The notes below the pieces were generated by a model. The model saw nothing but the letters and a program-made list of their open reading frames with translations. It was not told where the DNA came from and did not search any database. The position numbers and the translations under genes were made by a program. A stretch of 64,000 nt of DNA, taken from contig JAKOTQ010000015.1 in assembly GCA_029776205.1 (NCBI GenBank), positions 1 through 64,000 on the forward strand, read 5' to 3'. Numbering within the stretch: position 1 is the stretch's first letter; every line of letters begins with the position of its first letter. Source of the stretch: Bacillota bacterium (GTDB taxonomy: Bacteria; Bacillota; UBA4882; UBA8346). Of the stretch, positions 1 through 64,000 are shown piece after piece.

Positions 1-78
1 TTTTATCGCTTCCAAGACGGTGTCGCTCAATGATAACCGTTCATTCAAATTCAATCTCTTCACCTTGTTCGTTAGAGG

Positions 79-97
79 TAGGACGTACTACGTCCTA
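79..97. repeat. Perfect 9-bp palindrome
   Basis: TAGGACGTA and TACGTCCTA are separated by one base. It lies in non-coding sequence before the kinase remnant, with no T-run after it, so it does not look like a terminator. The role is unknown; it could be a REP-like element or a protein site. Confidence 0.5.
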
Positions 98-190
98 TGT
101 CTGGATCATAACAGACTCCCGAGCAAAAGTCAATCAAATATAAAAAAAGAAGGCTTCCAGCCTCGGAAATCGGAGCAAATTTTCCTTCAT

Positions 191-274
191 AACCCAATCG
201 TGGAAGCCCACGGAGAAGAAATACATGTGGCTAGCCGGCCGGGAGAAGGCTCGGTTTTCACGGTAATGATTGCG
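191..274 (+). pseudogene. Remnant of a histidine kinase C-terminus
   Basis: About 28 codons read as the last part of a HATPase_c domain, with IVEAHG, then a small-residue turn RPGEGS and a final FTVMI strand. This is the usual ending of a sensor kinase. No N-box, G1 box or dimerisation helix is found upstream; the sequence before it is a non-homologous open frame without a kinase match. The 3' end runs into the opposite-strand receiver gene. I read it as the fossil of a kinase that may once have partnered that receiver. Confidence 0.55.
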
Positions 275-641
275 ACGTCGCCGTCTCCAGCATCTGATCC
301 ACCGTCTCCAGCAGGGCTATAAGGTCAAAGGGTTTGGCGATCACACGTTGATACCGGCCGTCACAAATCATATCGGACGACCCGGAAACCGCTCCGGTCA
401 GCCAAATGACGGGAAACCGACCGTATCCACGGGAATCCGCTTCTTCCAAGAAAACCGTCCCGCCCATCCCGGGCATATTGAGATCAAGGAGCACCACATC
501 GGGTTGAAACCCTTCCTCCAATAATACTAACCCGTACATTCCGCTATTGGCCGTCTGAACCTGATGCCCTTCCATTTCCAATGCGGCTTGAAGCACTGTT
601 GTGATATCGGGTTCATCATCAATGATCAATACTTTTCCCAT
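258..641 (-). CDS. Orphan single-domain response regulator
   Basis: The protein is a stand-alone CheY-like receiver of about 127 residues with no output domain. The acidic pair is in LIIDDEPD, the phospho-acceptor Asp in VVLLDLNMPGMGG, the Thr in WLTGA and the conserved Lys in IAKPF. I start at the ATG at 641 because GGGAGG lies 8 bases upstream. An in-frame ATG at 680 has only a poor site and would add 13 residues. No intact kinase is adjacent, only a kinase fossil at 191-274, so its phosphodonor must be encoded elsewhere. The target is unknown. Confidence 0.85.
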   Translation of the reverse strand: MGKVLIIDDEPDITTVLQAALEMEGHQVQTANSGMYGLVLLEEGFQPDVVLLDLNMPGMGGTVFLEEADSRGYGRFPVIWLTGAVSGSSDMICDGRYQRVIAKPFDLIALLETVDQMLETATSQSLP

Positions 642-829
642 CCCGACTCCCTCCCGAAATTTTGATAGCGCTTCACTCATGAAAGGACCTATCTTTTTAA
701 CATTCGGTTTACATTGTTATTTTCCTATCAAATTCTGCAATTTTTCAAAAATGCATAGAGCTACGGTTTCAGGCCGAAACTATATTCATTAAAAGAACTT
801 TGAGGAAATCAAACGGAGCGAAACACCCT

Positions 830-1282
830 ATGGATCAGTTTGAACGGGGATTCGTCATCGGAATCACCGCCGGCGGAATAAAGGATCTCTTCAGTTATAT
901 CAGCTATGCCCTGGGATGGACAAAAGTCTCATATGGCCACTGGATGGGGGTATACCTCTTGGGAAGGCCGGTTCGAAATTCTTTGGAATTTATTTATGCT
1001 CAAGGCGTAGAAATCGGTTTAACCGGCATCCTTGGGATCGTATTCACGTATTGTATTCTCCGCTCCGGAAATAAACATAATTTATGGTTCAAAGGCTTAC
1101 TATTAGCAAACACTTTCTATTTTCTCTCCTATGTAATGGCGACTCTTTATCGCCTGCCGGTCATCGCAACGCCGGATATCAGTACCTCCCTTTCCAACCT
1201 GGTCACCACCTCCGTCTTCGGCATATTGCTGGGCCTATTCACCGAACGGTGGGGACTAAAACGATACACGGAACCAATCTGA
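830..1282 (+). CDS. Small multi-pass membrane protein, copy 1 of a tandem pair
   Basis: About 150 residues with several hydrophobic segments (near residues 8-30, 65-80, 92-110 and 125-145). I do not recognise the family. It is clearly related to the next gene: both start with DxFxRG, then IKD, a YGH motif, an E-rich GIxG segment, NLW(F/L)KG, TxYRLP and a C-terminal TTxxFGIL(L/M)G. The paralogue alignment supports the ATG at 830; a TTG at 800 also opens the frame but would add ten unmatched residues. It probably sits in the cytoplasmic membrane. No function can be assigned. Confidence 0.7.
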   Translation: MDQFERGFVIGITAGGIKDLFSYISYALGWTKVSYGHWMGVYLLGRPVRNSLEFIYAQGVEIGLTGILGIVFTYCILRSGNKHNLWFKGLLLANTFYFLSYVMATLYRLPVIATPDISTSLSNLVTTSVFGILLGLFTERWGLKRYTEPI

Positions 1283-1310
1283 ACGAACTTAGGTTAACCT
1301 ATGGGAAAGG

Positions 1311-1862
1311 ATGAAGACTTTGGATCGCTTCACCAGAGGATTAATTGTCGGGGTAACCACCAGCGCCATCAAGGACGCCCTCAGTTTTTTCAGTTATTAC
1401 GTCCTGCATTTTACTAAAGCAACGTATGGCCATTTAATGGCGGTTTTCCTATACGGAAGGGCTCCTCGGTCCATTTTTGAACTGCTTATTGCCCAATTCG
1501 TCGAACTTGGCATCGAAGGAGCCTTGGGAATTACCTTTATTTACTATGCCTATCGGACCAAAAATAAAAAGAACCTGTGGTTAAAAGGAATCTTTTTCGC
1601 CTATACAGTCTATCTGGGAGCTTACTTTACAGGAACATTTTATCGGCTGCCGCTTATCGGAAAACCGGCCATCGAAACCGTCATCTGCAACTTTATCACG
1701 ACGACTATTTTCGGCATATTGATGGGGGCCATGACCTATTGGTGGGGGAAAAAACTCGGGGACTTTTCCGATGAAGTGCCTCAGCAAAACGCGGTCCACT
1801 CTCTCCGCGAGATGGAAGCCGAGGATGACGTTAAACCGAGCAAGCCGGTTAAATTAAAATGA
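1311..1862 (+). CDS. Small multi-pass membrane protein, copy 2 of a tandem pair
   Basis: This is a paralogue of the preceding gene and lies 28 bases after it, presumably in the same transcript. It has the same hydrophobic segments and the motifs IKD, YGH, NLWLKG, FYRLP and TTTIFGILMG. It adds a charged, hydrophilic C-terminal tail of about 30 residues rich in Glu, Asp and Lys. The ATG at 1311 directly abuts GGGAAAGG, which is too close. The TTG at 1320 has ideal 9-base spacing and matches the paralogue's DQFERG start, so it may be the real start. The function is unknown. Confidence 0.7.
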   Translation: MKTLDRFTRGLIVGVTTSAIKDALSFFSYYVLHFTKATYGHLMAVFLYGRAPRSIFELLIAQFVELGIEGALGITFIYYAYRTKNKKNLWLKGIFFAYTVYLGAYFTGTFYRLPLIGKPAIETVICNFITTTIFGILMGAMTYWWGKKLGDFSDEVPQQNAVHSLREMEAEDDVKPSKPVKLK

Positions 1863-1997
1863 TGGCGGTTTTCTTGACTATATTTCGGCTTCGTTAAGGT
1901 CACATTCTCAGCAATCAGCCAGCGGTTTTATTTTTTGGCCAATCACAATCGTTTACCATGTATTTAAAATGTGAATTGAAATTTCCGAAAAACAAAA

Positions 1998-2021
1998 AAC
2001 CTCCGTCTTTCAACGGAGGTT
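1998..2021 (-). terminator. Rho-independent terminator after tRNA-Leu
   Basis: AACCTCCG pairs with CGGAGGTT around an 8-base loop. On the minus strand a TTTTTTG run follows. It sits 16 bases past the tRNA 3' end, so it ends that transcript. Confidence 0.8.
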
Positions 2022-2037
2022 AAATTATCTTTATTTA

Positions 2038-2124
2038 TGGTGCCGAAGGCGGGATTTGAACCCGCACGCCCGCAAGGACACTGCGCCCTGAACACAGCGC
2101 GTCTGCCAGTTCCACCACTTCGGC
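2038..2124 (-). tRNA. tRNA-Leu (anticodon CAG)
   Basis: The minus strand folds as a class II tRNA. The acceptor stem is GCCGAAG with CTTCGGC, followed by discriminator A and an encoded CCA. The D-arm has the usual leucine form (TGGTGGAACTGGCAGACGC), and a long variable arm is present. The anticodon stem CTGTG/CGCAG encloses the loop TTCAGGG, giving anticodon CAG, which reads CUG. The T-arm has GGTTCAAATCC. It is expressed from its own promoter and ends at the hairpin at 1998-2021. Confidence 0.95.
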
Positions 2125-2139
2125 ACGTCAGTAACATAA

Positions 2140-2168
2140 ATTATAATCTATCTTTCCCCTACTGTAAA
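2140..2168 (-). promoter_or_regulatory. Promoter of tRNA-Leu
   Basis: On the minus strand TTTACA and TATAAT are separated by 17 bases. The -10 lies 15 bases before the mature tRNA 5' end. Confidence 0.75.
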
Positions 2169-2221
2169 GAGGTTTTTCGAAGATATTTTTTGGAAAACCC
2201 CCGCAGAAGATTGAGCTTCGG

Positions 2222-2250
2222 TTGAATTATCTCCCAAAGTTCATTATAAT
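2222..2250 (+). promoter_or_regulatory. Promoter of the aminotransferase gene
   Basis: TTGAAT and TATAAT are separated by exactly 17 bases, about 80 bases upstream of the start codon. Confidence 0.7.
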
Positions 2251-2332
2251 TACAACTAAGTTAAAGACGTTACGGGCGTGCCCTGCATCAAACGTTTCAA
2301 GCTGTTTACATGCCTGATAGGAGGAATCAATT

Positions 2333-3523
2333 ATGCCAGTCTCTACGAAAATCCGCCAAGCCCTCGGCGGTTCATCCTTTATTCGAAAAATGTTCGAAGA
2401 AGGGGAACGGCTGCGTAAGATTTACGGCGCCGATAAAGTATACGATTTTTCCCTCGGCAACCCGGATCTTGAACCGCCGGCTGCTTTCAAAGAAAAACTG
2501 GCCGAACTGGCCAACCACCCCATCCCCGGCATGCATCGCTACATGAGCAATGCCGGATACCCCGAAAGCCGGAAAGCCATCGCCGATTATCTCAACGCCA
2601 AATCCGGCACGACTCTTACGGAAAACCACGTGGTGATGACCGTTGGAGCTGGCGGTGGATTGAATGTCATTTTCAAAGCGATCCTTGACCCCGACGACGA
2701 AGTGATCGTATCCGCCCCCTATTTTGTGGAATATGGCACTTATGTCGATAATTTCCTAGGCAAACTGGTAGTTGTCAAATCTCTGCCTACTTTCCAACTG
2801 GATCTGGAGGCCATCGCCGCGGCGATCAATTCCCGAACCAAAGCCATCCTCATCAATTCGCCGAACAATCCCACCGGGGTGATCTATACTGAAGAAACCC
2901 TTCAAGGATTAGCTGATCTATTGGCTCAAAAAGAAGCTGAGCTCGGCCGGGAAATCTATGTGATCTCCGACGAGCCCTATGCCGGCCTGGTCTATGACGG
3001 CGCTACCGTACCACCGGTGCTCCGCATTTTCAAACATGGCATTTTAGCCACATCCCACAGTAAAGATTTGGCCATCCCAGGCGAACGTATCGGTTATATT
3101 GCGATCAATCCCGCCATTCCTGAAGCAGACCTGTTATTTAATGCCTTGGTCTATGCCAACCGCGTCTTAGGTTTTGTCAATGCTCCTGCCCTGATGCAAC
3201 GCTTAGTCGCCGACCTGCAAGGCCAGGTGGTAGGGCTGGACATTTACCAAAGACGCCGGGATATCTTGTATAATCACTTAACCCAAATCGGATTCAAGAT
3301 GGTGAAGCCTCAAGGGGCCTTCTATCTCTTCCCGGAAAGCCCCATCCCGGACGATATCGCTTTTATCCAGGCTGCCACCAAGTATAATCTGCTCCTGGTT
3401 CCGGGCAGCGGCTTCGGAGCCCCCGGATATTTCCGGATCTCTTACAGCGTTTCCGACAGTACCATCCAAAACTCCCTCCCGGCCTTCACCGAACTTGCGA
3501 AAGAGTTTGGGCTGGCGAAATGA
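2333..3523 (+). CDS. PLP-dependent aminotransferase, class I/II
   Basis: A 396-residue fold-type I aminotransferase of the aspartate/aromatic aminotransferase group (COG0436-like). Visible features are the substrate-loop GNPD near residue 43, the cofactor-ring region, NSPNNPTG near 177, the ISDEPYAG aspartate that contacts the pyridine nitrogen, and the Schiff-base lysine in SHSKDL followed by GERIGY. The C-terminal carboxylate-binding Arg is in FRISY. It transfers amino groups between an amino acid and a 2-oxoacid in the cytoplasm; the exact substrate cannot be read. AGGAGG lies well placed before the ATG, behind its own sigma-A-type promoter. The gene is monocistronic. Confidence 0.9.
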   Translation: MPVSTKIRQALGGSSFIRKMFEEGERLRKIYGADKVYDFSLGNPDLEPPAAFKEKLAELANHPIPGMHRYMSNAGYPESRKAIADYLNAKSGTTLTENHVVMTVGAGGGLNVIFKAILDPDDEVIVSAPYFVEYGTYVDNFLGKLVVVKSLPTFQLDLEAIAAAINSRTKAILINSPNNPTGVIYTEETLQGLADLLAQKEAELGREIYVISDEPYAGLVYDGATVPPVLRIFKHGILATSHSKDLAIPGERIGYIAINPAIPEADLLFNALVYANRVLGFVNAPALMQRLVADLQGQVVGLDIYQRRRDILYNHLTQIGFKMVKPQGAFYLFPESPIPDDIAFIQAATKYNLLLVPGSGFGAPGYFRISYSVSDSTIQNSLPAFTELAKEFGLAK

Positions 3524-3558
3524 GAGAAGAGATACCAGGTGCCGGATACTGGCTTCTT

Positions 3559-3634
3559 GAGATTAGGAAGTCAGGAGTCAGGAGATAGGAGTCAGTAGCT
3601 AGTAATTGGTACTGGGTACTAGATACTAGATAGG
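3559..3634. repeat. Degenerate heptanucleotide repeat array 1
   Basis: From 3567 the sequence steps in a 7-base register: GAAGTCA, GGAGTCA, GGAGATA, GGAGTCA, GTAGCTA, GTAATTG, GTACTGG, GTACTAG, ATACTAG. A short inverted repeat, GGAACGC/GCGTTCC, follows at about 3633-3649. The rest of the 3524-3907 gap holds no gene that I can support, only this array and the hairpin at 3764. A related array lies at 11950-12135, and both carry ATACTGGCTT. Confidence 0.7.
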
Positions 3635-3763
3635 AACGCTAAGCGTTCCCTCCATACCCCAGAACCGGAGCCTAGAACATCCTACCCTGGATCCCAACAT
3701 TTCTGGGCACTGTGAACTGTGCTGTGCTCCAACACTAACTCGCCTTATACGTTAATGATAAAA

Positions 3764-3817
3764 CCGAGCCTCCTCGTCTCTGCATAAAGGAACAAAGCAG
3801 AAGCCGAAGAGGCTCGG
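3764..3817. terminator. Long hairpin between convergent genes, probably bidirectional terminator
   Basis: CCGAGCCTC pairs with GAGGCTCGG. A second inner stem, TCTGC/GCAGA, extends it. T-runs follow on both strands (ATTTTTC on plus, TTTTAT on minus). It lies between the rightward aminotransferase and leftward murI. Confidence 0.65.
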
Positions 3818-3907
3818 ATATTTTTCTATGTGCTCTGTACTTGCACCAGAAATAGAACTGTCCACTATCATCTTGATAGTATTCCCTTTACATTACCTGT
3901 TCCTCTC

Positions 3908-4708
3908 TTATACCTCCGCCTTCAGCACCGTATCCACAGGATCATTCCAAAGCAGACCGATGACTTTTGAAACCTCCTGAGGATTTTCAGTTGTATAAAA
4001 GAATGTCCGTCCCGGCCCCGGTGCTTCGTTAAGCAACTGCTTCTGTGAAAGCACCTTCGCCGTTTGCCTAGCTACTGCCGCACCAGTATCCAATATCGCT
4101 ACATCAGGACCAGCCAACCGGGCAATCACAGGCTTTAAAAAGGGATAATGGGTACATCCTAACACCAGCGTATCCACACCCTTTTCAAGCATAGGGACTA
4201 AATATTCTTTTAATATCTGCTCCGTTTCGGCTCCATCCAATTTACCGGCTTCCACCAACTCCACCAATCCCGGAGCAGGCTGCGTATAGACTTCGATCCC
4301 AGTCCCATATTTCTCAACCAGCAGCGAAAACCGCTCTCCACTCAGGGTCATATCAGTAGCTAGAACCCCGATCTTCCCGCTGCGGGTCTTGTCGTGAGCC
4401 GGTTTAACTGCCGGTTCTACACCGACGATCGGGATCTCCGGATGAACTTCACGAATATGATCCAGTCCGGCAACACAGGCGGAATTACAAGCAACCACAA
4501 TGGCCTTGGCGCCGAGACCCATTAAGTATTCGGAAACATCCAACACCCGTTTTCGAATCTCTTCCACCGGTTTAACCCCATAGGGACAATGGGCTGTATC
4601 CGCTATATAAAACAAGTCCTCATTCGGCAGCGTTTTCCGGATCTCAATTAGGATCGACAATCCGCCCACACCGGAATCAAAGACACCAATAGGAGCCGAA
4701 GACGGCAA
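3908..4708 (-). CDS. murI: Glutamate racemase
   Basis: This cytoplasmic, cofactor-independent enzyme interconverts L- and D-glutamate and supplies D-Glu for peptidoglycan. The two catalytic cysteines are visible in VVACNSA and LGCTHYP, with the N-terminal GVFDSGVGGL and DTAHCPYG loops typical of the family. The length of about 266 residues is normal. The open frame begins at a GTG at 4717, but the GAGGTGAT ribosome site covers that codon. The TTG at 4708 has proper 8-base spacing and is the likelier start. It lies about 100 bases downstream of cheY in the same direction and may share some transcription with the chemotaxis operon. Confidence 0.95.
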   Translation of the reverse strand: MPSSAPIGVFDSGVGGLSILIEIRKTLPNEDLFYIADTAHCPYGVKPVEEIRKRVLDVSEYLMGLGAKAIVVACNSACVAGLDHIREVHPEIPIVGVEPAVKPAHDKTRSGKIGVLATDMTLSGERFSLLVEKYGTGIEVYTQPAPGLVELVEAGKLDGAETEQILKEYLVPMLEKGVDTLVLGCTHYPFLKPVIARLAGPDVAILDTGAAVARQTAKVLSQKQLLNEAPGPGRTFFYTTENPQEVSKVIGLLWNDPVDTVLKAEV

Positions 4709-4818
4709 AGAGATCACCTCAAATAAAATTAGTGCGATACCTGATAGGATACCCTAATTTATTCTCGGCTTAACCTAAATTTCCTTCATTCTGCTAAAAG
4801 CCAATTTGGTTCAAGAGG

Positions 4819-5181
4819 TTATTTTCCTAGCACTGCTTTGACGACTTCCACCACTTTGCTACCTTCATAAGGCTTTACGATGAAATTTTTCGCCCCGGCC
4901 TGAATCGCTTCCAGGACGATATCCTTCTGTCCCATGGCACTGCACACCAAGATTTTGGCTTTGGGATCGATCTCTATAATATGTTTAATTGCAGTCAAAC
5001 CATCCATTTCCGGCATAGTCACATCCATGGTGACGATATCCGGCTGTTCCCGTTTATAGGCTTCAATCGCTTCCAACCCGTTCGAAGCCTCTACCACTTC
5101 GTCAAAGAGTCCATTGCTCTGGAAGATCTGTTTCAAGGACATCCTAACAAAGGCTGCATCATCCACAATTAAGCATTTCAT
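4819..5181 (-). CDS. cheY: Chemotaxis response regulator CheY
   Basis: A 120-residue receiver that, when phosphorylated by CheA, binds the flagellar switch. The acidic pair is in LIVDDAAFVR, the phospho-Asp in IVTMDVTMPEMDG, Ser in VCSAMG and Lys in IVKPYEG. The ATG at 5181 has GGGGAG with 9-base spacing; the upstream ATG at 5190 touches the site and is unlikely. It is the last chemotaxis gene of the operon, 15 bases after cheB. No CheC, CheD or CheX phosphatase is seen in the window. Confidence 0.9.
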   Translation of the reverse strand: MKCLIVDDAAFVRMSLKQIFQSNGLFDEVVEASNGLEAIEAYKREQPDIVTMDVTMPEMDGLTAIKHIIEIDPKAKILVCSAMGQKDIVLEAIQAGAKNFIVKPYEGSKVVEVVKAVLGK

Positions 5182-5196
5182 AATTGTCATCTCCCC

Positions 5197-6243
5197 TTAT
5201 ATTGTTAAATTGCAATTTTCAATAGTACCCCAACGGTTAATTTCATCGGCAATCGCCGTCAAGCCCATGACTTTACATACTCCTCCAAGCTCAACAGCTT
5301 TACAAGGCATCCCGTAAACCACTGAGCTGGATTCATCTTGGGCAATGGTATAAGCCCCTCGGTCATATAAGGCCCGTAATCCCTTGGCACCATCATTGCC
5401 CATTCCGGTTAAGATAACCCCCATCGCTTCAGGACCAACCACTTCTGCCGCAGACAGGAAAGTGTAATCAATCGATGGATTATATACTGATTGAGGGTCC
5501 CGCGGACCGACCCGGACTGCCAAACGACCGTCTCGGTCGCGGACAATAGCCAAACTTTTACCTCCGGGCACTACCAATGCCGTTCCCGCCACAATCCGAT
5601 CCCCGTCAGCTGCTTCACGGACCCTCAATTTACCAGCCCGCTCCAAAGTTTTAGCAAAATCCGCCGTATACGGCGCCGGCATGTGTTGGACAACGATAAT
5701 CCCGGGAAGGTTAGGTTTTAAACGTTGAAAAATACTGTCCAATGCAATCGTCCCCCCGGTTGACGCCCCAATGACGATCAATCGTTCAGCACCGGGAGAT
5801 GACAAGTCTTTCTGAGGCCTTTCCCTAGATGTTGTCTTCGTATCTTTCCTGGATTGGATAGCCGCCATAAACCGACGGCGAATCTCCTCTGCCCGAGTCA
5901 CCAAGGTCTCTTTATAACCAACCGACGGTTTAACAATGATATCAACAATACCAAAAGAGGCCAATTGAGCCTGGGCTTCGCGGGACATCTCCCGGTTACT
6001 GAAGCCGATCACCGCCAAACCCTCAGTTGAACGCAACTTCGTATAAAATAAACTCCCATCCGAACACCGGAAATCCAAATCCAAAGCCACCACTGAAATG
6101 GATTCCTCAGTTATCATCCGCATTGCACGTTCCGGATCACCGATGGCTCCAATCACCGCAAAATCGGACGAGGCCTCTAAAATATCCCGTAAAAACTGCC
6201 GCATGAACGCTGAACCGTCGACAATTAATACCCGGTATTTCAC
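5197..6243 (-). CDS. cheB: Protein-glutamate methylesterase CheB with altered receiver
   Basis: CheB removes methyl groups from receptor glutamates and deamidates glutamines, giving adaptation. Residues 1-115 are a receiver and residues 153-345 the esterase domain. The esterase triad is visible: Ser161 in GASTGG, His187 in QHMPA, Asp284 in GMGNDGAKG. In the receiver the phospho-Asp (D55 in ALDLD) and Lys105 remain, but the usual Asp-Asp pair that binds magnesium is LIVDG, so one Asp has become Gly10. The usual phosphorylation-dependent activation may therefore be weak or changed. It lies between cheR and cheY, 3 bases from cheR. Confidence 0.92.
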   Translation of the reverse strand: MKYRVLIVDGSAFMRQFLRDILEASSDFAVIGAIGDPERAMRMITEESISVVALDLDFRCSDGSLFYTKLRSTEGLAVIGFSNREMSREAQAQLASFGIVDIIVKPSVGYKETLVTRAEEIRRRFMAAIQSRKDTKTTSRERPQKDLSSPGAERLIVIGASTGGTIALDSIFQRLKPNLPGIIVVQHMPAPYTADFAKTLERAGKLRVREAADGDRIVAGTALVVPGGKSLAIVRDRDGRLAVRVGPRDPQSVYNPSIDYTFLSAAEVVGPEAMGVILTGMGNDGAKGLRALYDRGAYTIAQDESSSVVYGMPCKAVELGGVCKVMGLTAIADEINRWGTIENCNLTI

Positions 6244-6246
6244 ATG

Positions 6247-7071
6247 CTACACCCTCTTCAAGAATATGCTGTTTTTTAAGGGCTTCCAACGTGGATCACG
6301 GTGTACGTCCATGGTTTCACAGGTACCTAATACCAAATATCCGCCATCATTCAAAATAGCATGAAATCGATCAATCAATTGCTCCCTTGACGCTTTTGAA
6401 AAATAGATCAAAACATTACGGCAAAAAATGATATCAAAGCGTATATTTGCCGGAATATCAAATTCTTCGTTAAGATTAATCTTCCGAAAAGTAATGGTTC
6501 GCCGCAATTCATTTCGAACCTGATAACTTTCCTGTTCTCCCGGCAATGGCATAAAATAGCGCCTAAAATAATTATCGGGAATATCTTTAACTGCTTCGGA
6601 GGAATAAACTCCTTTCATCGCTTCTTTCAACTTTTGAACATTGATATCAGAAGCCAGAATCGAAAATCTCCCGTCGCCACTAAAAGCGTCGGAAAACATC
6701 ATACTCAACGTATAAGCTTCCTCTCCCGAGGAACAGCCTGCCGACCAGCAAAAAACTTTTCTGTCTTTGGCTTTTAAAACCGGCAATATAGTTCGATTAA
6801 CGATTTCCAGCTGGTGTTTTTCCCTGAAAAAACTGGTCACATTGGTCGTCAGCAACTCGATAAATTCATTAACTTCCAACGGATCATCCTGTAACCGCTG
6901 GATATATTGACTAATATTCCCTATATTTAATTGTCGCAGTCGTCTCTCAAGACGGGTGACGATCAACATCTTCTTTTCGGGGCCATAAGAAAAACCCAAA
7001 CGGCTGTTCACGATCTCGCACAGCCTCAGCAATTCCATCTCAGATAGTCTTGCTTCATTCTCCAGTAGCAT
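6247..7071 (-). CDS. cheR: Chemotaxis protein methyltransferase CheR
   Basis: CheR uses SAM to methylate glutamates on receptors. The N-terminal all-helical CheR_N domain ends near TTNVTSFFRE, and the SAM-binding domain has the motif I segment CWSAGCSSGEEAY, then ILASDIN and the FCRNVLIYF motif. AGGAG sits 8 bases before the ATG at 7071, so this start is preferred over an ATG at 7107 with no ribosome site. It overlaps the end of cheW by 17 bases, which suggests translational coupling. Length of about 274 residues is normal. Confidence 0.92.
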   Translation of the reverse strand: MLLENEARLSEMELLRLCEIVNSRLGFSYGPEKKMLIVTRLERRLRQLNIGNISQYIQRLQDDPLEVNEFIELLTTNVTSFFREKHQLEIVNRTILPVLKAKDRKVFCWSAGCSSGEEAYTLSMMFSDAFSGDGRFSILASDINVQKLKEAMKGVYSSEAVKDIPDNYFRRYFMPLPGEQESYQVRNELRRTITFRKINLNEEFDIPANIRFDIIFCRNVLIYFSKASREQLIDRFHAILNDGGYLVLGTCETMDVHRDPRWKPLKNSIFLKRV

Positions 7072-7624
7072 TTTTACTACTCCTGCTACGTTTCCCTGAA
7101 CTTTCATAAGATTGACTTGCTTTCAGTCGAGCCATGGATTGCTCCACCGCCTCAAAATCCACTAATTTATCCAAATCCAACATAAGAACAATTTGATCAT
7201 CATGTTTAGCCATGGATTTAAGATATTGGGTTTTTTCATTATTGCTAAATTCGGGAACCGGTTGGATTTCTGCTGTACCGAAACTCACAATATCCAGCAC
7301 ATTTTCAACCAGCAACCCATACATCTTCTGAGAAGTCTCAACAACAACGATCACTGTATATTCCTTATTATTACTAGCTGAACCGAAAACCCGGTCCAGA
7401 TTTAATACCGGAATGATCTCGCCCCGGAAATTGATGACCCCTTCAACAAAAACCGGTGCTTTTGGAACCTTGGTCGGCGGGATATATCGAATAATTTCCT
7501 TAATATTTAGGATATCAATGCCGAAATAGTCATCGCCGGCATTGAAAATAACCTGCTGAGTTCCACCTTCGAGGCTGGTAAATTGCAAATTGAGAATCGC
7601 CATAATATTATCAACTGCAGCCAT
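7055..7624 (-). CDS. cheW: Chemotaxis coupling protein CheW
   Basis: CheW bridges receptors and CheA at the inner membrane face. The SH3-like CheW domain covers residues 15-160: FNAGDDYFGIDI, the IIRYIPPTKVPKAP segment, GVINFRGEIIPVLNL and GLLVENVLDI. A Ser/Lys-rich tail of about 25 residues follows and is not part of the fold. A G-rich ribosome site precedes the ATG at 7624. It lies between cheA and cheR. Confidence 0.92.
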   Translation of the reverse strand: MAAVDNIMAILNLQFTSLEGGTQQVIFNAGDDYFGIDILNIKEIIRYIPPTKVPKAPVFVEGVINFRGEIIPVLNLDRVFGSASNNKEYTVIVVVETSQKMYGLLVENVLDIVSFGTAEIQPVPEFSNNEKTQYLKSMAKHDDQIVLMLDLDKLVDFEAVEQSMARLKASQSYESSGKRSRSSKNATGE

Positions 7625-7692
7625 CACTCAAACCCCCCATTTCCGGTTAACCATTACGTCATTTGCCCGATCCGGATTATAGACAATGGATT

Positions 7693-9681
7693 TTACCCTA
7701 CTTTACCCGGCAATACTTCGGCGATCAGCTGTTTAGCATCTAATATTAAAGCCACTTCCCCGTTTCCAAGTAAGGTAGCACCTGACACTAACGGATTATC
7801 CGGTAATGCCTTATTAATCTGCTTAATCATAATCTCGGCCTGACCTACCAGCTCATCGACGACCAACCCCAGTTTATTGCGGCCTCTGTTAAGAATCACC
7901 AACGACAATGGCCCGGAAACCTGGGAACAATCGTCCTCCATGCCAAAAAGCCTGTTAAGATAGAACAAAGGGACAAACTCTTGACGTAACGAAAAAACAT
8001 CATTGCCGCCTACATTTTGAATATCTTCGGTTCTAATGGCGTAACTTTCCAAAACATTTACCGAGGGAATCGCCATGGTCTGGCCGCAACTTTTCACTAA
8101 AAACGCCTGAATAATCGCTAAGGTCAACGGTACTTTCAAACGGAAAGTGGTTCCCTTCCCCAGTTCACTGTCGACCTCGATCTCCCCTTTTAAACTTCTG
8201 ATACTGGTCTCCACCACATCCAGACCTACACCGCGGCCGGAGATATCGCTCACTTTCTCAGCTGTAGAAAATCCAGGAGCAAAAATCAGCCGGATGATTT
8301 CCTCTTTGGATAATTGGGCCGAAGGGTCAATCAGTTTATTTTTCACGGCCTTCTGCCGGACCTTATCTAAATCAATACCATTACCGTCATCACTGATGCT
8401 AATGACGATATAATCGCCTTCTTGGGAAGCTCCCAAGCGAATTTTACCGGTAGACGGTTTACCGGAAACCTGTCGTTTTTCGGGAGATTCGATTCCATGA
8501 TCCATCGCATTCCGGATCAAATGGGTCAGCGGATCCACCAATTTTTCCGAAATTTGCTTATCGATCTCGGTATCCTCACCGAAAAATTCAATTTCTACCG
8601 GTTTGTTCAACCGTTTTGATATATCCCGAATGATCCGGGGAAACCGGGCAAAAATTTGATTCAGCGGAACCATCCGCAATTCCATTAACGCCAACTGAAA
8701 ATCGCTGGTAATTTGCTCGAACTGCTGAACCAATTTGGTGAGCTGATTCCAAACCGCCTTCGACTGTTCCTGACGTTCGATCAGATCATTAAACCCGGCC
8801 TTGACGGTCAACAACTCGCCAATATAATTAATGAGCCTGTCAATTTTGACCGAATCCACCCGAATGGTTTGATCAGCAGCAGCGGGCGCCCGTTCACCTG
8901 ACGGCGGAACCGGTTTGGCTGGTTTCGGACGATACTCCCAGGACTCAATCTGAACTTTTTCCAGATCAAACACCGGATAACCGCTGATCTTTCCAAGAGT
9001 CTGTTCATCAAGGCCCGTTTCGCTTTGGAGAATCAGCACAACTCCATCAGCTTGTTCCAAGGCCGGATCGTCCATGGCCGGAATTACCGCAAATGTTGAA
9101 CACCATTGTTCAGCATGCTTCTTCCAGGTAAATACGGATACAGTTTTCATCACCGCATCCTGTCTGAATTTAAGATCCACCCGGTAAAGCTTTTTGCCTG
9201 CCGACTGCCAGGATTCCAGGGTTTTAGCTTGTTCCTCGTTAAATTCCAACGCCTGTTTGAGCTGGGCATTTGCCAATCCGGCTTTTCCCTGCGATTCGAA
9301 ACCCAGCAATTCCAGCCATTGTTGGCTGTTCCAAGGGTTTTGCCAGGACTCAGCCTCAATATAGCTCAATAAATCATCGGAAAGACGAAGCAATACGTCG
9401 ATCATCTCCGAAGACAAGCCCGCTTTTCCCTGGCGGATTTCATCAAAGTGATTCTCAACCCGGTGCATGACCTCTTTAACATTGCTCAGGCCCATCATCC
9501 CGGAAGAACCTTTGATGTTATGAGCGATCCGAAACAATTCGTGAACCTCGGTTTCGATCCGATTCGGTTCATTGTCCACATCAACCAGGATTTGCGTAAA
9601 CTTCTCCAACTGTTCCCTGGTTTCAGCAACGAACAATCGGCTTAAGGTTTGGTCAATATTATTTCCACTCACGACGAACAC
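7693..9681 (-). CDS. cheA: Chemotaxis histidine kinase CheA
   Basis: CheA autophosphorylates in response to receptor state and passes phosphate to CheY and CheB. Order: Hpt domain with phospho-His54 in IAHNIKGSSG (residues 8-110), a P2-like domain (about 165-240), a Pro-rich linker, dimerisation domain starting at VDRLINYIGELL, HATPase with DHGIESPEKR and GRGVGLDVV, and a C-terminal CheW-like domain. Length of 662 residues is normal. The GTG start at 9681 has GAGGG upstream; a GTG at 9672 preceded by AGGTG is also possible. It is downstream of an MCP and upstream of cheW in a single operon. Confidence 0.93.
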   Translation of the reverse strand: MFVVSGNNIDQTLSRLFVAETREQLEKFTQILVDVDNEPNRIETEVHELFRIAHNIKGSSGMMGLSNVKEVMHRVENHFDEIRQGKAGLSSEMIDVLLRLSDDLLSYIEAESWQNPWNSQQWLELLGFESQGKAGLANAQLKQALEFNEEQAKTLESWQSAGKKLYRVDLKFRQDAVMKTVSVFTWKKHAEQWCSTFAVIPAMDDPALEQADGVVLILQSETGLDEQTLGKISGYPVFDLEKVQIESWEYRPKPAKPVPPSGERAPAAADQTIRVDSVKIDRLINYIGELLTVKAGFNDLIERQEQSKAVWNQLTKLVQQFEQITSDFQLALMELRMVPLNQIFARFPRIIRDISKRLNKPVEIEFFGEDTEIDKQISEKLVDPLTHLIRNAMDHGIESPEKRQVSGKPSTGKIRLGASQEGDYIVISISDDGNGIDLDKVRQKAVKNKLIDPSAQLSKEEIIRLIFAPGFSTAEKVSDISGRGVGLDVVETSIRSLKGEIEVDSELGKGTTFRLKVPLTLAIIQAFLVKSCGQTMAIPSVNVLESYAIRTEDIQNVGGNDVFSLRQEFVPLFYLNRLFGMEDDCSQVSGPLSLVILNRGRNKLGLVVDELVGQAEIMIKQINKALPDNPLVSGATLLGNGEVALILDAKQLIAEVLPGKVG

Positions 9682-9739
9682 CTGTCCCTCACGCCTTAAT
9701 TTCAGGCCTTATCGGTAAACGGCTAGTACACTATGGAAC

Positions 9740-11782
9740 CTATAAATTATCCCAGTTATCTCCGACAAAATCTTCATCTCGCTGTTTCTCTTCTGAGGAA
9801 GCAGGAGTCTCAGCCGGACTGACGACTGCATCGGATTTCCCGTCAGTATGATGCAGCTTAAACTGGTTCACCATCTGATTCAAATTCACCGACTCTTGAT
9901 TCAAGGTTTGACTGGACGCAGATACTTCTTCGCTCATAGCGGCGTTTTGCTGGGTCACTTGATTCAGTTGTTCTATCGACGCTTGGATCTGATGGCTGGC
10001 TGTCATCTGTTCCCGCATAGCTGAAGCCACTTCAGCGATAACATCTACGGTCTGCCGGGTGTTTTCTACGATTTGGCCCAACATCTCCGAGGAGTGTTGT
10101 ACCATGAAATTGCCCCGTTCAACCCGTTCAACGCTTTCTTTAATCAACATTTCAATTTCTTTGGCAGCTGCAGCACTGCGGCCGGCCAGATTGCGCACTT
10201 CAGCGGCAACTACCGCAAAGCCCCGCCCCTGTTCACCGGCACGGGCTGCTTCAATCGCAGCATTTAAAGCAAGCAAATTGGTTTGGAAAGCGATATCATT
10301 CACAACTTTAATAATCTCAGCAATCTGTTTGCTGCTGGTGTAGATTCGATCCATAGCTTCTTTCGTTTCCACAATGGACTTCTCGCCTTCTTCAACTGCG
10401 CTCAAAGTCAGCCTGGAGATATGATCAGCTTGTTCGGCACTGGAAGAAGTTTGAGTGACTGAAGCCGTAACTTCCTGGATAGTCGCCGCGATCTCCTCCA
10501 GTGTCGAAGCTTGCTCCTGAGTCCGCTGGGACAAGTCCTGATAACCCATGGAAAGTTGTTGAGTGGCATCTTGCAAGAAACGGGCGCTCCGTTGAATCCC
10601 GTTAACCATCCCGGCCAGCGTCGTGACCATCTTGTTGAGTTCTGCAGCCATCTCGCCAATCTCGTCGTTTCGATCCTGTTTAATCTGTACGGTCAAATCA
10701 CCACCAGCTACCGCCTTTAATCTTGCAGCAACTTTCTGAATGGGCCGGGTAATGCTCCGTGCCAGGACCCATCCCATAAACGGAACAACAATACAAACGA
10801 TAATTAATAGGCCTAAGATGATATTCCGAAGGATATTCACTGAAGCATAAGCTTCCTTTGCTCCGATTTCGACAACCAAACCCAGATAATCCGTTCCCAG
10901 CCCAATCAGAGATCCATTGGCAACTACCCTCTCCTTGCGGTAAGGATCATAATAGTTGGCCCATTTTGCTTCCCGATCCATATTGTTGATAGCTTGAGCT
11001 ACCTGTTCAGCAATAGGCGTCTCCAGTTTGGTCTTATATACTTCCCGTTCGGCCGGATTCATCGGCTCCGTTAATAGCAACTGATTTGCATTGATAAAAT
11101 AGGCATCCGCTGTCTCACCGATAAGTTCTAAACCTTCTCCCAGCATTTCACTGATATCCGAAAGACTCAGAAAACACCCAAGGACACCATCGATTTTCAT
11201 TCCGTCCGCATTTCGAATGATAGTGCCAATAAGCACCACCAAATCTCCGTTTTCCGATTGTCGAATATTAGAAAAGCCAGTTTTCCCGGATAACGCTATC
11301 AAGTAATCTTCTTCAGGCATTTGCTGCCCGGTGTATGACTCCTCCGTACTGAAGATAATTTCCCGGTCCGCGTTCGCCAAAAACATAAAAGCAAATTTAT
11401 TTTTCGCCTGTACCACCCGTAAAAACGGATCCAGAGTCCCTAACTTATATGACTCCCACCGGTTGCTGTCTTTTTGAACGGCAAAGGCTTTGCGGATCTG
11501 TTCAGCATTTGCCAGGTTTTGCACATTCAACTGTTTATTTTGGAACCAGTCGACCACGATCCGCCGTTTCTACTCGCTATAAAGTTTCATTGTACCTTCA
11601 ACTTCATTACGGAGCAAATTGCTGGCATAAAAATAGGCCATGATACCTGTTACAAACATTGGTACTAACCCAACTAACAGCATGGTCAAGGTCAATTTAG
11701 GCTGGAGCTTTAGATTTTTAAGCTGGATTCCTCTGAACTTCTTAACCAACTGTGCGAAATTTACCTTCGGAAATTTCAACAT
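9740..11782 (-). pseudogene. Methyl-accepting chemotaxis protein interrupted by one in-frame TAG
   Basis: The reading frame is continuous except for one TAG at 11570-11572, with no frameshift. Before it come about 70 codons with an N-terminal membrane helix (LTMLLVGLVPMFVTGIMAYF). After it come the rest of a periplasmic dCACHE-like sensor, a second membrane helix (near [16 protein letters not shown]), HAMP and the signalling domain with the hairpin tip [20 protein letters not shown]. Total length would be about 680 residues, normal for an MCP. A single CAG to TAG change would explain it. It could be a recent pseudogene, a sequencing error or read-through. The downstream part could restart at GTG 11557 but would lack the first membrane helix. 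It heads the che operon. Confidence 0.85.
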
Positions 11783-11949
11783 CAAACCCACACTCCTGTA
11801 TATTTTTCCTCAAGCAGAATCAAACGTTTTGAGTAATCCCACTCATGCCGAGAACACCCAAAACGCAACATAACTCCTTTAATACATCGGCAAATCTAAC
11901 CTTTAACTTAAGTTTCTTTTATCGAAAATGCAGTTTTATAATAAAGAAA

Positions 11950-12135
11950 ACAGGAGAAAAGAATCAGGATAGGAGCCGGAATACCAGATACTGGCTTGAG
12001 GTCATGAATTGGAAGAAACAGAGGAGACAGGAGTTAGAAGTTAGGATGTAGGCGATAATTAGCAATCTACAGTGCATGGACATGGGTACTGGAATGGGTT
12101 AACAACCATCGGAACTAGATATTAGGAAATGGGAA
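11950..12135. repeat. Degenerate heptanucleotide repeat array 2
   Basis: A 7-base register is visible, for example AGGAGAC, AGGAGTT, AGAAGTT, AGGATGT, AGGCGAT, AATTAGC, AATCTAC. It shares ATACTGGCTT and the flanking GGAGTxA style with the array at 3559. The whole 11792-12363 gap carries no supportable gene; a 68-codon frame across it has repeat-derived composition only. Confidence 0.6.
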
Positions 12136-12363
12136 TTAGCTTTGGGCTTCATTCAAGTTATACCAGCCGCACAACAGGGTACGACACCCCGGGTATAGGG
12201 CCGCGGTCCCGGATCATTGGTTTTAGTTATAGGCCAGAAGACGGATCTGTTCGACAAATCTATTATCTATCGCCTAAAACCAAATACCTATTCTAAAACC
12301 GATAATTTAGATCCATTTGTCTAGAGTCCAGGACTTAAGACCCATAACCCGGTTCCCGATATT

Positions 12364-13593
12364 CTAATTTTCCCTGTCCAGCGTATCAGATTCTACTTGA
12401 AGATTATCGGCAGGGAGAGGTTCGACAGCCAAATTGTGATCACGGCGAAGAGCATCGATCATTTGCAACGGCCGTTCCAACGTATGGCGGCGGGTCGAAA
12501 CCAGAGCGGCATATTCTTTCTGAGCATCGGCCAGTTTCTTCCCCATCCGATCCATCACACTACAAAACGCGTCCCATTGCTTATAAAAACTTCCCATCAA
12601 CGAAAGAATCCGGGATGTTGCCTGTTCCAGATGGAAATTATCCACTGCTTGGCGGATAACAGATAAAAATGCATATAACGTTAACGGTGAGCAAAGTACT
12701 ACCCGATTCTGAAGGGCCACATCCATCAATGTCCCGTCGGACTCATGGATAAAATGATATATTTGCTCATTCGGTATAAAAACCAATACATAGTCCAGGG
12801 TATTATCTTCCGGATTGATATAATCCCGTGTGGTCACCTCCTTTATCCGGGTCCTGACATCTTTCAAAAACTGTTGTTTATAGTTTTCCTTCATTTCCGG
12901 ATGATCTGCTTGAAGATATTGCAAATAGTTATCCAAGGGAAATTTCACATCCATATGAACTTTTCTGGACTTTGGCAGATAGAAAGTGTAGTCCGGACGG
13001 TTGCCGCTGCTCAGCCCTTCCTGTTTGGCATAATTGACACCTTCAACAAAACCGACCATTCGCAGCACATCTTCGGCCATACGTTCTCCCCATTGTCCCC
13101 GAATCCGGGTATTGGTCAAAACCGCCCGTAAATGTTCGGCAGTATCCCGTAACTTGGCTGTCTGTTCTGCGGTCATTTGTAACTGTTGGCTCAGTTCGCC
13201 GAATTTCATCTGCCGGTCTCTCTCATACTGAGTAATCACCTCATTAACCTTGGCTATTTCTTTACCGATTTGGGCCAGAGTCTGATCGATCAATTGCTTT
13301 TTAGACTCTAGCGTTTGTTCATTGAGTACCGTTTGATTTTTTAAGGTTTCTCCGGCAATATTCATAAAATGTTGCAAATTATTATGCAACGCTTCATAGG
13401 ATATAGCCGTAAAGGACTCTTTCATTCTCCCCAAGGCCTGTTCAAACTCTTTACCCCGCTCCATTTGAGCCTTATCCAATAAATCCGCAGTTACCCGCCG
13501 CATCCGGCCGAGCAGGCCGGCAGCAATAAGTCCGGTTATAGCAGCTCCAACTAAAACACCCGTTCCAAAATTAAGCAACAACGATTGATTCAT
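12364..13593 (-). CDS. rmuC: DNA recombination protein RmuC
   Basis: RmuC family proteins carry a restriction-endonuclease-like core and in E. coli limit recombination at inverted repeats. Here residues 7-28 form an N-terminal membrane anchor, residues 30-165 a long coiled coil, and the core follows with RGQWGERMAEDVL, NRPDYTFYLP and the HMDVKFPLDNY segment that carries the nuclease Asp and Lys. Length of 409 residues is typical. It is a single gene between a repeat array and a divergent penicillin-binding protein gene. Confidence 0.9.
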   Translation of the reverse strand: MNQSLLLNFGTGVLVGAAITGLIAAGLLGRMRRVTADLLDKAQMERGKEFEQALGRMKESFTAISYEALHNNLQHFMNIAGETLKNQTVLNEQTLESKKQLIDQTLAQIGKEIAKVNEVITQYERDRQMKFGELSQQLQMTAEQTAKLRDTAEHLRAVLTNTRIRGQWGERMAEDVLRMVGFVEGVNYAKQEGLSSGNRPDYTFYLPKSRKVHMDVKFPLDNYLQYLQADHPEMKENYKQQFLKDVRTRIKEVTTRDYINPEDNTLDYVLVFIPNEQIYHFIHESDGTLMDVALQNRVVLCSPLTLYAFLSVIRQAVDNFHLEQATSRILSLMGSFYKQWDAFCSVMDRMGKKLADAQKEYAALVSTRRHTLERPLQMIDALRRDHNLAVEPLPADNLQVESDTLDREN

Positions 13594-13751
13594 CGACTAC
13601 CCTTCCTTCCCCGCACCCATCATCTATGTCTTATTACGAATCATTTCCACAACAACCGGCCATACCCTGCAATTTTCATAAAAAGAAGCGGTTGGGACAT
13701 ATTATTTAGAGTACCCCTCCAAAACGTTCCATTTGGAAAGGACTTTTTAAG

Positions 13752-15884
13752 ATGAACTGGTTTCGACATATATGTCAAAGTCTTAGAAATTATCATTGGA
13801 GCTGGACAAATATAGCCTTTTTTCTGACATTGGCAGGTATGGGAGCCTGTCTGGTTGTTTTGTATATCCCGATGCCCCAGCCCCAAATGCCCTTGGCTTC
13901 CGAAGTGTATGACATCCATCACAATTTAGTCACTACGTTTTATCATCAGAACCGTCGCCATGTTCCGCTGAAAGCCGTTCCAGACTTTTTACAAAAAGCT
14001 TTTTTAGCAGTAGAAGACCACCGTTTCTTTGAACATCATGGCATCAATCCAGGCCGAATCCTGAAAGCCGCTTGGTATGATATTACCCATCGCAGCCTGG
14101 CCCAGGGTGCCAGTACCATCACCCAGCAATTAGTAAAAAATGCCTATCTGACGCACGAACGTTCCTTTATCCGTAAAATCAAAGAGCTCTTTTTAACGAT
14201 CAAACTGGAACTACACCTCAGCAAAGCCGAAATTTTCGAATTGTATCTCAATCAGATTTACTTCGGCCACGGCGCCTATGGTGTGCGGGTGGCTGCTGAA
14301 ACATACTTTGGAAAAGATTTAGGCGAACTCAACCAGGCAGAAATGGCCTTACTCGCCGGTTTACCTAAAGGGCCGGCATATTACTCACCCTATACTCATC
14401 CTGAAGCTGCCCGAAAACGGTTACGTCAAACATTACAACGTATGCTGGCCTGCAAATACATTACGGAAGCCGAATATCAGCGTTATAGCCGGCAGCCATT
14501 AACCCTTCCCGGGCTTAAAACCCGAAGCCGGCAGGCTCCTTATTTCTTAGATTTACTCCAGGATGAATTGACAGCTATCTTCCCAAAAGATCCCGGGATC
14601 GTTTATACTGGCGGTTTGGTCATTGAATCCACTCTGGACCTGAATCTGATGAAAGCAGCAACTACAGCACTTAACCGAGGCCTGCCAAAGTTGCTCGTCG
14701 ATAAAAACGGCCTCGTTCAACCGCAAGGAGCCCTCATCGCTATGGACCCCAAAACCGGCGAAATCCGGGCTCTGATTGGGGGAACCGACTATGGGCGTTC
14801 CCAGTTTAACCGGGCCATTCAGGCCAAACGTCAACCGGGCTCGGCCTTTAAACCCATTCTGTATGCAGCCGCCCTGAGCAAGGGATACACGCTGGCCAGC
14901 TTAATTGATCGCTCGCCCAAAATATATCAGCTGGACGCGGGTACCTACCAACCCACCGATGGAGCCAATCTGAACGCCACTGGACTGCTCTCCCTCCGGG
15001 ATGCACTGGCTTCATCCAGCAATGTGGTAGCTGTTAAACTTTTGGATACCATCGGTATCGATTCGGTATTATCCTATGCAGCCCGGATGGGGATTATCTC
15101 CAAGCTGCCCGCTACCCTCTCTTTAGCTTTAGGTTCCGGCGAAGTGACTCCTTTGGAGTTATCAACTGCTTATATCCCGCTGGCCAACAACGGCATCAGC
15201 ATCAAGCCCACCACCATCCGGCGGATCCTGGACCGAAACGGCAATGTTCTCTACAAGCGTCAAATTCAGCCTCAAAAAGTTCTCAATCCCGGAGTGGCTT
15301 ACCTGGTGACCCAAGCTTTAACCGGCGTCTTCCAAGCAGGCGGAACAGCGGCTAATATCGGCCATCGCGTCCAATTCCCGGCCGCCGGAAAGACTGGAAC
15401 CACCGAAGCTAACCGGGACGCCTGGTTTGTTGGCTATACACCCGAGCTCCTGACTTCGGTTTTTGTAGGATGCGATCACAATGAACGATCCCTTCCGGGA
15501 GCCGGCAACAGAATCGCAGCCCCAATTTGGGCAGACTTTATGAATCAAGTGGTTTCTCCGGAAACAGCTCCTGATTTCCCCATGCCCAAAGAAGTTGTAA
15601 AAGCAATGATTTGCAAAGAAAGTGGCGAAAAAGCCACACCCTTTTGTCCGGGGCGCTCCGAATATTTCCTTGCCGGGACTGAACCTGCCCAATATTGCAC
15701 CCTCCATCGGTTTGTCCAACGAAAGATTTGTGCCCGTTCCGGTCTGTTGCCGGGTCCGTATTGCACAGAACTGGAAGAGAAAGAATTTCTCCTGGGCGAG
15801 CAGCCGGCCTCTATCTGTGATCAATGCCGCCCACAATTCAAAATTTTCGACTGGATGCAGCGCATTTTCAAATGGAAACCCTAA
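13752..15884 (+). CDS. Class A penicillin-binding protein (transglycosylase/transpeptidase)
   Basis: It polymerises and cross-links peptidoglycan outside the cytoplasmic membrane. One membrane helix lies at residues 20-40. The GT51 glycosyltransferase domain has catalytic Glu88 in EDHRFFEHHG, then GASTITQQL. The transpeptidase domain has the active-site Ser364 in the SxxK motif GSAFK, the SSN motif and KTGTTE. The C-terminus carries two tandem Cys repeats of about 35 residues (CKESG...C...FLAG..PAQYC and CARSG...C...FLLG..PASIC). GAAAGGA lies 9 bases before the ATG. Length of 710 residues suits a PBP1a/2c-like enzyme. Confidence 0.93.
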   Translation: MNWFRHICQSLRNYHWSWTNIAFFLTLAGMGACLVVLYIPMPQPQMPLASEVYDIHHNLVTTFYHQNRRHVPLKAVPDFLQKAFLAVEDHRFFEHHGINPGRILKAAWYDITHRSLAQGASTITQQLVKNAYLTHERSFIRKIKELFLTIKLELHLSKAEIFELYLNQIYFGHGAYGVRVAAETYFGKDLGELNQAEMALLAGLPKGPAYYSPYTHPEAARKRLRQTLQRMLACKYITEAEYQRYSRQPLTLPGLKTRSRQAPYFLDLLQDELTAIFPKDPGIVYTGGLVIESTLDLNLMKAATTALNRGLPKLLVDKNGLVQPQGALIAMDPKTGEIRALIGGTDYGRSQFNRAIQAKRQPGSAFKPILYAAALSKGYTLASLIDRSPKIYQLDAGTYQPTDGANLNATGLLSLRDALASSSNVVAVKLLDTIGIDSVLSYAARMGIISKLPATLSLALGSGEVTPLELSTAYIPLANNGISIKPTTIRRILDRNGNVLYKRQIQPQKVLNPGVAYLVTQALTGVFQAGGTAANIGHRVQFPAAGKTGTTEANRDAWFVGYTPELLTSVFVGCDHNERSLPGAGNRIAAPIWADFMNQVVSPETAPDFPMPKEVVKAMICKESGEKATPFCPGRSEYFLAGTEPAQYCTLHRFVQRKICARSGLLPGPYCTELEEKEFLLGEQPASICDQCRPQFKIFDWMQRIFKWKP

Positions 15885-15895
15885 TATCAAATCTT

Positions 15896-15923
15896 TTGAT
15901 TTTCCCTGGATTTGAAGTATAAT
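15896..15923 (+). promoter_or_regulatory. Promoter of the GH1 glycosidase gene
   Basis: TTGATT and TATAAT are spaced by 16 bases, 66 bases before the start codon. Confidence 0.65.
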
Positions 15924-15988
15924 TATAGTAAATCATTGCCAATTTCGCACGCCTCTGAAAATTACGATTTAAGATTGGGGTGTCATCG

Positions 15989-17320
15989 ATGAAATCATTA
16001 TTTCCACCTGACTTTCTATGGGGAACCGCCACTGCTTCATACCAGATTGAAGGGGCTGTCCACGAAGACGGCCGCGGCCTTTCCATTTGGGATACTTTCA
16101 GCCATACACCGGGTAAAATCGCCAACGGCGATACGGGAGATGTAGCATGCGACCATTATCACCGGTTTGAAACTGATATTCACATTATGAAAGAAATAGG
16201 TCTTAACGCCTACCGGGCCTCCATCACCTGGTCCCGCATTCTGCCCGACGGCAAGGGACAGCTTAACCGGAAAGGGATCGACTTCTACAATCGGCTCACC
16301 GATACCCTGTTAGACGCGGGGATTCAACCAATGTATACCTTATTTCATTGGGATCTTCCCGAAGGCCTCCAGAAATTAGGCGGTTGGGCCAACCGGGACC
16401 TGACCGAATATTTCCGGGACTATTGCGCCATCATCTTTCAGCACCTCGGCGATCGGGTCCACTATTGGATTACCTTAAATGAGCCTTCCGTCCATACCTA
16501 TCTCGGCCATTTATATGGCACCCATGCCCCTGGCCTGACCGACTGGAAAACGGCCACCCAAACCGCGCATCATTTATTAGTGGCCCACGGTTTAGCGGTA
16601 CAAGCGTTCCGGGAAGGAGGTTTCCCCGGTTCCATCGGTATTACCTTAAATATCAACCATTTTGAGGCAGCTGGAGATACAGCTGAACATCGCCAAGCGG
16701 CTCAAAGAATGGACGGTCTATGGAACCGCTGGTATCTGGATCCCCTTTTCAAACAAAGCTATCCTGCTGATATATGGGAATTATACGAAAACCACCGCTT
16801 CACTCCATCCATGAAAGCAGGCGATCTGGCCCTCATTAGCCAACCTTTGGATTTTCTAGGTATCAATTATTATTATCGGGAGATTATCCATGCAGATCCG
16901 ACGATTCCGGTTCTACAGGCATCCGCCAGCAGTCCTCCTCCCCCCATAACCGCTATGGGATGGGAGATATTCCCTGATGGCTTGTACCATGTCCTCACTC
17001 GAATCAAGCGGGAATATACCAGTATCCCGATTTATATTACGGAAAACGGTGCAGCTTTCCCCGATGTGCTTCAGAATGGAACCGTTCAGGATACTCCCCG
17101 TATTGACTATCTCAAAAAGCATTTCCAAGCTGCTGCCGAAGCATTAGCCGCCGGAGTCGATCTGCGCGGATATTTCATCTGGTCGCTCCTAGATAATTTT
17201 GAATGGGCATGCGGTTATGAGAAACGGTTTGGCATTATTTATATCGACTATGCCACTCAACAGCGTTATTGGAAGCAAAGTGCCTATTGGTTAAAAGATT
17301 TTTTAGCCGTTCTCCGTTAA
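15989..17320 (+). CDS. Family GH1 beta-glucosidase
   Basis: A retaining glycoside hydrolase that releases terminal beta-linked glucose (or a related sugar). The GH1 signature near the N-terminus is FLWGTATASYQIEG. The acid/base is Glu165 in TLNEPS, and the nucleophile Glu is in ITENGAAF near residue 350; SLLDNFEW near the end is the aglycone/sugar-binding stretch. There is no signal peptide, so it acts in the cytoplasm. The ATG at 15989 has a TTGGGG site; an upstream GTG at 15980 is less likely. It stands alone, with no adjacent PTS or ABC sugar transporter. 6-phospho specificity cannot be judged, but the usual 6-phospho-binding C-terminal motif is not evident. Confidence 0.93.
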   Translation: MKSLFPPDFLWGTATASYQIEGAVHEDGRGLSIWDTFSHTPGKIANGDTGDVACDHYHRFETDIHIMKEIGLNAYRASITWSRILPDGKGQLNRKGIDFYNRLTDTLLDAGIQPMYTLFHWDLPEGLQKLGGWANRDLTEYFRDYCAIIFQHLGDRVHYWITLNEPSVHTYLGHLYGTHAPGLTDWKTATQTAHHLLVAHGLAVQAFREGGFPGSIGITLNINHFEAAGDTAEHRQAAQRMDGLWNRWYLDPLFKQSYPADIWELYENHRFTPSMKAGDLALISQPLDFLGINYYYREIIHADPTIPVLQASASSPPPPITAMGWEIFPDGLYHVLTRIKREYTSIPIYITENGAAFPDVLQNGTVQDTPRIDYLKKHFQAAAEALAAGVDLRGYFIWSLLDNFEWACGYEKRFGIIYIDYATQQRYWKQSAYWLKDFLAVLR

Positions 17321-17430
17321 CCGGCTATTCATTGCATCCGGCTCTTTCTTTCTTGCCTATTCCCTGGTCCCAAAGAGGGAGCTGTGGAATATGCTATGTA
17401 TTATCTATCCCTCTCTCGAGGAGGAGCCCG

Positions 17431-17865
17431 ATGCAATATCCACCCCAAATATCCATCGACAGTCTTATTATGCATTTAATCGACACGCTCATCCATTGGA
17501 TAGAGATCATTCCTTCCTGGATTGGAAACGGGGTTCCTTATGGTCATCTCTTTGCGGAAGATCTTCGCCAACTCCATGCCATTCACTCGCAACTCCGGAT
17601 GCATTTATGCACCCGTCCACTCCATCCTTGGGCCAACGAAGCCTGGAAAACCAACCTCATCCTCCTATTAGCCCAATCCATCCGCCAATCCAGACATTGT
17701 TTGCAAAAATTAATTTCCTTCAGTCCCAGTCTACCTTCGATATACCTCTATTCCCTGACTGGAATGGGCCATGACCTCTCGCTTTATTTGTCATATGCTG
17801 TCGAACTGGTAAAAACTTTCCCTCCCTATTCAACAGGAATCCCCGCATCCAAAGCAAACCTTTAA
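17431..17865 (+). CDS. Hypothetical protein
   Basis: A 144-residue protein that I do not recognise. The ATG at 17431 has a very strong GAGGAGGAG ribosome site, which is the main reason to call it. The sequence is rich in Leu, Ile, His and Ser and is probably helical, with amphipathic segments near residues 10-30 and 65-90, and no signal peptide. It lies 110 bases downstream of the glycosidase and may be co-transcribed with it. Stop follows at 17865. Confidence 0.55.
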   Translation: MQYPPQISIDSLIMHLIDTLIHWIEIIPSWIGNGVPYGHLFAEDLRQLHAIHSQLRMHLCTRPLHPWANEAWKTNLILLLAQSIRQSRHCLQKLISFSPSLPSIYLYSLTGMGHDLSLYLSYAVELVKTFPPYSTGIPASKANL

Positions 17866-18167
17866 ACGAACACCCCCCTCCTGTTCTACATTTAAAATCC
17901 TGCCTTTTCTTTTTTATCCTGCCACTATTTTCCGCAAGGAATTTCCCAATTCAAAAAGAATTTGCTAAAAACAGAAGGAGACTGACAGGTTTTACAGCAA
18001 TTATGAATAAACCCGGTTTCTGGTATTTTGGATTAACATTCTAGTCTTTAATCATTGCAGCCTTCATTGAAGCAAAATTCGCAGCAACCTTTTGCCCCTT
18101 CAGAATACCGCCTGACAGCGGTTAAAATTTAGATTTCCAACATCACGGACAAAAAGGAGCTGAGAAT
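17866..18167. other. Intergenic region without a gene
   Basis: I see no coding region. A small inverted repeat, ACCGC/GCGGT, lies near 18107-18122, followed by the LysM gene's AAGGAG at 18154-18159. No clear sigma-A promoter is present, which fits a gene read by a sporulation sigma factor, but that is only a guess. Confidence 0.4.
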
Positions 18168-19301
18168 GTGCAGAAAGTAACTTGGAAAAAAATTATTATC
18201 TCAGGATTGGTTTTAGGCACAACATTCACAGGAAGCACAATTTGGGGCCAGACCTATTATGTACAACCGGGTGATTCTCTCTACAACATTGCAGCGCGAT
18301 TCGGAACCAGCATCTCCACCCTGCAGCAGTCCAATGGTTTATCATCAACAACCATATACCCCGGACAAGCTTTAAACATCACCTCGCAGGGTTCCAGTAC
18401 AACCTCATCTGGAACGCGGTATACGGTTAAAGCAGGAGACTCATTGTACTTGATCGCCCAACGTTACGGCATCACCGTAAACAGCTTAAAAAGCGCCAAC
18501 AACCTGTCAAGTGATTATCTCATTGTCGGAAAGGTTTTAACCATTCCTTCGGGAAACACGGCATCATCAGCCAGCTTATCAAGTCATAAAGTAACCTCTG
18601 GCGAAAGCCTTTACCTGATTGCCCAAAAATACGGTGTCACCGTTGAAGCCTTAAAACAGGCCAATAAGCTGAGCAGCAACAACATTATGGTTGGACAAGT
18701 ACTGACCATTCCCGCTAAAGAAAGTTCAACGTCCACCGGAAGCAGCAGCCATCTGGTTAAAACCGGGGACACCCTTTACCTCATTTCCAAGCAATATGGC
18801 ATCTCCTTGGATGATCTTTTGAAAGCCAACAACCTGAGCAGTTCAGCCCAGATTTATCCGGGGCAACGGTTAACCATTCCGAAAGGCGGAACCAGTTCTT
18901 CTTCCGGTACATCAACCAGTAAATACAATTTGAGCAGTAGCGACATCGACCTTTTAGCCAGACTGGTATCCGCCGAATCCGCCGGCGAACCTTTTGAAGG
19001 GCAAGTTGCCGTGGCAGCCACCATTTTGAACCGGCTGAGAGATTCCCGTTATCCGAATTCCATTGCTGGCATTGTCTATCAAGTCGAATCCGGAAGCTAC
19101 CAGTACAGCCCGGTCCTTGACGGCCGAATTAATTTACCGGCGACAGCCAGTGCCATTAAAGCGGTGCAACAAGCTATCAACGGTTGGGATCCCAGCAACG
19201 GAGCCAATGGATTTTACAACCCGGCTAAGACCACCAACAAATGGGTACGCTCCCATCCGGTAACCACAGTCATTGGCAACCATGTGTTTTTCAGTTATTA
19301 A
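18168..19301 (+). CDS. LysM-repeat cell-wall hydrolase, SleB-like
   Basis: A secreted 377-residue protein with an N-terminal signal segment (residues 8-28, ending near TIWGQ). Four LysM peptidoglycan-binding domains start near residues 30, 85, 141 and 197, each with the (P/A/S/T)G(D/E)(S/T)LY motif and a closing TIP, joined by Ser/Thr linkers. The C-terminal domain (about 262-377) matches the SleB-like cell wall hydrolase fold: LARLVSAESAGEPFEGQVAVAA is interrupted here only for quoting, then ILNRL, the NGAxGF(Y)NP stretch and VIGNHVFF. Such enzymes cut spore cortex or septal peptidoglycan. GTG start with AAGGAG 8 bases upstream; terminator after the gene. Confidence 0.9.
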   Translation: MQKVTWKKIIISGLVLGTTFTGSTIWGQTYYVQPGDSLYNIAARFGTSISTLQQSNGLSSTTIYPGQALNITSQGSSTTSSGTRYTVKAGDSLYLIAQRYGITVNSLKSANNLSSDYLIVGKVLTIPSGNTASSASLSSHKVTSGESLYLIAQKYGVTVEALKQANKLSSNNIMVGQVLTIPAKESSTSTGSSSHLVKTGDTLYLISKQYGISLDDLLKANNLSSSAQIYPGQRLTIPKGGTSSSSGTSTSKYNLSSSDIDLLARLVSAESAGEPFEGQVAVAATILNRLRDSRYPNSIAGIVYQVESGSYQYSPVLDGRINLPATASAIKAVQQAINGWDPSNGANGFYNPAKTTNKWVRSHPVTTVIGNHVFFSY

Positions 19302-19333
19302 ATCAAATGACAATACAATACTTTTCTGAAGAC

Positions 19334-19357
19334 GAAAACCCGCTACGGCGGGTTTTC
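19334..19357 (+). terminator. Rho-independent terminator of the LysM hydrolase
   Basis: GAAAACCCGC and GCGGGTTTTC form a perfect 10-bp stem with a TACG loop, followed by ATTTTATCTTT. Confidence 0.85.
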
Positions 19358-19438
19358 ATTTTATCTTTAATTAACAAATTGGGGGTGTACCAAATAAATA
19401 CTCTAACCGATATATAAAAGAAGGAGGAATGGACAACG

Positions 19439-21976
19439 ATGACTACACACTGGAGTACAGCCCTTATTGACGGTGTAATTGTAATTTTTGCTGCATTTCT
19501 CATATATATCATCTTACAGTGGAAGAAACACCGGGCCAGCCAAAGCGCCCAAACCCACTCATTGATACAAGCGAAACAGTTAATGGCTCAAGGGCGCTAT
19601 TCCGAAGCCCTAACCCAGCTCAATGCTCTTGCTTCAACTCCTGGACGCCACTTAAAAAATGCAGCGGAAATATACTTATGCCAAGGTATTTGTTTAAAAG
19701 AAATCGGGATACTTCAACGGGAGCCCGATTCACTTCGTGCTGCCGTTCCTCACCTGGAAAAAGCATATAAACTGGCTTCAAATAAAAAGCCTTTACTGGC
19801 AGCCAAGGTTCTCTATGAATTAAGCCGTTGTTATCTAGCATTGGCAGACTTTGAATCCAAAGAAAATTTACTGAGCAAAGCGATTACCGTTTCGAAAGAA
19901 GCTATTTCCCTGATATCTGCTAAAGCAGCCCCGGTCCTTTGGGCGCAGCTTCACTACCAAACAGGTATCAGCAGTTACCAGCTCTCCCAAATACGCAGGG
20001 AAGAAGCACTGAATTGCTTAACCCAATCAGTTACTGCATTAACTGAGGCCTTACAACATTTTTCCGAAAAAAGGCAACCTTATGAATGGGCCTTGACCCA
20101 ATTGGCATTAAGCCAATCTTATCGGGACCTTTCCAACTATGAAAATACTCAAGCGAATCTAAACGCTTCAGTTGAAGCAGCAACCAAAGCGGCTGGCTTT
20201 TTTACATTCCAAACCTATCCTTCTTCTTATGCTGCCGTCCAATTAAGTTTAGGCGACACTTACCTGGCCCTATTCAAAGCAAAAGCCGGTGACAGGTACC
20301 TTACCAAAGCATTCCGTGCTTTCAAACGAACCCTGCGGGTCTATAAATCTGAATTGCACCCATTGGAATACGCCCGAGTCTATCAGCGGCTTCAAAATCT
20401 TTATGAACTAGCCGCTAAAGCAACGGCCAAACCAAAATATTTTCAACGTTCTCTGGATTCAGGTGACGCTGCACTTACCGTCTTTACTTTAAAACGTTAC
20501 CCACACAATTACGCGTCTATCTATTTTCACAAAGGCCTCTGTTTTAGCGAGCTGGCTAACTTCACAAATACAGAACACAATTTATCTCTGGCTTTAACTG
20601 CCTTGATTGAAACAACCAAAGTCTACTTTGGCAGAGTGCATCATGAGATTTATCTTGACACGCAATGGCTGCGAGGGCAAATTCTTTACCGATTGGCTGA
20701 TTTGAAGCAATCTCAGGAACATCTGTCCCAAGCCCTGGTTTGCCTTAAGCCGCTCCTGCAAAGCAATTTTGCTCAAAAACACCCTGAACTTTATCCGTTA
20801 TTGGGTGATATTTACCAGAAATTGGCCGATCTACATTCCCTTCAAGAAAACTTGACCGAAGCCATTTCCGTTTATGAAATCGGTTTGGATCATTTTCCGG
20901 CCATATCCACTCCTGATGAACATGCCGACATCCAATATCAACTGGGAAAATGCCGTCTGAACTTGGGAATCCATACTAACCAAGCTGATCTCTTTAAAAA
21001 GGCGGTTCAGGCTTTGGAGATTGCGAAAGCCTTATTTGAAGCTGCATCGAACACCGACAGGCTTCAAGAAACCCTCAATAACTTGGGAAGGGCTTACCAT
21101 CAATTGGCGGCTTTCGACGATGCCCAAACCAATTTGGAAAGAGCTCTCGCCTGTTATCAACATTCGTTACGATTAGGAGAAAACCAGAAACCGGAAACCT
21201 TGATCTCGCTTTACCGTGATCAAGGTCTCGTCCTGAAATCGTTGAGCCGTTATAAAGCAAGACTAGCGAACCTTGACTTGGCTGTCCAAACCTTTCAAAA
21301 GGCGCTCAAGCTTTATCCGGACGAAACCTCCTCTTCGGAACACGGGCTGCTCCTGATGGACCTGGGTGAAACCTTCCTTGATCTTGCTGAAATCACTGAA
21401 AAAGAATATAACTTAAGCCGGGCCAAAAATCATTTTGAAAAAGCTATCCAGGATCTTGATCCCAAAACGTACCCTCTTGATTATGCCCGGCTTCAGAGCC
21501 TCATCGGAAACACCCTGCTGGAATTGGCTGACTTTGGAAATGCCGCTCATCTGTTAGATGAAGCCATTAATGCATTTAATACGGCATTGAGTATATATTC
21601 TCCCAAGAACTCTCCGGAACGTTATGCTGATACGCTCAATGCGCTCGGAGTAGCCTACCAAAACCTGGCTGAAGCGTCCCATAAAAGTAAAGAGATCCAT
21701 CTTCTCAACGCCATTCAGTCCTTAAAGGAAGCACTCAGGATTTATACACTTCAGGAGCATCCTTCTGAATACGCTATGGTGCAAAATAACCTGGGTTCTG
21801 CCTATAGTCTGTTGGCAGAAACTCAACACCGGGACCATAATTTGAAACTGGCTCTCAAAGCCTTTGAAGAAGCTGCCCAAATCTATAACATGGAAGAATA
21901 TCCAGATAACGCCCGCAAAGTCCGGATGAATATCGAAAAAATCAGAGGACGCTTCCGATTGCAAAACCAATCATAA
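19439..21976 (+). CDS. Large membrane-anchored TPR-repeat protein
   Basis: An 845-residue protein with one N-terminal membrane helix (residues 9-27), then many tetratricopeptide-like helical pairs to the C-terminus, recognisable by repeated A..LG..Y..LA and AL..Y..A patterns. Spacing between repeats is about 45-55 residues with N(L)xxA signatures such as NLxxAxxAxxxAL, so these look like longer TPR-like units. No catalytic domain is seen. It is probably a cytoplasm-facing scaffold. GGAGG lies 11 bases before the ATG. It follows a terminated gene and has its own unit. The partner is unknown. Confidence 0.8.
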   Translation: MTTHWSTALIDGVIVIFAAFLIYIILQWKKHRASQSAQTHSLIQAKQLMAQGRYSEALTQLNALASTPGRHLKNAAEIYLCQGICLKEIGILQREPDSLRAAVPHLEKAYKLASNKKPLLAAKVLYELSRCYLALADFESKENLLSKAITVSKEAISLISAKAAPVLWAQLHYQTGISSYQLSQIRREEALNCLTQSVTALTEALQHFSEKRQPYEWALTQLALSQSYRDLSNYENTQANLNASVEAATKAAGFFTFQTYPSSYAAVQLSLGDTYLALFKAKAGDRYLTKAFRAFKRTLRVYKSELHPLEYARVYQRLQNLYELAAKATAKPKYFQRSLDSGDAALTVFTLKRYPHNYASIYFHKGLCFSELANFTNTEHNLSLALTALIETTKVYFGRVHHEIYLDTQWLRGQILYRLADLKQSQEHLSQALVCLKPLLQSNFAQKHPELYPLLGDIYQKLADLHSLQENLTEAISVYEIGLDHFPAISTPDEHADIQYQLGKCRLNLGIHTNQADLFKKAVQALEIAKALFEAASNTDRLQETLNNLGRAYHQLAAFDDAQTNLERALACYQHSLRLGENQKPETLISLYRDQGLVLKSLSRYKARLANLDLAVQTFQKALKLYPDETSSSEHGLLLMDLGETFLDLAEITEKEYNLSRAKNHFEKAIQDLDPKTYPLDYARLQSLIGNTLLELADFGNAAHLLDEAINAFNTALSIYSPKNSPERYADTLNALGVAYQNLAEASHKSKEIHLLNAIQSLKEALRIYTLQEHPSEYAMVQNNLGSAYSLLAETQHRDHNLKLALKAFEEAAQIYNMEEYPDNARKVRMNIEKIRGRFRLQNQS

Positions 21977-21993
21977 ACGATCAACTTGCCCTG

Positions 21994-23319
21994 TTACCGT
22001 TCTACCAACGAGAGCAGGGCTTTAAATATTTCACCCTGCTTTGGAAAGAACGGATGCTTTTTACTGGCCGCATCAAACAGGGAGCGGATAAATGGATTGT
22101 TGAGCGAACGAAGCAAGTTTTTATTTTGCTCTTTCTGCCGTTCCAATCTCTCACACAACCGGTCGACCGCAAGAAGGCCTGCACCCTGCAGCAGAGCTCC
22201 CAATCCCATATCCCGCGCTGAAAGCTTAAGTAACCGTTTTAGGCGGTTCGGTGTCAGTTCAGGCCATTTTTGAAGGACCTGCGCGATACCGCCGCTGACC
22301 ATTGGAGTCGCCATCGACGTCCCGGTTAAAGCGATATACCCATCTTTCGTATCCAGTGACATGATTTGGGTTCCCGGAGCCACCAAATCCGGTTTTTCCA
22401 AATTATCAATGGTCGGTCCGCGGCTTGATGAATCATTGAGCTGGTCATCGTCAAAACTCAATGTTTCTTGATCATTGAAATTTCCCACCGTTATGATCCG
22501 CGGGTTAATGCCGGGTGAATTAATCGTACCCCGGGCCGGGCCGTCATTTCCTGCAGCGGCACAGACTACGATCCCAGCTTCCCAAGCCGCTGTCGTCGCC
22601 CGGCATAACGGATCGGTCCGGTAAGACTCTTGGGCTTCGGCTCCCAACGACAAATTGATCACCTTAATCGGCAATGCAGAACGGTGATTGATACACCATT
22701 CGATACCGGCAATGACATCGGAAATATTGCCGCCGCCATCCCGATCCAGAACTTTCACTCCCACCAGACGGGCTTCCGGTGCCATACCACTATACATCCC
22801 GTCAGACCTAGTGCCGTTTCCGGCGATAATCCCTGCTACATGAGTGCCATGTCCATTATCATCATATGGTTCGCTCTTTTTATGAACTATATCGTGCCAG
22901 GCCAAAATCCGGTTCGTCGGAAGCGTCAAATCATCGTGGGGATATATACCGGTATCCAAAACGGCAACAACCACCCCTTTTCCAGTCAACCCTTCTCTTT
23001 GAATTGCCGTAGAACCGGTCACAACGGTTGCTACATCCAGTGTAGCCCGGACTGGCGCATTGCTCCAAATCTTTCGCACCCGTTGCGATCTCGCCAATTC
23101 CTCGAGAGCTTCTACCGGGCATTCCACCACTAAGGCCCAAAGCATTCCGAGTTCGCCACAGATTTTACCATGATTGGACTCGATCAAGGCCATGATCGCA
23201 TCTTGGCGCCGACTCATTAACTCGACGATCAGACTCACCTTATTTGGGGATTGGGCCCCGATTTCCCGTTGTCTTCGCAATATCGGCGAAAGTTTATAAA
23301 TCCATCGATTGGATAACAT
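21994..23319 (-). CDS. AprX-like subtilase (S8), catalytically intact
   Basis: A 441-residue serine protease without a signal peptide, so probably intracellular, similar in architecture to B. subtilis AprX. Residues 25-95 are a prodomain-like segment (LIVE...ALVVE...RVRKIW). The triad is complete: Asp122 in VLDTGI, His157 in NGHGTHVAG, Ser335 in GTSMATP; the oxyanion Asn258 is in AAAGNDGP. A 60-residue C-terminal tail follows the protease core. The start is the ATG at 23319. It is the last gene of a leftward group with a pseudoprotease and a free prodomain-like protein, 112 bases after the former, and converges with the TPR gene. Confidence 0.92.
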   Translation of the reverse strand: MLSNRWIYKLSPILRRQREIGAQSPNKVSLIVELMSRRQDAIMALIESNHGKICGELGMLWALVVECPVEALEELARSQRVRKIWSNAPVRATLDVATVVTGSTAIQREGLTGKGVVVAVLDTGIYPHDDLTLPTNRILAWHDIVHKKSEPYDDNGHGTHVAGIIAGNGTRSDGMYSGMAPEARLVGVKVLDRDGGGNISDVIAGIEWCINHRSALPIKVINLSLGAEAQESYRTDPLCRATTAAWEAGIVVCAAAGNDGPARGTINSPGINPRIITVGNFNDQETLSFDDDQLNDSSSRGPTIDNLEKPDLVAPGTQIMSLDTKDGYIALTGTSMATPMVSGGIAQVLQKWPELTPNRLKRLLKLSARDMGLGALLQGAGLLAVDRLCERLERQKEQNKNLLRSLNNPFIRSLFDAASKKHPFFPKQGEIFKALLSLVER

Positions 23320-23431
23320 CAACTCACCCCTTGGGATTCGTTTATGAAACCATCCTCGAAATCCCTCGGTTTAGTTTATTAGATTTCCGGGTATTCGGCA
23401 TCACACCTAAAAGCATAAGTTTTTCCGGCCA

Positions 23432-24910
23432 TTATTCCGAAGCCAACTTAGGGGAAGCTAAAGATCGAATCAGTTTCATGATGATTTCTTGTAAATCCGA
23501 ATTTGAACTGCCACCATCCGCCCGGATGCCAGAGATTATGGTTTCCATTAATCCTGCAAGATTCAAATCGTTATTTAACGGGGAGGGCATTTCTTTCTCC
23601 AATTCCATTCTAGCTTTTTCAATAGATTCTTGAAGCAACTTCAAGCCGGTCTTAATTAGCTCCGGAATCATACTGTTTCGTAACATCCTTTCCCAGGCTT
23701 CGTTGATCTTTAATACTTTCATCAAAGCAATTACCAGTTTAAGCTGCTCATTAATCTGGGGATTTTGATAAAATTCAAGCCGTTTCACCAATTTTTCGAC
23801 ATCAACATGACTCAAATAAGTGATAACCTGATCGATCAGAGCCTGCATTCCTTTAAGAACCCACTCGCTCACATCAGGCTCCGAAACTTTTTTCCCACTG
23901 GCCTCCACGGATTTTTGGAGTTGGATCTCTTTGGCAACTGCCTTTTTCACCCAGTCAAGCGGCACAGAAGGATACTTTTCCAAAACGCAGGCAGCTATTC
24001 CGCTTATATATCCCACTGCCTCTCCAATATCGACTGTCCTTCCAAAATACAGGGGATGATCCGGATTCGGAACAACAAGCCGCCCGTCACTCCGATTATC
24101 CGGCCATTCACTGTTCACAGCAACTAACAAACGCCGATTCATCCCGGGCGATTGCGCCATCGGGCCTCCCTCTTCATCGCTGGATTCCAACCCGGTACAG
24201 ACTAAAACCCCTTCTTTTTTAGCCAGAGTCAACGCCCGACATAATGGATCCCGCTCTTCATTTCCTTGGGCTAATGTCTTTAAAGGAACGACCATCACCC
24301 GTATAGGCTCCGGCGAATTGTCGAGACACCACTCGACGCCCAGCAGCACATCAGCTAATGTTCCCAAGGCCTTCCGGTTTAACACTTTTACCCCGATCAA
24401 CCGGGCATCCGGTGCATGTTCAGCAATGATCCGCGCCAAACGAGTCCCATGCCCGTGATCATCATAAAGTGTTTTTCGGCTGTTCACTATATCCGCCCAA
24501 CCGATGAATGATTTATCCGAATATCCCAAGCCGGGACCCAGACGAATCCCGGTATCCAGTAAAGCGACAATCACTCCTTTCCCGGTCCCCCTCTCCCGCG
24601 GTAACCAGGGAGTCACCAGACGGTTCGGGCTGGAAGCAAGCGGTTTAACCACTGTATTACTCCAAACCCGCCGCACCAAAGGAAGCCGGGCCAATTCGGA
24701 AACCGCTGCTGCTGGCAGCTTTATTTCCATGGCAGGTATCAGCTTTATTTCCCGGGATACTGTCCCCTGTTCGGACTCAACAAATCCGGCAACCTTATCC
24801 CATACGTTTCCCGAAACCTCCACAATCAAGTGGCACCATTCTTCGGAATGATAGTCCAAATTTCTTAAAACCGGAGAAAGTTTAAGATTCGGCCATAATC
24901 CATCAGCCAT
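23432..24910 (-). CDS. Subtilase-like pseudoprotease with extra C-terminal helical region
   Basis: A 492-residue relative of the two neighbouring subtilases. The Asp (D119 in LLDTGI) and His (H154 in HGHGTRLA) remain, but the oxyanion Asn region reads CTGLESSDEEG and the GTSMATP serine motif is replaced by DIGEAVG, with Gly296 at the Ser position. It should not be proteolytic. After residue 320 comes a helical, Lys/Glu/Leu-rich region of about 170 residues not found in the paralogues. The start is the ATG at 24910, matching the KLSP start of the paralogues, with GGGGGA upstream. The frame is intact over its length, so it is likely kept for a binding or regulatory role. Confidence 0.85.
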   Translation of the reverse strand: MADGLWPNLKLSPVLRNLDYHSEEWCHLIVEVSGNVWDKVAGFVESEQGTVSREIKLIPAMEIKLPAAAVSELARLPLVRRVWSNTVVKPLASSPNRLVTPWLPRERGTGKGVIVALLDTGIRLGPGLGYSDKSFIGWADIVNSRKTLYDDHGHGTRLARIIAEHAPDARLIGVKVLNRKALGTLADVLLGVEWCLDNSPEPIRVMVVPLKTLAQGNEERDPLCRALTLAKKEGVLVCTGLESSDEEGGPMAQSPGMNRRLLVAVNSEWPDNRSDGRLVVPNPDHPLYFGRTVDIGEAVGYISGIAACVLEKYPSVPLDWVKKAVAKEIQLQKSVEASGKKVSEPDVSEWVLKGMQALIDQVITYLSHVDVEKLVKRLEFYQNPQINEQLKLVIALMKVLKINEAWERMLRNSMIPELIKTGLKLLQESIEKARMELEKEMPSPLNNDLNLAGLMETIISGIRADGGSSNSDLQEIIMKLIRSLASPKLASE

Positions 24911-24926
24911 CCAAATTCCCCCACTC

Positions 24927-25202
24927 TCACTCTTCTTTACAATGAGCCACTTTGAGATCGGCATTAATCATCCGAACTTGTTTCATTTGCGCCAATTCTT
25001 CGATAACCCGGGGATCCACTTCCACTACCAGGGCATGAACACTGTTTAAACGATGGCACACCTTCCCGTTACGGGCTTTAACTAAGGCAATCACCGGTTC
25101 AAAATCATCCCGGCCCACCTCTACAATCACCCGGCGCGTCCCTTCCTCAGTCGATAAATACTCTGCTTTCAACGATGCAGCAATCTTTTTGGCCCAATCC
25201 AT
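24927..25202 (-). CDS. Free-standing subtilase prodomain-like (I9-type) protein
   Basis: A 91-residue protein that resembles only the N-terminal prodomain of the adjacent subtilases: RRVIVEVG, then a helix, then ARNGKVCHRLNSVHALVVEV, ending with a helix and VRMIN. No protease domain follows. Stand-alone I9 proteins are known as protease inhibitors or folding chaperones, so it may control the neighbouring proteases; that is inferred. The ATG at 25202 is 8 bases after AGGAGG; the GTG at 25211 lies inside that site. The gap to the pseudoprotease gene is 16 bases, so they are co-transcribed. Confidence 0.75.
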   Translation of the reverse strand: MDWAKKIAASLKAEYLSTEEGTRRVIVEVGRDDFEPVIALVKARNGKVCHRLNSVHALVVEVDPRVIEELAQMKQVRMINADLKVAHCKEE

Positions 25203-25343
25203 TCGTTCCACCTCCTTTTCCCAACACGAAAACGACGTTCTAAAAAAGTATTCGTGATATATTATAGTTACAAATTTCCCAATTGTTTCGTAACTAAAAG
25301 CATTTCATCAGGTATCGGACTGGGCTTCAAACCTCTAAACAGA

Positions 25344-25363
25344 AAAGCCCGTTTCCGGGCTTT
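25344..25363 (-). terminator. Terminator of small peptide gene 1
   Basis: AAAGCCCG/CGGGCTTT with a 4-base loop lies 40 bases after the peptide's stop codon on the minus strand. The T-run is short (TTTTCTGTTT). Confidence 0.65.
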
Positions 25364-25403
25364 CCGCATCATGATGAATGGCTATTTGGATCAAATTGTA
25401 ACG

Positions 25404-25505
25404 TTAGAACAATCCGCCGCCAAAGATGATAAAGAGAAAGATGATGATCCAAATCCACCACCAGCTACCGCTACCAAACAGTCCTTCGTAACGGTTATCG
25501 GCCAT
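25404..25505 (-). CDS. 33-residue hydrophobic Gly/Trp-rich peptide, YjcZ-like
   Basis: A tiny gene below usual annotation size. It starts MADNRYEGLFG, has GSWWWIWIIIFLFIIF as a single membrane segment, and ends GGGLF. GGAGGTGAATTGG precedes the ATG, an excellent ribosome site. The layout (MAD..., short Gly linker, one hydrophobic helix, Gly-rich end) is like the two peptides to its right and like YjcZ-type sporulation peptides. It probably inserts into a membrane. The function is unknown; spore association is inferred from the family resemblance. Confidence 0.7.
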   Translation of the reverse strand: MADNRYEGLFGSGSWWWIWIIIFLFIIFGGGLF

Positions 25506-25618
25506 CCAATTCACCTCCCTGTTCGTGATAATTTATTCTATGGAGATCGAACAAAGCATGAACCGCGCTATAGTTTGAAAATGTTATGCTAAAGATATCA
25601 ATTTGATAACAATAGCAA

Positions 25619-25638
25619 GCTGCCCTTAAACGGGCAGC
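25619..25638 (-). terminator. Hairpin after small peptide gene 2
   Basis: GCTGCCC and GGGCAGC form a perfect stem, followed on the minus strand by TTGCTATTGTT. The T-run is weak, but the position 36 bases after the stop fits a terminator. Confidence 0.5.
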
Positions 25639-25673
25639 CGTCGCTTATATCTTAAATATTCAGTGGGCTCTAT

Positions 25674-25778
25674 TTAGAAGCAGCCCCCACCGCAACCGAT
25701 CACGAGTAGCACAAAGATAAGGAACATTAACCAACCATTATTTCCAAAACCACCAAAAAATCCTTTACTATCTGCCAT
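25674..25778 (-). CDS. 34-residue hydrophobic Gly/Cys peptide, YjcZ-like
   Basis: Translation is MADSKGFFGGFG, then NNGWLMFLIFVLLVIG as a membrane helix, and CGGGCF at the end. AAAAAAGGAG lies 8 bases before the ATG. It is nearly identical in its middle to the peptide at 25968-26075, with two C-terminal cysteines separated by three glycines. The gene has its own terminator and ribosome site, so it is a separate unit. The cysteines could form a disulfide or bind metal; no evidence decides this. Confidence 0.75.
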   Translation of the reverse strand: MADSKGFFGGFGNNGWLMFLIFVLLVIGCGGGCF

Positions 25779-25924
25779 ATGTTTCACTCCTTTTTTCGCC
25801 TTCATAAAGGCTTTTTATAGTAATATTTATATTATGGGATTATCAAAAGTGTCATGGGCGTTTGTTATTTTCATATCGGATAAAATAGTATATACCCTTT
25901 ATCCTGTTACATCCGGCATCACAA

Positions 25925-25946
25925 AATGCCGGGAAACCCCGGCATT
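25925..25946 (-). terminator. Terminator of small peptide gene 3
   Basis: AATGCCGGG and CCCGGCATT form a 9-bp stem with a 4-base loop, 22 bases after the stop codon. TTTGTG follows on the minus strand. Confidence 0.65.
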
Positions 25947-25967
25947 CATGAATTCAAATATCAGACG

Positions 25968-26075
25968 TTAGAACCAACAACCGCCGCAACCAATGACTAA
26001 AAGGACGAAGATTAAGAACATTAACCAACCATTGTTACCAAAGCCGTCAAATAACCCTTTAACTGCATCAGCCAT
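25968..26075 (-). CDS. 35-residue hydrophobic Gly/Cys peptide, YjcZ-like
   Basis: Translation is MADAVKGLFDGFG, then the same NNGWLMFLIFVLLVIG helix as its neighbour, and CGGCWF at the end. AAAGGAGGG lies just before the ATG at a usable distance. It is a clear tandem duplicate of 25674-25778. Three such genes in 700 bases, each with its own strong ribosome site and hairpin, point to high-level expression, possibly in the developing spore. This timing is an inference. Confidence 0.75.
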   Translation of the reverse strand: MADAVKGLFDGFGNNGWLMFLIFVLLVIGCGGCWF

Positions 26076-26245
26076 AATGTAACCCTCCTTTTTATCGCCC
26101 TATTTACAGGCTTCTATTGCAGTATATGAAGATTTTTTCTGAATTTGTTAAGGCAAATGTTATTTCCATATTGGATAAAATAATATTATGCCGTATCTTC
26201 GGTACTTTAACGTTACATCAGCCTGTGCCTTCTATCAATCCCGTG

Positions 26246-27508
26246 TCAAATAGCAGGCTGTCTCGTTAAAAACGGCTGGAACAAAGGAATCCGGCTCAGG
26301 ATTTTGACGATCCATCCGATAATTCCACGACTCTCAGCAGCCTCTTCCTCAAAGACTTTCTCTACGCTTAAAGCACCCGCCCCTTCAATATAGGAACGCA
26401 ATCCCATATCCCGGGCATTTTGTTTCAAAATCCGTTTCACCTGTTCCGGTTTTAATCCCGGTTTTTGCTGCAGAATTTGGGCTACCGCTCCGGCAACCAT
26501 CGGAGTAGCCATGGACGTTCCGGTCATCGTCTGATATCCACCACTAGGTTTCAGCGATATGATATTGGTTCCCGGCGCCAACAAATCAGGTTTAACCTGG
26601 TTATCGATGGTCGGACCGACGCTGGAGGATTCATTGACAATATCATCGGACGGATCGACTGTACCCCGATCATCCAGATTACCGACAGTGATCGCTTTCG
26701 CCTCAATACCGGGCGTATTAATGGTCCGGGCTCCCGGCCCGTCGTTTCCGGCGGCCACACAAACGACTATCCCGTTATCCCAAGCGCTTCGTACAGCAGC
26801 ACACAATGGGTCATTCGCTGCTGATTGATAAGCCGGCGCCCCCAAGGATAAATTGATCACACGAATGTTGTACATCGATTGATGCTCAAGACACCATTCG
26901 ATGGCTACCAAAATGTCGGAAATATTGCCCGTACCTTCTTTATCTAATGCTTTGATTCCGACCAGATTAGCTTCAGGTGCCATACCGGTATATTTACCTC
27001 GAGAGGCCCAACCATTTCCTGCCACAATCCCGGCTACATGGGTCCCGTGGCCATTGTCATCATACGGCGAGGTTCGCCCATTCACCAGATCGTTCCACCC
27101 GATAATCCGGTTTTGAGGGGATGTTAAATCAGGATGGGGAGCGATACCTGTATCAATTATCGCAACCGTTATGTCTTTACCGGTATATCCCAACCCCTGT
27201 CCAACGCTACTTCCGGTTGTAGGAACGGCAATATCCAATAAGGCTTTCACTTTTGTATCCTGCCAGATTCTCCGGACATAAGGTGCCATGGCCAGCGGTT
27301 GAAGGGCACCATAAGGCATCTCTATGATCGTCCAAGGAAACCGGCTAAATTGACGTCGAATCACTCCGGAATTGGCTTTGACATAAGGGCCAACCCTCCG
27401 GATTTCCGGTGCAACCATTTCTACGATAAACCTGACGTGCTGTTCCGGATGATCGACAAACTCGGAATCTAATAATTCCGGAGATAACTTTTGAATCCAT
27501 GATTTCAT
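26246..27508 (-). CDS. AprX-like subtilase (S8), catalytically intact
   Basis: A 420-residue serine protease, paralogue of the one at 21994-23319 and also without a signal peptide. The prodomain-like N-terminus covers residues 20-90. The triad is Asp119 in IIDTGI, His154 in NGHGTHVAG, Ser332 in GTSMATP, with oxyanion Asn255 in VAAGNDGP. A short hydrophobic C-terminal tail (GIIGWIVKILSRIPLFQPFL) could touch a membrane. GCAGGAGG lies 10 bases before the ATG at 27508; an ATG 60 bases earlier would add unrelated residues. It is separated from the other protease genes by the three peptide genes. Confidence 0.92.
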   Translation of the reverse strand: MKSWIQKLSPELLDSEFVDHPEQHVRFIVEMVAPEIRRVGPYVKANSGVIRRQFSRFPWTIIEMPYGALQPLAMAPYVRRIWQDTKVKALLDIAVPTTGSSVGQGLGYTGKDITVAIIDTGIAPHPDLTSPQNRIIGWNDLVNGRTSPYDDNGHGTHVAGIVAGNGWASRGKYTGMAPEANLVGIKALDKEGTGNISDILVAIEWCLEHQSMYNIRVINLSLGAPAYQSAANDPLCAAVRSAWDNGIVVCVAAGNDGPGARTINTPGIEAKAITVGNLDDRGTVDPSDDIVNESSSVGPTIDNQVKPDLLAPGTNIISLKPSGGYQTMTGTSMATPMVAGAVAQILQQKPGLKPEQVKRILKQNARDMGLRSYIEGAGALSVEKVFEEEAAESRGIIGWIVKILSRIPLFQPFLTRQPAI

Positions 27509-27527
27509 CAAATAACCACCTCCTGCC

Positions 27528-27713
27528 CTATTTTCTAACCAGGATGTAATCATGCAGATAACTTTCATGCATCAACACATCCCCATCCTCAGTATATGAA
27601 GGGCAGTAAAGATGGCGATAAGGCGAAGGTAGCATTGTCGCAGCACGATATTCCAAAATCCATCCAAAGAAAAGACGGACAGCCCTCTCTATCGGAATCG
27701 CCCATTCATCCAA
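27528..27713 (-). CDS. Doubtful small hypothetical protein
   Basis: A 61-codon frame fills the gap before the subtilase gene and ends 20 bases before it. It begins with TTG (LDEWAIP) and has no good ribosome site. I recognise no domain; there is an aromatic-rich stretch, RLFFGWILEYRA. It overlaps no other gene, but nothing besides its openness supports it. Confidence 0.25.
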   Translation of the reverse strand: MDEWAIPIERAVRLFFGWILEYRAATMLPSPYRHLYCPSYTEDGDVLMHESYLHDYILVRK

Positions 27714-27727
27714 TTTCCATCAATCTT

Positions 27728-27736
27728 TGGTATAAT
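27728..27736 (+). promoter_or_regulatory. Extended -10 promoter of the flavoprotein gene
   Basis: TGGTATAAT is a TGn extended -10, about 50 bases before the start codon. No good -35 is seen at 17 bases, which is typical of extended -10 promoters. Confidence 0.5.
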
Positions 27737-27786
27737 TATCTAATAAATATAGATATGTAAATGAATTACGATAAAAGGAGGATATC

Positions 27787-28401
27787 ATGAAAGTATTATT
27801 GATTAATGGCAGTCCGAACCCGGAAGGATGCACTTACACCGCATTACAAGAAGTTGCAAGCCAAATCGAGAAAAACGGTATTGAGACGGAAATATATCAT
27901 ATCGGAAAACAGGCCGTCCAGGGTTGTATCGCTTGTCACAAGTGTTTTGAATTAGGAAGATGTGTCTTCAATGATAAACTCTATAATGATCTTTTGGAAC
28001 ACATCAAAACAGCCGACGGTATCGTCATTGGCTCACCGGTCTATTATGCTGGCCCCAACGGCGCTCTCTGCGCCATCCTTGATCGCCTGTTCTTCTCAGC
28101 AAGCATCCACTTGACCAACAAGCCCGCTGCTGCTATTGTCAGTTGCAGAAGGGGTGGAGCAAGCGCCGCCTTTGACAGACTGAACAAATACTTTACCATA
28201 AACCAAATGCCCGTCATCACTTCGCAATATTGGAATTCAGTTCACGGAATGACACCAGAGGAAGTAAAACAAGATTCAGAAGGACTCCAAACGATGCGGA
28301 CATTAGGAAATAATATGTCTTGGATGTTAAAGACGATTGCCGACTCAAAACTTCCTCTTCCTGAAAGAGAAGAAAGGATTGCAACCAACTTTATTCGCTA
28401 A
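27787..28401 (+). CDS. Flavodoxin-fold NAD(P)H-dependent FMN reductase family protein
   Basis: A 204-residue protein with the flavodoxin-like FMN phosphate loop at the N-terminus (INGSPNPEGCTYTAL), the CIACHKC cysteine motif near residue 47 and the flavin-ring loop SPVYYAG near 88. The CxxCxxC arrangement is seen in the iron-sulfur flavoprotein-like branch, though here it is CIACHKCFELGRC. It would move electrons to small acceptors in the cytoplasm; the substrate is unknown. AAAGGAGG precedes the ATG. It stands alone, and a bidirectional terminator follows. Confidence 0.85.
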   Translation: MKVLLINGSPNPEGCTYTALQEVASQIEKNGIETEIYHIGKQAVQGCIACHKCFELGRCVFNDKLYNDLLEHIKTADGIVIGSPVYYAGPNGALCAILDRLFFSASIHLTNKPAAAIVSCRRGGASAAFDRLNKYFTINQMPVITSQYWNSVHGMTPEEVKQDSEGLQTMRTLGNNMSWMLKTIADSKLPLPEREERIATNFIR

Positions 28402-28465
28402 TCAATCAGATACCAGCATAAGAAGGGTATATTGCCGCAAATTCCAGAAAGCCTGTTCATTTAAA

Positions 28466-28497
28466 AAAGAGAGGATAACCCCTCTCTTCTCTTTTTT
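28466..28497. terminator. Bidirectional terminator
   Basis: AAGAGAGG and CCTCTCTT form the stem, with CTCTTTTTTC on plus and TTTTTTAAAT on minus. It serves the rightward flavoprotein and leftward Mn-catalase genes. Confidence 0.75.
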
Positions 28498-28512
28498 CCC
28501 AGATAGTAAAGG

Positions 28513-29169
28513 TTAATGAGGCGGATGAATGTGAGACAAATCAAAAGCTTGTCCACCTGGGGTCGATAAATTGAAGTACAATTTAGAATCTTCGGTAACT
28601 CCAAAATCCCGGCTCGACCCGGTTTGGGCAATTTTACCCAAGGCTTTTCGGAAAAGCTGATTGTGAGCTTCTTCCCGGTTGAGCAAAAAGTCGATGGTCT
28701 CCCGGACTCCTTTGTCATCGATTTGTCGATAAAGATACTCGTAAACCACTTTGGCCCGCATCTCCGCAGCAATATCCGACAACAAATCAGCCACCAGATC
28801 CCCCGTGACATTGACATAGTCAGCAGTCCACGGATGCCCTGAAGCATTGATTAAACCCGGCGCCAAACCGGTTAGTACATGAGTTTGAACTTCTCCGACA
28901 GTCGCCTGGTTGGCCTGTAACTCACCCCCATTGAGTTGGGTGATAAGCATGGAGACCATTTCCATATGGGATAACTCCTCGGCGGCAATATCCAGCATCA
29001 TATCTTTAATCTCCGGGTCTTTGATCCGAAAACTTTGGGACATATATTGCATCGCCGCTTTAAGCTCTCCGTTGGCACCTCCCAATTGTTCCTGAAGCAT
29101 CGCTGCAAACTTAGGATTTGGCCCATCGACCTTCACCGTATGCAAAGGCTTCTTGTCATGTAAAAACAT
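28513..29169 (-). CDS. Manganese catalase family protein (CotJC-like)
   Basis: A 218-residue ferritin-like four-helix protein of the Mn-catalase family, which dismutates hydrogen peroxide at a dimanganese centre. Metal ligands are visible: Glu in GANGELKAAMQY, EELSHME with Glu and His, Glu in AAEMRAKVVYEYL and the NREEAHNQLF Glu/His. The His/Pro-rich tail DLSHIHPPH is common in such proteins. Close relatives include the spore coat protein CotJC, so a spore location is possible. It is followed upstream by a DUF1540 gene, another frequent spore-associated neighbour. Confidence 0.9.
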   Translation of the reverse strand: MFLHDKKPLHTVKVDGPNPKFAAMLQEQLGGANGELKAAMQYMSQSFRIKDPEIKDMMLDIAAEELSHMEMVSMLITQLNGGELQANQATVGEVQTHVLTGLAPGLINASGHPWTADYVNVTGDLVADLLSDIAAEMRAKVVYEYLYRQIDDKGVRETIDFLLNREEAHNQLFRKALGKIAQTGSSRDFGVTEDSKLYFNLSTPGGQAFDLSHIHPPH

Positions 29170-29187
29170 ACGTCCTCCTTATTTTCA

Positions 29188-29433
29188 TTAAGAATTTCTC
29201 GTAACACCATCGACCCTAATTTGATCTGAATTGGCCGGCACAAAAGTTTTACAGCAGGTTTCCATACATTGGTTGGCTTGCATTTGAGGGAACTCGATAT
29301 GATCGGAAGCATCCATATGGTCCGGTGCTTGGCTGGCAAAGGCATCTGCGGTGACCATAATCTCCGATGCGTCACATTGATTTCCCTCAGACCAGTAATG
29401 GCAATTATGAATATTGCAATAAATTTTAGGCAC
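29188..29433 (-). CDS. DUF1540 protein
   Basis: An 81-residue protein with a cysteine pattern CNIHNCHYWSEGNQCDA at the N-terminus and CMETCCKTF near residue 56, typical of DUF1540. The family is thought to bind metal, by its cysteines, but has no assigned function. GGAGGAG lies upstream of the GTG start. It is 18 bases upstream of the Mn-catalase gene and so in one operon with it. Members often occur in spore formers. Confidence 0.85.
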   Translation of the reverse strand: MPKIYCNIHNCHYWSEGNQCDASEIMVTADAFASQAPDHMDASDHIEFPQMQANQCMETCCKTFVPANSDQIRVDGVTRNS

Positions 29434-29488
29434 TTTTCTCCTCCTTTCTGTTCATGTAAATCTAGCATCCCCCGTCCTTTAAAAAAAG

Positions 29489-29515
29489 AACTGGGGTATA
29501 ATTAGTACCCCAGTT
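29489..29515 (-). terminator. Terminator of the copper-response operon
   Basis: AACTGGGGTA pairs with TACCCCAGTT around a 7-base loop, and CTTTTTTT follows on the minus strand. It lies 37 bases after the histidine kinase stop. Confidence 0.85.
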
Positions 29516-29552
29516 AAGGCTTTCTTGAATAGCTATTATTTTGAAAATCAAA

Positions 29553-30941
29553 TTATACGATACCCTTCGGTAAAACTACCGTAAAACAACTCCCCTGGCC
29601 CAATTGACTTTGGACGTCTATCCGGCCGCCATGGGCATCCACGATAGCTTTGGTAATCGTCAGGCCAATCCCCGAACCTCCACTCATCCGGTTACGCGAT
29701 TTATCCCCGCGATAAAACCTTTCAAAAATATAGGGCAAATCTTCCGGGTTGATCCCCATTCCGTTATCACGAACCTGCAGTTCCACCCTTCCATCCGATG
29801 CTTTGACGTCGACTCCCACCGAACCGCCCTCCGGCGTAAATTTCAAGCTATTGACCAATAGATTGATAATTACCTGGCTTATTTTATCCTGATCGGCACT
29901 AAGCACCGCCGGTTCTCCCGAATACACCAAAGCTACGGATTTATTCTCAAATTCCGGCCTCAGATTGGCCACAATCTGCTCAGCCAATTGACTTAGGTCA
30001 AATTCACTCTTGGAAAGCGCGACCCAGTCACTGTCATATTTGGTCAGACGTTCTAGATCCTTTACCATCCGGATCAACCGGAGAATTTCTGCATGACATC
30101 CTTTCAAGCGGCCCTCGTCAATCTCCCAAATCCCGTCGATCATCGCCTCCAGATGACTTTGGAGCGTCGAAAGAGGTGTCCGCAATTCATGAGCCACATC
30201 CGCTGTCAGCCGTTTTCTGATTTTTTCTTGGTTCTCCAATGCCTCCGCCAATTCATTAATCGATCTGACCAGCTGATTAATCTCTTTAATATCAGTCCGT
30301 TCCTGACTACGGGCCTTCAGATTGCCAGCAGCAATCTCCCGAGCCGTTTCAATAACCCGTGTAATGGGATTGCTGATCCGCCGGGAGGTCACCGTACCGG
30401 TGACCAACGCAATCACCAAAGCGATCAATAATACCCCGGCCAAAATCCGGTTGAGCGTATTAATAAAGGCCAAATCAGTATCCTTATAGTAAAAGGGACC
30501 ATAATAACCGATGAGCACCTTTCCGACAATAGTTTCGCCCCTTTTTACCACATAGTCGGACTCCATATAACTTCCCTGCCAGTTTGGATAGCGGCTGGCC
30601 ATATTATTGGCCATATGGGCGATCATCTCCCGGCAGAACCCGTTATTATGAGTGAATGCATCCCAGACCATCCGCCCGTCTGCGTCCATCACCCGGATAA
30701 ACAACCCTTCTTCCATCGCATTAATCCCAATGTCAGAGACCTTAGTCTCACTCCAACGGTTTTGGCTGTATTGTTTGGAAATCAAGGCAACCAGTTGCCG
30801 GTTGCGGTTTTCAATATTTTTTAAAATGTAACTACGAAACTGGCGCTCCAAACAGAGATTGGCGAGTATCCCAACGGCTGTAATACTAATCAGAATAATC
30901 CACATATAGGATACTGATAACCGTGCCCGTAGACTTATCAT
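29553..30941 (-). CDS. Sensor histidine kinase of the copper operon
   Basis: A 462-residue membrane kinase. Membrane helices at residues 10-30 and about 167-187 flank an extracytoplasmic sensor of about 135 residues. HAMP follows, then the dimerisation helix with the phospho-His in ADVAHELRTPLS, the N-box LLVNSLKF, DNGMGI, the F-box PYIFERFYRG and the G2 box SGIGLTI. Immediately downstream of its response regulator (3-base spacing) and in the same transcript as copA, so envelope copper or related metal stress is the likely signal. Confidence 0.9.
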   Translation of the reverse strand: MISLRARLSVSYMWIILISITAVGILANLCLERQFRSYILKNIENRNRQLVALISKQYSQNRWSETKVSDIGINAMEEGLFIRVMDADGRMVWDAFTHNNGFCREMIAHMANNMASRYPNWQGSYMESDYVVKRGETIVGKVLIGYYGPFYYKDTDLAFINTLNRILAGVLLIALVIALVTGTVTSRRISNPITRVIETAREIAAGNLKARSQERTDIKEINQLVRSINELAEALENQEKIRKRLTADVAHELRTPLSTLQSHLEAMIDGIWEIDEGRLKGCHAEILRLIRMVKDLERLTKYDSDWVALSKSEFDLSQLAEQIVANLRPEFENKSVALVYSGEPAVLSADQDKISQVIINLLVNSLKFTPEGGSVGVDVKASDGRVELQVRDNGMGINPEDLPYIFERFYRGDKSRNRMSGGSGIGLTITKAIVDAHGGRIDVQSQLGQGSCFTVVLPKGIV

Positions 30942-30943
30942 AA

Positions 30944-31681
30944 TTATTCACCGCCAAACCGATAACCGATACCGTGAACTGTCAGGATATACTTGGGATC
31001 TTTGGTATCAGACTCAATCTTTTGCCTAAGATTCTTCACATGGGCATCGATGGTTCGATCAAACCCCTCATAGTCGGCTCCCAAAACCATCGTGACCAAT
31101 TCATCTCGGGTAAATACTTTTTTCGGATATTTGGCAAAAGTCAATAGCAATTTATATTCAATCGGCGTTAAAGCAACTAATTGGCCATCTTTTCGAACCT
31201 CATGCCGGTCACTGTCAATCACCAGATCCCCTTGATTATAAGAGAGCAACTTACTTAAAGGAATAGCTTCCGCCGTTGTCCGCCTGAGCAACGCTTCAAC
31301 CCGTGCCATCAATTGTCTTGGACTAAAGGGCTTAGTTACATAGTCATCGGCTCCCAAGTCAAAACCGGCGACCACATATTCCTCCTCCGCTTTGGCTGTC
31401 AACATGACGATAGGAACCCGGGAGATTCTCCGAAGCTGTTGGCATATTTCCTCACCGGAGATATCCGGCAACATCAAATCTAAGATGACCAATTCCGGAT
31501 ATTCCCGTCCGAAAAGAGCCAAAGCCTCCTTCCCGTTAAAGGCCTCTATAACTTCATAGCCTTCCGCTTCAAGATATGAGCGGACGACCTCTACAATTTT
31601 AGGTTCATCATCCACAATGAGAATTTTCGATTTCACGTCGATCCCTCTGTTTTCTGCAAAATGGGCCATTGCATTGATCAT
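30944..31681 (-). CDS. OmpR-family response regulator of the copper operon
   Basis: A 245-residue regulator: a receiver (acidic pair in ILIVDDEP, phospho-Asp in [10 protein letters not shown], Thr in VMLTAKAE, Lys in YVTKPF) and a winged-helix DNA-binding domain ([12 protein letters not shown] ... [14 protein letters not shown]). The ATG at 31681 overlaps the copA stop (ATGA). A GTG at 31636 preceded by AGAGGG would give the usual family start [10 protein letters not shown] and may be the real one. Partner of the downstream kinase; it probably controls this metal operon. Confidence 0.92.
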
Positions 31682-34086
31682 GTAAATCTTCTCAAGCTCA
31701 ACGAATTGGTAACCACCGATACGGAGCTCAATGCCATGGCAGCACCGGCAAGGATGGGATTGAGAGCTCCGGCAGCGGCAAAGGGAATCCCGATAATGTT
31801 ATAAATAAAGGCCCAAAACAGATTTTGCTTTATCTTAGTCATGGTCTTCCGCGACAACCGGATTGCCGTTGGAATCGCCCGGAGATCGCCCCGCATCAAT
31901 GTGACATCCGCCGCTTCCATGGCGACATCCGTTCCGGTACCAATCGCCATTCCCACATCCGCTCTGACAAGTGCCGGGGCATCGTTAATACCGTCACCGA
32001 CCATCGCCACAACTTTTCCTTCTTTGCGCAGCCTTTCCACTTCTTCCGCCTTATGTTCCGGCAACACCTCAGCCAGCACATGACGGATGCCCACTTGTTT
32101 GGCAATGGCCTCGGCCGTCCGCCGGTTATCACCGGTCATCATATAGACCTCAATCCCCATTTGCTGGAGCTCCTCAATAGCCGCTTTGGAATTTTCCTTC
32201 ACCACGTCAGCCACAGCAACCACTCCGGCCAAATGATGATCATAAGCCAATAACATGGCCGTCTTCCCCTGATCTTCCAAAGCTGCTGCAATCGCCTCGA
32301 CCTCATTGATGTCAATTCCTGCTTCCATCATCAGCTTCCGCGTTCCAACCAGTACTTTTTTCCCGTCAACCACCGCAGAAACACCATGCCCAGGAATGGC
32401 CTGGAATTCTTCGGGATCGGGGATAATCCCCAAATTTTCTTTCGCATTTTCATAAATGGCAACTCCCAAAGGATGCTCCGACTTTTTCTCCGCTGCTGCC
32501 GCTAACCTCAACAGCTGTTCTGAAGACCATTCTCCGACCGGTATTACATCCGTCACTTCCGGCTGGCCTTTGGTGATGGTACCGGTCTTATCAAGCACCA
32601 CTGCATTAATCCGATAAGCAGTCTCCAGATGTTCCCCGCCTTTGAACAAAATGCCTTTTTCAGCCCCTTTTCCGGTACCTACCATGATGGCTGTCGGCGT
32701 CGCCAATCCCAGCGAACAAGGGCAGGCAATGACCAGAACTGCCACTGCGCTGATGAGCCCCTTCGATAGATTATGGCCACCCACGATCCAGATAATAAAG
32801 GTTAATACCGCAATCCCCAAGACAACCGGGACAAACACGCCGGAAACCCGATCGGCAATCTTTTGAATCGGCGCTTTAGACCCTTGAGCATCCTCCACCA
32901 TTTTGATGATCTGGGAAAGGACCGTATCTTTGCCGACTTTGGTTGCCTTGTAATTAAATGTGCCATATTTGTTGATGGTGGCTCCGATCACCGGATCACC
33001 GACGCTCTTCTCCACCGGCAGGCTTTCCCCGGTTAACATGGACTCATCAACAGCAGAACTTCCTTCGATCACTATCCCGTCCACCGGAATCTTTTCACCG
33101 GGCCGGACCACAATGACGTCGCCGACTTCCACCTCTTCAATGACCACATCCATCTCTTGCCCATTTCGGATAACCCGGGCAGTCTTCGACTGCAGTCCCA
33201 TTAATTTTTTGATAGCCTCCGACGTTTTTCCTTTCGCCACCGCCTCCAGATACTTACCCAACAGGATCAACGTAATAATCACCGTCGAGGCCTCAAAGTA
33301 TAAGTCCTTCATCATCATTCCCGGCATCAATTCCTGGAAGAAGGAGTTATAGACACTATAAAAATAAGCCGCCGAAGTCCCCATGGCGATCAGTACATCC
33401 ATATTGGGACTTTTAGCCCTCAAAGCGAAGAAGGCATTGCGATAAAAACGAAACCCGATGATAAATTGGACCGGTGTCGCTAGGATCAATTGAAAGACCC
33501 AATTGTGCAAAAAAGGGACATCGATACCCACCAAGGCCAGTACCATCGCTAAAATGAGGGGCGAACTCAGAACAGCCCCAAAAATAAGTTCCCGGCGGAG
33601 ATTTCGGATCTCTTTTTCCCGAATCTCTTTCTCCCGATCCGGAGGAATCTCTTCCACCCGGGATGCTTTATAACCCAGTTTTTCAATGGATTGAATGATT
33701 TCCGATACTTTCATGACGGCCGGATCATAGTCTACCGTGGCTTTCTCGGTACTCAGGTTCACCGAGGCCTGAATAATGCCTGTCAGCTTATTCAATTTCC
33801 TCTCAATCTTGGCCGAGCACGCAGCGCAGCTCATCCCGGTGATTTTCAGCTGAACACGGCTCGCCCCAGAGGTTTCCTGAACAACACCATACCCTAAGTT
33901 CCGAATCAGATTTTCAATATCTGTCCGCCCGAGTTGCGCATCATCGAACTCGACCGTCGCTTTTTCCGTAGCCAAGTTAACTGCAGCCTGCTGGACGCCA
34001 GGCAATTGATTTAGTTTCTTCTCTATCTTCGAAGCGCACGCAGCGCAGGACATTCCTTCAATTCGGATAATTTCTTTACGATTCAT
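31678..34086 (-). CDS. copA: Copper-translocating P1B-type ATPase
   Basis: An inner-membrane pump that exports Cu(I) using ATP. Two N-terminal heavy-metal-associated domains each have GMSCAAC (near residues 12 and 85 from the chosen start). Eight membrane helices are predicted, with the metal-binding CPC in [12 protein letters not shown], phosphorylation motif DKTGT, the actuator TGES, the HP motif SEHPLG and [10 protein letters not shown]. Length of about 802 residues is normal. Starts at the ATG with AAAGGAG 8 bases upstream. It follows the HMA-SafE gene and overlaps the response regulator start. Confidence 0.95.
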
Positions 34087-34199
34087 CATCAACACTCCTT
34101 TCCATCGAACATAGATTCAATATTTCTTTGATAAACTTAAGTTATTCCCTATAACACCAATTTTTGGGGTAATTCAACTTTTCAGCCTTTATCACCTGT

Positions 34200-35633
34200 T
34201 CAAAATCCTGTCGAACAACAGCTGCCTCTGACTCCGTTACTGTTTCCCGGATCAACGGATGATAGATCCTGATCAGAAACTTTGGTTAGGTCTGATACCA
34301 CCTTGATTGTACTCCGAATCATTCCCATCCAACAAGTATAGGTTAGATTGCCTTCCTCCTGCGGAGTAAACTCAATAAAATTGTCCCCTGGAACCAACCT
34401 TTTTTCCATCCCGTACTTGGGTATGATTATCGGATTATTACAACCGTTTAAGTCTTCTGCTGTAGCTTTAATGGTCCATCGCACGGGGATCCCCTTTTGG
34501 ACAATGATCGGCGTATATCGGCCGGACGTAAGGGTCGTCGTCACTTCCTGGACCCCGCCCTGTAATACAGCCACCGCCGCTTTTGAACCGACAGGACCCG
34601 GCGGAGCCACCGATACACCCGAAAGGGATAACCCACGGGATACCATGACCAAGCCAAGAACGATCACCAATACCGCACCGGCTCTCAACATTGGTCGTGT
34701 CAGTTTTTGACTGAGTAATGAACTGATGGCGCCAAAACCGAACATTAAAGGGACTGTCCCCAGACTGAACAGAAACATGGAGAGAGCCCCGGCCCGGAAA
34801 CTCCCCGTGCCCAAAGCATACAACTGCATCGTTTGCAATGGGCCGCAAGGCATCAAGCCATTCAACAAGCCCACAACAAATGGACCATATCGGCCTCCGT
34901 TACTGAATAATTTATTTCCGAATAATCTTGGCATCGGAACGTTAAACCGCTTCAGCCATGGAAAAATACCCAACATATTAATCCCGATAATCATCATCAG
35001 GAATCCAGCTAAGACTGCGACCATACCTTTAGCTGAACCGGAGAAACTTACCACTGAACCCAAGGCACCGGCTGCCCCTCCAATCAGGGTATACGAGATG
35101 ACCCGGCCGGCATTATAAAGCAAACTTGGGCGGAATTTGGAAAAAGCCGGCTGCATTTGAAGAAATCTTTCTCCTCCCTGAATACATTGGGAAATATTAA
35201 TGCCGCCGCACATGGCAATACAGTGCACCGACGTAAGAAGTCCCGCCAAAAACAACATGCCGTAACCGGCTTTTTGATCCACTACCGGAATAAAATTAAA
35301 CCCTACCGTCGAATTGATCAGATGATAAAGGAGAAAGATGATAATCCCCAATCCCAGCAACTGTTCAACGGAGAATTTCCGAGATTCGCTTTCATTCTGC
35401 CTATTTCCGGAATAAAGACAGGATTCATAGCCAAGGTCTTCAATAACTCGGACAATGTCTTCAATAGTAATGATCGCAGGATCGTATTCAACCACTGCCT
35501 GAGCTTTCCTCAAAGAGACCTGGACTGACTTAATTCCGGTCTGTTTTTTCAATCCGTTTTCAAGCTTCAAAACACAGCTTGAACAGGACATGCCCTTGAC
35601 TGTAAAGACTTTTTTATCAAAATCACCGTTCAT
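34200..35633 (-). CDS. HMA / SafE (TauE-like) / cupredoxin-like fusion protein
   Basis: A 477-residue membrane protein in three parts. Residues 8-72 are an HMA copper-binding domain (GMSCSSC). Residues 85-345 are a six-helix sulfite exporter SafE/UreH/DsbD-like membrane domain (GLLTSVHCIAMCGG, LLNGLMPCGPLQTMQLYALGTG). Residues 370-455 form a cupredoxin-like domain with candidate ligands in DLNGCNNP and YTCWMGM. The end has a CC pair. These fusions occur in copper loci of anaerobes, and the role may be copper delivery or thiol transfer across the membrane. First gene of the copA operon; GGAGGTAAGCCG precedes the ATG. Confidence 0.85.
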   Translation of the reverse strand: MNGDFDKKVFTVKGMSCSSCVLKLENGLKKQTGIKSVQVSLRKAQAVVEYDPAIITIEDIVRVIEDLGYESCLYSGNRQNESESRKFSVEQLLGLGIIIFLLYHLINSTVGFNFIPVVDQKAGYGMLFLAGLLTSVHCIAMCGGINISQCIQGGERFLQMQPAFSKFRPSLLYNAGRVISYTLIGGAAGALGSVVSFSGSAKGMVAVLAGFLMMIIGINMLGIFPWLKRFNVPMPRLFGNKLFSNGGRYGPFVVGLLNGLMPCGPLQTMQLYALGTGSFRAGALSMFLFSLGTVPLMFGFGAISSLLSQKLTRPMLRAGAVLVIVLGLVMVSRGLSLSGVSVAPPGPVGSKAAVAVLQGGVQEVTTTLTSGRYTPIIVQKGIPVRWTIKATAEDLNGCNNPIIIPKYGMEKRLVPGDNFIEFTPQEEGNLTYTCWMGMIRSTIKVVSDLTKVSDQDLSSVDPGNSNGVRGSCCSTGF

Positions 35634-35719
35634 CGGCTTACCTCCAAGAGAACGCGATTATAGCTTTTGATAAAATCATTATAAAGTTTTTTGATGAAGA
35701 ATTTATGAAGACAAAAAAT

Positions 35720-35738
35720 AAACCCCCTTCAGGGGTTT
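35720..35738 (-). terminator. Terminator of htrA
   Basis: AAACCCC pairs with GGGGTTT in a tight hairpin, and TTATTTTTTG follows on the minus strand, 10 bases after the htrA stop. Confidence 0.8.
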
Positions 35739-35747
35739 ACATTTTCT

Positions 35748-36887
35748 TTATTTGGCTTCGGTAAATGTCAGTTTAATCTGGTGCTTCTTACCATTCCGTA
35801 CGATGACCGCGCTCACCGTGTCACCAGCTTTATACTTTTGCTTAATGGCATTCAATTCCTTCATGGTAGATGTGGATTTTCCGCCCAAACTGATCAAAAT
35901 ATCTTTAGGCTTAATCCCGGCTTTCGCTGCCCCGCTTTGGTCCACAACCTCCGTCACAAAAATCCCTCGCGGAAAATTATATGCTTTAGCCAAATTTTCC
36001 GGGATCTCCTGGCCAATAATGCCGATTAACGGCCGTCCCTTCACATACCCGTATTTGATCAGTTGAGTGATAATGGGCTTAGCATCATTAATGGGAATGG
36101 CGAACCCCAGCCCTTCGACACCGGAGATGGAAACTTTGACTGTATTGATCCCAATCACTTTGCCATCAGCATCCACCAAAGCTCCTCCACTGTTCCCGGG
36201 ATTGATGGCAGCATCTGTCTGAATTAGGTTTAAGGTTCGATCCTCCACTTCAATTTTGCGGTTGAGAGCACTAATAACTCCGGTCGTCACCGAACCGGCA
36301 AATTCAAGCCCTAAGGGATTGCCTATCGCCACCGCCAAAGCTCCCACTTTTAATTTTGATGAATCCCCCAGAGTCGCAACAGGCAAGTTTTTCAGATCGA
36401 TTTTGATCACAGCTAAATCGTTAACCAAGTCTCCTCCGATAAATTTGGCCTTGGCCTTCCGATCATCCGGCAAAAAAACCTCCAAAGTTACTTTTTGGCC
36501 TTGACTGTTTCGGGGATCGGCATATTGAACCACATGATAGTTGGTCAAAATATAACCATTTTTCCTGATAATGATTCCAGAGCCCTCCGCAGTAACACTC
36601 TGTTCCCCGGTATCAAAAAACTGGTCCAATGAGGCCTCCGATTGAACCGTAGTCCGGATACCAACGATCGATGGGCCTACTTTTTCAGCGATCTGGACCA
36701 CTGTATTCCCTTCATCCACAACTCCGGCTTTTAGAAGACTGTTTTTCGGGATACCTCCAAAAAGCCCTCCGATCACCTGGATCACACCGACAACTATAAT
36801 TAAAAGCATAACGGCAATGAGACCCAAGTTTCTCCTAAGTAGGTGACGGAACCAACTGTCATTCCGGTCTTTGCCTTCCTTGTTCAT
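35748..36887 (-). CDS. HtrA/DegP-type serine protease (S1C) with PDZ domain
   Basis: A membrane-anchored envelope quality-control protease of 379 residues. One membrane helix lies at residues 20-44. The trypsin-like domain has the triad His118 in TNYHVV, Asp157 in NDLAVIKID and Ser233 in GNSGGAL. One PDZ domain follows (about 275-370, GIFVTEVVDQSGAAKAGIKPKDIL). It cleaves misfolded exported proteins. A single gene with its own terminator. Unusually, no two-component system is next to it except the copper one beyond the preceding operon. Confidence 0.92.
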   Translation of the reverse strand: MNKEGKDRNDSWFRHLLRRNLGLIAVMLLIIVVGVIQVIGGLFGGIPKNSLLKAGVVDEGNTVVQIAEKVGPSIVGIRTTVQSEASLDQFFDTGEQSVTAEGSGIIIRKNGYILTNYHVVQYADPRNSQGQKVTLEVFLPDDRKAKAKFIGGDLVNDLAVIKIDLKNLPVATLGDSSKLKVGALAVAIGNPLGLEFAGSVTTGVISALNRKIEVEDRTLNLIQTDAAINPGNSGGALVDADGKVIGINTVKVSISGVEGLGFAIPINDAKPIITQLIKYGYVKGRPLIGIIGQEIPENLAKAYNFPRGIFVTEVVDQSGAAKAGIKPKDILISLGGKSTSTMKELNAIKQKYKAGDTVSAVIVRNGKKHQIKLTFTEAK

Positions 36888-37015
36888 CTGGTATGTCTCC
36901 CTTGCTTTTTACCCTTATATTTTCCCGCCGGGAGAATTTTCATAACTTCGCATGAAGGAGTACCGGAATACTTTCGGTAGTGGTATCAACGTTACGGCCA
37001 GAAAGTTCTCCTTTA

Positions 37016-37432
37016 TCAGTTTTTAATTAAAAATTTCTGATACCACAGGCATTTTTCTTCCCATTGGCAGTGCCCGCAAATGTCTTGAATATCAGAATAT
37101 GTTTTAAACGTGGCCTCAACCAGCTTCAACAGATTTTGGGCTCGACATTTCATACCTGATATTAAGTGCAATTTTTCAAGGATTTTCAAATCCATGGACC
37201 GGATCCTATGGCTAGAATCCTGATCCTTTTGGCAGCCGGCTTCACATCGAAAAGGGCAACAGCTACAAACAATATCTTCTTCCGCAACGACTTGTACTTC
37301 CAAATCCGGAGAGGTTATCATAAGATCGCGTATCCGTTCAAGGTTGACGACAAAACTCTCACTATATCCATAACCTTGATAACCTTGAAGACATAAAAGG
37401 TGATGCGCCCGGATCTTAATCGGCTCATCCAT
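37016..37432 (-). CDS. DUF1284 protein
   Basis: A small protein of about 138 residues with the DUF1284 signature IRAHHLLCLQGYQGYGYS at the N-terminus and cysteines in CSCCPFRCEAGC and near the end in CGHCQWEEKC. The latter pattern suggests metal or iron-sulfur binding. The function is unknown. The ATG at 37432 is likely; a TTG at 37444 is also in frame but abuts its ribosome site. It is separate from the ecf genes downstream by 49 bases. Confidence 0.85.
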   Translation of the reverse strand: MDEPIKIRAHHLLCLQGYQGYGYSESFVVNLERIRDLMITSPDLEVQVVAEEDIVCSCCPFRCEAGCQKDQDSSHRIRSMDLKILEKLHLISGMKCRAQNLLKLVEATFKTYSDIQDICGHCQWEEKCLWYQKFLIKN

Positions 37433-37493
37433 TTCCCCACTCAACCTTTCCCCAGCAACATTTTAAAAAGTTGCTGGCAATGATCTTTAAACA

Positions 37494-38252
37494 TCAGTCA
37501 ACCCAAATGATAAAGCAGATAAAGATCGAAAATGCCAATACCAACCAGTCATTGAGCGTGGACTTAAACTTTGGTTTCGTACGTATTTCAGAATAGCACC
37601 GAGATTCCATTGCTTGAACGATCTCTTCCGCCCGCATAAACGCATGGAATAATAATGGTCTTACTAAAAATAATATTCGGGTTACCGGATCTTTTCTCCC
37701 ATCAATACAGCGAGATTTTTGGGCATCCATCATCTCGGAAATCTGGTCCAAAATCAAGGGAATCAAGACAAAAGTCAAACTGAACATCGTAGCAACCCTT
37801 GCCTCAGGGATAAATGGCAATGGACGAAGAAACCACTCCACCGCGTTTTTAAATTGCAAAAGGGAGGTTGTCCCTGTCATAATCGCCCCGATGAAGATCA
37901 TGACAATCAGCCGCCAACTCAATAACAGACCGGAATTCAATCCTTCCCAAGTTATTCTCTGTATCGGAAACCCCGGTATGGCCGTTCCCGGTACCGTAAA
38001 GGAATGCGCGCCGATAATGATTCCTGCCAGAATAAAAAAGTACTTTAACTCTATCATAAAGCGTTTGACGGATAATCCTGCTGCCATGTAAATCATGAAT
38101 AGTACAGAGGTTAAAATGGCCAGGTCATATAGGTTACGTGCAAACCCCGCCGCCATGGTAAACAAAATCATACATACCAGCTTCAACCGTCCGTCCATCT
38201 GATGGATGATGGTTTTTTTGGGAATATAATGAAATAAAGTTATTTCAGCCAT
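37494..38252 (-). CDS. ecfT: Energy-coupling factor transporter transmembrane protein (biotin ECF)
   Basis: The T component of an ECF vitamin importer, 252 residues with six hydrophobic segments. It starts with the typical HYIPKKTIIHQMDGRLKL motif and has the two coupling-helix Ala-Arg-Gly-type motifs (AMESRCYSE and DAQKSRCIDG). It overlaps the ATPase gene by 13 bases. With bioY and the single ATPase it forms a BioMNY-like importer. The specificity comes from BioY; sharing with other S components is possible. Confidence 0.9.
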   Translation of the reverse strand: MAEITLFHYIPKKTIIHQMDGRLKLVCMILFTMAAGFARNLYDLAILTSVLFMIYMAAGLSVKRFMIELKYFFILAGIIIGAHSFTVPGTAIPGFPIQRITWEGLNSGLLLSWRLIVMIFIGAIMTGTTSLLQFKNAVEWFLRPLPFIPEARVATMFSLTFVLIPLILDQISEMMDAQKSRCIDGRKDPVTRILFLVRPLLFHAFMRAEEIVQAMESRCYSEIRTKPKFKSTLNDWLVLAFSIFICFIIWVD

Positions 38253-38986
38253 GTCATCGTCCCAACTCTTCTTCCGCCATAAGGTTTTTTGATACCATAC
38301 TTTTCAACTTCATCAATTAACCAGCCTGGATCTCCATCCTTAACGATCCTGCCTTTTTCCATAATAATCAACCGGTTGGCATGGGCTAGTACTTTATCCA
38401 AATCATGAGTCACTAAAATAATCGTATGCCCTTTTTTATGTAATGCAACGATCTGACTTAGTACCTGAACTACTCCTTCATAATCAAGAGCTACAAACGG
38501 TTCATCAAACGCGATAATTTGAGGCCTCATAGCCAGTACTCCAGCTACGGCCAGCCGTTTCTTTTGGCCTCCGGAGAGGGTATAAGTTTGCTCACTGGCA
38601 AGCTCACTTAACCCGACCGCTTCAAGGGTTTCCTGCACCAGCTTATCTACTTGCTCCCGGGGTAAATTGAGATTTTCCGGCCCGAACGCCACATCTTCGG
38701 ATACAATTTGCCCTACGATTTGATTGTCAGAATTTTGAAAGATTAAACCGATTTTTCTTCTCGCATGGTTAAGATCTTTCGTGATTGGCACTCCTTCTAA
38801 AAGGACCTTCCCAGAGGTTGGGCTAAGGAGGCCGTTCATATGCCTTAGCAAAACTGTTTTCCCGGATCCGTTGGCTCCAGCAATGACGATAAATTCACCG
38901 GATTCAACGGATAGGTTCACATCATCAAGGGCGATAGTACCATTTGGAAAAACATGCGATAAATGCTGTATTTCAAGAATAGCCAT
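38240..38986 (-). CDS. ecfA: Energy-coupling factor ATPase (biotin ECF)
   Basis: The ATP-hydrolysing A component, 248 residues, with Walker A GANGSGKT, Q-loop, signature LSGGQKKR, Walker B IIAFDEP and the H-loop VTHD. It powers uptake together with EcfT and BioY at the inner membrane. Only one A-type subunit gene is present, as in BioM. It lies between bioY (39 bases) and ecfT (overlapping), in a leftward operon under a biotin operator. Confidence 0.92.
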   Translation of the reverse strand: MAILEIQHLSHVFPNGTIALDDVNLSVESGEFIVIAGANGSGKTVLLRHMNGLLSPTSGKVLLEGVPITKDLNHARRKIGLIFQNSDNQIVGQIVSEDVAFGPENLNLPREQVDKLVQETLEAVGLSELASEQTYTLSGGQKKRLAVAGVLAMRPQIIAFDEPFVALDYEGVVQVLSQIVALHKKGHTIILVTHDLDKVLAHANRLIIMEKGRIVKDGDPGWLIDEVEKYGIKKPYGGRRVGTMTWLK

Positions 38987-39025
38987 CTTTATCCCCGTCT
39001 TCTTACAATTTGAATTAGAAATTCT

Positions 39026-39592
39026 TTATAGCGATAATTTGCTTTGTTGTGGTATAACTTGCTTTAAAAAAGGGCGTAATGTTCTTACCAGCATCACAGC
39101 TGCCATGATTTTAATTGCTGTACCGGGTATAAAAGGCAACAGACCGAATGCTAAAGCTTTATTCCAGGTTACCCTCAATACGATTTTCAACCAGGTAATC
39201 CCCAGTCCGAACAAAACAAAATCTCCTAACAACAAAGCAGCCAAATCTTTAGACAGTGAAGCCTCCCCTTTTCCGGACACTAAGCCGATAACCAGGGCGC
39301 AAAATAAATACCCAACTAAAAAACCGCCGGTGGGGCCAATAAAAACCGCCACTCCCGATGCCCCGCCTGCAAAAACCGGCATCCCGAGAGCTCCCAAGAA
39401 CAAAAATAGCCCGACACTGGCACTTCCCCAGGCAGCCCCCAATAGCAGGCCTGCCAACATGACAAAAAAATCAGCCAAGACGATAGGTACCGGAATAAGC
39501 GGAATAGGAAAACTTAAATATCCCCCGATAGCAATCAATGCAGTCATCAAGGAAGAAAAGACCATCATCCTCAGTTGAATCGTATGATTCAT
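39026..39592 (-). CDS. bioY: Biotin transporter substrate-binding S component BioY
   Basis: A 188-residue membrane protein with six hydrophobic segments and BioY motifs such as GALGMPVFAGG and GPTGGFLVGY. It binds biotin with very high affinity for ECF uptake. AAAGGAG precedes the ATG at 39592 with 7-base spacing, so the upstream frame extension is not used. It is the first gene of the operon and lies behind a BirA-like operator, which fixes its substrate as biotin with good confidence. Confidence 0.93.
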   Translation of the reverse strand: MNHTIQLRMMVFSSLMTALIAIGGYLSFPIPLIPVPIVLADFFVMLAGLLLGAAWGSASVGLFLFLGALGMPVFAGGASGVAVFIGPTGGFLVGYLFCALVIGLVSGKGEASLSKDLAALLLGDFVLFGLGITWLKIVLRVTWNKALAFGLLPFIPGTAIKIMAAVMLVRTLRPFLKQVIPQQSKLSL

Positions 39593-39652
39593 CAAATATC
39601 TCCTTTCATCACTATCCATGTTAAATTTGTTCCATTGGCATCCCTGTAAGTT

Positions 39653-39681
39653 ATTGTAAAAGCCGGTCGCTTAATTGTCAA
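39653..39681 (-). promoter_or_regulatory. Promoter of the bioY operon
   Basis: On the minus strand TTGACA and TACAAT are spaced by 17 bases. The -35 lies inside the right-hand half-site of the BirA operator, so BirA binding would block polymerase. Confidence 0.85.
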
Positions 39682-39708
39682 CCACTTATTAATTTTATGG
39701 TTTACATT
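39674..39708. promoter_or_regulatory. BirA (biotin repressor) operator
   Basis: ATTGTCAACC and GGTTTACATT are separated by 15 bases. This matches the known Firmicutes BirA box (a TTGTnAACC / GGTTnACAA inverted repeat with a 14-16 base spacer). It overlaps the -35 of the bioY promoter, giving biotin-dependent repression of uptake. Confidence 0.85.
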
Positions 39709-39774
39709 CGTGATCATTTTACTCACTGACGCAATGATGAAAGCGCTAAAAAAGACGCTCAGGACAGCTGTAAA

Positions 39775-39831
39775 ATGAAGCTATGTTCTTTCCCTGGAGC
39801 ATTAAACTCACCAGGATGGCAAAAGCTTCAT
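39775..39831. other. Nested inverted repeat of unknown role
   Basis: ATGAAGCT pairs with AGCTTCAT, and CCTGG pairs with CCAGG inside it. It is a two-arm hairpin between the metY terminator and the bio operator. It is not a known riboswitch as far as I can see. Confidence 0.45.
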
Positions 39832-39843
39832 CTCATAAAAAAA

Positions 39844-39864
39844 ACTCCGGAATCCCTCCGGAGT
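39844..39864 (-). terminator. Terminator of metY
   Basis: ACTCCGG pairs with CCGGAGT around 7 bases, and TTTTTTTTATG follows on the minus strand, about 45 bases past the metY stop. Confidence 0.85.
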
Positions 39865-39908
39865 TGGTTGATGCAGTTTACTTAGATAAGATACCCGTGA
39901 TATGAAAA

Positions 39909-41219
<1,311 letters not shown>

Positions 41220-41660
41220 TCATATATAATACATGGGCGCTTCATTGATATTATTAAATGAATCCACCAAATCCTGAAGACTGATGGAATCCGCGACTTG
41301 ATTCATGCTGGCATTGATAGGGTCCCATACATTTGACTGCAAACAGGAAAGCATCGCACTTTCCACGCCTTCGCCGGAATTTTCTTCATCAACGACGGCC
41401 AATTCCCCTTCCAACGCCCGTAAAATCATTCCTACAGTCACCTGCGCCGGCTCCATAGCCAATGTATATCCACCCTGCGCTCCTTTAACGCTTCGGACCA
41501 GACCTGCCTTTCGTAATATCGAAAAAACCTGTTCTAAATAATTTTCAGATATATTTTGCCGCTCAGCAATGGCATTAAGCGCCACATGTTCCCCTCTGGA
41601 AAACACGGCCAAATCCAGCATGGCTCTTAAGCCATATCGGCCCCGTGTTGAAATCTTCAT
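41220..41660 (-). CDS. Rrf2-family (CymR-like) transcriptional regulator 1
   Basis: A 146-residue winged-helix repressor with KISTRGRYGLRAMLDLA, the recognition helix region ISENYLEQVFSILRKAG and VRSVKGAQGGY. The residues for an iron-sulfur cluster (three Cys near 90-106) are not all present: only one Cys is in the LSCLQS segment. It therefore resembles CymR, which in B. subtilis senses cysteine status through CysK, more than IscR. It begins the operon with metY. An operator-like repeat lies just upstream at 41682-41704. Confidence 0.85.
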   Translation of the reverse strand: MKISTRGRYGLRAMLDLAVFSRGEHVALNAIAERQNISENYLEQVFSILRKAGLVRSVKGAQGGYTLAMEPAQVTVGMILRALEGELAVVDEENSGEGVESAMLSCLQSNVWDPINASMNQVADSISLQDLVDSFNNINEAPMYYI

Positions 41661-41681
41661 TGTATACTCCCTCTCATATGC

Positions 41682-41704
41682 AAGTAATCCTATTTATTTA
41701 GTAT
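41682..41704. promoter_or_regulatory. Putative Rrf2/CymR operator 1
   Basis: On the minus strand CATACTAAATAAATAGGATT begins the site, followed by ACTT. It sits immediately after the -10 of the regulator's promoter and is almost identical to the site at 57696-57719 and similar to 60503-60525. Confidence 0.6.
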
Positions 41705-41705
41705 G

Positions 41706-41734
41706 ATTTTACCTCGCTCCACTAAATTTGTCAA
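41706..41734 (-). promoter_or_regulatory. Promoter of the Rrf2-metY operon
   Basis: TTGACA and TAAAAT are spaced by 17 bases on the minus strand, about 45 bases before the start codon. The surrounding sequence (about 64 bases) is closely repeated at 57696-57760. Confidence 0.8.
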
Positions 41735-41752
41735 TGCATATTTTTCCAAAAG

Positions 41753-41778
41753 GCAAAGAGACCAAACGGTCTCTTTGC
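41753..41778 (-). terminator. Terminator-like hairpin after metA
   Basis: GCAAAGAGACC and GGTCTCTTTGC form an 11-bp stem with a 4-base loop just 9 bases after the metA stop. A short CTTTT run follows. Confidence 0.75.
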
Positions 41779-41786
41779 TTCCGATT

Positions 41787-42704
41787 CTATTTGATTTCAT
41801 TGAGGTTATACGGCGTTTCCTGATAGACATAGTAGTTGAGCCAGTTGGCAAATAGCAGGTTGGCATGACTCCGCCACCGTACCAGTGGGCGTTGAGTCGG
41901 ATCGTCATTGGGGAAATAATTCTTCGGCAGCTTTATCGGTAATCCTTTGGCTATATCCCGGTCATATTCATACTTCAGCGTGTCTGCATCATATTCGGAA
42001 TGGCCCGTTACAAAGATCTGCCGTCCCCCCAACCCTTCAACGATATAAACGCCGGCTTCATCGGATACCGACAGTATCTCAAGTTCCTTGACTTTTTCAA
42101 TATCTTCTGCCCGGACCTCCGTATGCCGCGACTGAGGGGCATAAAACAAGTCATCAAATCCCCGCAACAACTTCACATTTTGCTTGACCACCCGATGTTC
42201 AAAGACGCCAAAAACCTTCTCCGGCAAAGAATATTTGGGAATACCGTAGTGATGGTACAAACCAGCCTGAGCAGCCCAACAAATATGAAAAGTGGAAAAT
42301 ACATTATGAACTGACCAATCCATGATTTGGGTCAATTCCTCCCAATAGTTCACTTGATTAAATTCCATCTGCTCCACCGGCGCGCCGGTGATAATCAATC
42401 CGTCAAACTTTTCAGATTGCACTTCATCAAAGGTTTTATAGAACGTTTCCAAATGCTCGGCAGAGGTATTTTTGGAGGTATGAGACTTGGGATGCAGTAA
42501 AACCACATCCACTTGAATGGGAGTATTCCCGATCAACCGCAGCAGCTGGGTCTCAGTAACAATTTTAGTCGGCATCAAATTTAAAATTGCAATTCGCAAC
42601 GGACGGATATCCTGGTGAATCGCCCGTTCTTCAGTCATCACGAAGATATTCTCACGGGTCAGGATTTCAGTTGCTGGAAGATTATTCGGAATTTTGATTG
42701 GCAT
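41787..42704 (-). CDS. metA: Homoserine O-acyltransferase (MetA; probably acetyl)
   Basis: A 305-residue cytoplasmic enzyme of the MetA family. Catalytic residues are visible: Cys in [10 protein letters not shown], His in [10 protein letters not shown] and Glu in the PVEQM/EVLEH region. It activates homoserine as O-acetyl (or succinyl) homoserine, the first committed methionine step. In Firmicutes this family generally uses acetyl-CoA, and MetY nearby uses O-acetylhomoserine, so acetyl is likely. Expression is governed by the SAM-I riboswitch 170 bases upstream. The start is the ATG at 42704 with GAGGTGAT. Confidence 0.93.
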
Positions 42705-42874
42705 AAAATCACCTCATTTACAAAAATATATATAAAAGTAAATTTATGATTTTACCATAAATGTTACTATTATATCACGTTCGAACCTTGAATAAACAAA
42801 CCATCAACACAATGCACATGACGGATGATTTTACTGGACCGCGGTAATCTGTTTTCCTCCCTTGGCCAAAACAA

Positions 42875-43021
42875 AAACCTCTTTCGAATGAAAGAGGTTT
42901 CCACGAATATACGATGTTACCTCTCTCATCTTCCGGGTCTCCCCGACGGAATTGGCACCTTTTCTCGCAGGTTGCCGAAGGTTCATTGGGCCGTTCCCTC
43001 CCCTTCTCTGGATAAGAGTCA
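42875..43021 (-). ncRNA. SAM-I (S-box) riboswitch of metA
   Basis: On the minus strand the aptamer runs from about 43021 to 42923, with P1 formed by CTCTTATC and GATGAGAG. Core S-box blocks are AGAGAAGGGGAGGGA, ATGAACCTTCGGCAACC and GGTGCCAATTCC. An 11-bp terminator hairpin, AAACCTCTTTC/GAAAGAGGTTT, with TTTTTG follows at 42875-42900. SAM binding would favour termination before metA. Confidence 0.95.
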
Positions 43022-43064
43022 TCTTGTCACACTGATTCAGTTGTGGATCACAGTTATTGTTTAG

Positions 43065-43093
43065 ATTATATGTAATATAACCAACTTAGTCAA
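43065..43093 (-). promoter_or_regulatory. Promoter of the metA riboswitch transcript
   Basis: TTGACT and TATAAT are separated by 17 bases, 44 bases before the aptamer. The -35 and its upstream AT block are copied at 43888-43909. Confidence 0.8.
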
Positions 43094-43104
43094 CATTAAT
43101 TTTT
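43083..43104. repeat. Direct repeat, copy 1
   Basis: AACTTAGTCAACATTAATTT plus TT is identical in 22 bases to 43888-43909. With the flanking GTAATAT included, 30 of 33 bases match. It covers the metA -35 region and its upstream A/T tract. Confidence 0.85.
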
Positions 43105-43135
43105 AAATTTAAATTGATAACACCTGTTTGCAAAC

Positions 43136-43387
43136 ATCGATCCCCACACCGAACAGCAAATCCAGAAAGCAATGAGCAATATCACCAAAAATCGGACGAC
43201 TTTGATTATCGCCCACCGTTTATCAACAATCCAAAACACTGATAAAATCATTGTCATGCGTAACGGTCAGGTTTTGGAGATCGGCAATCATCACCACCTA
43301 ATTCAGAACGCTAACGGATATTATCGAAAGTTGGTCATCGAAGGATCCGGCATTACCGACGTCACAGTGAAACACGCTGTCATTTAA
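43136..43387 (+). pseudogene. C-terminal fragment of an ABC exporter ATPase
   Basis: The plus-strand frame from IDPHTEQQIQKA through the H-loop TLIIAHRLSTI and TDKIIVMRNGQVLEIG matches the last 75-80 residues of an ATP-binding cassette exporter. There is no membrane domain, Walker A or signature motif upstream, and the sequence breaks off abruptly at 43136. It is a remnant between two promoter repeats and is probably not functional, although an ATG at 43172 would open a 71-codon frame. Confidence 0.8.
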
Positions 43388-43408
43388 AGAGTGATGACTT
43401 TCCTTATA

Positions 43409-43738
43409 TTATAATAAAATTTGCCGCAGCTCTTCGAATGCCTCATCAATAAAATTGGGGATAACCAAAACTTTAATACCATGCTCATTCAAAAACCGTT
43501 CTGCTCCGGGACCGATTCTGGCAACCAATATCACCTGACAGTCGCCCAATAGTTCCACCGTTTTCAAATGCCGGTTTTCTTCAGTATTTTCCCAATTACA
43601 TGAGGGTATATTAGGACGTATTTCAAGAAATCGATATTCTGTTTCAAACAAGTCAAAAATCAGAAACTGCTTGGCCCTCCCAAAGTGGTCATTCACATAC
43701 TTACCGTCAGTACTTGCAACCGCTACTCTTAAAGACAC
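43409..43738 (-). CDS. NifB/NifX-family (dinitrogenase Fe-Mo cofactor) protein
   Basis: A 109-residue single-domain protein of the NifX/NafY/MTH1175 family: RVAVASTDGKYVNDHFGRAKQF, then FDLFET, and CQVILVARIGPGAERFL. In nitrogen fixers these carry iron-molybdenum cofactor precursors; members outside nif clusters have unknown metal-cluster roles. The GTG at 43738 with a GGGGGTGG site is the likely start. No nif gene is nearby. Its promoter seems to be the second copy of the repeat at 43888-43909. Confidence 0.85.
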   Translation of the reverse strand: MSLRVAVASTDGKYVNDHFGRAKQFLIFDLFETEYRFLEIRPNIPSCNWENTEENRHLKTVELLGDCQVILVARIGPGAERFLNEHGIKVLVIPNFIDEAFEELRQILL

Positions 43739-43887
43739 GAAACCACCCCCAGCCTTTACCAAAAACCTCAAGTTTCACTACCCGGACTGATTACGCCGGT
43801 TGTCTGATCTACACCCAAACTATCTTAGGCTAATCAGATCTCAATCTTCCTCTGGTTTCCTTATCTTTAAAAATAAGTAATATCATG

Positions 43888-43909
43888 AACTTAGTCAACA
43901 TTAATTTTT
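43888..43909. repeat. Direct repeat, copy 2
   Basis: It is identical over 22 bases to 43083-43104. On the minus strand it provides TTGACT and, 17 bases on, a weaker TATTTT, probably the promoter of the NifX-family gene. The rest of 43772-44108 holds no gene that I can support. Confidence 0.8.
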
Positions 43910-44044
43910 GAACTGATCGTAACTCCAGACAAAACACACCTTACGCTCTTGACCAAGGAGGAAGAGACTGCCATCTGCCCCATTATGAACGGCCGAAGAA
44001 CGTTAACTCCTATCTGCTATCACCCTTAACCAAATACAACCCAT

Positions 44045-44083
44045 CATAAATGGCTACCACTAATCATTAGGTAGCCATTTATG
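44045..44083 (-). terminator. Strong inverted repeat at the end of the sulfonate-type operon
   Basis: CATAAATGGCTACC and GGTAGCCATTTATG form a 14-bp stem with an 11-base loop, 26 bases after the ATPase stop. The T-run is poor, so termination is likely but not certain. Confidence 0.6.
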
Positions 44084-44108
44084 TTGAAACAGTTCAAACC
44101 ATGCACAG

Positions 44109-44885
44109 TCAAATCGCATAAACCAGATCCTCATCCTTACTGGCGAAGAATTCCCGATAGATCTCCCGACGTAAATAGGCAAATTCCACATTACTCCGGT
44201 CTCTGGGGCGCGGCAGGTTAACCCGTAAGATTTTCTTAATGGTTCCCGGCCTGCTCGACATAACGACCACACGATCTCCCAAATAAATCGCTTCATCGAT
44301 GTCGTGGGTAACCAGGATCATCGTATTCTTCTCAATCTCCCAAATACGTAAGATCTCCTGCTGCATCTGAATTCGGGTTAAAGCATCCAAAGCCCCGAAA
44401 GGTTCATCCAACAATAAAATTTGGGGCCGGTTAACCAAGGCCCGAGCCAGTGCCACCCGTTGCGCCATCCCCCCCGATAACTGATGGGGATAGGCATGCT
44501 CAAACCCAGTTAATCCGACTAAATCAATATGTTCCTGAATAATCCGTTCCCGTTCCTGGGGAGCAACATTATTCAACGCAAAAGCAATATTATCTTTGAC
44601 AGTACGCCATGGTAACAAACGGTGCTCCTGAAAGACCACGCCCCGATCCAATCCACAACCGTTAAGGGGCTTTCCCGACAGTGTTACCGTCCCTTGATAA
44701 TTAGTTTCCAAACCGGCAATAATCCGCAGTAACGTTGTTTTTCCGCAACCACTACCCCCAACGATGCTGATAAATTCTCCCTGGTTTATGGATAAGTTAA
44801 TATCCTGCAACACCTGAATTACCTTCTGGCTGTTAACAAATTCCTTACTTAAATTGTGAATCACTAAATTTCCATCACCATTCAT
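44109..44885 (-). CDS. ABC transporter ATPase, SsuB/TauB-type (set 1)
   Basis: A 258-residue cytoplasmic ATPase: Walker A GGSGCGKTT, signature LSGGMAQR, Walker B LLLDEPFGALDALT, H-loop VTHD. It belongs to the nitrate/sulfonate/taurine family and works with the adjacent permease and binding protein. It is the last gene of the leftward operon that contains rSAM, PNPOx, SsuA, SsuC and SsuB. Confidence 0.93.
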   Translation of the reverse strand: MNGDGNLVIHNLSKEFVNSQKVIQVLQDINLSINQGEFISIVGGSGCGKTTLLRIIAGLETNYQGTVTLSGKPLNGCGLDRGVVFQEHRLLPWRTVKDNIAFALNNVAPQERERIIQEHIDLVGLTGFEHAYPHQLSGGMAQRVALARALVNRPQILLLDEPFGALDALTRIQMQQEILRIWEIEKNTMILVTHDIDEAIYLGDRVVVMSSRPGTIKKILRVNLPRPRDRSNVEFAYLRREIYREFFASKDEDLVYAI

Positions 44886-44902
44886 TCAATCATCACCTCA
44901 AG

Positions 44903-45700
44903 TTACTCTCCCTGATAAGTAACATTCCAAACCAAAACCCGTTTACTTAACCACCTGAGAAAACTATCCATTAATTTCCCGATCACTCCAATTGTAAACA
45001 TCCCCACGATCACCACATCTGGTTGGGAAAGTTGCCGGGCATCCATAATCAGATACCCCACTCCTTCACTGGCAGCAATTAATTCTGCTGCCACCACACA
45101 CATCCAGGCAATTCCCAATCCAACTCGCAACCCGGTCATTACCGGTGGTAAAATTCCCGGTAAAACCAAATCCTTAATAAACCGTCGCCTGGGGACTTCC
45201 AGGATCTTAGCCAGCTCAATCAGTTTAGGATCAATCCGGCGAATCCCATCAACTACACTGATCAAAATCGGGTAGAAAGCACCGATGAAGATAATAAAGA
45301 TCTTTGACGCCTCGCCAATCCCAAACCAGATGATCGCCAACGGGATCCAGGCAATCGGAGGAATTGGTTTGAGGATCTGAATCAATAGATCGGTCATCCG
45401 GTCCAAAGTCCGGGACAGACCGATCGCCAACCCCAACATGACCCCCAAGCTTGCCGCCAAACCAAATCCTTCCAAAACCCTTATCATACTGACTCCGATG
45501 TGACGCAACAATTCACCGCTGCTAAAATACTCTCCAAATGAGCGAAACACTGTAGGAAGTGACGGGATGATCACCGGATTAAGCCAGCCGATAATGCCCA
45601 AAACCTGCCACACAAACAACAACACCAACGCTAAACTAAAATAGAGAAACGTCTTTTTTAGATCAGTACCTATCTGCCACAGACGCAGTTTCCTGTACAT
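44903..45700 (-). CDS. ABC transporter permease, SsuC/TauC-type (set 1)
   Basis: A 265-residue inner-membrane protein with six hydrophobic segments and the EAA-type loop ELAKILEVPRRRFIKDLVLPG. The ATG at 45700 follows GGAGGTGGTAGTG. An upstream TTG at 45715 overlaps that site. It lies between the binding protein and ATPase genes and forms the channel of the importer. Confidence 0.93.
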   Translation of the reverse strand: MYRKLRLWQIGTDLKKTFLYFSLALVLLFVWQVLGIIGWLNPVIIPSLPTVFRSFGEYFSSGELLRHIGVSMIRVLEGFGLAASLGVMLGLAIGLSRTLDRMTDLLIQILKPIPPIAWIPLAIIWFGIGEASKIFIIFIGAFYPILISVVDGIRRIDPKLIELAKILEVPRRRFIKDLVLPGILPPVMTGLRVGLGIAWMCVVAAELIAASEGVGYLIMDARQLSQPDVVIVGMFTIGVIGKLMDSFLRWLSKRVLVWNVTYQGE

Positions 45701-45728
45701 CACTACCACCTCCAAATCCGCTCAATCG

Positions 45729-46712
45729 TTATTTGTTCCCAATGGCTTGCAGATAGCGGCGATCGACAAACGCATCAACATCGACTTTTGATCGAATGAT
45801 TTTATGAGCCCGCATAAACTCTTCACTCTTCTTGAGATCCTCAATATCAGCGGTACTGATCCCCGGCCGATAATCAAACTTGGTAAAGACCTGCAACAAT
45901 TGTTTTGAAGTCAGATTCACTTCATTCGCAACCAATTCCGCTGCCCGCTCGGGATCAGCCTTTAGGAATTCATAACCCCGTTGATACGCTTTTAATAAGG
46001 CAGTAACCAAAGCCGGATGTTGAACTGCAAACTTATTGGAAACCAGAATCACTGATATCCCTCTCTTAATCCCGGTTCCATCGGTCAGGATCCGAATTGC
46101 GCCTTTCTCGACCCATTGGGTAATATAGGGTTTCCAAATTGCTCCTGCATCAACATTACCCGAAGTCAAGGCCGCTCCAATATCCTCAATCTGCAGGTTA
46201 ATTAACTGGACATCGTTGATTTTAAGGCCATTCTTTTGGAAGGCCAGCACCAGAAAATGATGGACTCCGGTGCCTTTGGTAACCGCAACCCGCTTTCCTT
46301 TTAACTCTTTCACCGATTTAATGGTAGAGTTTTTCGGGACGGCAAGCGCCTGTGCTTTCGGACCACTGCAAGTAATACTGACAATCCGGAGATCCTGCCC
46401 GGAAGCCCTGGCGATCAGGGCCGGAGTATCTCCCATTAAGCCGATATCGATCTCTCCGGCCGCAAACGCTTCATTGACTGCCGGTCCTGACAGAAAAGAG
46501 TGCCATTTTACACTGATCTTTGCTTGCTTCAACTCTGCTTCCAACCAACCTTGCTGCTTCGCGATAAAGAGCGGCGCATAAAACGGGATCGGTTGGAGCG
46601 CGATCCGCAGCTCCTTGGCGACGCTTCCTCGCTGCTCCTTACCGTAACCTACCGGTTGAAAAACCATTACCATAAAGCCGATTAGCAAGATTAAATTAAG
46701 GAACTTTTTCAT
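45729..46712 (-). CDS. SsuA-like substrate-binding protein (set 1)
   Basis: A 327-residue secreted binding protein of the aliphatic-sulfonate/nitrate/taurine family. A signal peptide runs from MKKFLNLILLIGFMVMVF to a likely cleavage near GYGKEQ; no lipobox Cys is visible. Mature features are KELRIALQP, the KGKRVAVTKGTGVHHFL segment and a C-terminal RRYLQAIG. It shares most of its length with the protein at 48563-49546, so the two are a recent duplicate. It presumably binds an organosulfur compound. Confidence 0.9.
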   Translation of the reverse strand: MKKFLNLILLIGFMVMVFQPVGYGKEQRGSVAKELRIALQPIPFYAPLFIAKQQGWLEAELKQAKISVKWHSFLSGPAVNEAFAAGEIDIGLMGDTPALIARASGQDLRIVSITCSGPKAQALAVPKNSTIKSVKELKGKRVAVTKGTGVHHFLVLAFQKNGLKINDVQLINLQIEDIGAALTSGNVDAGAIWKPYITQWVEKGAIRILTDGTGIKRGISVILVSNKFAVQHPALVTALLKAYQRGYEFLKADPERAAELVANEVNLTSKQLLQVFTKFDYRPGISTADIEDLKKSEEFMRAHKIIRSKVDVDAFVDRRYLQAIGNK

Positions 46713-46734
46713 CGTTACCAACCTCACTAGTTAA

Positions 46735-47199
46735 TTATTTTGCCAAGCGGTCCAGATGTAAAAAGTAAGGATGTGCTGCTTCTTCAGCTGCTTTTCGCGT
46801 CCAATAATTCTGATCACTGACCTCTTCCGGTTCAATGACCCAGATCCCGGCTAAATCGACATCACCCAGCCGTTCCCGAACTTCAACATACTTCTGCTCA
46901 AACAGCGGTCCGGCAATAATATTCCGTACCGGTTTACCCTTGATCTGATAACTCTGCCCTTCCTTCCCCCGAACCGTAACCGTCACTTTCCGGTTAAACC
47001 AGATGCTGCGTACCAGGTTGCGGTTGGTCTGGGAAGACTCCAGTAGCTCCAGGAAAAACAGATTACCATCTTCCCCGACAGCTAACGACTGTTTGAAGGT
47101 CGCATGGGGATTTCCGTCCTGATCTACGGTCGCCAGAACCTTTACCGTTTCCGAATTATTAATTAACGCAATCACTTCATCACTCAATTTCACTGCCAT
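46735..47199 (-). CDS. PNPOx-like flavin split-barrel protein, copy 1
   Basis: A 154-residue protein of the pyridoxamine 5'-phosphate oxidase-like (FMN-binding split beta-barrel) superfamily: VKVLATVDQDGNPHATFKQSLAVG, FLELLESSQTNRNLV and VTVTVRGKEGQSYQIKGKPV. It may reduce or oxidise a small substrate or serve as a flavin carrier. It sits 54 bases after a radical-SAM gene, and its paralogue at 53745 is also next to a radical-SAM gene, so the two proteins likely act together. No substrate can be named. Confidence 0.85.
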   Translation of the reverse strand: MAVKLSDEVIALINNSETVKVLATVDQDGNPHATFKQSLAVGEDGNLFFLELLESSQTNRNLVRSIWFNRKVTVTVRGKEGQSYQIKGKPVRNIIAGPLFEQKYVEVRERLGDVDLAGIWVIEPEEVSDQNYWTRKAAEEAAHPYFLHLDRLAK

Positions 47200-47253
47200 C
47201 TACACTCAACTCCCTTTCATAACATTAATCAGATACAAATAATATGAAGATAA

Positions 47254-48510
47254 TTATAATAAACGTGCCAAATCAGTATCCGGATGATTGCCGCAACGCC
47301 GGTAATCATCAAAATCAACCGGAAGACCGTATTTAACCCTCAGTTGATGCAAGCCTTTTGCCAAACGGACATAGTAGTCAAGGGACGGACTTTTCTGGTC
47401 TTTAAAATACGAACCGGGGCGCGGCACCCAGACAGAGAACACGACATTAACTCCATGGCTGATCAAATGCTCTGCCTCCTCCAAAGTCGACCGTAACGCC
47501 GCTTCCTCACTGGTAAACCCTTTAGGTTTAGCAGTTTCTACGCCACCGACAATACCTGTACCCACATAACCGCGTCCAAAGATGTCAACCGCTCTGATTA
47601 AACGGTTCTTCCACTCTCGGTAACCGACCCATTCCGCTTTTCCCGGACAGACCCATTCAAACAACTCCTCGTTCAATACTTCCAAGTCGGTAGTATAACT
47701 TCTTATCCCGGTCTCTTCATACAACCGTGCCAGCTGCTTTTCAGTGAACGCCGTAGCAACCAACTGGCTGGGGAACTTTTTGACTTTAAAGTTAGCGCCG
47801 ATCGCCTGCAGGATTTCGATGTAATAATCGACTTCCTGATCAAACGGTTCGGCCCCACGGGTATCGGATCCCGCCGTCAAACAAATCGTGGTGAACCTGC
47901 CAGGCTGTTTCAAAGCTTCCCGGACCGCTTCGAAGACATCCTGCGGATTCTGGCGTGTGGGAATTCCCAGTTCCGCCCGTTGCTGTTTTAAATGATTCAC
48001 AACATCACAGAAACGGCAACCCTTGTCATTAACCCAGAAGTGGCAAAAACCCGACGGAAAAACATTGATACGCTGAGGCCGGGCAGTAATGACATGGTTC
48101 ATTAAAGCTCCGGAACTGGTCTTTTTATCATAAAAATCCGGTTTTGTCCAGAAGTCAACCGTTTCCAAGACCTCACCCTGATCGGTCAGCACCAATTGGC
48201 CATCGACTACATCCACCAAATACGGATTGCGCTCCAGCGGTGTCGGGTCAACGACGATTGAGGACCCGTCGCGAAGTAACAGCGAATCCGGTACCGGTGT
48301 AAGTTGGGCATCCCGCGCGCCAAAAATATTGGGACTCCGGAGTTGATGCACCGAAGGATCAATCACATTTAAAGCATTTTGGGTATAATGAACCCCACGG
48401 CGTTGAACATCGATCTTCAAAATCACTAACGGAGGAACATCGGGATGTTCCCGAACTACCTCAGAGTAAGATAAGGGAATTTGATCTTCACGTTTTAATG
48501 CCATTGACAT
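47254..48510 (-). CDS. Radical-SAM-like protein with CX8CX2C motif, copy 1
   Basis: A 418-residue enzyme with a cluster-like motif CHFWVNDKGCRFC (Cys156, Cys165, Cys168), spaced CX8CX2C instead of the canonical CX3CX2C. A GSD motif (CLTAGSDTRGAEPFDQEVD) fits a SAM-binding strand. The N-terminal 145 residues are a conserved domain of unknown fold with DVQRRGVHYT and a VxPTPLExNPYxVD motif. It is flanked by SsuA, PNPOx and metK, so radical chemistry on an imported organosulfur compound is likely. The family is not one I recognise by name. Confidence 0.75.
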   Translation of the reverse strand: MSMALKREDQIPLSYSEVVREHPDVPPLVILKIDVQRRGVHYTQNALNVIDPSVHQLRSPNIFGARDAQLTPVPDSLLLRDGSSIVVDPTPLERNPYLVDVVDGQLVLTDQGEVLETVDFWTKPDFYDKKTSSGALMNHVITARPQRINVFPSGFCHFWVNDKGCRFCDVVNHLKQQRAELGIPTRQNPQDVFEAVREALKQPGRFTTICLTAGSDTRGAEPFDQEVDYYIEILQAIGANFKVKKFPSQLVATAFTEKQLARLYEETGIRSYTTDLEVLNEELFEWVCPGKAEWVGYREWKNRLIRAVDIFGRGYVGTGIVGGVETAKPKGFTSEEAALRSTLEEAEHLISHGVNVVFSVWVPRPGSYFKDQKSPSLDYYVRLAKGLHQLRVKYGLPVDFDDYRRCGNHPDTDLARLL

Positions 48511-48562
48511 TCAAAACACTCCTTCCTCTTGATTGGTGCTTTTTAGCAATTAAAAGTTAATA

Positions 48563-49546
48563 TTATTTGATTCCGATTGCCTGCAAATAACGAAGATCAA
48601 TAAAGGCATCAATATTGACTTTGTTTTTAATGATTTTATGAGCCCGCATAAATTCTTCAGTCTTTTTGAGTTCTTCAATATCGTCAGCATTGATCCCCGA
48701 CGAATAATCAAACTTAGCAAAGACTTTCAGCGTTTGTTTCGGGGTCAGCTTGATCTCATCCGCGACTAATTCCGCAGCTTGTTCCGGATTGGCTTTAATG
48801 AATTCATACCCCCGTTGATAAGCTCTTAAAAAAGCGTTAACCAAAGCCCGATTTTTAACTGCAAATTTATTAGAAGCGATGATCACCAATAACCCTTTCT
48901 TAATATTGGTTCCATCAGCCAAGACCCGTATAGTACCACTCTCTTCCAATTTGGTGATATGGGGTTCCCAAACCGCCCCGGCTTCAATATCACCGGTATT
49001 CAGAACAGTTCCGATATCCGCAACCGGCAGATTGATCAATTGAACATCCTCAAGTGTGAGTCCGCTGTTTTGAAGTACCAGCGCCAAGAGATGGTGGGCA
49101 TAAGAACCTTTAGTAACCGCTACCCGCTTCCCTTTTAAATCCTTCGCCGATTTAATGGTTGCGTTTTTCCGGACGATCACTGCTAACGCTTTCGGACCGC
49201 TGGATGCAAGACCAATGATGCGGAGATCTTGACCGGAAGCCCTAGCGATGATCGCCGGGGTGTCTCCCATCAAACCAATATCCACTTGCCCGGCGGCAAA
49301 CGCCTCATTGATGGGCGGCCCTGCCAGAAAAGAGATCCATTTAACGTTAACCTTTTCTTTTTTTAACTCCGCTTCCAGCCAACCTTGCTTCTTCGCAATG
49401 AAGATCGGCGCATAATGGGGTCCTGGTTGGGTCGCAATCCGGATCTCCTTGGCGACGGTGCCATGGCTTTCCTTACCGTAACTTCCTATTGCTAAAACCA
49501 GCACAATCAGTGCGGTTAGGAAGGTTAAATTAATGATCTTTTTCAT
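48563..49546 (-). CDS. SsuA-like substrate-binding protein (unpaired copy)
   Basis: A 328-residue protein with signal peptide (MKKIINLTFLTALIVLVLAI, cleavage near SYGKES) and the same fold as the one at 45729: KEIRIATQPGPHYAPIFIAKKQGWLE and KGKRVAVTKGSYAHHLL. It has no permease or ATPase of its own next to it, so it probably feeds the set 1 channel. It lies 58 bases after a radical-SAM gene, with a PNPOx scar between. Confidence 0.9.
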   Translation of the reverse strand: MKKIINLTFLTALIVLVLAIGSYGKESHGTVAKEIRIATQPGPHYAPIFIAKKQGWLEAELKKEKVNVKWISFLAGPPINEAFAAGQVDIGLMGDTPAIIARASGQDLRIIGLASSGPKALAVIVRKNATIKSAKDLKGKRVAVTKGSYAHHLLALVLQNSGLTLEDVQLINLPVADIGTVLNTGDIEAGAVWEPHITKLEESGTIRVLADGTNIKKGLLVIIASNKFAVKNRALVNAFLRAYQRGYEFIKANPEQAAELVADEIKLTPKQTLKVFAKFDYSSGINADDIEELKKTEEFMRAHKIIKNKVNIDAFIDLRYLQAIGIK

Positions 49547-49568
49547 CATTTTTACCTCGCTTTTTTAG

Positions 49569-49598
49569 TCATTTTGTCAATTGATCCAAATGTAAGAA
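49569..49598 (-). pseudogene. 3' scar of a deleted PNPOx-like gene
   Basis: Directly after the radical-SAM stop, ten codons read FLHLDQLTK and a stop. They match the last codons FLHLDRLAK and stop of the intact PNPOx gene at 46735. No other part of the gene is present. The scar shows that this unit once was rSAM-PNPOx-SsuA, like the one to the left. Confidence 0.7.
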
Positions 49599-49603
49599 AG
49601 AAA

Positions 49604-50866
49604 TCATAACAACCGTGATAAATCGGTATCGGGATGATTGCCGCAACGCCGGTAATCATCAAAATCAATCGGCAGACCGTATTTAACCCGCAGTTGATGC
49701 AATCCTTTTGCCAAACGGACAAAATAGTCAAGGGACGGGTTCTTTTGATCGCGAAAATAGGATCCGGGGCGTGGCACCCAGACGATAAAAGCAACATTCA
49801 CTCCCTGACTGATCAAATCCTCAGCCTCAGTCAAAGTAGATTGCAGAGCTGCTTCTTCACTGGTAAACCCTTTGGGTTTAGCGGTCTCTACCCCGCCGAC
49901 AATACCGGTACTAACATTACCGCGTCCGAAGATATCAACCGCTCTGATTAAACGGTTCTTCCATTCGCGGTAACCGATCCATTCGGCTTTTCCAGGGCAA
50001 ATCCAATTAAACAGCTCCTCGTGCAACACTTCCAAATCAGCGGTGTAACTGGTTAATCCAGTCTCCTCATACAACCGTGTCAGCTGTTTCTCAGTAAACG
50101 CCGAGGCAATTAACTGACTGGGGAACTTTTTAACTTTAAAATTGGCGCCAATCGCCTGCAAGATTTCGATGTAAAAATCAACTTCCTGATCGAACGGCTC
50201 TGCTCCGCGGGTATCGGAACCTGATGTCAGGCAAACTCCAGTGAACCGGCCTGGTTGCTTTAAGGCTTCCCGGACCGTCTCAAAGACGTCCTGCGGATTC
50301 AGTTTTGCAGGAATCCCCAATTCTGCGCGTTGCTGTTTAAAATGGTTGACGATATCGCAGTAACGACAACCTTTGTCATTGGCCCAGAAGTGGCAAAAAC
50401 CTGATTGAAAGATATTCAGACGCTGGGGTCTGGCGCTGACAATATGGCTCATTAAAACTCCGGAACTGGTTCGCTTATCATAAAAGTCCGGTTTGGGCCA
50501 ATATTCAACTGTCTCCAGGATTTCACCCCGATCGGTCAGCACCAATTGCCCATCAATTACATCAACGATATACGGATTTTGCTCCAACGGTGTTGGATCA
50601 ACGATGATCGAGGTACCATCTGGAAGTAACAAGGACTCTGGTACCGGCTTGATTTGAGCATCCCGCGAACCAAAAATATATGGACTTCTAAGCTGATGCA
50701 CCGATTCATCGACAACACTTAAGGCATTCTTGGTATAATGGACCCCACGGCGTTGAACATCCATCTTCAAAATGACTAATGGAGAAACATCGGGATGTTC
50801 CCGAACCACCTCAAAATAGGATAGGTTTTTTTGATTTTCATTTTCTTTCTGAAGTGCTAAGGCCAT
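49604..50866 (-). CDS. Radical-SAM-like protein with CX8CX2C motif, copy 2
   Basis: A 420-residue protein very similar over its whole length to the one at 47254. The motif is CHFWANDKGCRYC (Cys158, Cys167, Cys170), with CLTSGSDTRGAEPFD and an end of DYRRCGNHPDTDLSRLL. GAGGAG precedes the ATG. It follows metK by 161 bases and is preceded by the leader element B, so its expression is probably attenuated. It is the upstream half of a duplicated rSAM-SsuA unit. Confidence 0.75.
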   Translation of the reverse strand: MALALQKENENQKNLSYFEVVREHPDVSPLVILKMDVQRRGVHYTKNALSVVDESVHQLRSPYIFGSRDAQIKPVPESLLLPDGTSIIVDPTPLEQNPYIVDVIDGQLVLTDRGEILETVEYWPKPDFYDKRTSSGVLMSHIVSARPQRLNIFQSGFCHFWANDKGCRYCDIVNHFKQQRAELGIPAKLNPQDVFETVREALKQPGRFTGVCLTSGSDTRGAEPFDQEVDFYIEILQAIGANFKVKKFPSQLIASAFTEKQLTRLYEETGLTSYTADLEVLHEELFNWICPGKAEWIGYREWKNRLIRAVDIFGRGNVSTGIVGGVETAKPKGFTSEEAALQSTLTEAEDLISQGVNVAFIVWVPRPGSYFRDQKNPSLDYFVRLAKGLHQLRVKYGLPIDFDDYRRCGNHPDTDLSRLL

Positions 50867-50936
50867 TAATAAACACTCCTCACTGTTTTAGCGACGCTTT
50901 AGTTTTGAAAAAACTTAAGTTCTTCGCCATTTGAAC

Positions 50937-50996
50937 AAAAAAAGCTAAGCGGTTCTGTACTAGAATCCGACTTAGCCTCCGGTTTTTTCGGTCAAC
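50937..50996 (-). ncRNA. Conserved leader element B before the radical-SAM gene
   Basis: On the minus strand: GTTGACC, a small hairpin CCGAAAAAACCGG, then GGAGGCTAAGTC, and a terminator hairpin (GCTAAG ... CTTAGC) ending in TTTTTTTG. It sits in the 161-base gap after metK. Elements A and C share all parts. It is an attenuator candidate; I recognise no known riboswitch. Confidence 0.7.
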
Positions 50997-51027
50997 TAAA
51001 TACGCTATTTTCAACTTTGGTTCATCT

Positions 51028-52236
51028 TTACCCGTTAACCACTTTCTTCGTTACCAATTTCAAGAGTTTTTCAACCTGATCCGTCTGCTCCCACGGCAGA
51101 TCCAAATCCGTCCTGCCAAAATGCCCGTAGGCTGCAACCTGGCGATAAATCGGACGTTGTAATTGCAAGTTTTCAATAATCGCCGCCGGACGAAGGTCAA
51201 ACACTTTCTGAATGAGCTCGCTCAGTTCGACATTGGTATACTCACTGGTCCCAAAGGCATCGACAAAGACCGAAACCGGCCGCGCCACACCGATGGCATA
51301 AGCGATTTGAATTTCTAAACGTTTTGCTAGTCCAGCAGCAACAACATTTTTGGCCACATACCGGGCTGCATAGGCTGCCGAACGATCCACCTTGGTCGGA
51401 TCTTTGCCGGAAAAAGCGCCGCCACCATGCCGCGCAAAACCGCCGTATGTATCCACAATAATTTTCCGCCCGGTCAATCCGGCATCACCTTTAGGACCGC
51501 CAACCACAAAGCGTCCGGTGGGATTCACCAAAATTCGTGTCTTTTTATCCAAAAATCGTACCGGGATCGTTTGGTGAATCACCTGCTCGGTTAGATCCTG
51601 TGTTAACTGTTCCACGTCAACATCGGGATCATGTTGTGCCGAGAGGACGACTGTATCAACCCGTACCGGTTCCAACCCGTCATACTCGACAGTAACCTGA
51701 GTCTTCCCGTCGGGACGCAGGTATGGTAACTGACCGTTTTTGCGTACCGCCGCCAGTTCCCGCGCCAATCGATGGGCTAAAGCGATGGGGGTCGGTAAAA
51801 ACTCCGGTGTTTCATCAGTTGCATATCCAAAGACCATTCCCTGATCACCTGCGCCAACTTCATCCCAACGATCCGCATGACTACTCAGCCGGTTCTCTAA
51901 CGCTTGGTTGACCCCCTGAGCGATATCCGGCGACTGTTGATCGAGAGATACTAAAACGAGACTATTCTCGGCATCCATCCCATATTCAGCCTTGGTATAA
52001 CCAACCTCAGCCACAGTATTGCGAACAACTCTAACCAGATCAACATTGGCCTTCGTGGTAACCTCCCCCGTTAACAGGACGAGCCCAGTCGAGACATTCG
52101 TTTCACACGCTACCCGCGCCAAAGGATCTTGTTGGAGAATCGCATCTAACACGCTGTCAGAAATTTGGTCGGCTAATTTATCCGGATGCCCTTCGGTAAC
52201 CGACTCCGAAGTAAAAAAAGAGTGTTGTTTTCCCAT
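51028..52236 (-). CDS. metK: S-adenosylmethionine synthase
   Basis: A 402-residue enzyme that makes SAM from methionine and ATP. Conserved blocks are [32 protein letters not shown], and [19 protein letters not shown]. The K and H residues of the active site are in GHPDK. It is notable for its position inside a radical-SAM gene block, which suggests dedicated SAM supply. Leader element A with a strong promoter lies upstream, and no S-box is found there. Length is normal. Confidence 0.95.
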
Positions 52237-52284
52237 AGATAATTCCTCCTATATTTGAATTTACTGAAGTGATTTAAGCCAAAT

Positions 52285-52347
52285 AAAAAAGGCTGAGTCA
52301 TTCTTGATATAAGAATGAACCTCAGCCTCCGGACTTTCCGGTCAACC
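52285..52347 (-). ncRNA. Conserved leader element A of metK
   Basis: On the minus strand: GGTTGACC, hairpin CCGGAAAGTCCGG, then GGAGGCTGAG, and a terminator stem GGCTGAG/CTCAGCC extended by TCATTCTT/AAGAATGA, ending TTTTTT. It begins about 67 bases after the -10 and ends about 50 before metK. It matches elements B and C in order and sequence. Confidence 0.75.
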
Positions 52348-52413
52348 GCATTTGTTATTAGAATATGCAACTACCCAAAAATTATTGCCTAGTAATTCTA
52401 TCGGATTAATTGT

Positions 52414-52442
52414 ATTATAAATAACCAGTTGCTGACTGTCAA
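52414..52442 (-). promoter_or_regulatory. Promoter of metK leader transcript
   Basis: TTGACA and TATAAT are spaced by 17 bases on the minus strand. Just after the -10 is an operator-like stretch with ATAGAATTACT that resembles the putative Rrf2 sites. Confidence 0.8.
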
Positions 52443-52472
52443 TATCAAATTTGATAATTCTCAATAATGTTC

Positions 52473-53723
52473 TCAGATCCTTGCCAGGTCTGAATCCGGA
52501 TGATTACCACACCGGCGGTAGTCATCATGATCAATTGAAAGCTGATATTTTTGGCGTAACTCCTGCAGTCCTAATGCCAAACGGACATAATATTCCAGCG
52601 AAGCATTCTTCTGCCCCCGCAGATAGGAACCTGGACGCGGCACCCATACCGTATAAACGGTACTCACACCTTGACTTGCCAGATCTTCCGCTTCAGCCAG
52701 TACCGCCTGCAATGCCGCATCTTCATCATTAAAACCGTAGGGTTTAGCCAATTCCACCCCGGCTACAATACAGGTATTAACACGACCGCGGCCGAAAATA
52801 TCGACAGCACGAACCATTCTCCGTTTCCATTCCTGATAACCCACCCATCGGGCTTTACCAGGACAGATCCACTCAAATAAACGTTCATTTAACACCTCAA
52901 TATCCGGCGTATAACTCAAAAGCCCGGTTTCACGATAGATCCGTTCCAACTGTTTTTCTGTGAACGCAGTCGCAATCAATTGACTTGGAAACTTCGGCGT
53001 TGCAAAGTTCTCTCCGACGGCTTTGAGAATTTCAATGTAATAATCCACTTCGGCATCAAAATCCTCAGCCCCATGGAAATCAGAGCCCGAAGTCAGACAA
53101 ATCGCTGTAAAGCGCCCCGGTTCTTTTAAGGCTTCTCTGATCGTCTCCGCCACATCCTGTGGTTTTAAACGCGGTGGCAGATTTAGCTCCGACTTTTGTT
53201 GTTTTAAATTATTGACAATATCACAGAACAGACAACCTTGATTGTCAGTCCAAAAATGACAATAGCGGCTGGGCATCAGATAAATCCGCTGCGGGCGGGC
53301 ACTGGCAACATGGCTCATCGGAATCCCGCTACTGGTAGTTAAATTGTAATAATCCGGTTTTGTCCAGTATTCAACCTCCTCCAGTTCAACACCACCATCC
53401 ATCACAACCAACCGGCCGTCTCGGAAATCAACGATATATGGATTTTGCTCCAACGGTGTCGGACTGGTAATTACGGAAGTCCCATCCCTCAATATCAATG
53501 CTTCGGGACGCTGCGTTAAAATACCATCACGCGTACCGAAAATATGAGTGCCGCCCAACTGGTGGATCACCGGATCAACTTTGCTTAAAGCTTGTTTGGT
53601 ATAATAAACTCCCCGGCGTTGAAGATCGGTTTTAAGCAAAAGTAGGCGGGGAAATTGGGGATACTTGGCGGCAACCTCTTCAAAACTCAATTCGGTTGCC
53701 TTTGGTTTTGGTACAATCGACAT
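52473..53723 (-). CDS. Radical-SAM-like protein with CX8CX2C motif, copy 3
   Basis: A 416-residue protein, more distant from copies 1 and 2 than these are from each other. The motif is CHFWTDNQGCLFC with the same CX8CX2C spacing, at almost the same residue numbers (Cys155, Cys164, Cys167 from the second Met). CLTSGSDFHGAED is also present. It follows a PNPOx gene and the second SsuABC set and is the last gene of that operon. The ATG at 53723 is favoured over one at 53726 only slightly. Confidence 0.75.
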   Translation of the reverse strand: MSIVPKPKATELSFEEVAAKYPQFPRLLLLKTDLQRRGVYYTKQALSKVDPVIHQLGGTHIFGTRDGILTQRPEALILRDGTSVITSPTPLEQNPYIVDFRDGRLVVMDGGVELEEVEYWTKPDYYNLTTSSGIPMSHVASARPQRIYLMPSRYCHFWTDNQGCLFCDIVNNLKQQKSELNLPPRLKPQDVAETIREALKEPGRFTAICLTSGSDFHGAEDFDAEVDYYIEILKAVGENFATPKFPSQLIATAFTEKQLERIYRETGLLSYTPDIEVLNERLFEWICPGKARWVGYQEWKRRMVRAVDIFGRGRVNTCIVAGVELAKPYGFNDEDAALQAVLAEAEDLASQGVSTVYTVWVPRPGSYLRGQKNASLEYYVRLALGLQELRQKYQLSIDHDDYRRCGNHPDSDLARI

Positions 53724-53744
53724 CATCCATCCATCCTTCTGTAC

Positions 53745-54209
53745 TTATTTTGCCAGACGATCCAAATGCTTAAAATACGGATGTCTGATCTCTTCTTCCC
53801 GACTTCGGATATTAAAACGTTGATCAATCACTTCTACAGGCTCGATCACCCATACTGCAGCCAGGTCCACATCACCAAGCTGCTCACGAATCTTGACATA
53901 ATAATCACGGAATAATAAGCCGCTGACGATGGATTTAACCGGTTTTCCTTTAATCTGATAACTTTCGCCACCGGTTCCGATAAGCGCTACTGCGACCGGA
54001 CGATTAAACCAAATACTGTGGACCATGTTTTTATTGGTTTGCGACGATTCAAGTAATTCGAAATAAATTAACTGATTAGATTCATTCAGTTGCAACGATT
54101 CTTTGACGACAACATGCGGCATCCCCTTAGCATCAGTCGTTGCGAGTACTTTTACTGTATCTTTTTTGGCAAACAGTTCAACCAATTCTTTTGAAAATAT
54201 AATACTCAT
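53745..54209 (-). CDS. PNPOx-like flavin split-barrel protein, copy 2
   Basis: A 154-residue paralogue of the protein at 46735, with DTVKVLATTDAKGMPHVVVKES, YFELLESSQTNKNMV, ESYQIKGKPVKSIVSG and an end of YFKHLDRLAK. GGAGGTAACG precedes the ATG at 54209; an upstream start would add ten unmatched residues. It lies 21 bases upstream of the radical-SAM copy 3 gene. It is the second example of this gene pair. Confidence 0.85.
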   Translation of the reverse strand: MSIIFSKELVELFAKKDTVKVLATTDAKGMPHVVVKESLQLNESNQLIYFELLESSQTNKNMVHSIWFNRPVAVALIGTGGESYQIKGKPVKSIVSGLLFRDYYVKIREQLGDVDLAAVWVIEPVEVIDQRFNIRSREEEIRHPYFKHLDRLAK

Positions 54210-54242
54210 CGTTACCTCCAACAGATCTTTTGAACTCAAAAT

Positions 54243-55124
54243 CTATGATTTCATTCCCCATCGGGTAATCGTCTTGTCTTCAATGAGTTTGAAAAGGCCG
54301 TTCTCTACAAAGATCCCGATCACAATCACGACAAACAGTCCGGCGAAAACCGAGGCAATCTCCAGTTGATTCTTCTTTTCAAAGATGAACCAGCCTAAAC
54401 CCCCAGATCCCGAATTAACACCAAATACCAATTCTGAGGCGATTAATGTCCGCCACGCAAATGCCCAACCAACCTTTAGTCCCGTCAAAATCTGAGGAAA
54501 AGCTGCCGGAACCAAAATATTCCAGATAAACCCCAGTCCGGTCAGACCATAGTTTTGGCCAACCATTCTCAGGGTATTGCTAACACCGGTAAATCCGGAA
54601 TAAACATTAAGAGCAATCGGCCAGGTCACGGCATGGATCAAAACGAATATAATACTAGGCAGACCCAATCCAAACCAGAGCAACGCCAACGGTAATAAGG
54701 CAATCGCCGGTAATGGATTGAACATGGCCGTCAATGTTTCTAACAGATCAGTACCCAACCGGTTCCTAATCGCCAAAATCGTCAAAACCGTTGCTACCAC
54801 GATTCCACCACCATAACCCAGCAGCAATACTCGAAGTGAGGTATCGATCTTCGCCAATAACTCCCCACTCAGAAACATCTGCGACAGCGCCACTAACATA
54901 TCGAAAAATGTCGGTAACATTAAGGGGTTGTCTAACCGCGTTGCATACACCTGCCAAATTGTTGCCAGCACTATAAGAATCAACAGTTTTCGAACAGCTC
55001 CGCTATCCCATAGTTTCTCCCAGAGTGAAAGAGAGCGTTGCAGGTTACCAATCTCCACAGGCGCCACAACTTCCCGTTCATATTCCGCGCGTAATTCTGT
55101 CAATGCAAGGTTTTTTCCACCCAT
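54243..55124 (-). CDS. ABC transporter permease, SsuC/TauC-type (set 2)
   Basis: A 293-residue inner-membrane protein with a 40-residue N-terminal extension, six hydrophobic segments and the loop GQNYGLTGLGFIWNILVPAAFPQ. GGAGGAAATA precedes the ATG. It lies 17 bases after the ATPase gene and 4 bases before PNPOx copy 2, in one operon. It is not closely related to the set 1 permease. Confidence 0.9.
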   Translation of the reverse strand: MGGKNLALTELRAEYEREVVAPVEIGNLQRSLSLWEKLWDSGAVRKLLILIVLATIWQVYATRLDNPLMLPTFFDMLVALSQMFLSGELLAKIDTSLRVLLLGYGGGIVVATVLTILAIRNRLGTDLLETLTAMFNPLPAIALLPLALLWFGLGLPSIIFVLIHAVTWPIALNVYSGFTGVSNTLRMVGQNYGLTGLGFIWNILVPAAFPQILTGLKVGWAFAWRTLIASELVFGVNSGSGGLGWFIFEKKNQLEIASVFAGLFVVIVIGIFVENGLFKLIEDKTITRWGMKS

Positions 55125-55141
55125 TATTTCCTCCGCTGACT

Positions 55142-55948
55142 TTAGATTACATATTCGATTTGGTCCTTAAACAAAATTCGGTGAATCCGGTCACGTAACT
55201 CCTTAAACTCCTGCTGTCCGGGGTCGTCCAACCGATCCCAGTCAATGTTCAGTTCAGCTTTGACTTGACCCGGATGGGGTGATAACAACACAATCCGCGT
55301 CCCCAACAAGATGGCTTCCTCAATCGAATGGGTCACAAAAACCAGAGTAAAATGAGAGCCGCTCCACAGTTCCAATAACTCTTCCTGCATCTTCTGGCGG
55401 GTCAACGCATCCAAGGCCGCAAACGGTTCATCCATTAAGATAACTTTCGATTGCAGGGCGAGGCACCGGGCGATCGCCACCCGTTGCTTCATCCCGCCTG
55501 ACAACGTGTGGGGATAAGAGTGAGCAAATTTGATCAAATTAACTTTTTCCAAATAATACTCAGCCTGATCCTTTGCCTCATGTAGCGGCATTCTCCGGCC
55601 GGCCGTTAAGGCAAAGACCACATTCTCCAATACCGTTTTCCAGGGAAGTAACTGCTCAAACTCTTGAAAAACCATCCCCCGATCCGGCCCTGGTTTAACG
55701 ATCTCCCGGCCTTCAAGGCGAATCACTCCTTCCGTTGGTTGTAGATAACCTCCGATTGCTTTGAGTAAAGTCGACTTGCCACAACCGGAGGGGCCTAATA
55801 AGATCAGCCGTTCGGATTGATATACCTGAAAATTCACACGGTAAGTCGCAGTCACCAAATACTCTTTGGTTTTATATTGCAAAGTAACGTTTTGAACATC
55901 TAAAAAAGACTCGGAGATGGGTGTATTTTGGGCGGGCACTATCCTCAA
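55142..55948 (-). CDS. ABC transporter ATPase, SsuB/TauB-type (set 2)
   Basis: A 268-residue ATPase with Walker A GPSGCGKST, signature LSGGMKQR, Walker B VILMDEPFAALDALT and H-loop VTHS. The TTG at 55948 overlaps the stop of the binding-protein gene; a GTG at 55939 with GAGG upstream is an alternative start. It drives import through the adjacent permease. Confidence 0.92.
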   Translation of the reverse strand: MRIVPAQNTPISESFLDVQNVTLQYKTKEYLVTATYRVNFQVYQSERLILLGPSGCGKSTLLKAIGGYLQPTEGVIRLEGREIVKPGPDRGMVFQEFEQLLPWKTVLENVVFALTAGRRMPLHEAKDQAEYYLEKVNLIKFAHSYPHTLSGGMKQRVAIARCLALQSKVILMDEPFAALDALTRQKMQEELLELWSGSHFTLVFVTHSIEEAILLGTRIVLLSPHPGQVKAELNIDWDRLDDPGQQEFKELRDRIHRILFKDQIEYVI

Positions 55949-56946
55949 CTCCCCTTTTTGTGATGAATATCAGGGAAAAATAACTCTTTCCAGTTTGCTG
56001 GTTTGGTTTTAATCGAACCAATCTGATATAAGAAATCACTGAATTTAGTGATCCGTAATGGCGCTGAATCATAATCAATCTGCGGATTATTTAACTGGGC
56101 CAGGATTTCACTGACTGATTCATTACTTTTCGAGACCTTAATATATAACTCCGCAGCTTCACGTTTGTTATTTTTAATCCAGGCGATCGCTTCATCGATC
56201 GATTGCAAGACAACTTTGTTGAGTTTTGGATTATTATCATAAAACTTCTTGGTTGTTGAAAGAACATTCATCGTATGGGGTCCACCAAGGATTTCATAAG
56301 AATCGATAATCTTTCGTACTTTGGAGTTATCCAGCTCCCGAAAGCTAAAAGGCGGGGTCGCAAAGTGCGCGGTCACTTCCGACTTACCGGATAACAAAGC
56401 AACCAGTGCATCCGGATGCTTCAATGAAACCGTAAGCGAGTCCAGCTTAGTAAAATTCTCATTACCAAATTCCTGCGCTGCTGCCATCTGCAGGATAACC
56501 GCCTGAATTGAAACTTTAACTGCCGGAACAGCAATTCGGTCTTTCTCAGTAAAATCTCTAATTGATTTCACTTCCGGGTTAATCGTATTTAAATAGATCG
56601 GCGTATGATCTAAAGCTGCCAATGCTTTAACAGCGCCTTTGGATTTATCCCAAAGGATGATAAATGGTGCCACACCACCTGAAATGTAATCAACACTTCC
56701 TGAAAGTAAGGCATCATTGGCCGAAGCACCACTGCCTAAAGTCACCCACGAGGTCTTCACCATTCCTAAGTTAGCCCCTTTGGCGTTCTTCTCAATTAAT
56801 CGTTTTTCTTCCACAACAATCAATGGCAAATATGCCAAACCGTATTGCTTGGCAATCCGGATCTCCTTCACCTCCGCTGCGCTAGTGGTAAAAAGCCCGG
56901 TAGTAAAAACAACGACCATTAAGAAAGCTAATAGTGTCTTTTTCAT
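55945..56946 (-). CDS. NitT/TauT-family substrate-binding protein (set 2)
   Basis: A 333-residue secreted binding protein: signal peptide residues 1-24 (cleavage near TSAAEV), then KEIRIAKQYGLAYLPLIV and a GSGASANDALLSGSVDYISGG ligand loop. It is only distantly related to the two SsuA-like proteins to the left and so probably binds a different compound. AGGAGG lies upstream. It is the first coding gene after leader element C. Confidence 0.88.
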   Translation of the reverse strand: MKKTLLAFLMVVVFTTGLFTTSAAEVKEIRIAKQYGLAYLPLIVVEEKRLIEKNAKGANLGMVKTSWVTLGSGASANDALLSGSVDYISGGVAPFIILWDKSKGAVKALAALDHTPIYLNTINPEVKSIRDFTEKDRIAVPAVKVSIQAVILQMAAAQEFGNENFTKLDSLTVSLKHPDALVALLSGKSEVTAHFATPPFSFRELDNSKVRKIIDSYEILGGPHTMNVLSTTKKFYDNNPKLNKVVLQSIDEAIAWIKNNKREAAELYIKVSKSNESVSEILAQLNNPQIDYDSAPLRITKFSDFLYQIGSIKTKPANWKELFFPDIHHKKGS

Positions 56947-56989
56947 AACTACTCCTCCTATTTTTAAGTTCTAACTCAAATGAATCATT

Positions 56990-57062
56990 TGAAAATAAAC
57001 AAGCTGAGTCAAACCCTTCCAAATCAGGATTTCGACTCAGCCTCCAGTCTTTCTGGTCAACC
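56990..57062 (-). ncRNA. Conserved leader element C before the set 2 importer
   Basis: On the minus strand: GGTTGACC, hairpin CCAGAAAGACTGG, then GGAGGCTGAGTCG, and a terminator stem GGCTGAGTC/GACTCAGCT followed by TGTTTATTTTC. The third base pair of the small hairpin changes from G-C in A and B to A-U here, which keeps pairing and is a compensatory change. Confidence 0.75.
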
Positions 57063-57179
57063 TCGTCCCAATAATTATGGTACATATTTAACGAGAATTG
57101 TTTCCTAGTATTTCAGTAAGAATTAAAATGTTTAGCTAACTAGTTCCTAATCGTCAAGGAGTAACAACCTTTTTGTAAC

Positions 57180-57350
57180 TTATTTCAATCTTACCTTTTC
57201 ATTCTTTTCGATTTGAACAACTTTACCATTTTGAATGATCAAAGTCACCGAACCGTAAGCAATCTCTGATAGCAAACCCAACAAACGTTGCAAATCTCCC
57301 TCCGATAACACACTTTCCGCTTTATGGGTTTCAATTTCAGCCACTTGCAC
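57180..57350 (-). CDS. DUF2292 (YezD-like) protein, copy 1
   Basis: A 56-residue protein with the DUF2292 core: LSEIAYGSVTLIIQNGKVVQIEKNEKVRL. Proteins of this family are small and often lie in sulfur-assimilation loci of Firmicutes; their function is unknown. GGAGGAG precedes a GTG at 57350 by 3 bases beyond the core; a GTG at 57344 is also possible. It lies about 25 bases after copy 2 and before leader element C. Confidence 0.75.
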   Translation of the reverse strand: MQVAEIETHKAESVLSEGDLQRLLGLLSEIAYGSVTLIIQNGKVVQIEKNEKVRLK

Positions 57351-57375
57351 CAACTCCTCCTCTTAGAATCATCCC

Positions 57376-57585
57376 CTAAATCAGCAATTTAAGCCTGTTG
57401 CTTTTCCATTGGGGATCAATAGCGGAATCAGTCCAGTTAAGATACTCAGAGATATTGACCTGGATAATAACATTATCTTGTTTAATCACCGTGATCGAAC
57501 CATTTTTAACACTATTTAGCGCCTGTAAGACCGTTTGTTCAAAGATATTTCCATTACTGTGGTTTTTCTTTTTAACCATCGTCAT
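57376..57585 (-). CDS. DUF2292 (YezD-like) protein, copy 2, with C-terminal extension
   Basis: A 69-residue protein with ALNSVKNGSITVIKQDNVIIQVNISEYL as its DUF2292 core, more diverged than copy 1, and a 20-residue tail (WTDSAIDPQWKSNRLKLLI). AAAGGGGGG precedes the ATG. It is the first gene after a strong leftward promoter with an Rrf2-like site, in front of the sulfur importer. Confidence 0.7.
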   Translation of the reverse strand: MTMVKKKNHSNGNIFEQTVLQALNSVKNGSITVIKQDNVIIQVNISEYLNWTDSAIDPQWKSNRLKLLI

Positions 57586-57695
57586 TGTCGGTTCCCCCCT
57601 TTCCCATGATTTATAATTATATGTATTCCTATTTGTTTAATAATATTTAAGTGTAAAAAAAATACTACTATTCCGACTTGGCCACGCTTATATAT

Positions 57696-57719
57696 AAGTA
57701 ATCCTATATATTTGGTATG
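57696..57719. promoter_or_regulatory. Putative Rrf2/CymR operator 2
   Basis: On the minus strand CATACCAAATATATAGGATT plus ACTT, directly after the -10 of the DUF2292 promoter. It matches operator 1 in all but 3 bases of the core. Confidence 0.6.
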
Positions 57720-57748
57720 ATTTTACATCGCCTCATTCAATTTGTCAA
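57720..57748 (-). promoter_or_regulatory. Promoter of the DUF2292/importer transcript
   Basis: TTGACA and TAAAAT are spaced by 17 bases on the minus strand. The 57586-57908 gap between divergent genes holds this promoter, operator 2, and a rightward TTGTAA/TAGATT (17-base spacing) near 57848 for the Rrf2 gene. Confidence 0.8.
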
Positions 57749-57908
57749 TGCTTATTTTATGAAAAAACACGAGACCCAGTAACCAGATCTCGCGGCAATT
57801 TGTGTTTGTGAATTTGTCCCAAACCGCATCATTCCAAGAGCTACCCTTGTAAGATAGCTTTATTTATGTTAGATTAAATTTATTAGCCAAAGAGGAAGGA
57901 GTAGTCCA

Positions 57909-58358
57909 ATGAACATCTCAACCCGCGGTCGATACGGTTTGCGAGCGTTGGCCGACATGACAATACACGCAGTCAATGGTCCTGTGGCTCTGCGTGTCAT
58001 CGCCGAACGCCAAAATCTCTCTGAGTCCTATCTTGAACAAGTCTTTTCCAGCTTACGCAAAGCCGGTATCGTTCGCTCTGTCCGAGGAGCGCAAGGCGGC
58101 TATGAATTAAACCGGCCTGCGAACGAAATCTCCGTCGGCGAGATCTTAAGAGCACTGGAAGGGCCAATTACTCCGGTCTATTGCGTCGACGACTCATCTC
58201 CCGGCTCGGAATGTGAAATGGAAAAAACCTGTCTCACCCGGCCTTTTTGGGAAGAATTGCGCAATGTGGTCAACCGTTTTTTAGATGAGACCACCCTCCA
58301 GGACGTCATCGACAAAGCTCCCCGGGAATCCAATAAAGAACCCATGTTTTACATTTAA
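57909..58358 (+). CDS. Rrf2-family (CymR/IscR-like) transcriptional regulator 2
   Basis: A 149-residue regulator with NISTRGRYGLRALADM, LSESYLEQVFSSLRKAGIVRSVRGAQGGY and three cysteines (Cys92 in VYCVDD, Cys102 in GSECEM and Cys107 in KTCLT). That CX9CX4C-like pattern could hold an iron-sulfur cluster as in IscR, which separates it from regulator 1. It lies next to cysE/cysK and opposite to the DUF2292 promoter, so it may control both. AAGGAG precedes the ATG. Confidence 0.85.
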   Translation: MNISTRGRYGLRALADMTIHAVNGPVALRVIAERQNLSESYLEQVFSSLRKAGIVRSVRGAQGGYELNRPANEISVGEILRALEGPITPVYCVDDSSPGSECEMEKTCLTRPFWEELRNVVNRFLDETTLQDVIDKAPRESNKEPMFYI

Positions 58359-58373
58359 CGTTCTAACGGCATT

Positions 58374-58401
58374 AAAAGCCCGGAAAGTCATCCGGGCTTT
58401 T
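58374..58401. terminator. Bidirectional terminator
   Basis: AAAAGCCCGG pairs with CCGGGCTTTT. ATTTTT follows on plus and TTTTAATG on minus. It is shared by the Rrf2 gene and cysE, which converge here. Confidence 0.85.
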
Positions 58402-58405
58402 ATTT

Positions 58406-59338
58406 TTACAGATAATATTCGATTTGATCTCTGGTCTTAACAATAGGCGAAGGTTGGGCATTATAAACCTTGGAATAGGGCGGTACTGAATGGGTTAGCC
58501 AAACATTTCCGCCAATCTCCGAGTGATGGCCGATGACCGTATCGCCGCCCAATATGGTCGCCCCTGCATAAATCACCACATGATCCTGAATATCCGGATG
58601 GCGTTTTATCTTTTTAATCGGATTGCCGTCGGCATCCAGAGGAAAACTCTTAGCCCCTAACGTCACCCCTTGATAAATCTTCACATTTTTCCCGATGGTG
58701 CACGTTTCACCGATGACAACTCCGGTCCCATGGTCGATAAAGAACGACTCGCCGATCACCGCTCCAGGATGAATGTCAATCCCGGTGAGCTGATGGGCAT
58801 ACTCCGTCATAATCCTCGGGATCAAAGGGATATTCCATTCATACAACACATGGGCAATCCGGTAAATACTGATGGCCTCGGTCGCCGGATAACTCAAAAG
58901 AATCTCCTCCGTCGAACAGGCCGCCGGATCTCCTTTATAAGCAGCCTCAATATCTGTCTGTAACAGAGCGCGAATCTCCGGCAAGCGTTTTAGCAATTCA
59001 ATCGTTATTTCGTCTGCCCTGTCCTCACATTGGGTGCAACCGGTTTGATTAACCTCACCACATTCCTGAATCAGAGCCAATTTAATTAAATTACTCAACT
59101 CCACTGCAGCCATGCGCATATTATTCCCGATCAAAATGTTCAGATGCGATTCATCGATGGAATGTTTTTCGTAGATCCCCGGAAAGAGCGCAGACCGCAA
59201 TTGATGTAAAACAGTATACACTCTGTTTTTCCCTGCAAATCCGATGGTCTTTTCCTTAAAAAAATGCGTTTCATTGATGCGCTCCAGCTCTTTGGTAACC
59301 TGGGGTAACTCCTGGTTCAGCCATTGGTTTAAATCCAT
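58406..59338 (-). CDS. cysE: Serine O-acetyltransferase (EpsC-like)
   Basis: A 310-residue enzyme that makes O-acetylserine from serine and acetyl-CoA, the acceptor for CysK. The N-terminal 175 residues are a helical region of the longer, EpsC-like type seen in anaerobes. The left-handed beta-helix domain has GIDIHPGAVIGESFFIDHG, VVIGETCTIG and the catalytic HGTG/His pair. GGAGGTGGCGGTA precedes the ATG at 59338. It is 200 bases after cysK in the same direction. Confidence 0.9.
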   Translation of the reverse strand: MDLNQWLNQELPQVTKELERINETHFFKEKTIGFAGKNRVYTVLHQLRSALFPGIYEKHSIDESHLNILIGNNMRMAAVELSNLIKLALIQECGEVNQTGCTQCEDRADEITIELLKRLPEIRALLQTDIEAAYKGDPAACSTEEILLSYPATEAISIYRIAHVLYEWNIPLIPRIMTEYAHQLTGIDIHPGAVIGESFFIDHGTGVVIGETCTIGKNVKIYQGVTLGAKSFPLDADGNPIKKIKRHPDIQDHVVIYAGATILGGDTVIGHHSEIGGNVWLTHSVPPYSKVYNAQPSPIVKTRDQIEYYL

Positions 59339-59479
59339 TACCGCCACCTCCGACTCCATGGCATTTCAATTTCAGTAACCCTTTTGATCACACTATATTT
59401 CAGTTAATTATAAGTAATTCCATCCACGGATTCAAGGATTACTGCAATTTCTCTTTTCGCCGGGCAACACCGCAAAACG

Positions 59480-59505
59480 AAAACGGGAGAATAATCCCCC
59501 GTTTT
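59480..59505 (-). terminator. Terminator of cysK
   Basis: AAAACGGG and CCCGTTTT form the stem, followed by CGTTTTG, 35 bases after the cysK stop. Some read-through into cysE is possible, since no separate promoter was recognised for it. Confidence 0.6.
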
Positions 59506-59539
59506 ACAACATTTCACGGCAACCGAACGGATATGTTCA

Positions 59540-60475
59540 TTAACCCTCTTGGAACAAAGCCGTTGACAAATAGCGTTCACCGGTGTCCGGTAAGACAACC
59601 ACAATGGTCTTGCCTTTATTCTCAGGACGTTTGGCAATTTCTGTGGCCGCAAAGGCAGCCGCTCCTGAAGAAATCCCCACCAACAACCCTTCATTTTTAG
59701 CTAATAAACGGGATGTTTCAAAGGCTTCTTCATTTTTTACTCTAAACACTTCATCAATAATCGACCGGTTTAAAACATCGGGAACGAATCCGGCCCCAAT
59801 CCCTTGAATCTTGTGAGGGCCCGGGTTGCCACCCGACAACACCGGTGAATCATTGGGTTCCACAGCAACAATTTTAATATTGGGATTCTTTTGCTTCAAG
59901 ATTTCACCCACACCGGTAATAGTCCCTCCAGTTCCGACACCTGCAACAAAGATATCCACCTTTCCGTCGGTATCCCGCCAAATTTCTTCCGCTGTCGTTT
60001 TCCGATGAATCTCCGGGTTGGCCGGATTTTGGAACTGTTGCGGGATAAAGGAATTGGGGGTTTCGGCAGCGATTTCATTAGCTTTCTTAATAGCCCCTTT
60101 CATCCCCTCCGGACCGGGTGTTAATACCAATTCCGCCCCTAAAGCTTTTAACAGGTTTCGCCGTTCAATACTCATCGTTTCCGGCATCGTCAATATCAAC
60201 CGATACCCACGGGCTGCCGAGACAAAGGCCAACGCGATCCCTGTATTTCCGCTCGTCGGTTCGATAATCACTGTATCTTTATTAATAAGTCCTTGCTCCT
60301 CAGCGGCTTTAATCATCGCATAACCAATCCGGTCCTTCACACTACCTCCGGGATTGAAATATTCGAGTTTAGCCACAACCGTCGCATCTAAATTCTGACT
60401 CCGGTTATAATTGGCCAATTCCAACAACGGTGTATTCCCGATAAGCTCCGTCAAATTTTTAGCTATTTTCGACAT
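59540..60475 (-). CDS. cysK: Cysteine synthase (O-acetylserine sulfhydrylase)
   Basis: A 311-residue PLP enzyme: [10 protein letters not shown], the PLP lysine in [21 protein letters not shown] and the PLP-phosphate loop [12 protein letters not shown]. It makes cysteine from O-acetylserine and sulfide. In B. subtilis CysK is also the corepressor partner of CymR, and a CymR-type site lies in its own promoter here. GGAGG precedes the ATG at 60475. Confidence 0.95.
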
Positions 60476-60502
60476 TTGAAACAACCTCCTTTTTAATTTC
60501 GT

Positions 60503-60525
60503 GTATTCCTATAAAAATACTTGGT
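60503..60525. promoter_or_regulatory. Putative Rrf2/CymR operator 3
   Basis: On the minus strand ACCAAGTATTTTTATAGGAA begins the site, followed by TAC. It has the same AC(C/T)AA...ATAGGA(A/T)TAC frame as operators 1 and 2 and lies just after the cysK promoter. Confidence 0.5.
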
Positions 60526-60539
60526 TTATTTTATACATT

Positions 60540-60568
60540 ATATTACTATGTATCTCAAAACTTGTCAA
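60540..60568 (-). promoter_or_regulatory. Promoter of cysK
   Basis: TTGACA and TAATAT with 17-base spacing on the minus strand, about 65 bases before the start codon. Confidence 0.8.
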
Positions 60569-60596
60569 TTCTATCCACAAAAACAATTTATAAAAT

Positions 60597-61724
60597 TCAT
60601 TCGGGTTGTAAATCTCCAATCAAATCCTCGGCCTCTTCCAAACCAACCGACAGCCGGATAAGCCGGTCAGTGATTCCCAGCCGTTCCCGTTCCGCTTTGG
60701 GAATGGCCGCATGGGACATTTTCACCGGATAGGAAAGGATCGATTCTACACCGCCTAAACTGACAGCCACCGACCATAACTTCACCTTTTTCATGATCTG
60801 CCGTGCCCGTTCGACTGTATCCGTTGCAAACGAAAGGACCGCTCCAAATCCAGCCGCTTGTTCTTTAAGAATGTGATGGCCGGGATGATCCGGAAGCCCC
60901 GGATAATAGACCTCAGCTACCCAAGGTTGCATCCTGAGCCATTGAGCGATCTCCAAGGCCGAACGTTGCTGCAGTTCCATCCGGGCACGCAAGGTTTTAA
61001 TCCCTCGGAGCAGCAACCAACAATCCTGCGGGCCCAATACCGCTCCAAACCCATTCTGGACAAAATAGATGTCCTTCGCTAACTTCTCCGAATTGGTAAT
61101 TACAGCTCCGCCGATCACATCGCTATGGCCGCCCAGAAACTTTGTCGCACTGTGAATCACGATGTCAACGCCCAAATCCAACGGCCGCTGGAAATAGGGA
61201 GACATAAAGGTATTGTCGATCATCGTGATTAAGTTATGCTCCCGGGCAATCTTGACTGCACCAACGATATCAGTGACTTTCAACAGGGGATTGGATGGCG
61301 ATTCTAAAAACAACGCCCTCGTCGACGGCCGAATGGCTTCCCGAATATTGTCCAACCGGGTCATATCCACAAAAGTGGTTTCAATGCCGAATTTCGCAAA
61401 GAACCGGGTTAAAATACGGTAAGACCCTCCATAAATATCCTCCGTGGCAATAATGTGATCGCCTTGTTTTAAAATAGCCAATGCCGAAGATATGGCGGCC
61501 ATCCCTGAGGCAAAAGCATAGGCATAGGTCCCATTTTCCAGCGCAGCTAAGGTCTTCTCCAAAGCCTCACGGGTAGGATTCCCCGAGCGGGAATAATCAT
61601 ATTTTCCGAAATGCTCCACATCGAACTGATGATAGGTCGAGGCCTGATATATCGGAATACTCAATGCGCCCGTATGCGGATCGATCTCATTTCCGTTATG
61701 CAATATCTTCGTCCCATATTTCAT
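60597..61724 (-). CDS. metC: Trans-sulfuration PLP enzyme, probably cystathionine beta-lyase (MetC/PatB-like)
   Basis: A 375-residue Cys/Met metabolism enzyme with YDYSRSGNPTREALE, the PLP lysine in IHSATKFLGGHSD, and RLSVGLEEAEDLI. It overlaps the stop of the previous gene by 4 bases (ATGA). The two-gene order behind an S-box is the same as the metI-metC operon of B. subtilis, which suggests cystathionine beta-lyase; cystathionine gamma-lyase cannot be excluded by sequence. Confidence 0.85.
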   Translation of the reverse strand: MKYGTKILHNGNEIDPHTGALSIPIYQASTYHQFDVEHFGKYDYSRSGNPTREALEKTLAALENGTYAYAFASGMAAISSALAILKQGDHIIATEDIYGGSYRILTRFFAKFGIETTFVDMTRLDNIREAIRPSTRALFLESPSNPLLKVTDIVGAVKIAREHNLITMIDNTFMSPYFQRPLDLGVDIVIHSATKFLGGHSDVIGGAVITNSEKLAKDIYFVQNGFGAVLGPQDCWLLLRGIKTLRARMELQQRSALEIAQWLRMQPWVAEVYYPGLPDHPGHHILKEQAAGFGAVLSFATDTVERARQIMKKVKLWSVAVSLGGVESILSYPVKMSHAAIPKAERERLGITDRLIRLSVGLEEAEDLIGDLQPE

Positions 61725-62872
61725 CCTTTTGCTCCTCCTGATATAGCCTGCTCCAGATCGCCGATAAGGTCGTCAATATGTTCAATACCTACCGAAAGAC
61801 GGATCAAATCATCAGTTACCCCAATTTTCTGCCGTATCTCGGCCGGAATATCTCCATGGGTTTGCTTCATCGGGTAAGTGATCAGTGTCTCCACTCCACC
61901 CAAGCTTTCCGCATAAGTAATGACTTTGACCCGGTTAATAATCCGTTCCACCCAGGCAGCATCCGGAACCCGGAAAGAAAGCATAGCGCCAAATCCGTTA
62001 CTTTGCTTGACTTGAATCTCCCGTCCCGGATGTCCGGGAAGCCCGGGATAATAGACCTGTTTCACATGAGGGTTTTTCACCAACCATTCGGCTATCGCAG
62101 CGGCATTTTGCTGCTGTTTTTCCATACGCAGGGATAGGGTTTTAATTCCACGCAACATCAACCAGCTGTCCTGTGGCCCCAGAACGTTACCGGTTGAATT
62201 TTGGATAAATCCGATCTTTTCGCTTAACTCCGGCCTGGCAGTGACCACCACACCGGATAAAACATCATTATGCCCGCCTAAATATTTGGTGCCGCTATGC
62301 ACCACCACATCAGCACCCAACTCGATAGGACGTTGCAAATAGGGCGTCATAAAAGTATTATCCACTATCGTCAAAAGCCCTTTGGAGCGCGCCAAGGCAC
62401 TGACTTTCGCCAGATCGGTGATTTTCATCAATGGATTGGTCGGCGTTTCAATCAATATTGCTTTGGTATGGCCAGGGATAATCGCTGCCTCAACGCTCTC
62501 AAGTTGGGTCATATCCACATAGTCGACAGTTATCCCCAATTGGCGGAAATTTCGCTCAAGAACACGATAAGTTCCTCCGTAAAGATCATCAGATACCAAC
62601 AAATGATCGCCGTTGGAAAACATCATAAGTACCGTCGTAATAGCTCCCATCCCCGACGCAAAAGCAAATCCCCGGTCCCCCCCTTCCAAATCAGCCATGA
62701 CGTTCTCCAACACCTGTCGGGTTGGATTCACCGTCCGGGAGTAATCGTAGCCGGTAGAAACACCAACGGCCGGGTGGCGAAACGTAGCCGTCTGATAGAT
62801 GGGAGTGCTGATGGCTCCTGTAACAGAATCGGTACATAAACCGGCATGTGTAATCCTGGTTTCAATATTCAT
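61721..62872 (-). CDS. metI: Trans-sulfuration PLP enzyme, probably cystathionine gamma-synthase/O-acetylhomoserine thiolyase (MetI-like)
   Basis: A 383-residue paralogue of the next gene: YDYSRTVNPTRQVLENVMADLEGG, the PLP lysine in VHSGTKYLGGHND, and RLSVGIEHIDDLIGDLEQA. It probably condenses O-acetylhomoserine with cysteine to cystathionine and may also use sulfide. It is the first gene behind the second SAM-I riboswitch. AGGAGG lies at the ATG. Confidence 0.87.
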   Translation of the reverse strand: MNIETRITHAGLCTDSVTGAISTPIYQTATFRHPAVGVSTGYDYSRTVNPTRQVLENVMADLEGGDRGFAFASGMGAITTVLMMFSNGDHLLVSDDLYGGTYRVLERNFRQLGITVDYVDMTQLESVEAAIIPGHTKAILIETPTNPLMKITDLAKVSALARSKGLLTIVDNTFMTPYLQRPIELGADVVVHSGTKYLGGHNDVLSGVVVTARPELSEKIGFIQNSTGNVLGPQDSWLMLRGIKTLSLRMEKQQQNAAAIAEWLVKNPHVKQVYYPGLPGHPGREIQVKQSNGFGAMLSFRVPDAAWVERIINRVKVITYAESLGGVETLITYPMKQTHGDIPAEIRQKIGVTDDLIRLSVGIEHIDDLIGDLEQAISGGAKG

Positions 62873-62901
62873 GATATACCTCCTATCCCCCTGTATAATA
62901 A

Positions 62902-63047
62902 AAACCTCTTCCCGAAGAAGGAGGAAGAGGTTTCATTTCATACGATACCCCTCTCATCTTTCAGGTTTCCCTGCCGGAATTGGCACCTGCGACTCCCAGG
63001 TTGCCGAAGGTTCATCGGGCCGTTCCCTCCCCTTCTCTTGATAAGAG
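62902..63047 (-). ncRNA. SAM-I (S-box) riboswitch of metI-metC
   Basis: On the minus strand the aptamer is at about 63047-62951, with P1 CTCTTATC/GATGAGAG and the blocks AGAGAAGGGGAGGGA, ATGAACCTTCGGCAACC and GGTGCCAATTCC. It is followed by a terminator, AAACCTCTTCC/GGAAGAGGTTT, with TTTTTATT, at 62902-62933. It closely matches the metA riboswitch. Confidence 0.95.
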
Positions 63048-63115
63048 TATACCCACGTAAAATATTCAATTTTGCAATTCCTATTAATCTCATGGAATTA
63101 ATAATATTAGTGATG

Positions 63116-63144
63116 ATTTTAACATATCCTGGTATGAACGTCAA
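63116..63144 (-). promoter_or_regulatory. Promoter of the metI riboswitch transcript
   Basis: TTGACG and TAAAAT with 17-base spacing on the minus strand. Downstream are AATTCC and GGAATT in inverted orientation with ATAGGAATT, like the Rrf2-type sites. Confidence 0.7.
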
Positions 63145-63251
63145 GAAGGGAATAATTCGAGAAATTTTGAAACTCCCCATGGGATTTATGGTAAAATAGC
63201 AGAAGACAGCCGTCTATTGCGGCATTTTTGAAGCATTAAAGGAGATCGGCT

Positions 63252-64000
63252 ATGGAAATCTATCTCGATAACAGCGCCACGACTCAACCTCTGGCTGAAG
63301 TCATCGCTTCGGTCAATCACATGATGGCAGAAAATTACGGCAATCCTTCCGCACTTCACCGTCGCGGTCTGGAAGCGGAACACGCCGTTAAAAAAGCCCG
63401 TTCCCAAGTTTCAGCTTTATTCAACACGGGCAACCACGATCTGATCTTTACATCCGGCGGGACCGAATCCAATAACTTAGCAATCTTCGGAAGCCTGGCC
63501 ACAGCCAGGGATACATCAAGGCCTCTCGTGACCTCCAGTATCGAGCATCCTTCGGTGTTGAATATATTTAAACATTTAGAGAAAATCGGCCGGAAAGTCA
63601 TTTATATTCGAACTGATCCTCAAGGATTCGTCGATCTTGAGGATCTAAAAAAAGCTCTCGATGAACATCCGGCCCTCGTCAGCATCATGACCGTTAACAA
63701 TGAGATCGGCAGCATTCAACCGATCGCCGAAATTGCCCGGTTGATCGAAACCAGCGACAATAAACCGGTTTTCCATACCGATGCCGTTCAAGCTTTTGGA
63801 AAAATCCCGCTTCAGTCAACCGCCGTCGATCTGATGTCGGTCAGCGCCCATAAATTTCACGGACCGAAAGGGATCGGAGGTCTATTCGTTAAAAAAGGAT
63901 TCCGTTTGGCTCCTATAATGTTCGGAGGAGGTCAGGAAACCAACCTCCGTCCGGGAACCGAAAACACCCCGGCCATCGTCGGAATGGGCACCGCTGCCGC
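63252..64000 (+). CDS. Cysteine desulfurase (NifS/IscS-like), cut at the window end
   Basis: The frame is open from the ATG at 63252 to the end of the window (249 codons, no stop). It has LDNSATTQPL, TSGGTESNNLA, the PLP pocket HTDAVQAFGK and the PLP lysine in SAHKFHGPKGIG. AAAGGAG lies 7 bases before the ATG. It makes persulfide from cysteine for Fe-S clusters or thio-nucleosides. The C-terminal part that holds the active-site Cys loop is outside the window. It is divergent from metI. Confidence 0.9.
   Translation, partial: MEIYLDNSATTQPLAEVIASVNHMMAENYGNPSALHRRGLEAEHAVKKARSQVSALFNTGNHDLIFTSGGTESNNLAIFGSLATARDTSRPLVTSSIEHPSVLNIFKHLEKIGRKVIYIRTDPQGFVDLEDLKKALDEHPALVSIMTVNNEIGSIQPIAEIARLIETSDNKPVFHTDAVQAFGKIPLQSTAVDLMSVSAHKFHGPKGIGGLFVKKGFRLAPIMFGGGQETNLRPGTENTPAIVGMGTAA

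Follow-up and report, generated by a model that had tools for sequence, protein, structure and literature searches.

Why would a sporulating bacterium retain a subtilase without its catalytic serine, and next to it a gene encoding a subtilase prodomain and nothing else, in the company of two intact enzymes of the same kind? The question is raised by a stretch of 64,000 nucleotides (the window; contig C73) from the 2.7-Mb, 99.4% complete genome of an uncultured member of the Bacillota. To our knowledge, the Csp proteins of Clostridia are the pseudo-subtilases of bacteria whose role has been studied. In the literature searched, the stand-alone subtilisin propeptide comes from Plasmodium, and the combination of a pseudoprotease, a free prodomain and intact AprX enzymes was not found described.

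Results

Organization of the AprX cluster

The genes of the cluster lie on the minus strand and are transcribed in the order AprX1 (26246..27508, 420 aa), three tiny hydrophobic peptide genes (25968..26075, 35 aa; 25674..25778, 34 aa; 25404..25505, 33 aa), a stand-alone subtilase prodomain (24930..25202, 91 aa), the pseudoprotease (23432..24910, 492 aa) and AprX2 (21994..23319, 441 aa). AprX1 and AprX2 match Pfam Peptidase_S8 above its cut-off and carry the Asp, His, Ser and oxyanion Asn of active S8 enzymes (D119, H154, S332 and N255 in AprX1; D122, H157, S335 and N258 in AprX2). The preliminary description was therefore right to call both paralogues intact, but had them adjacent to the other two genes, and three tiny genes in fact stand between AprX1 and the prodomain gene. 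As in the AprX-like subtilases of family S8 (Bacillus AprX, Tk-SP), the architecture is that of a prodomain and a subtilase domain without a signal peptide, and every AprX of this set has a prodomain of its own. The nearest solved structure is that of Tk-SP from Thermococcus kodakarensis (AprX2 against Tk-SP, E about 2e-62). What sets the locus apart from the known AprX-like systems is a dead paralogue together with an additional, free-standing copy of the prodomain.

A large TPR-repeat protein gene (19439-21976) is found in the same region, and such a gene also lies beside or near AprX in several genera (L035, L042, L045 and L049). The cluster is flanked on one side by a SleB-like LysM hydrolase (18168-19301), which scores above the cut-off for Hydrolase_2 and below it for the SleB model, and on the other, just beyond AprX1, by a CotJC-type manganese catalase (28513-29169), which is accompanied by a DUF1540 protein (28513-29433 for the two). 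Elsewhere in the window, three paralogues of ~418 aa with weak Radical_SAM matches (47254-53726) are interleaved with sulfonate-type ABC transporter genes, PNPOx-like genes and metK, and two SAM riboswitches (42923-43018 and 62951-63047, minus strand) lie upstream of methionine genes.

A subtilase with a degenerate active site

The mechanical open reading frame of the pseudoprotease gives 510 aa and runs into the prodomain gene. The start of that frame should be replaced, most likely by the ATG at 24910, which lies behind a G-rich ribosome site 19 nt past the prodomain stop and yields 492 aa. The protein comprises its own prodomain (about residues 1-92), the Asp/His half of the subtilase domain and a helical C-terminal extension. 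Asp119 (in DTGI) and His154 (in HGT) are present and the oxyanion motif AAGND has become GLESS, without the Asn; on both points the first reading of the sequence was correct. Its statement that Gly takes the place of the catalytic Ser holds in part. The GTSMATP segment is missing, with about 12 residues lost under either gap placement, so that the Ser has either been deleted or, by the other placement, corresponds to Gly296. The protein is thus without the catalytic Ser and without the oxyanion Asn that an active S8 protease has. Pfam Peptidase_S8 scores 29 bits against a cut-off of 21.8 and covers only positions 1-113 of the 288 in the profile; this N-terminal match and the fold match identify the pseudoprotease as a homologue of S8 enzymes with a prodomain.

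The structural model of the pseudoprotease is of high confidence over most of residues 20-240 and has a pLDDT below 50 over most of the remainder; ProN-Tk-SP is its top match among solved structures, and pro-subtilisins are also among the best. In subtilases the prodomain packs on two helices. By homology with the fold these helices are residues 185-198 and 222-232 of the pseudoprotease; both are well modelled and include conserved positions, and in the model the prodomain-docking surface is retained though the active site is lost. The helical tail of the preliminary description stands as a prediction from about residue 335, most of it with a pLDDT below 50; its helical hydrophobic moment was 0.974, compared with 0.684 ± 0.099 in shuffles. 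A profile built from the tails that AprX2 and the degenerate paralogues carry at their C-termini scored the pseudoprotease tail no better than shuffles, and a common origin with those tails was dropped for this reason. Pfam matches to UEV, UBA_5 and SNARE were below cut-off and were taken as chance, and a defence role was set aside as the PADLOC matches were generic subtilase matches.

The free prodomain

The protein encoded upstream, already described as a prodomain only, lies below every Pfam and NCBIfam cut-off. It can be aligned with the N-termini of AprX proteins, and a profile of four rows finds the Tk-subtilisin propeptide with an E-value of about 0.001. The predicted fold, beta-alpha-beta-beta-alpha-beta with a pLDDT of 80.5, is that of an I9-like propeptide, and the closest solved folds are ProN-Tk-SP, the Tk-subtilisin propeptide, pro-subtilisin E and the BPN' prosegment, with CspB lower. 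The 91-aa protein is a genuine subtilase prodomain homologue with a propeptide-like predicted fold, in agreement with the earlier assignment. Its gene stands alone beside subtilase genes and ends near the pro/mature border, as do all four free prodomains discussed below, so that each is a complete prodomain. The gap to the pseudoprotease is 19 nt, which makes a common transcript probable.

One explanation for these two genes is that the free prodomain acts only as a chaperone in AprX folding, while the pseudoprotease serves in the coat or as a scaffold and has no control over AprX. Prodomains are folding chaperones, and the pseudoprotease, with its fast evolution relative to its neighbours and its long helical extension, is scaffold-like. 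However, the free prodomain and the pseudoprotease are adjacent and probably co-transcribed and, because every AprX has its own prodomain, a separate one would be unneeded for folding. We consider this explanation possible but rather unlikely.

Constraint on the pseudoprotease and the free prodomain

Another possibility is that the pseudoprotease and the free prodomain are a decaying pseudogene and a fragment, both left by a tandem duplication. This would fit with the loss of the active-site segments and with the pseudoprotease being the fastest-evolving gene in the block. Both frames had been noted as open in the window, and the preliminary description had named decaying frames in close relatives among the signs against its reading; decay was looked for in a congener and not found. 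In this congener (G001, locus L035) the gene content and gene order of the cluster are those of the window, at a dS of 0.9 to 1.1. Protein identity and dN/dS between the two species are 90% and 0.046 for AprX2, 91% (readable first part) and 0.048 for AprX1, 87% and 0.080 for the free prodomain and 65% and 0.243 for the pseudoprotease, in every part of which dN/dS is at most 0.26, the helical tail (0.26) included. The pseudoprotease frame is open over 492 and 487 codons in the two species at a dS of about 0.9, whereas 500 neutral simulations, run at half or full divergence, produced at least 7 stops every time. The pseudoprotease therefore evolves fastest, yet is clearly constrained, and the open frames in the congener pair, the purifying selection and the simulations together lead us to reject decay as extremely improbable. 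In the congener, the AprX1 frame is shifted by one base within six consecutive Gs (L035, about 14190), a change that is either an assembly error or real.

Recurrence in relatives

In 29 class genomes, free prodomains are limited to G000, G001, G005 and G008, which belong to three genera of one family, and 399 genomes sampled from the phylum yielded no further short free-prodomain frame outside that family. Beside each lie an intact AprX and a paralogue that is degenerate or dead, and in the data searched the set is restricted to a single family of uncultured, sporulating Bacillota. Intact AprX, free prodomain and degenerate AprX lie inside 5 kb both in G005 (L036) and in G008 (L038); in the latter Thr replaces the catalytic Ser and the Asn is gone, a form of inactivation unlike that of the window pseudoprotease. 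Intact and degenerate AprX occur without a free prodomain in G003, where the contig stops just past the degenerate gene, and in G006. The segment SSRGPT, present in intact copies (SSVGPT in AprX1), is lost in degenerate ones, and several of the relatives' degenerate paralogues retain the Ser and may be active; the degenerate paralogues of relatives form a graded series. In the best prodomain tree the four free prodomains group together with support of 80/59, which is no more than suggestive. A single ancestral dead lineage was set aside, as the tree did not place the pseudoprotease: its grouping with the degenerate clade (p-AU 0.23), AprX2 (0.51) or G006_deg (0.32) was compatible with the data, and only a grouping with AprX1 was rejected (p-AU 0.002).

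It could be argued that the free prodomain and the pseudoprotease are a separate two-protein unit, in which the pseudoprotease is the prodomain's only target and AprX1 and AprX2 are bystanders. The probable common transcript across the 19-nt gap fits this argument, as does the presence of the free prodomain only in genomes with a degenerate paralogue, but the pseudoprotease has its own prodomain, and the pair is separated by other genes or by gaps in G005 and G008; we hold the proposal to be very unlikely. The preliminary description had suggested a regulatory trio of inhibitor, decoy and protease. These roles are plausible, and the suggestion gains from the recurrence of free prodomain, degenerate paralogue and intact AprX in two further genera; it had missed the tiny peptides, the sporulation-type context and the graded series.

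Tiny peptides, upstream elements and sporulation

Tiny hydrophobic peptide genes accompany AprX in six genera, and no Pfam or NCBIfam model matches the peptides. In the window, the 35-aa and 34-aa peptides are of the class with LMFLIFVLLVIGC and the 33-aa peptide is of a second class with WWWIWIIIFLFIIF. The genes come with ribosome sites of their own, hairpins resembling terminators and a common upstream element. Runs of such genes (29-55 aa) were noted at 25404-26075 of the window and in L035, L036, L038, L040, L042, L044 and L046. YjcZ-type peptides of Bacillus are tiny, with a glycine-rich start and one hydrophobic stretch. The window peptides are like them in size, glycine-rich start and hydrophobic stretch, which is a resemblance only, as no curated model was matched; B. 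subtilis yjcZ belongs to the sigma-K regulon (PMC517825). The tiny-peptide motif is also found inside AprX C-terminal tails in G006, G007 and G009, with a weak E-value and visible by eye as a repeated LFLILILLIL, and this fusion ties the peptides and AprX together. AprX tails that bear the motif twice are encoded at L042:5115-6605, L049:5545-6819 and L040:10665-12086.

Upstream of the tiny genes, CATATA[A/C]T is present in 10 of 20 cases (0.18 expected from shuffles) and the longer GCC-N22-25-[C/T]ATATA[A/C]T in eight of the 20, across four genera (0.007 expected). In the window the element GCC-N23-CATATACT lies upstream of the first tiny gene (26121..26154, minus strand) and of AprX1 (27591..27624, minus strand), and both copies are kept in L035. 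AprX1 therefore has the element GCC-N23/24-CATATA[A/C]T in common with the tiny genes, with the same spacing in both congeners, and the CATATA element is absent from AprX2 and the prodomain gene. Between AprX1 and the pseudoprotease, the intergenic DNA of the two congeners shows 91% identity, and long blocks of it upstream of the tiny genes match without a break. A whole-genome count of a related two-part pattern gave three matches, two of them in the cluster, against three in a reversed control, so that the count alone is uninformative and the information lies in the positions of the matches. Mapped sigma-E and sigma-K promoters of C. difficile have the -10 boxes CATATATA and CATATAAT (PMC3789822). 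When its -10-type box is compared alone, the CATATA[A/C]T element resembles these boxes, which are of mother-cell type; a sigma-G type motif was not clearly enriched upstream of the cluster genes.

Spo0A and GerA receptors are encoded in all 29 class genomes. Near AprX we find spoVA in L043, L047 and L049 and, by profile, NlpC/P60 in L036, L043 and L044, with similar sequences in L039, L040 and L046. From Spo0A and GerA, the upstream elements and the spore-type neighbours we infer that the cluster is probably expressed in the mother cell.

Discussion

In the Csp proteases of Clostridia, an active subtilase and dead paralogues are likewise encoded together in spore formers (PMC3567191, PMC6636752, PMC12880746). 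The dead copies are likewise unable to remove their own prodomain, and in CspC, too, Gly occupies the Ser position; the His of CspC is changed, whereas the window pseudoprotease keeps it. The cluster differs from Csp in having a free prodomain and tiny peptides, and GerA receptors are encoded in its genome. The Csp jelly-roll insertion of about 130 aa is missing, His and Ser being 178 residues apart in AprX1 and AprX2 and 311 in CspB, and the curated CspC and CspBA models give AprX1 and AprX2 66-94 bits against cut-offs of 675 and 1250, with the pseudoprotease absent from the listed matches. Membership of the Csp family is ruled out by the missing jelly roll and the unmet model cut-offs. The dead subtilases CspC and CspA pair up as a signalling heterodimer (PMC12880746), and a germination switch like that of CspB, CspA and CspC would have the pseudoprotease sense or relay a signal and the freed AprX activate a cortex hydrolase (SleB-like or NlpC/P60). 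That the C. difficile pseudo-subtilases act in this way, and that cell wall hydrolase genes adjoin AprX in several genera, speaks for such a switch, but the hydrolase neighbour varies among genera, GerA receptors are in every genome of the class and the jelly roll is missing. We think it quite unlikely.

We propose, tentatively and with slightly less than even confidence, that this is a spore-linked AprX module under trans control by the free prodomain and the pseudoprotease, analogous to Csp and not a member of it. We infer binding and inhibition by the free prodomain, and the roles of the pseudoprotease and the tiny peptides, as follows. The module would be linked to sporulation and probably made in the mother cell, with AprX1 and AprX2 as its active enzymes. 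The free prodomain would fold alone and bind active AprX in trans as both chaperone and inhibitor, its C-terminal end sitting in the AprX active-site cleft like those of the CspB prodomain and SUB1-ProM. Supplied in trans, the CspB prodomain rescues folding, and its final residues block the active site (PMC3567191). Encoded on its own next to subtilase genes, the propeptide SUB1-ProM of Plasmodium is a potent inhibitor (PMC6993865). It likewise has a separate propeptide-fold gene adjoining subtilase genes; inhibition is demonstrated for the Plasmodium protein, we claim no sequence relation to the bacterial one, and its description includes no pseudoprotease partner. The window pseudoprotease, apparently made from the free-prodomain transcript and unable to process itself, would be a non-catalytic binding partner that sets the free amount of prodomain or AprX by means of its Asp/His half and docking helices. 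The tiny membrane peptides may place the proteases at the spore membrane or coat surface. Several points stand against the trans-control module: the uncut prodomain of the pseudoprotease should fill its own cleft and may block the free prodomain; the free prodomain and the degenerate gene are not immediate neighbours in G005 and G008; several degenerate paralogues keep the Ser and may be active; and AprX2 and the prodomain gene are without the CATATA element.

A bolder proposal, which we regard as unlikely, is that subtilase, pseudosubtilase, free prodomain and tiny peptides form one spore-membrane complex, an independently evolved parallel to Csp in which the protease would be switched on, at a defined stage of spore assembly or germination, when the prodomain is released or the pseudoprotease changes. 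A bacterial family with a dead paralogue and a free prodomain beside intact enzymes would be a small, testable system of protease control and would provide a second occurrence of spore-linked pseudosubtilases. The recurrence of the tiny peptides, the motif of which some AprX proteins carry as a fusion, suggests a membrane partner that is named by no curated family.
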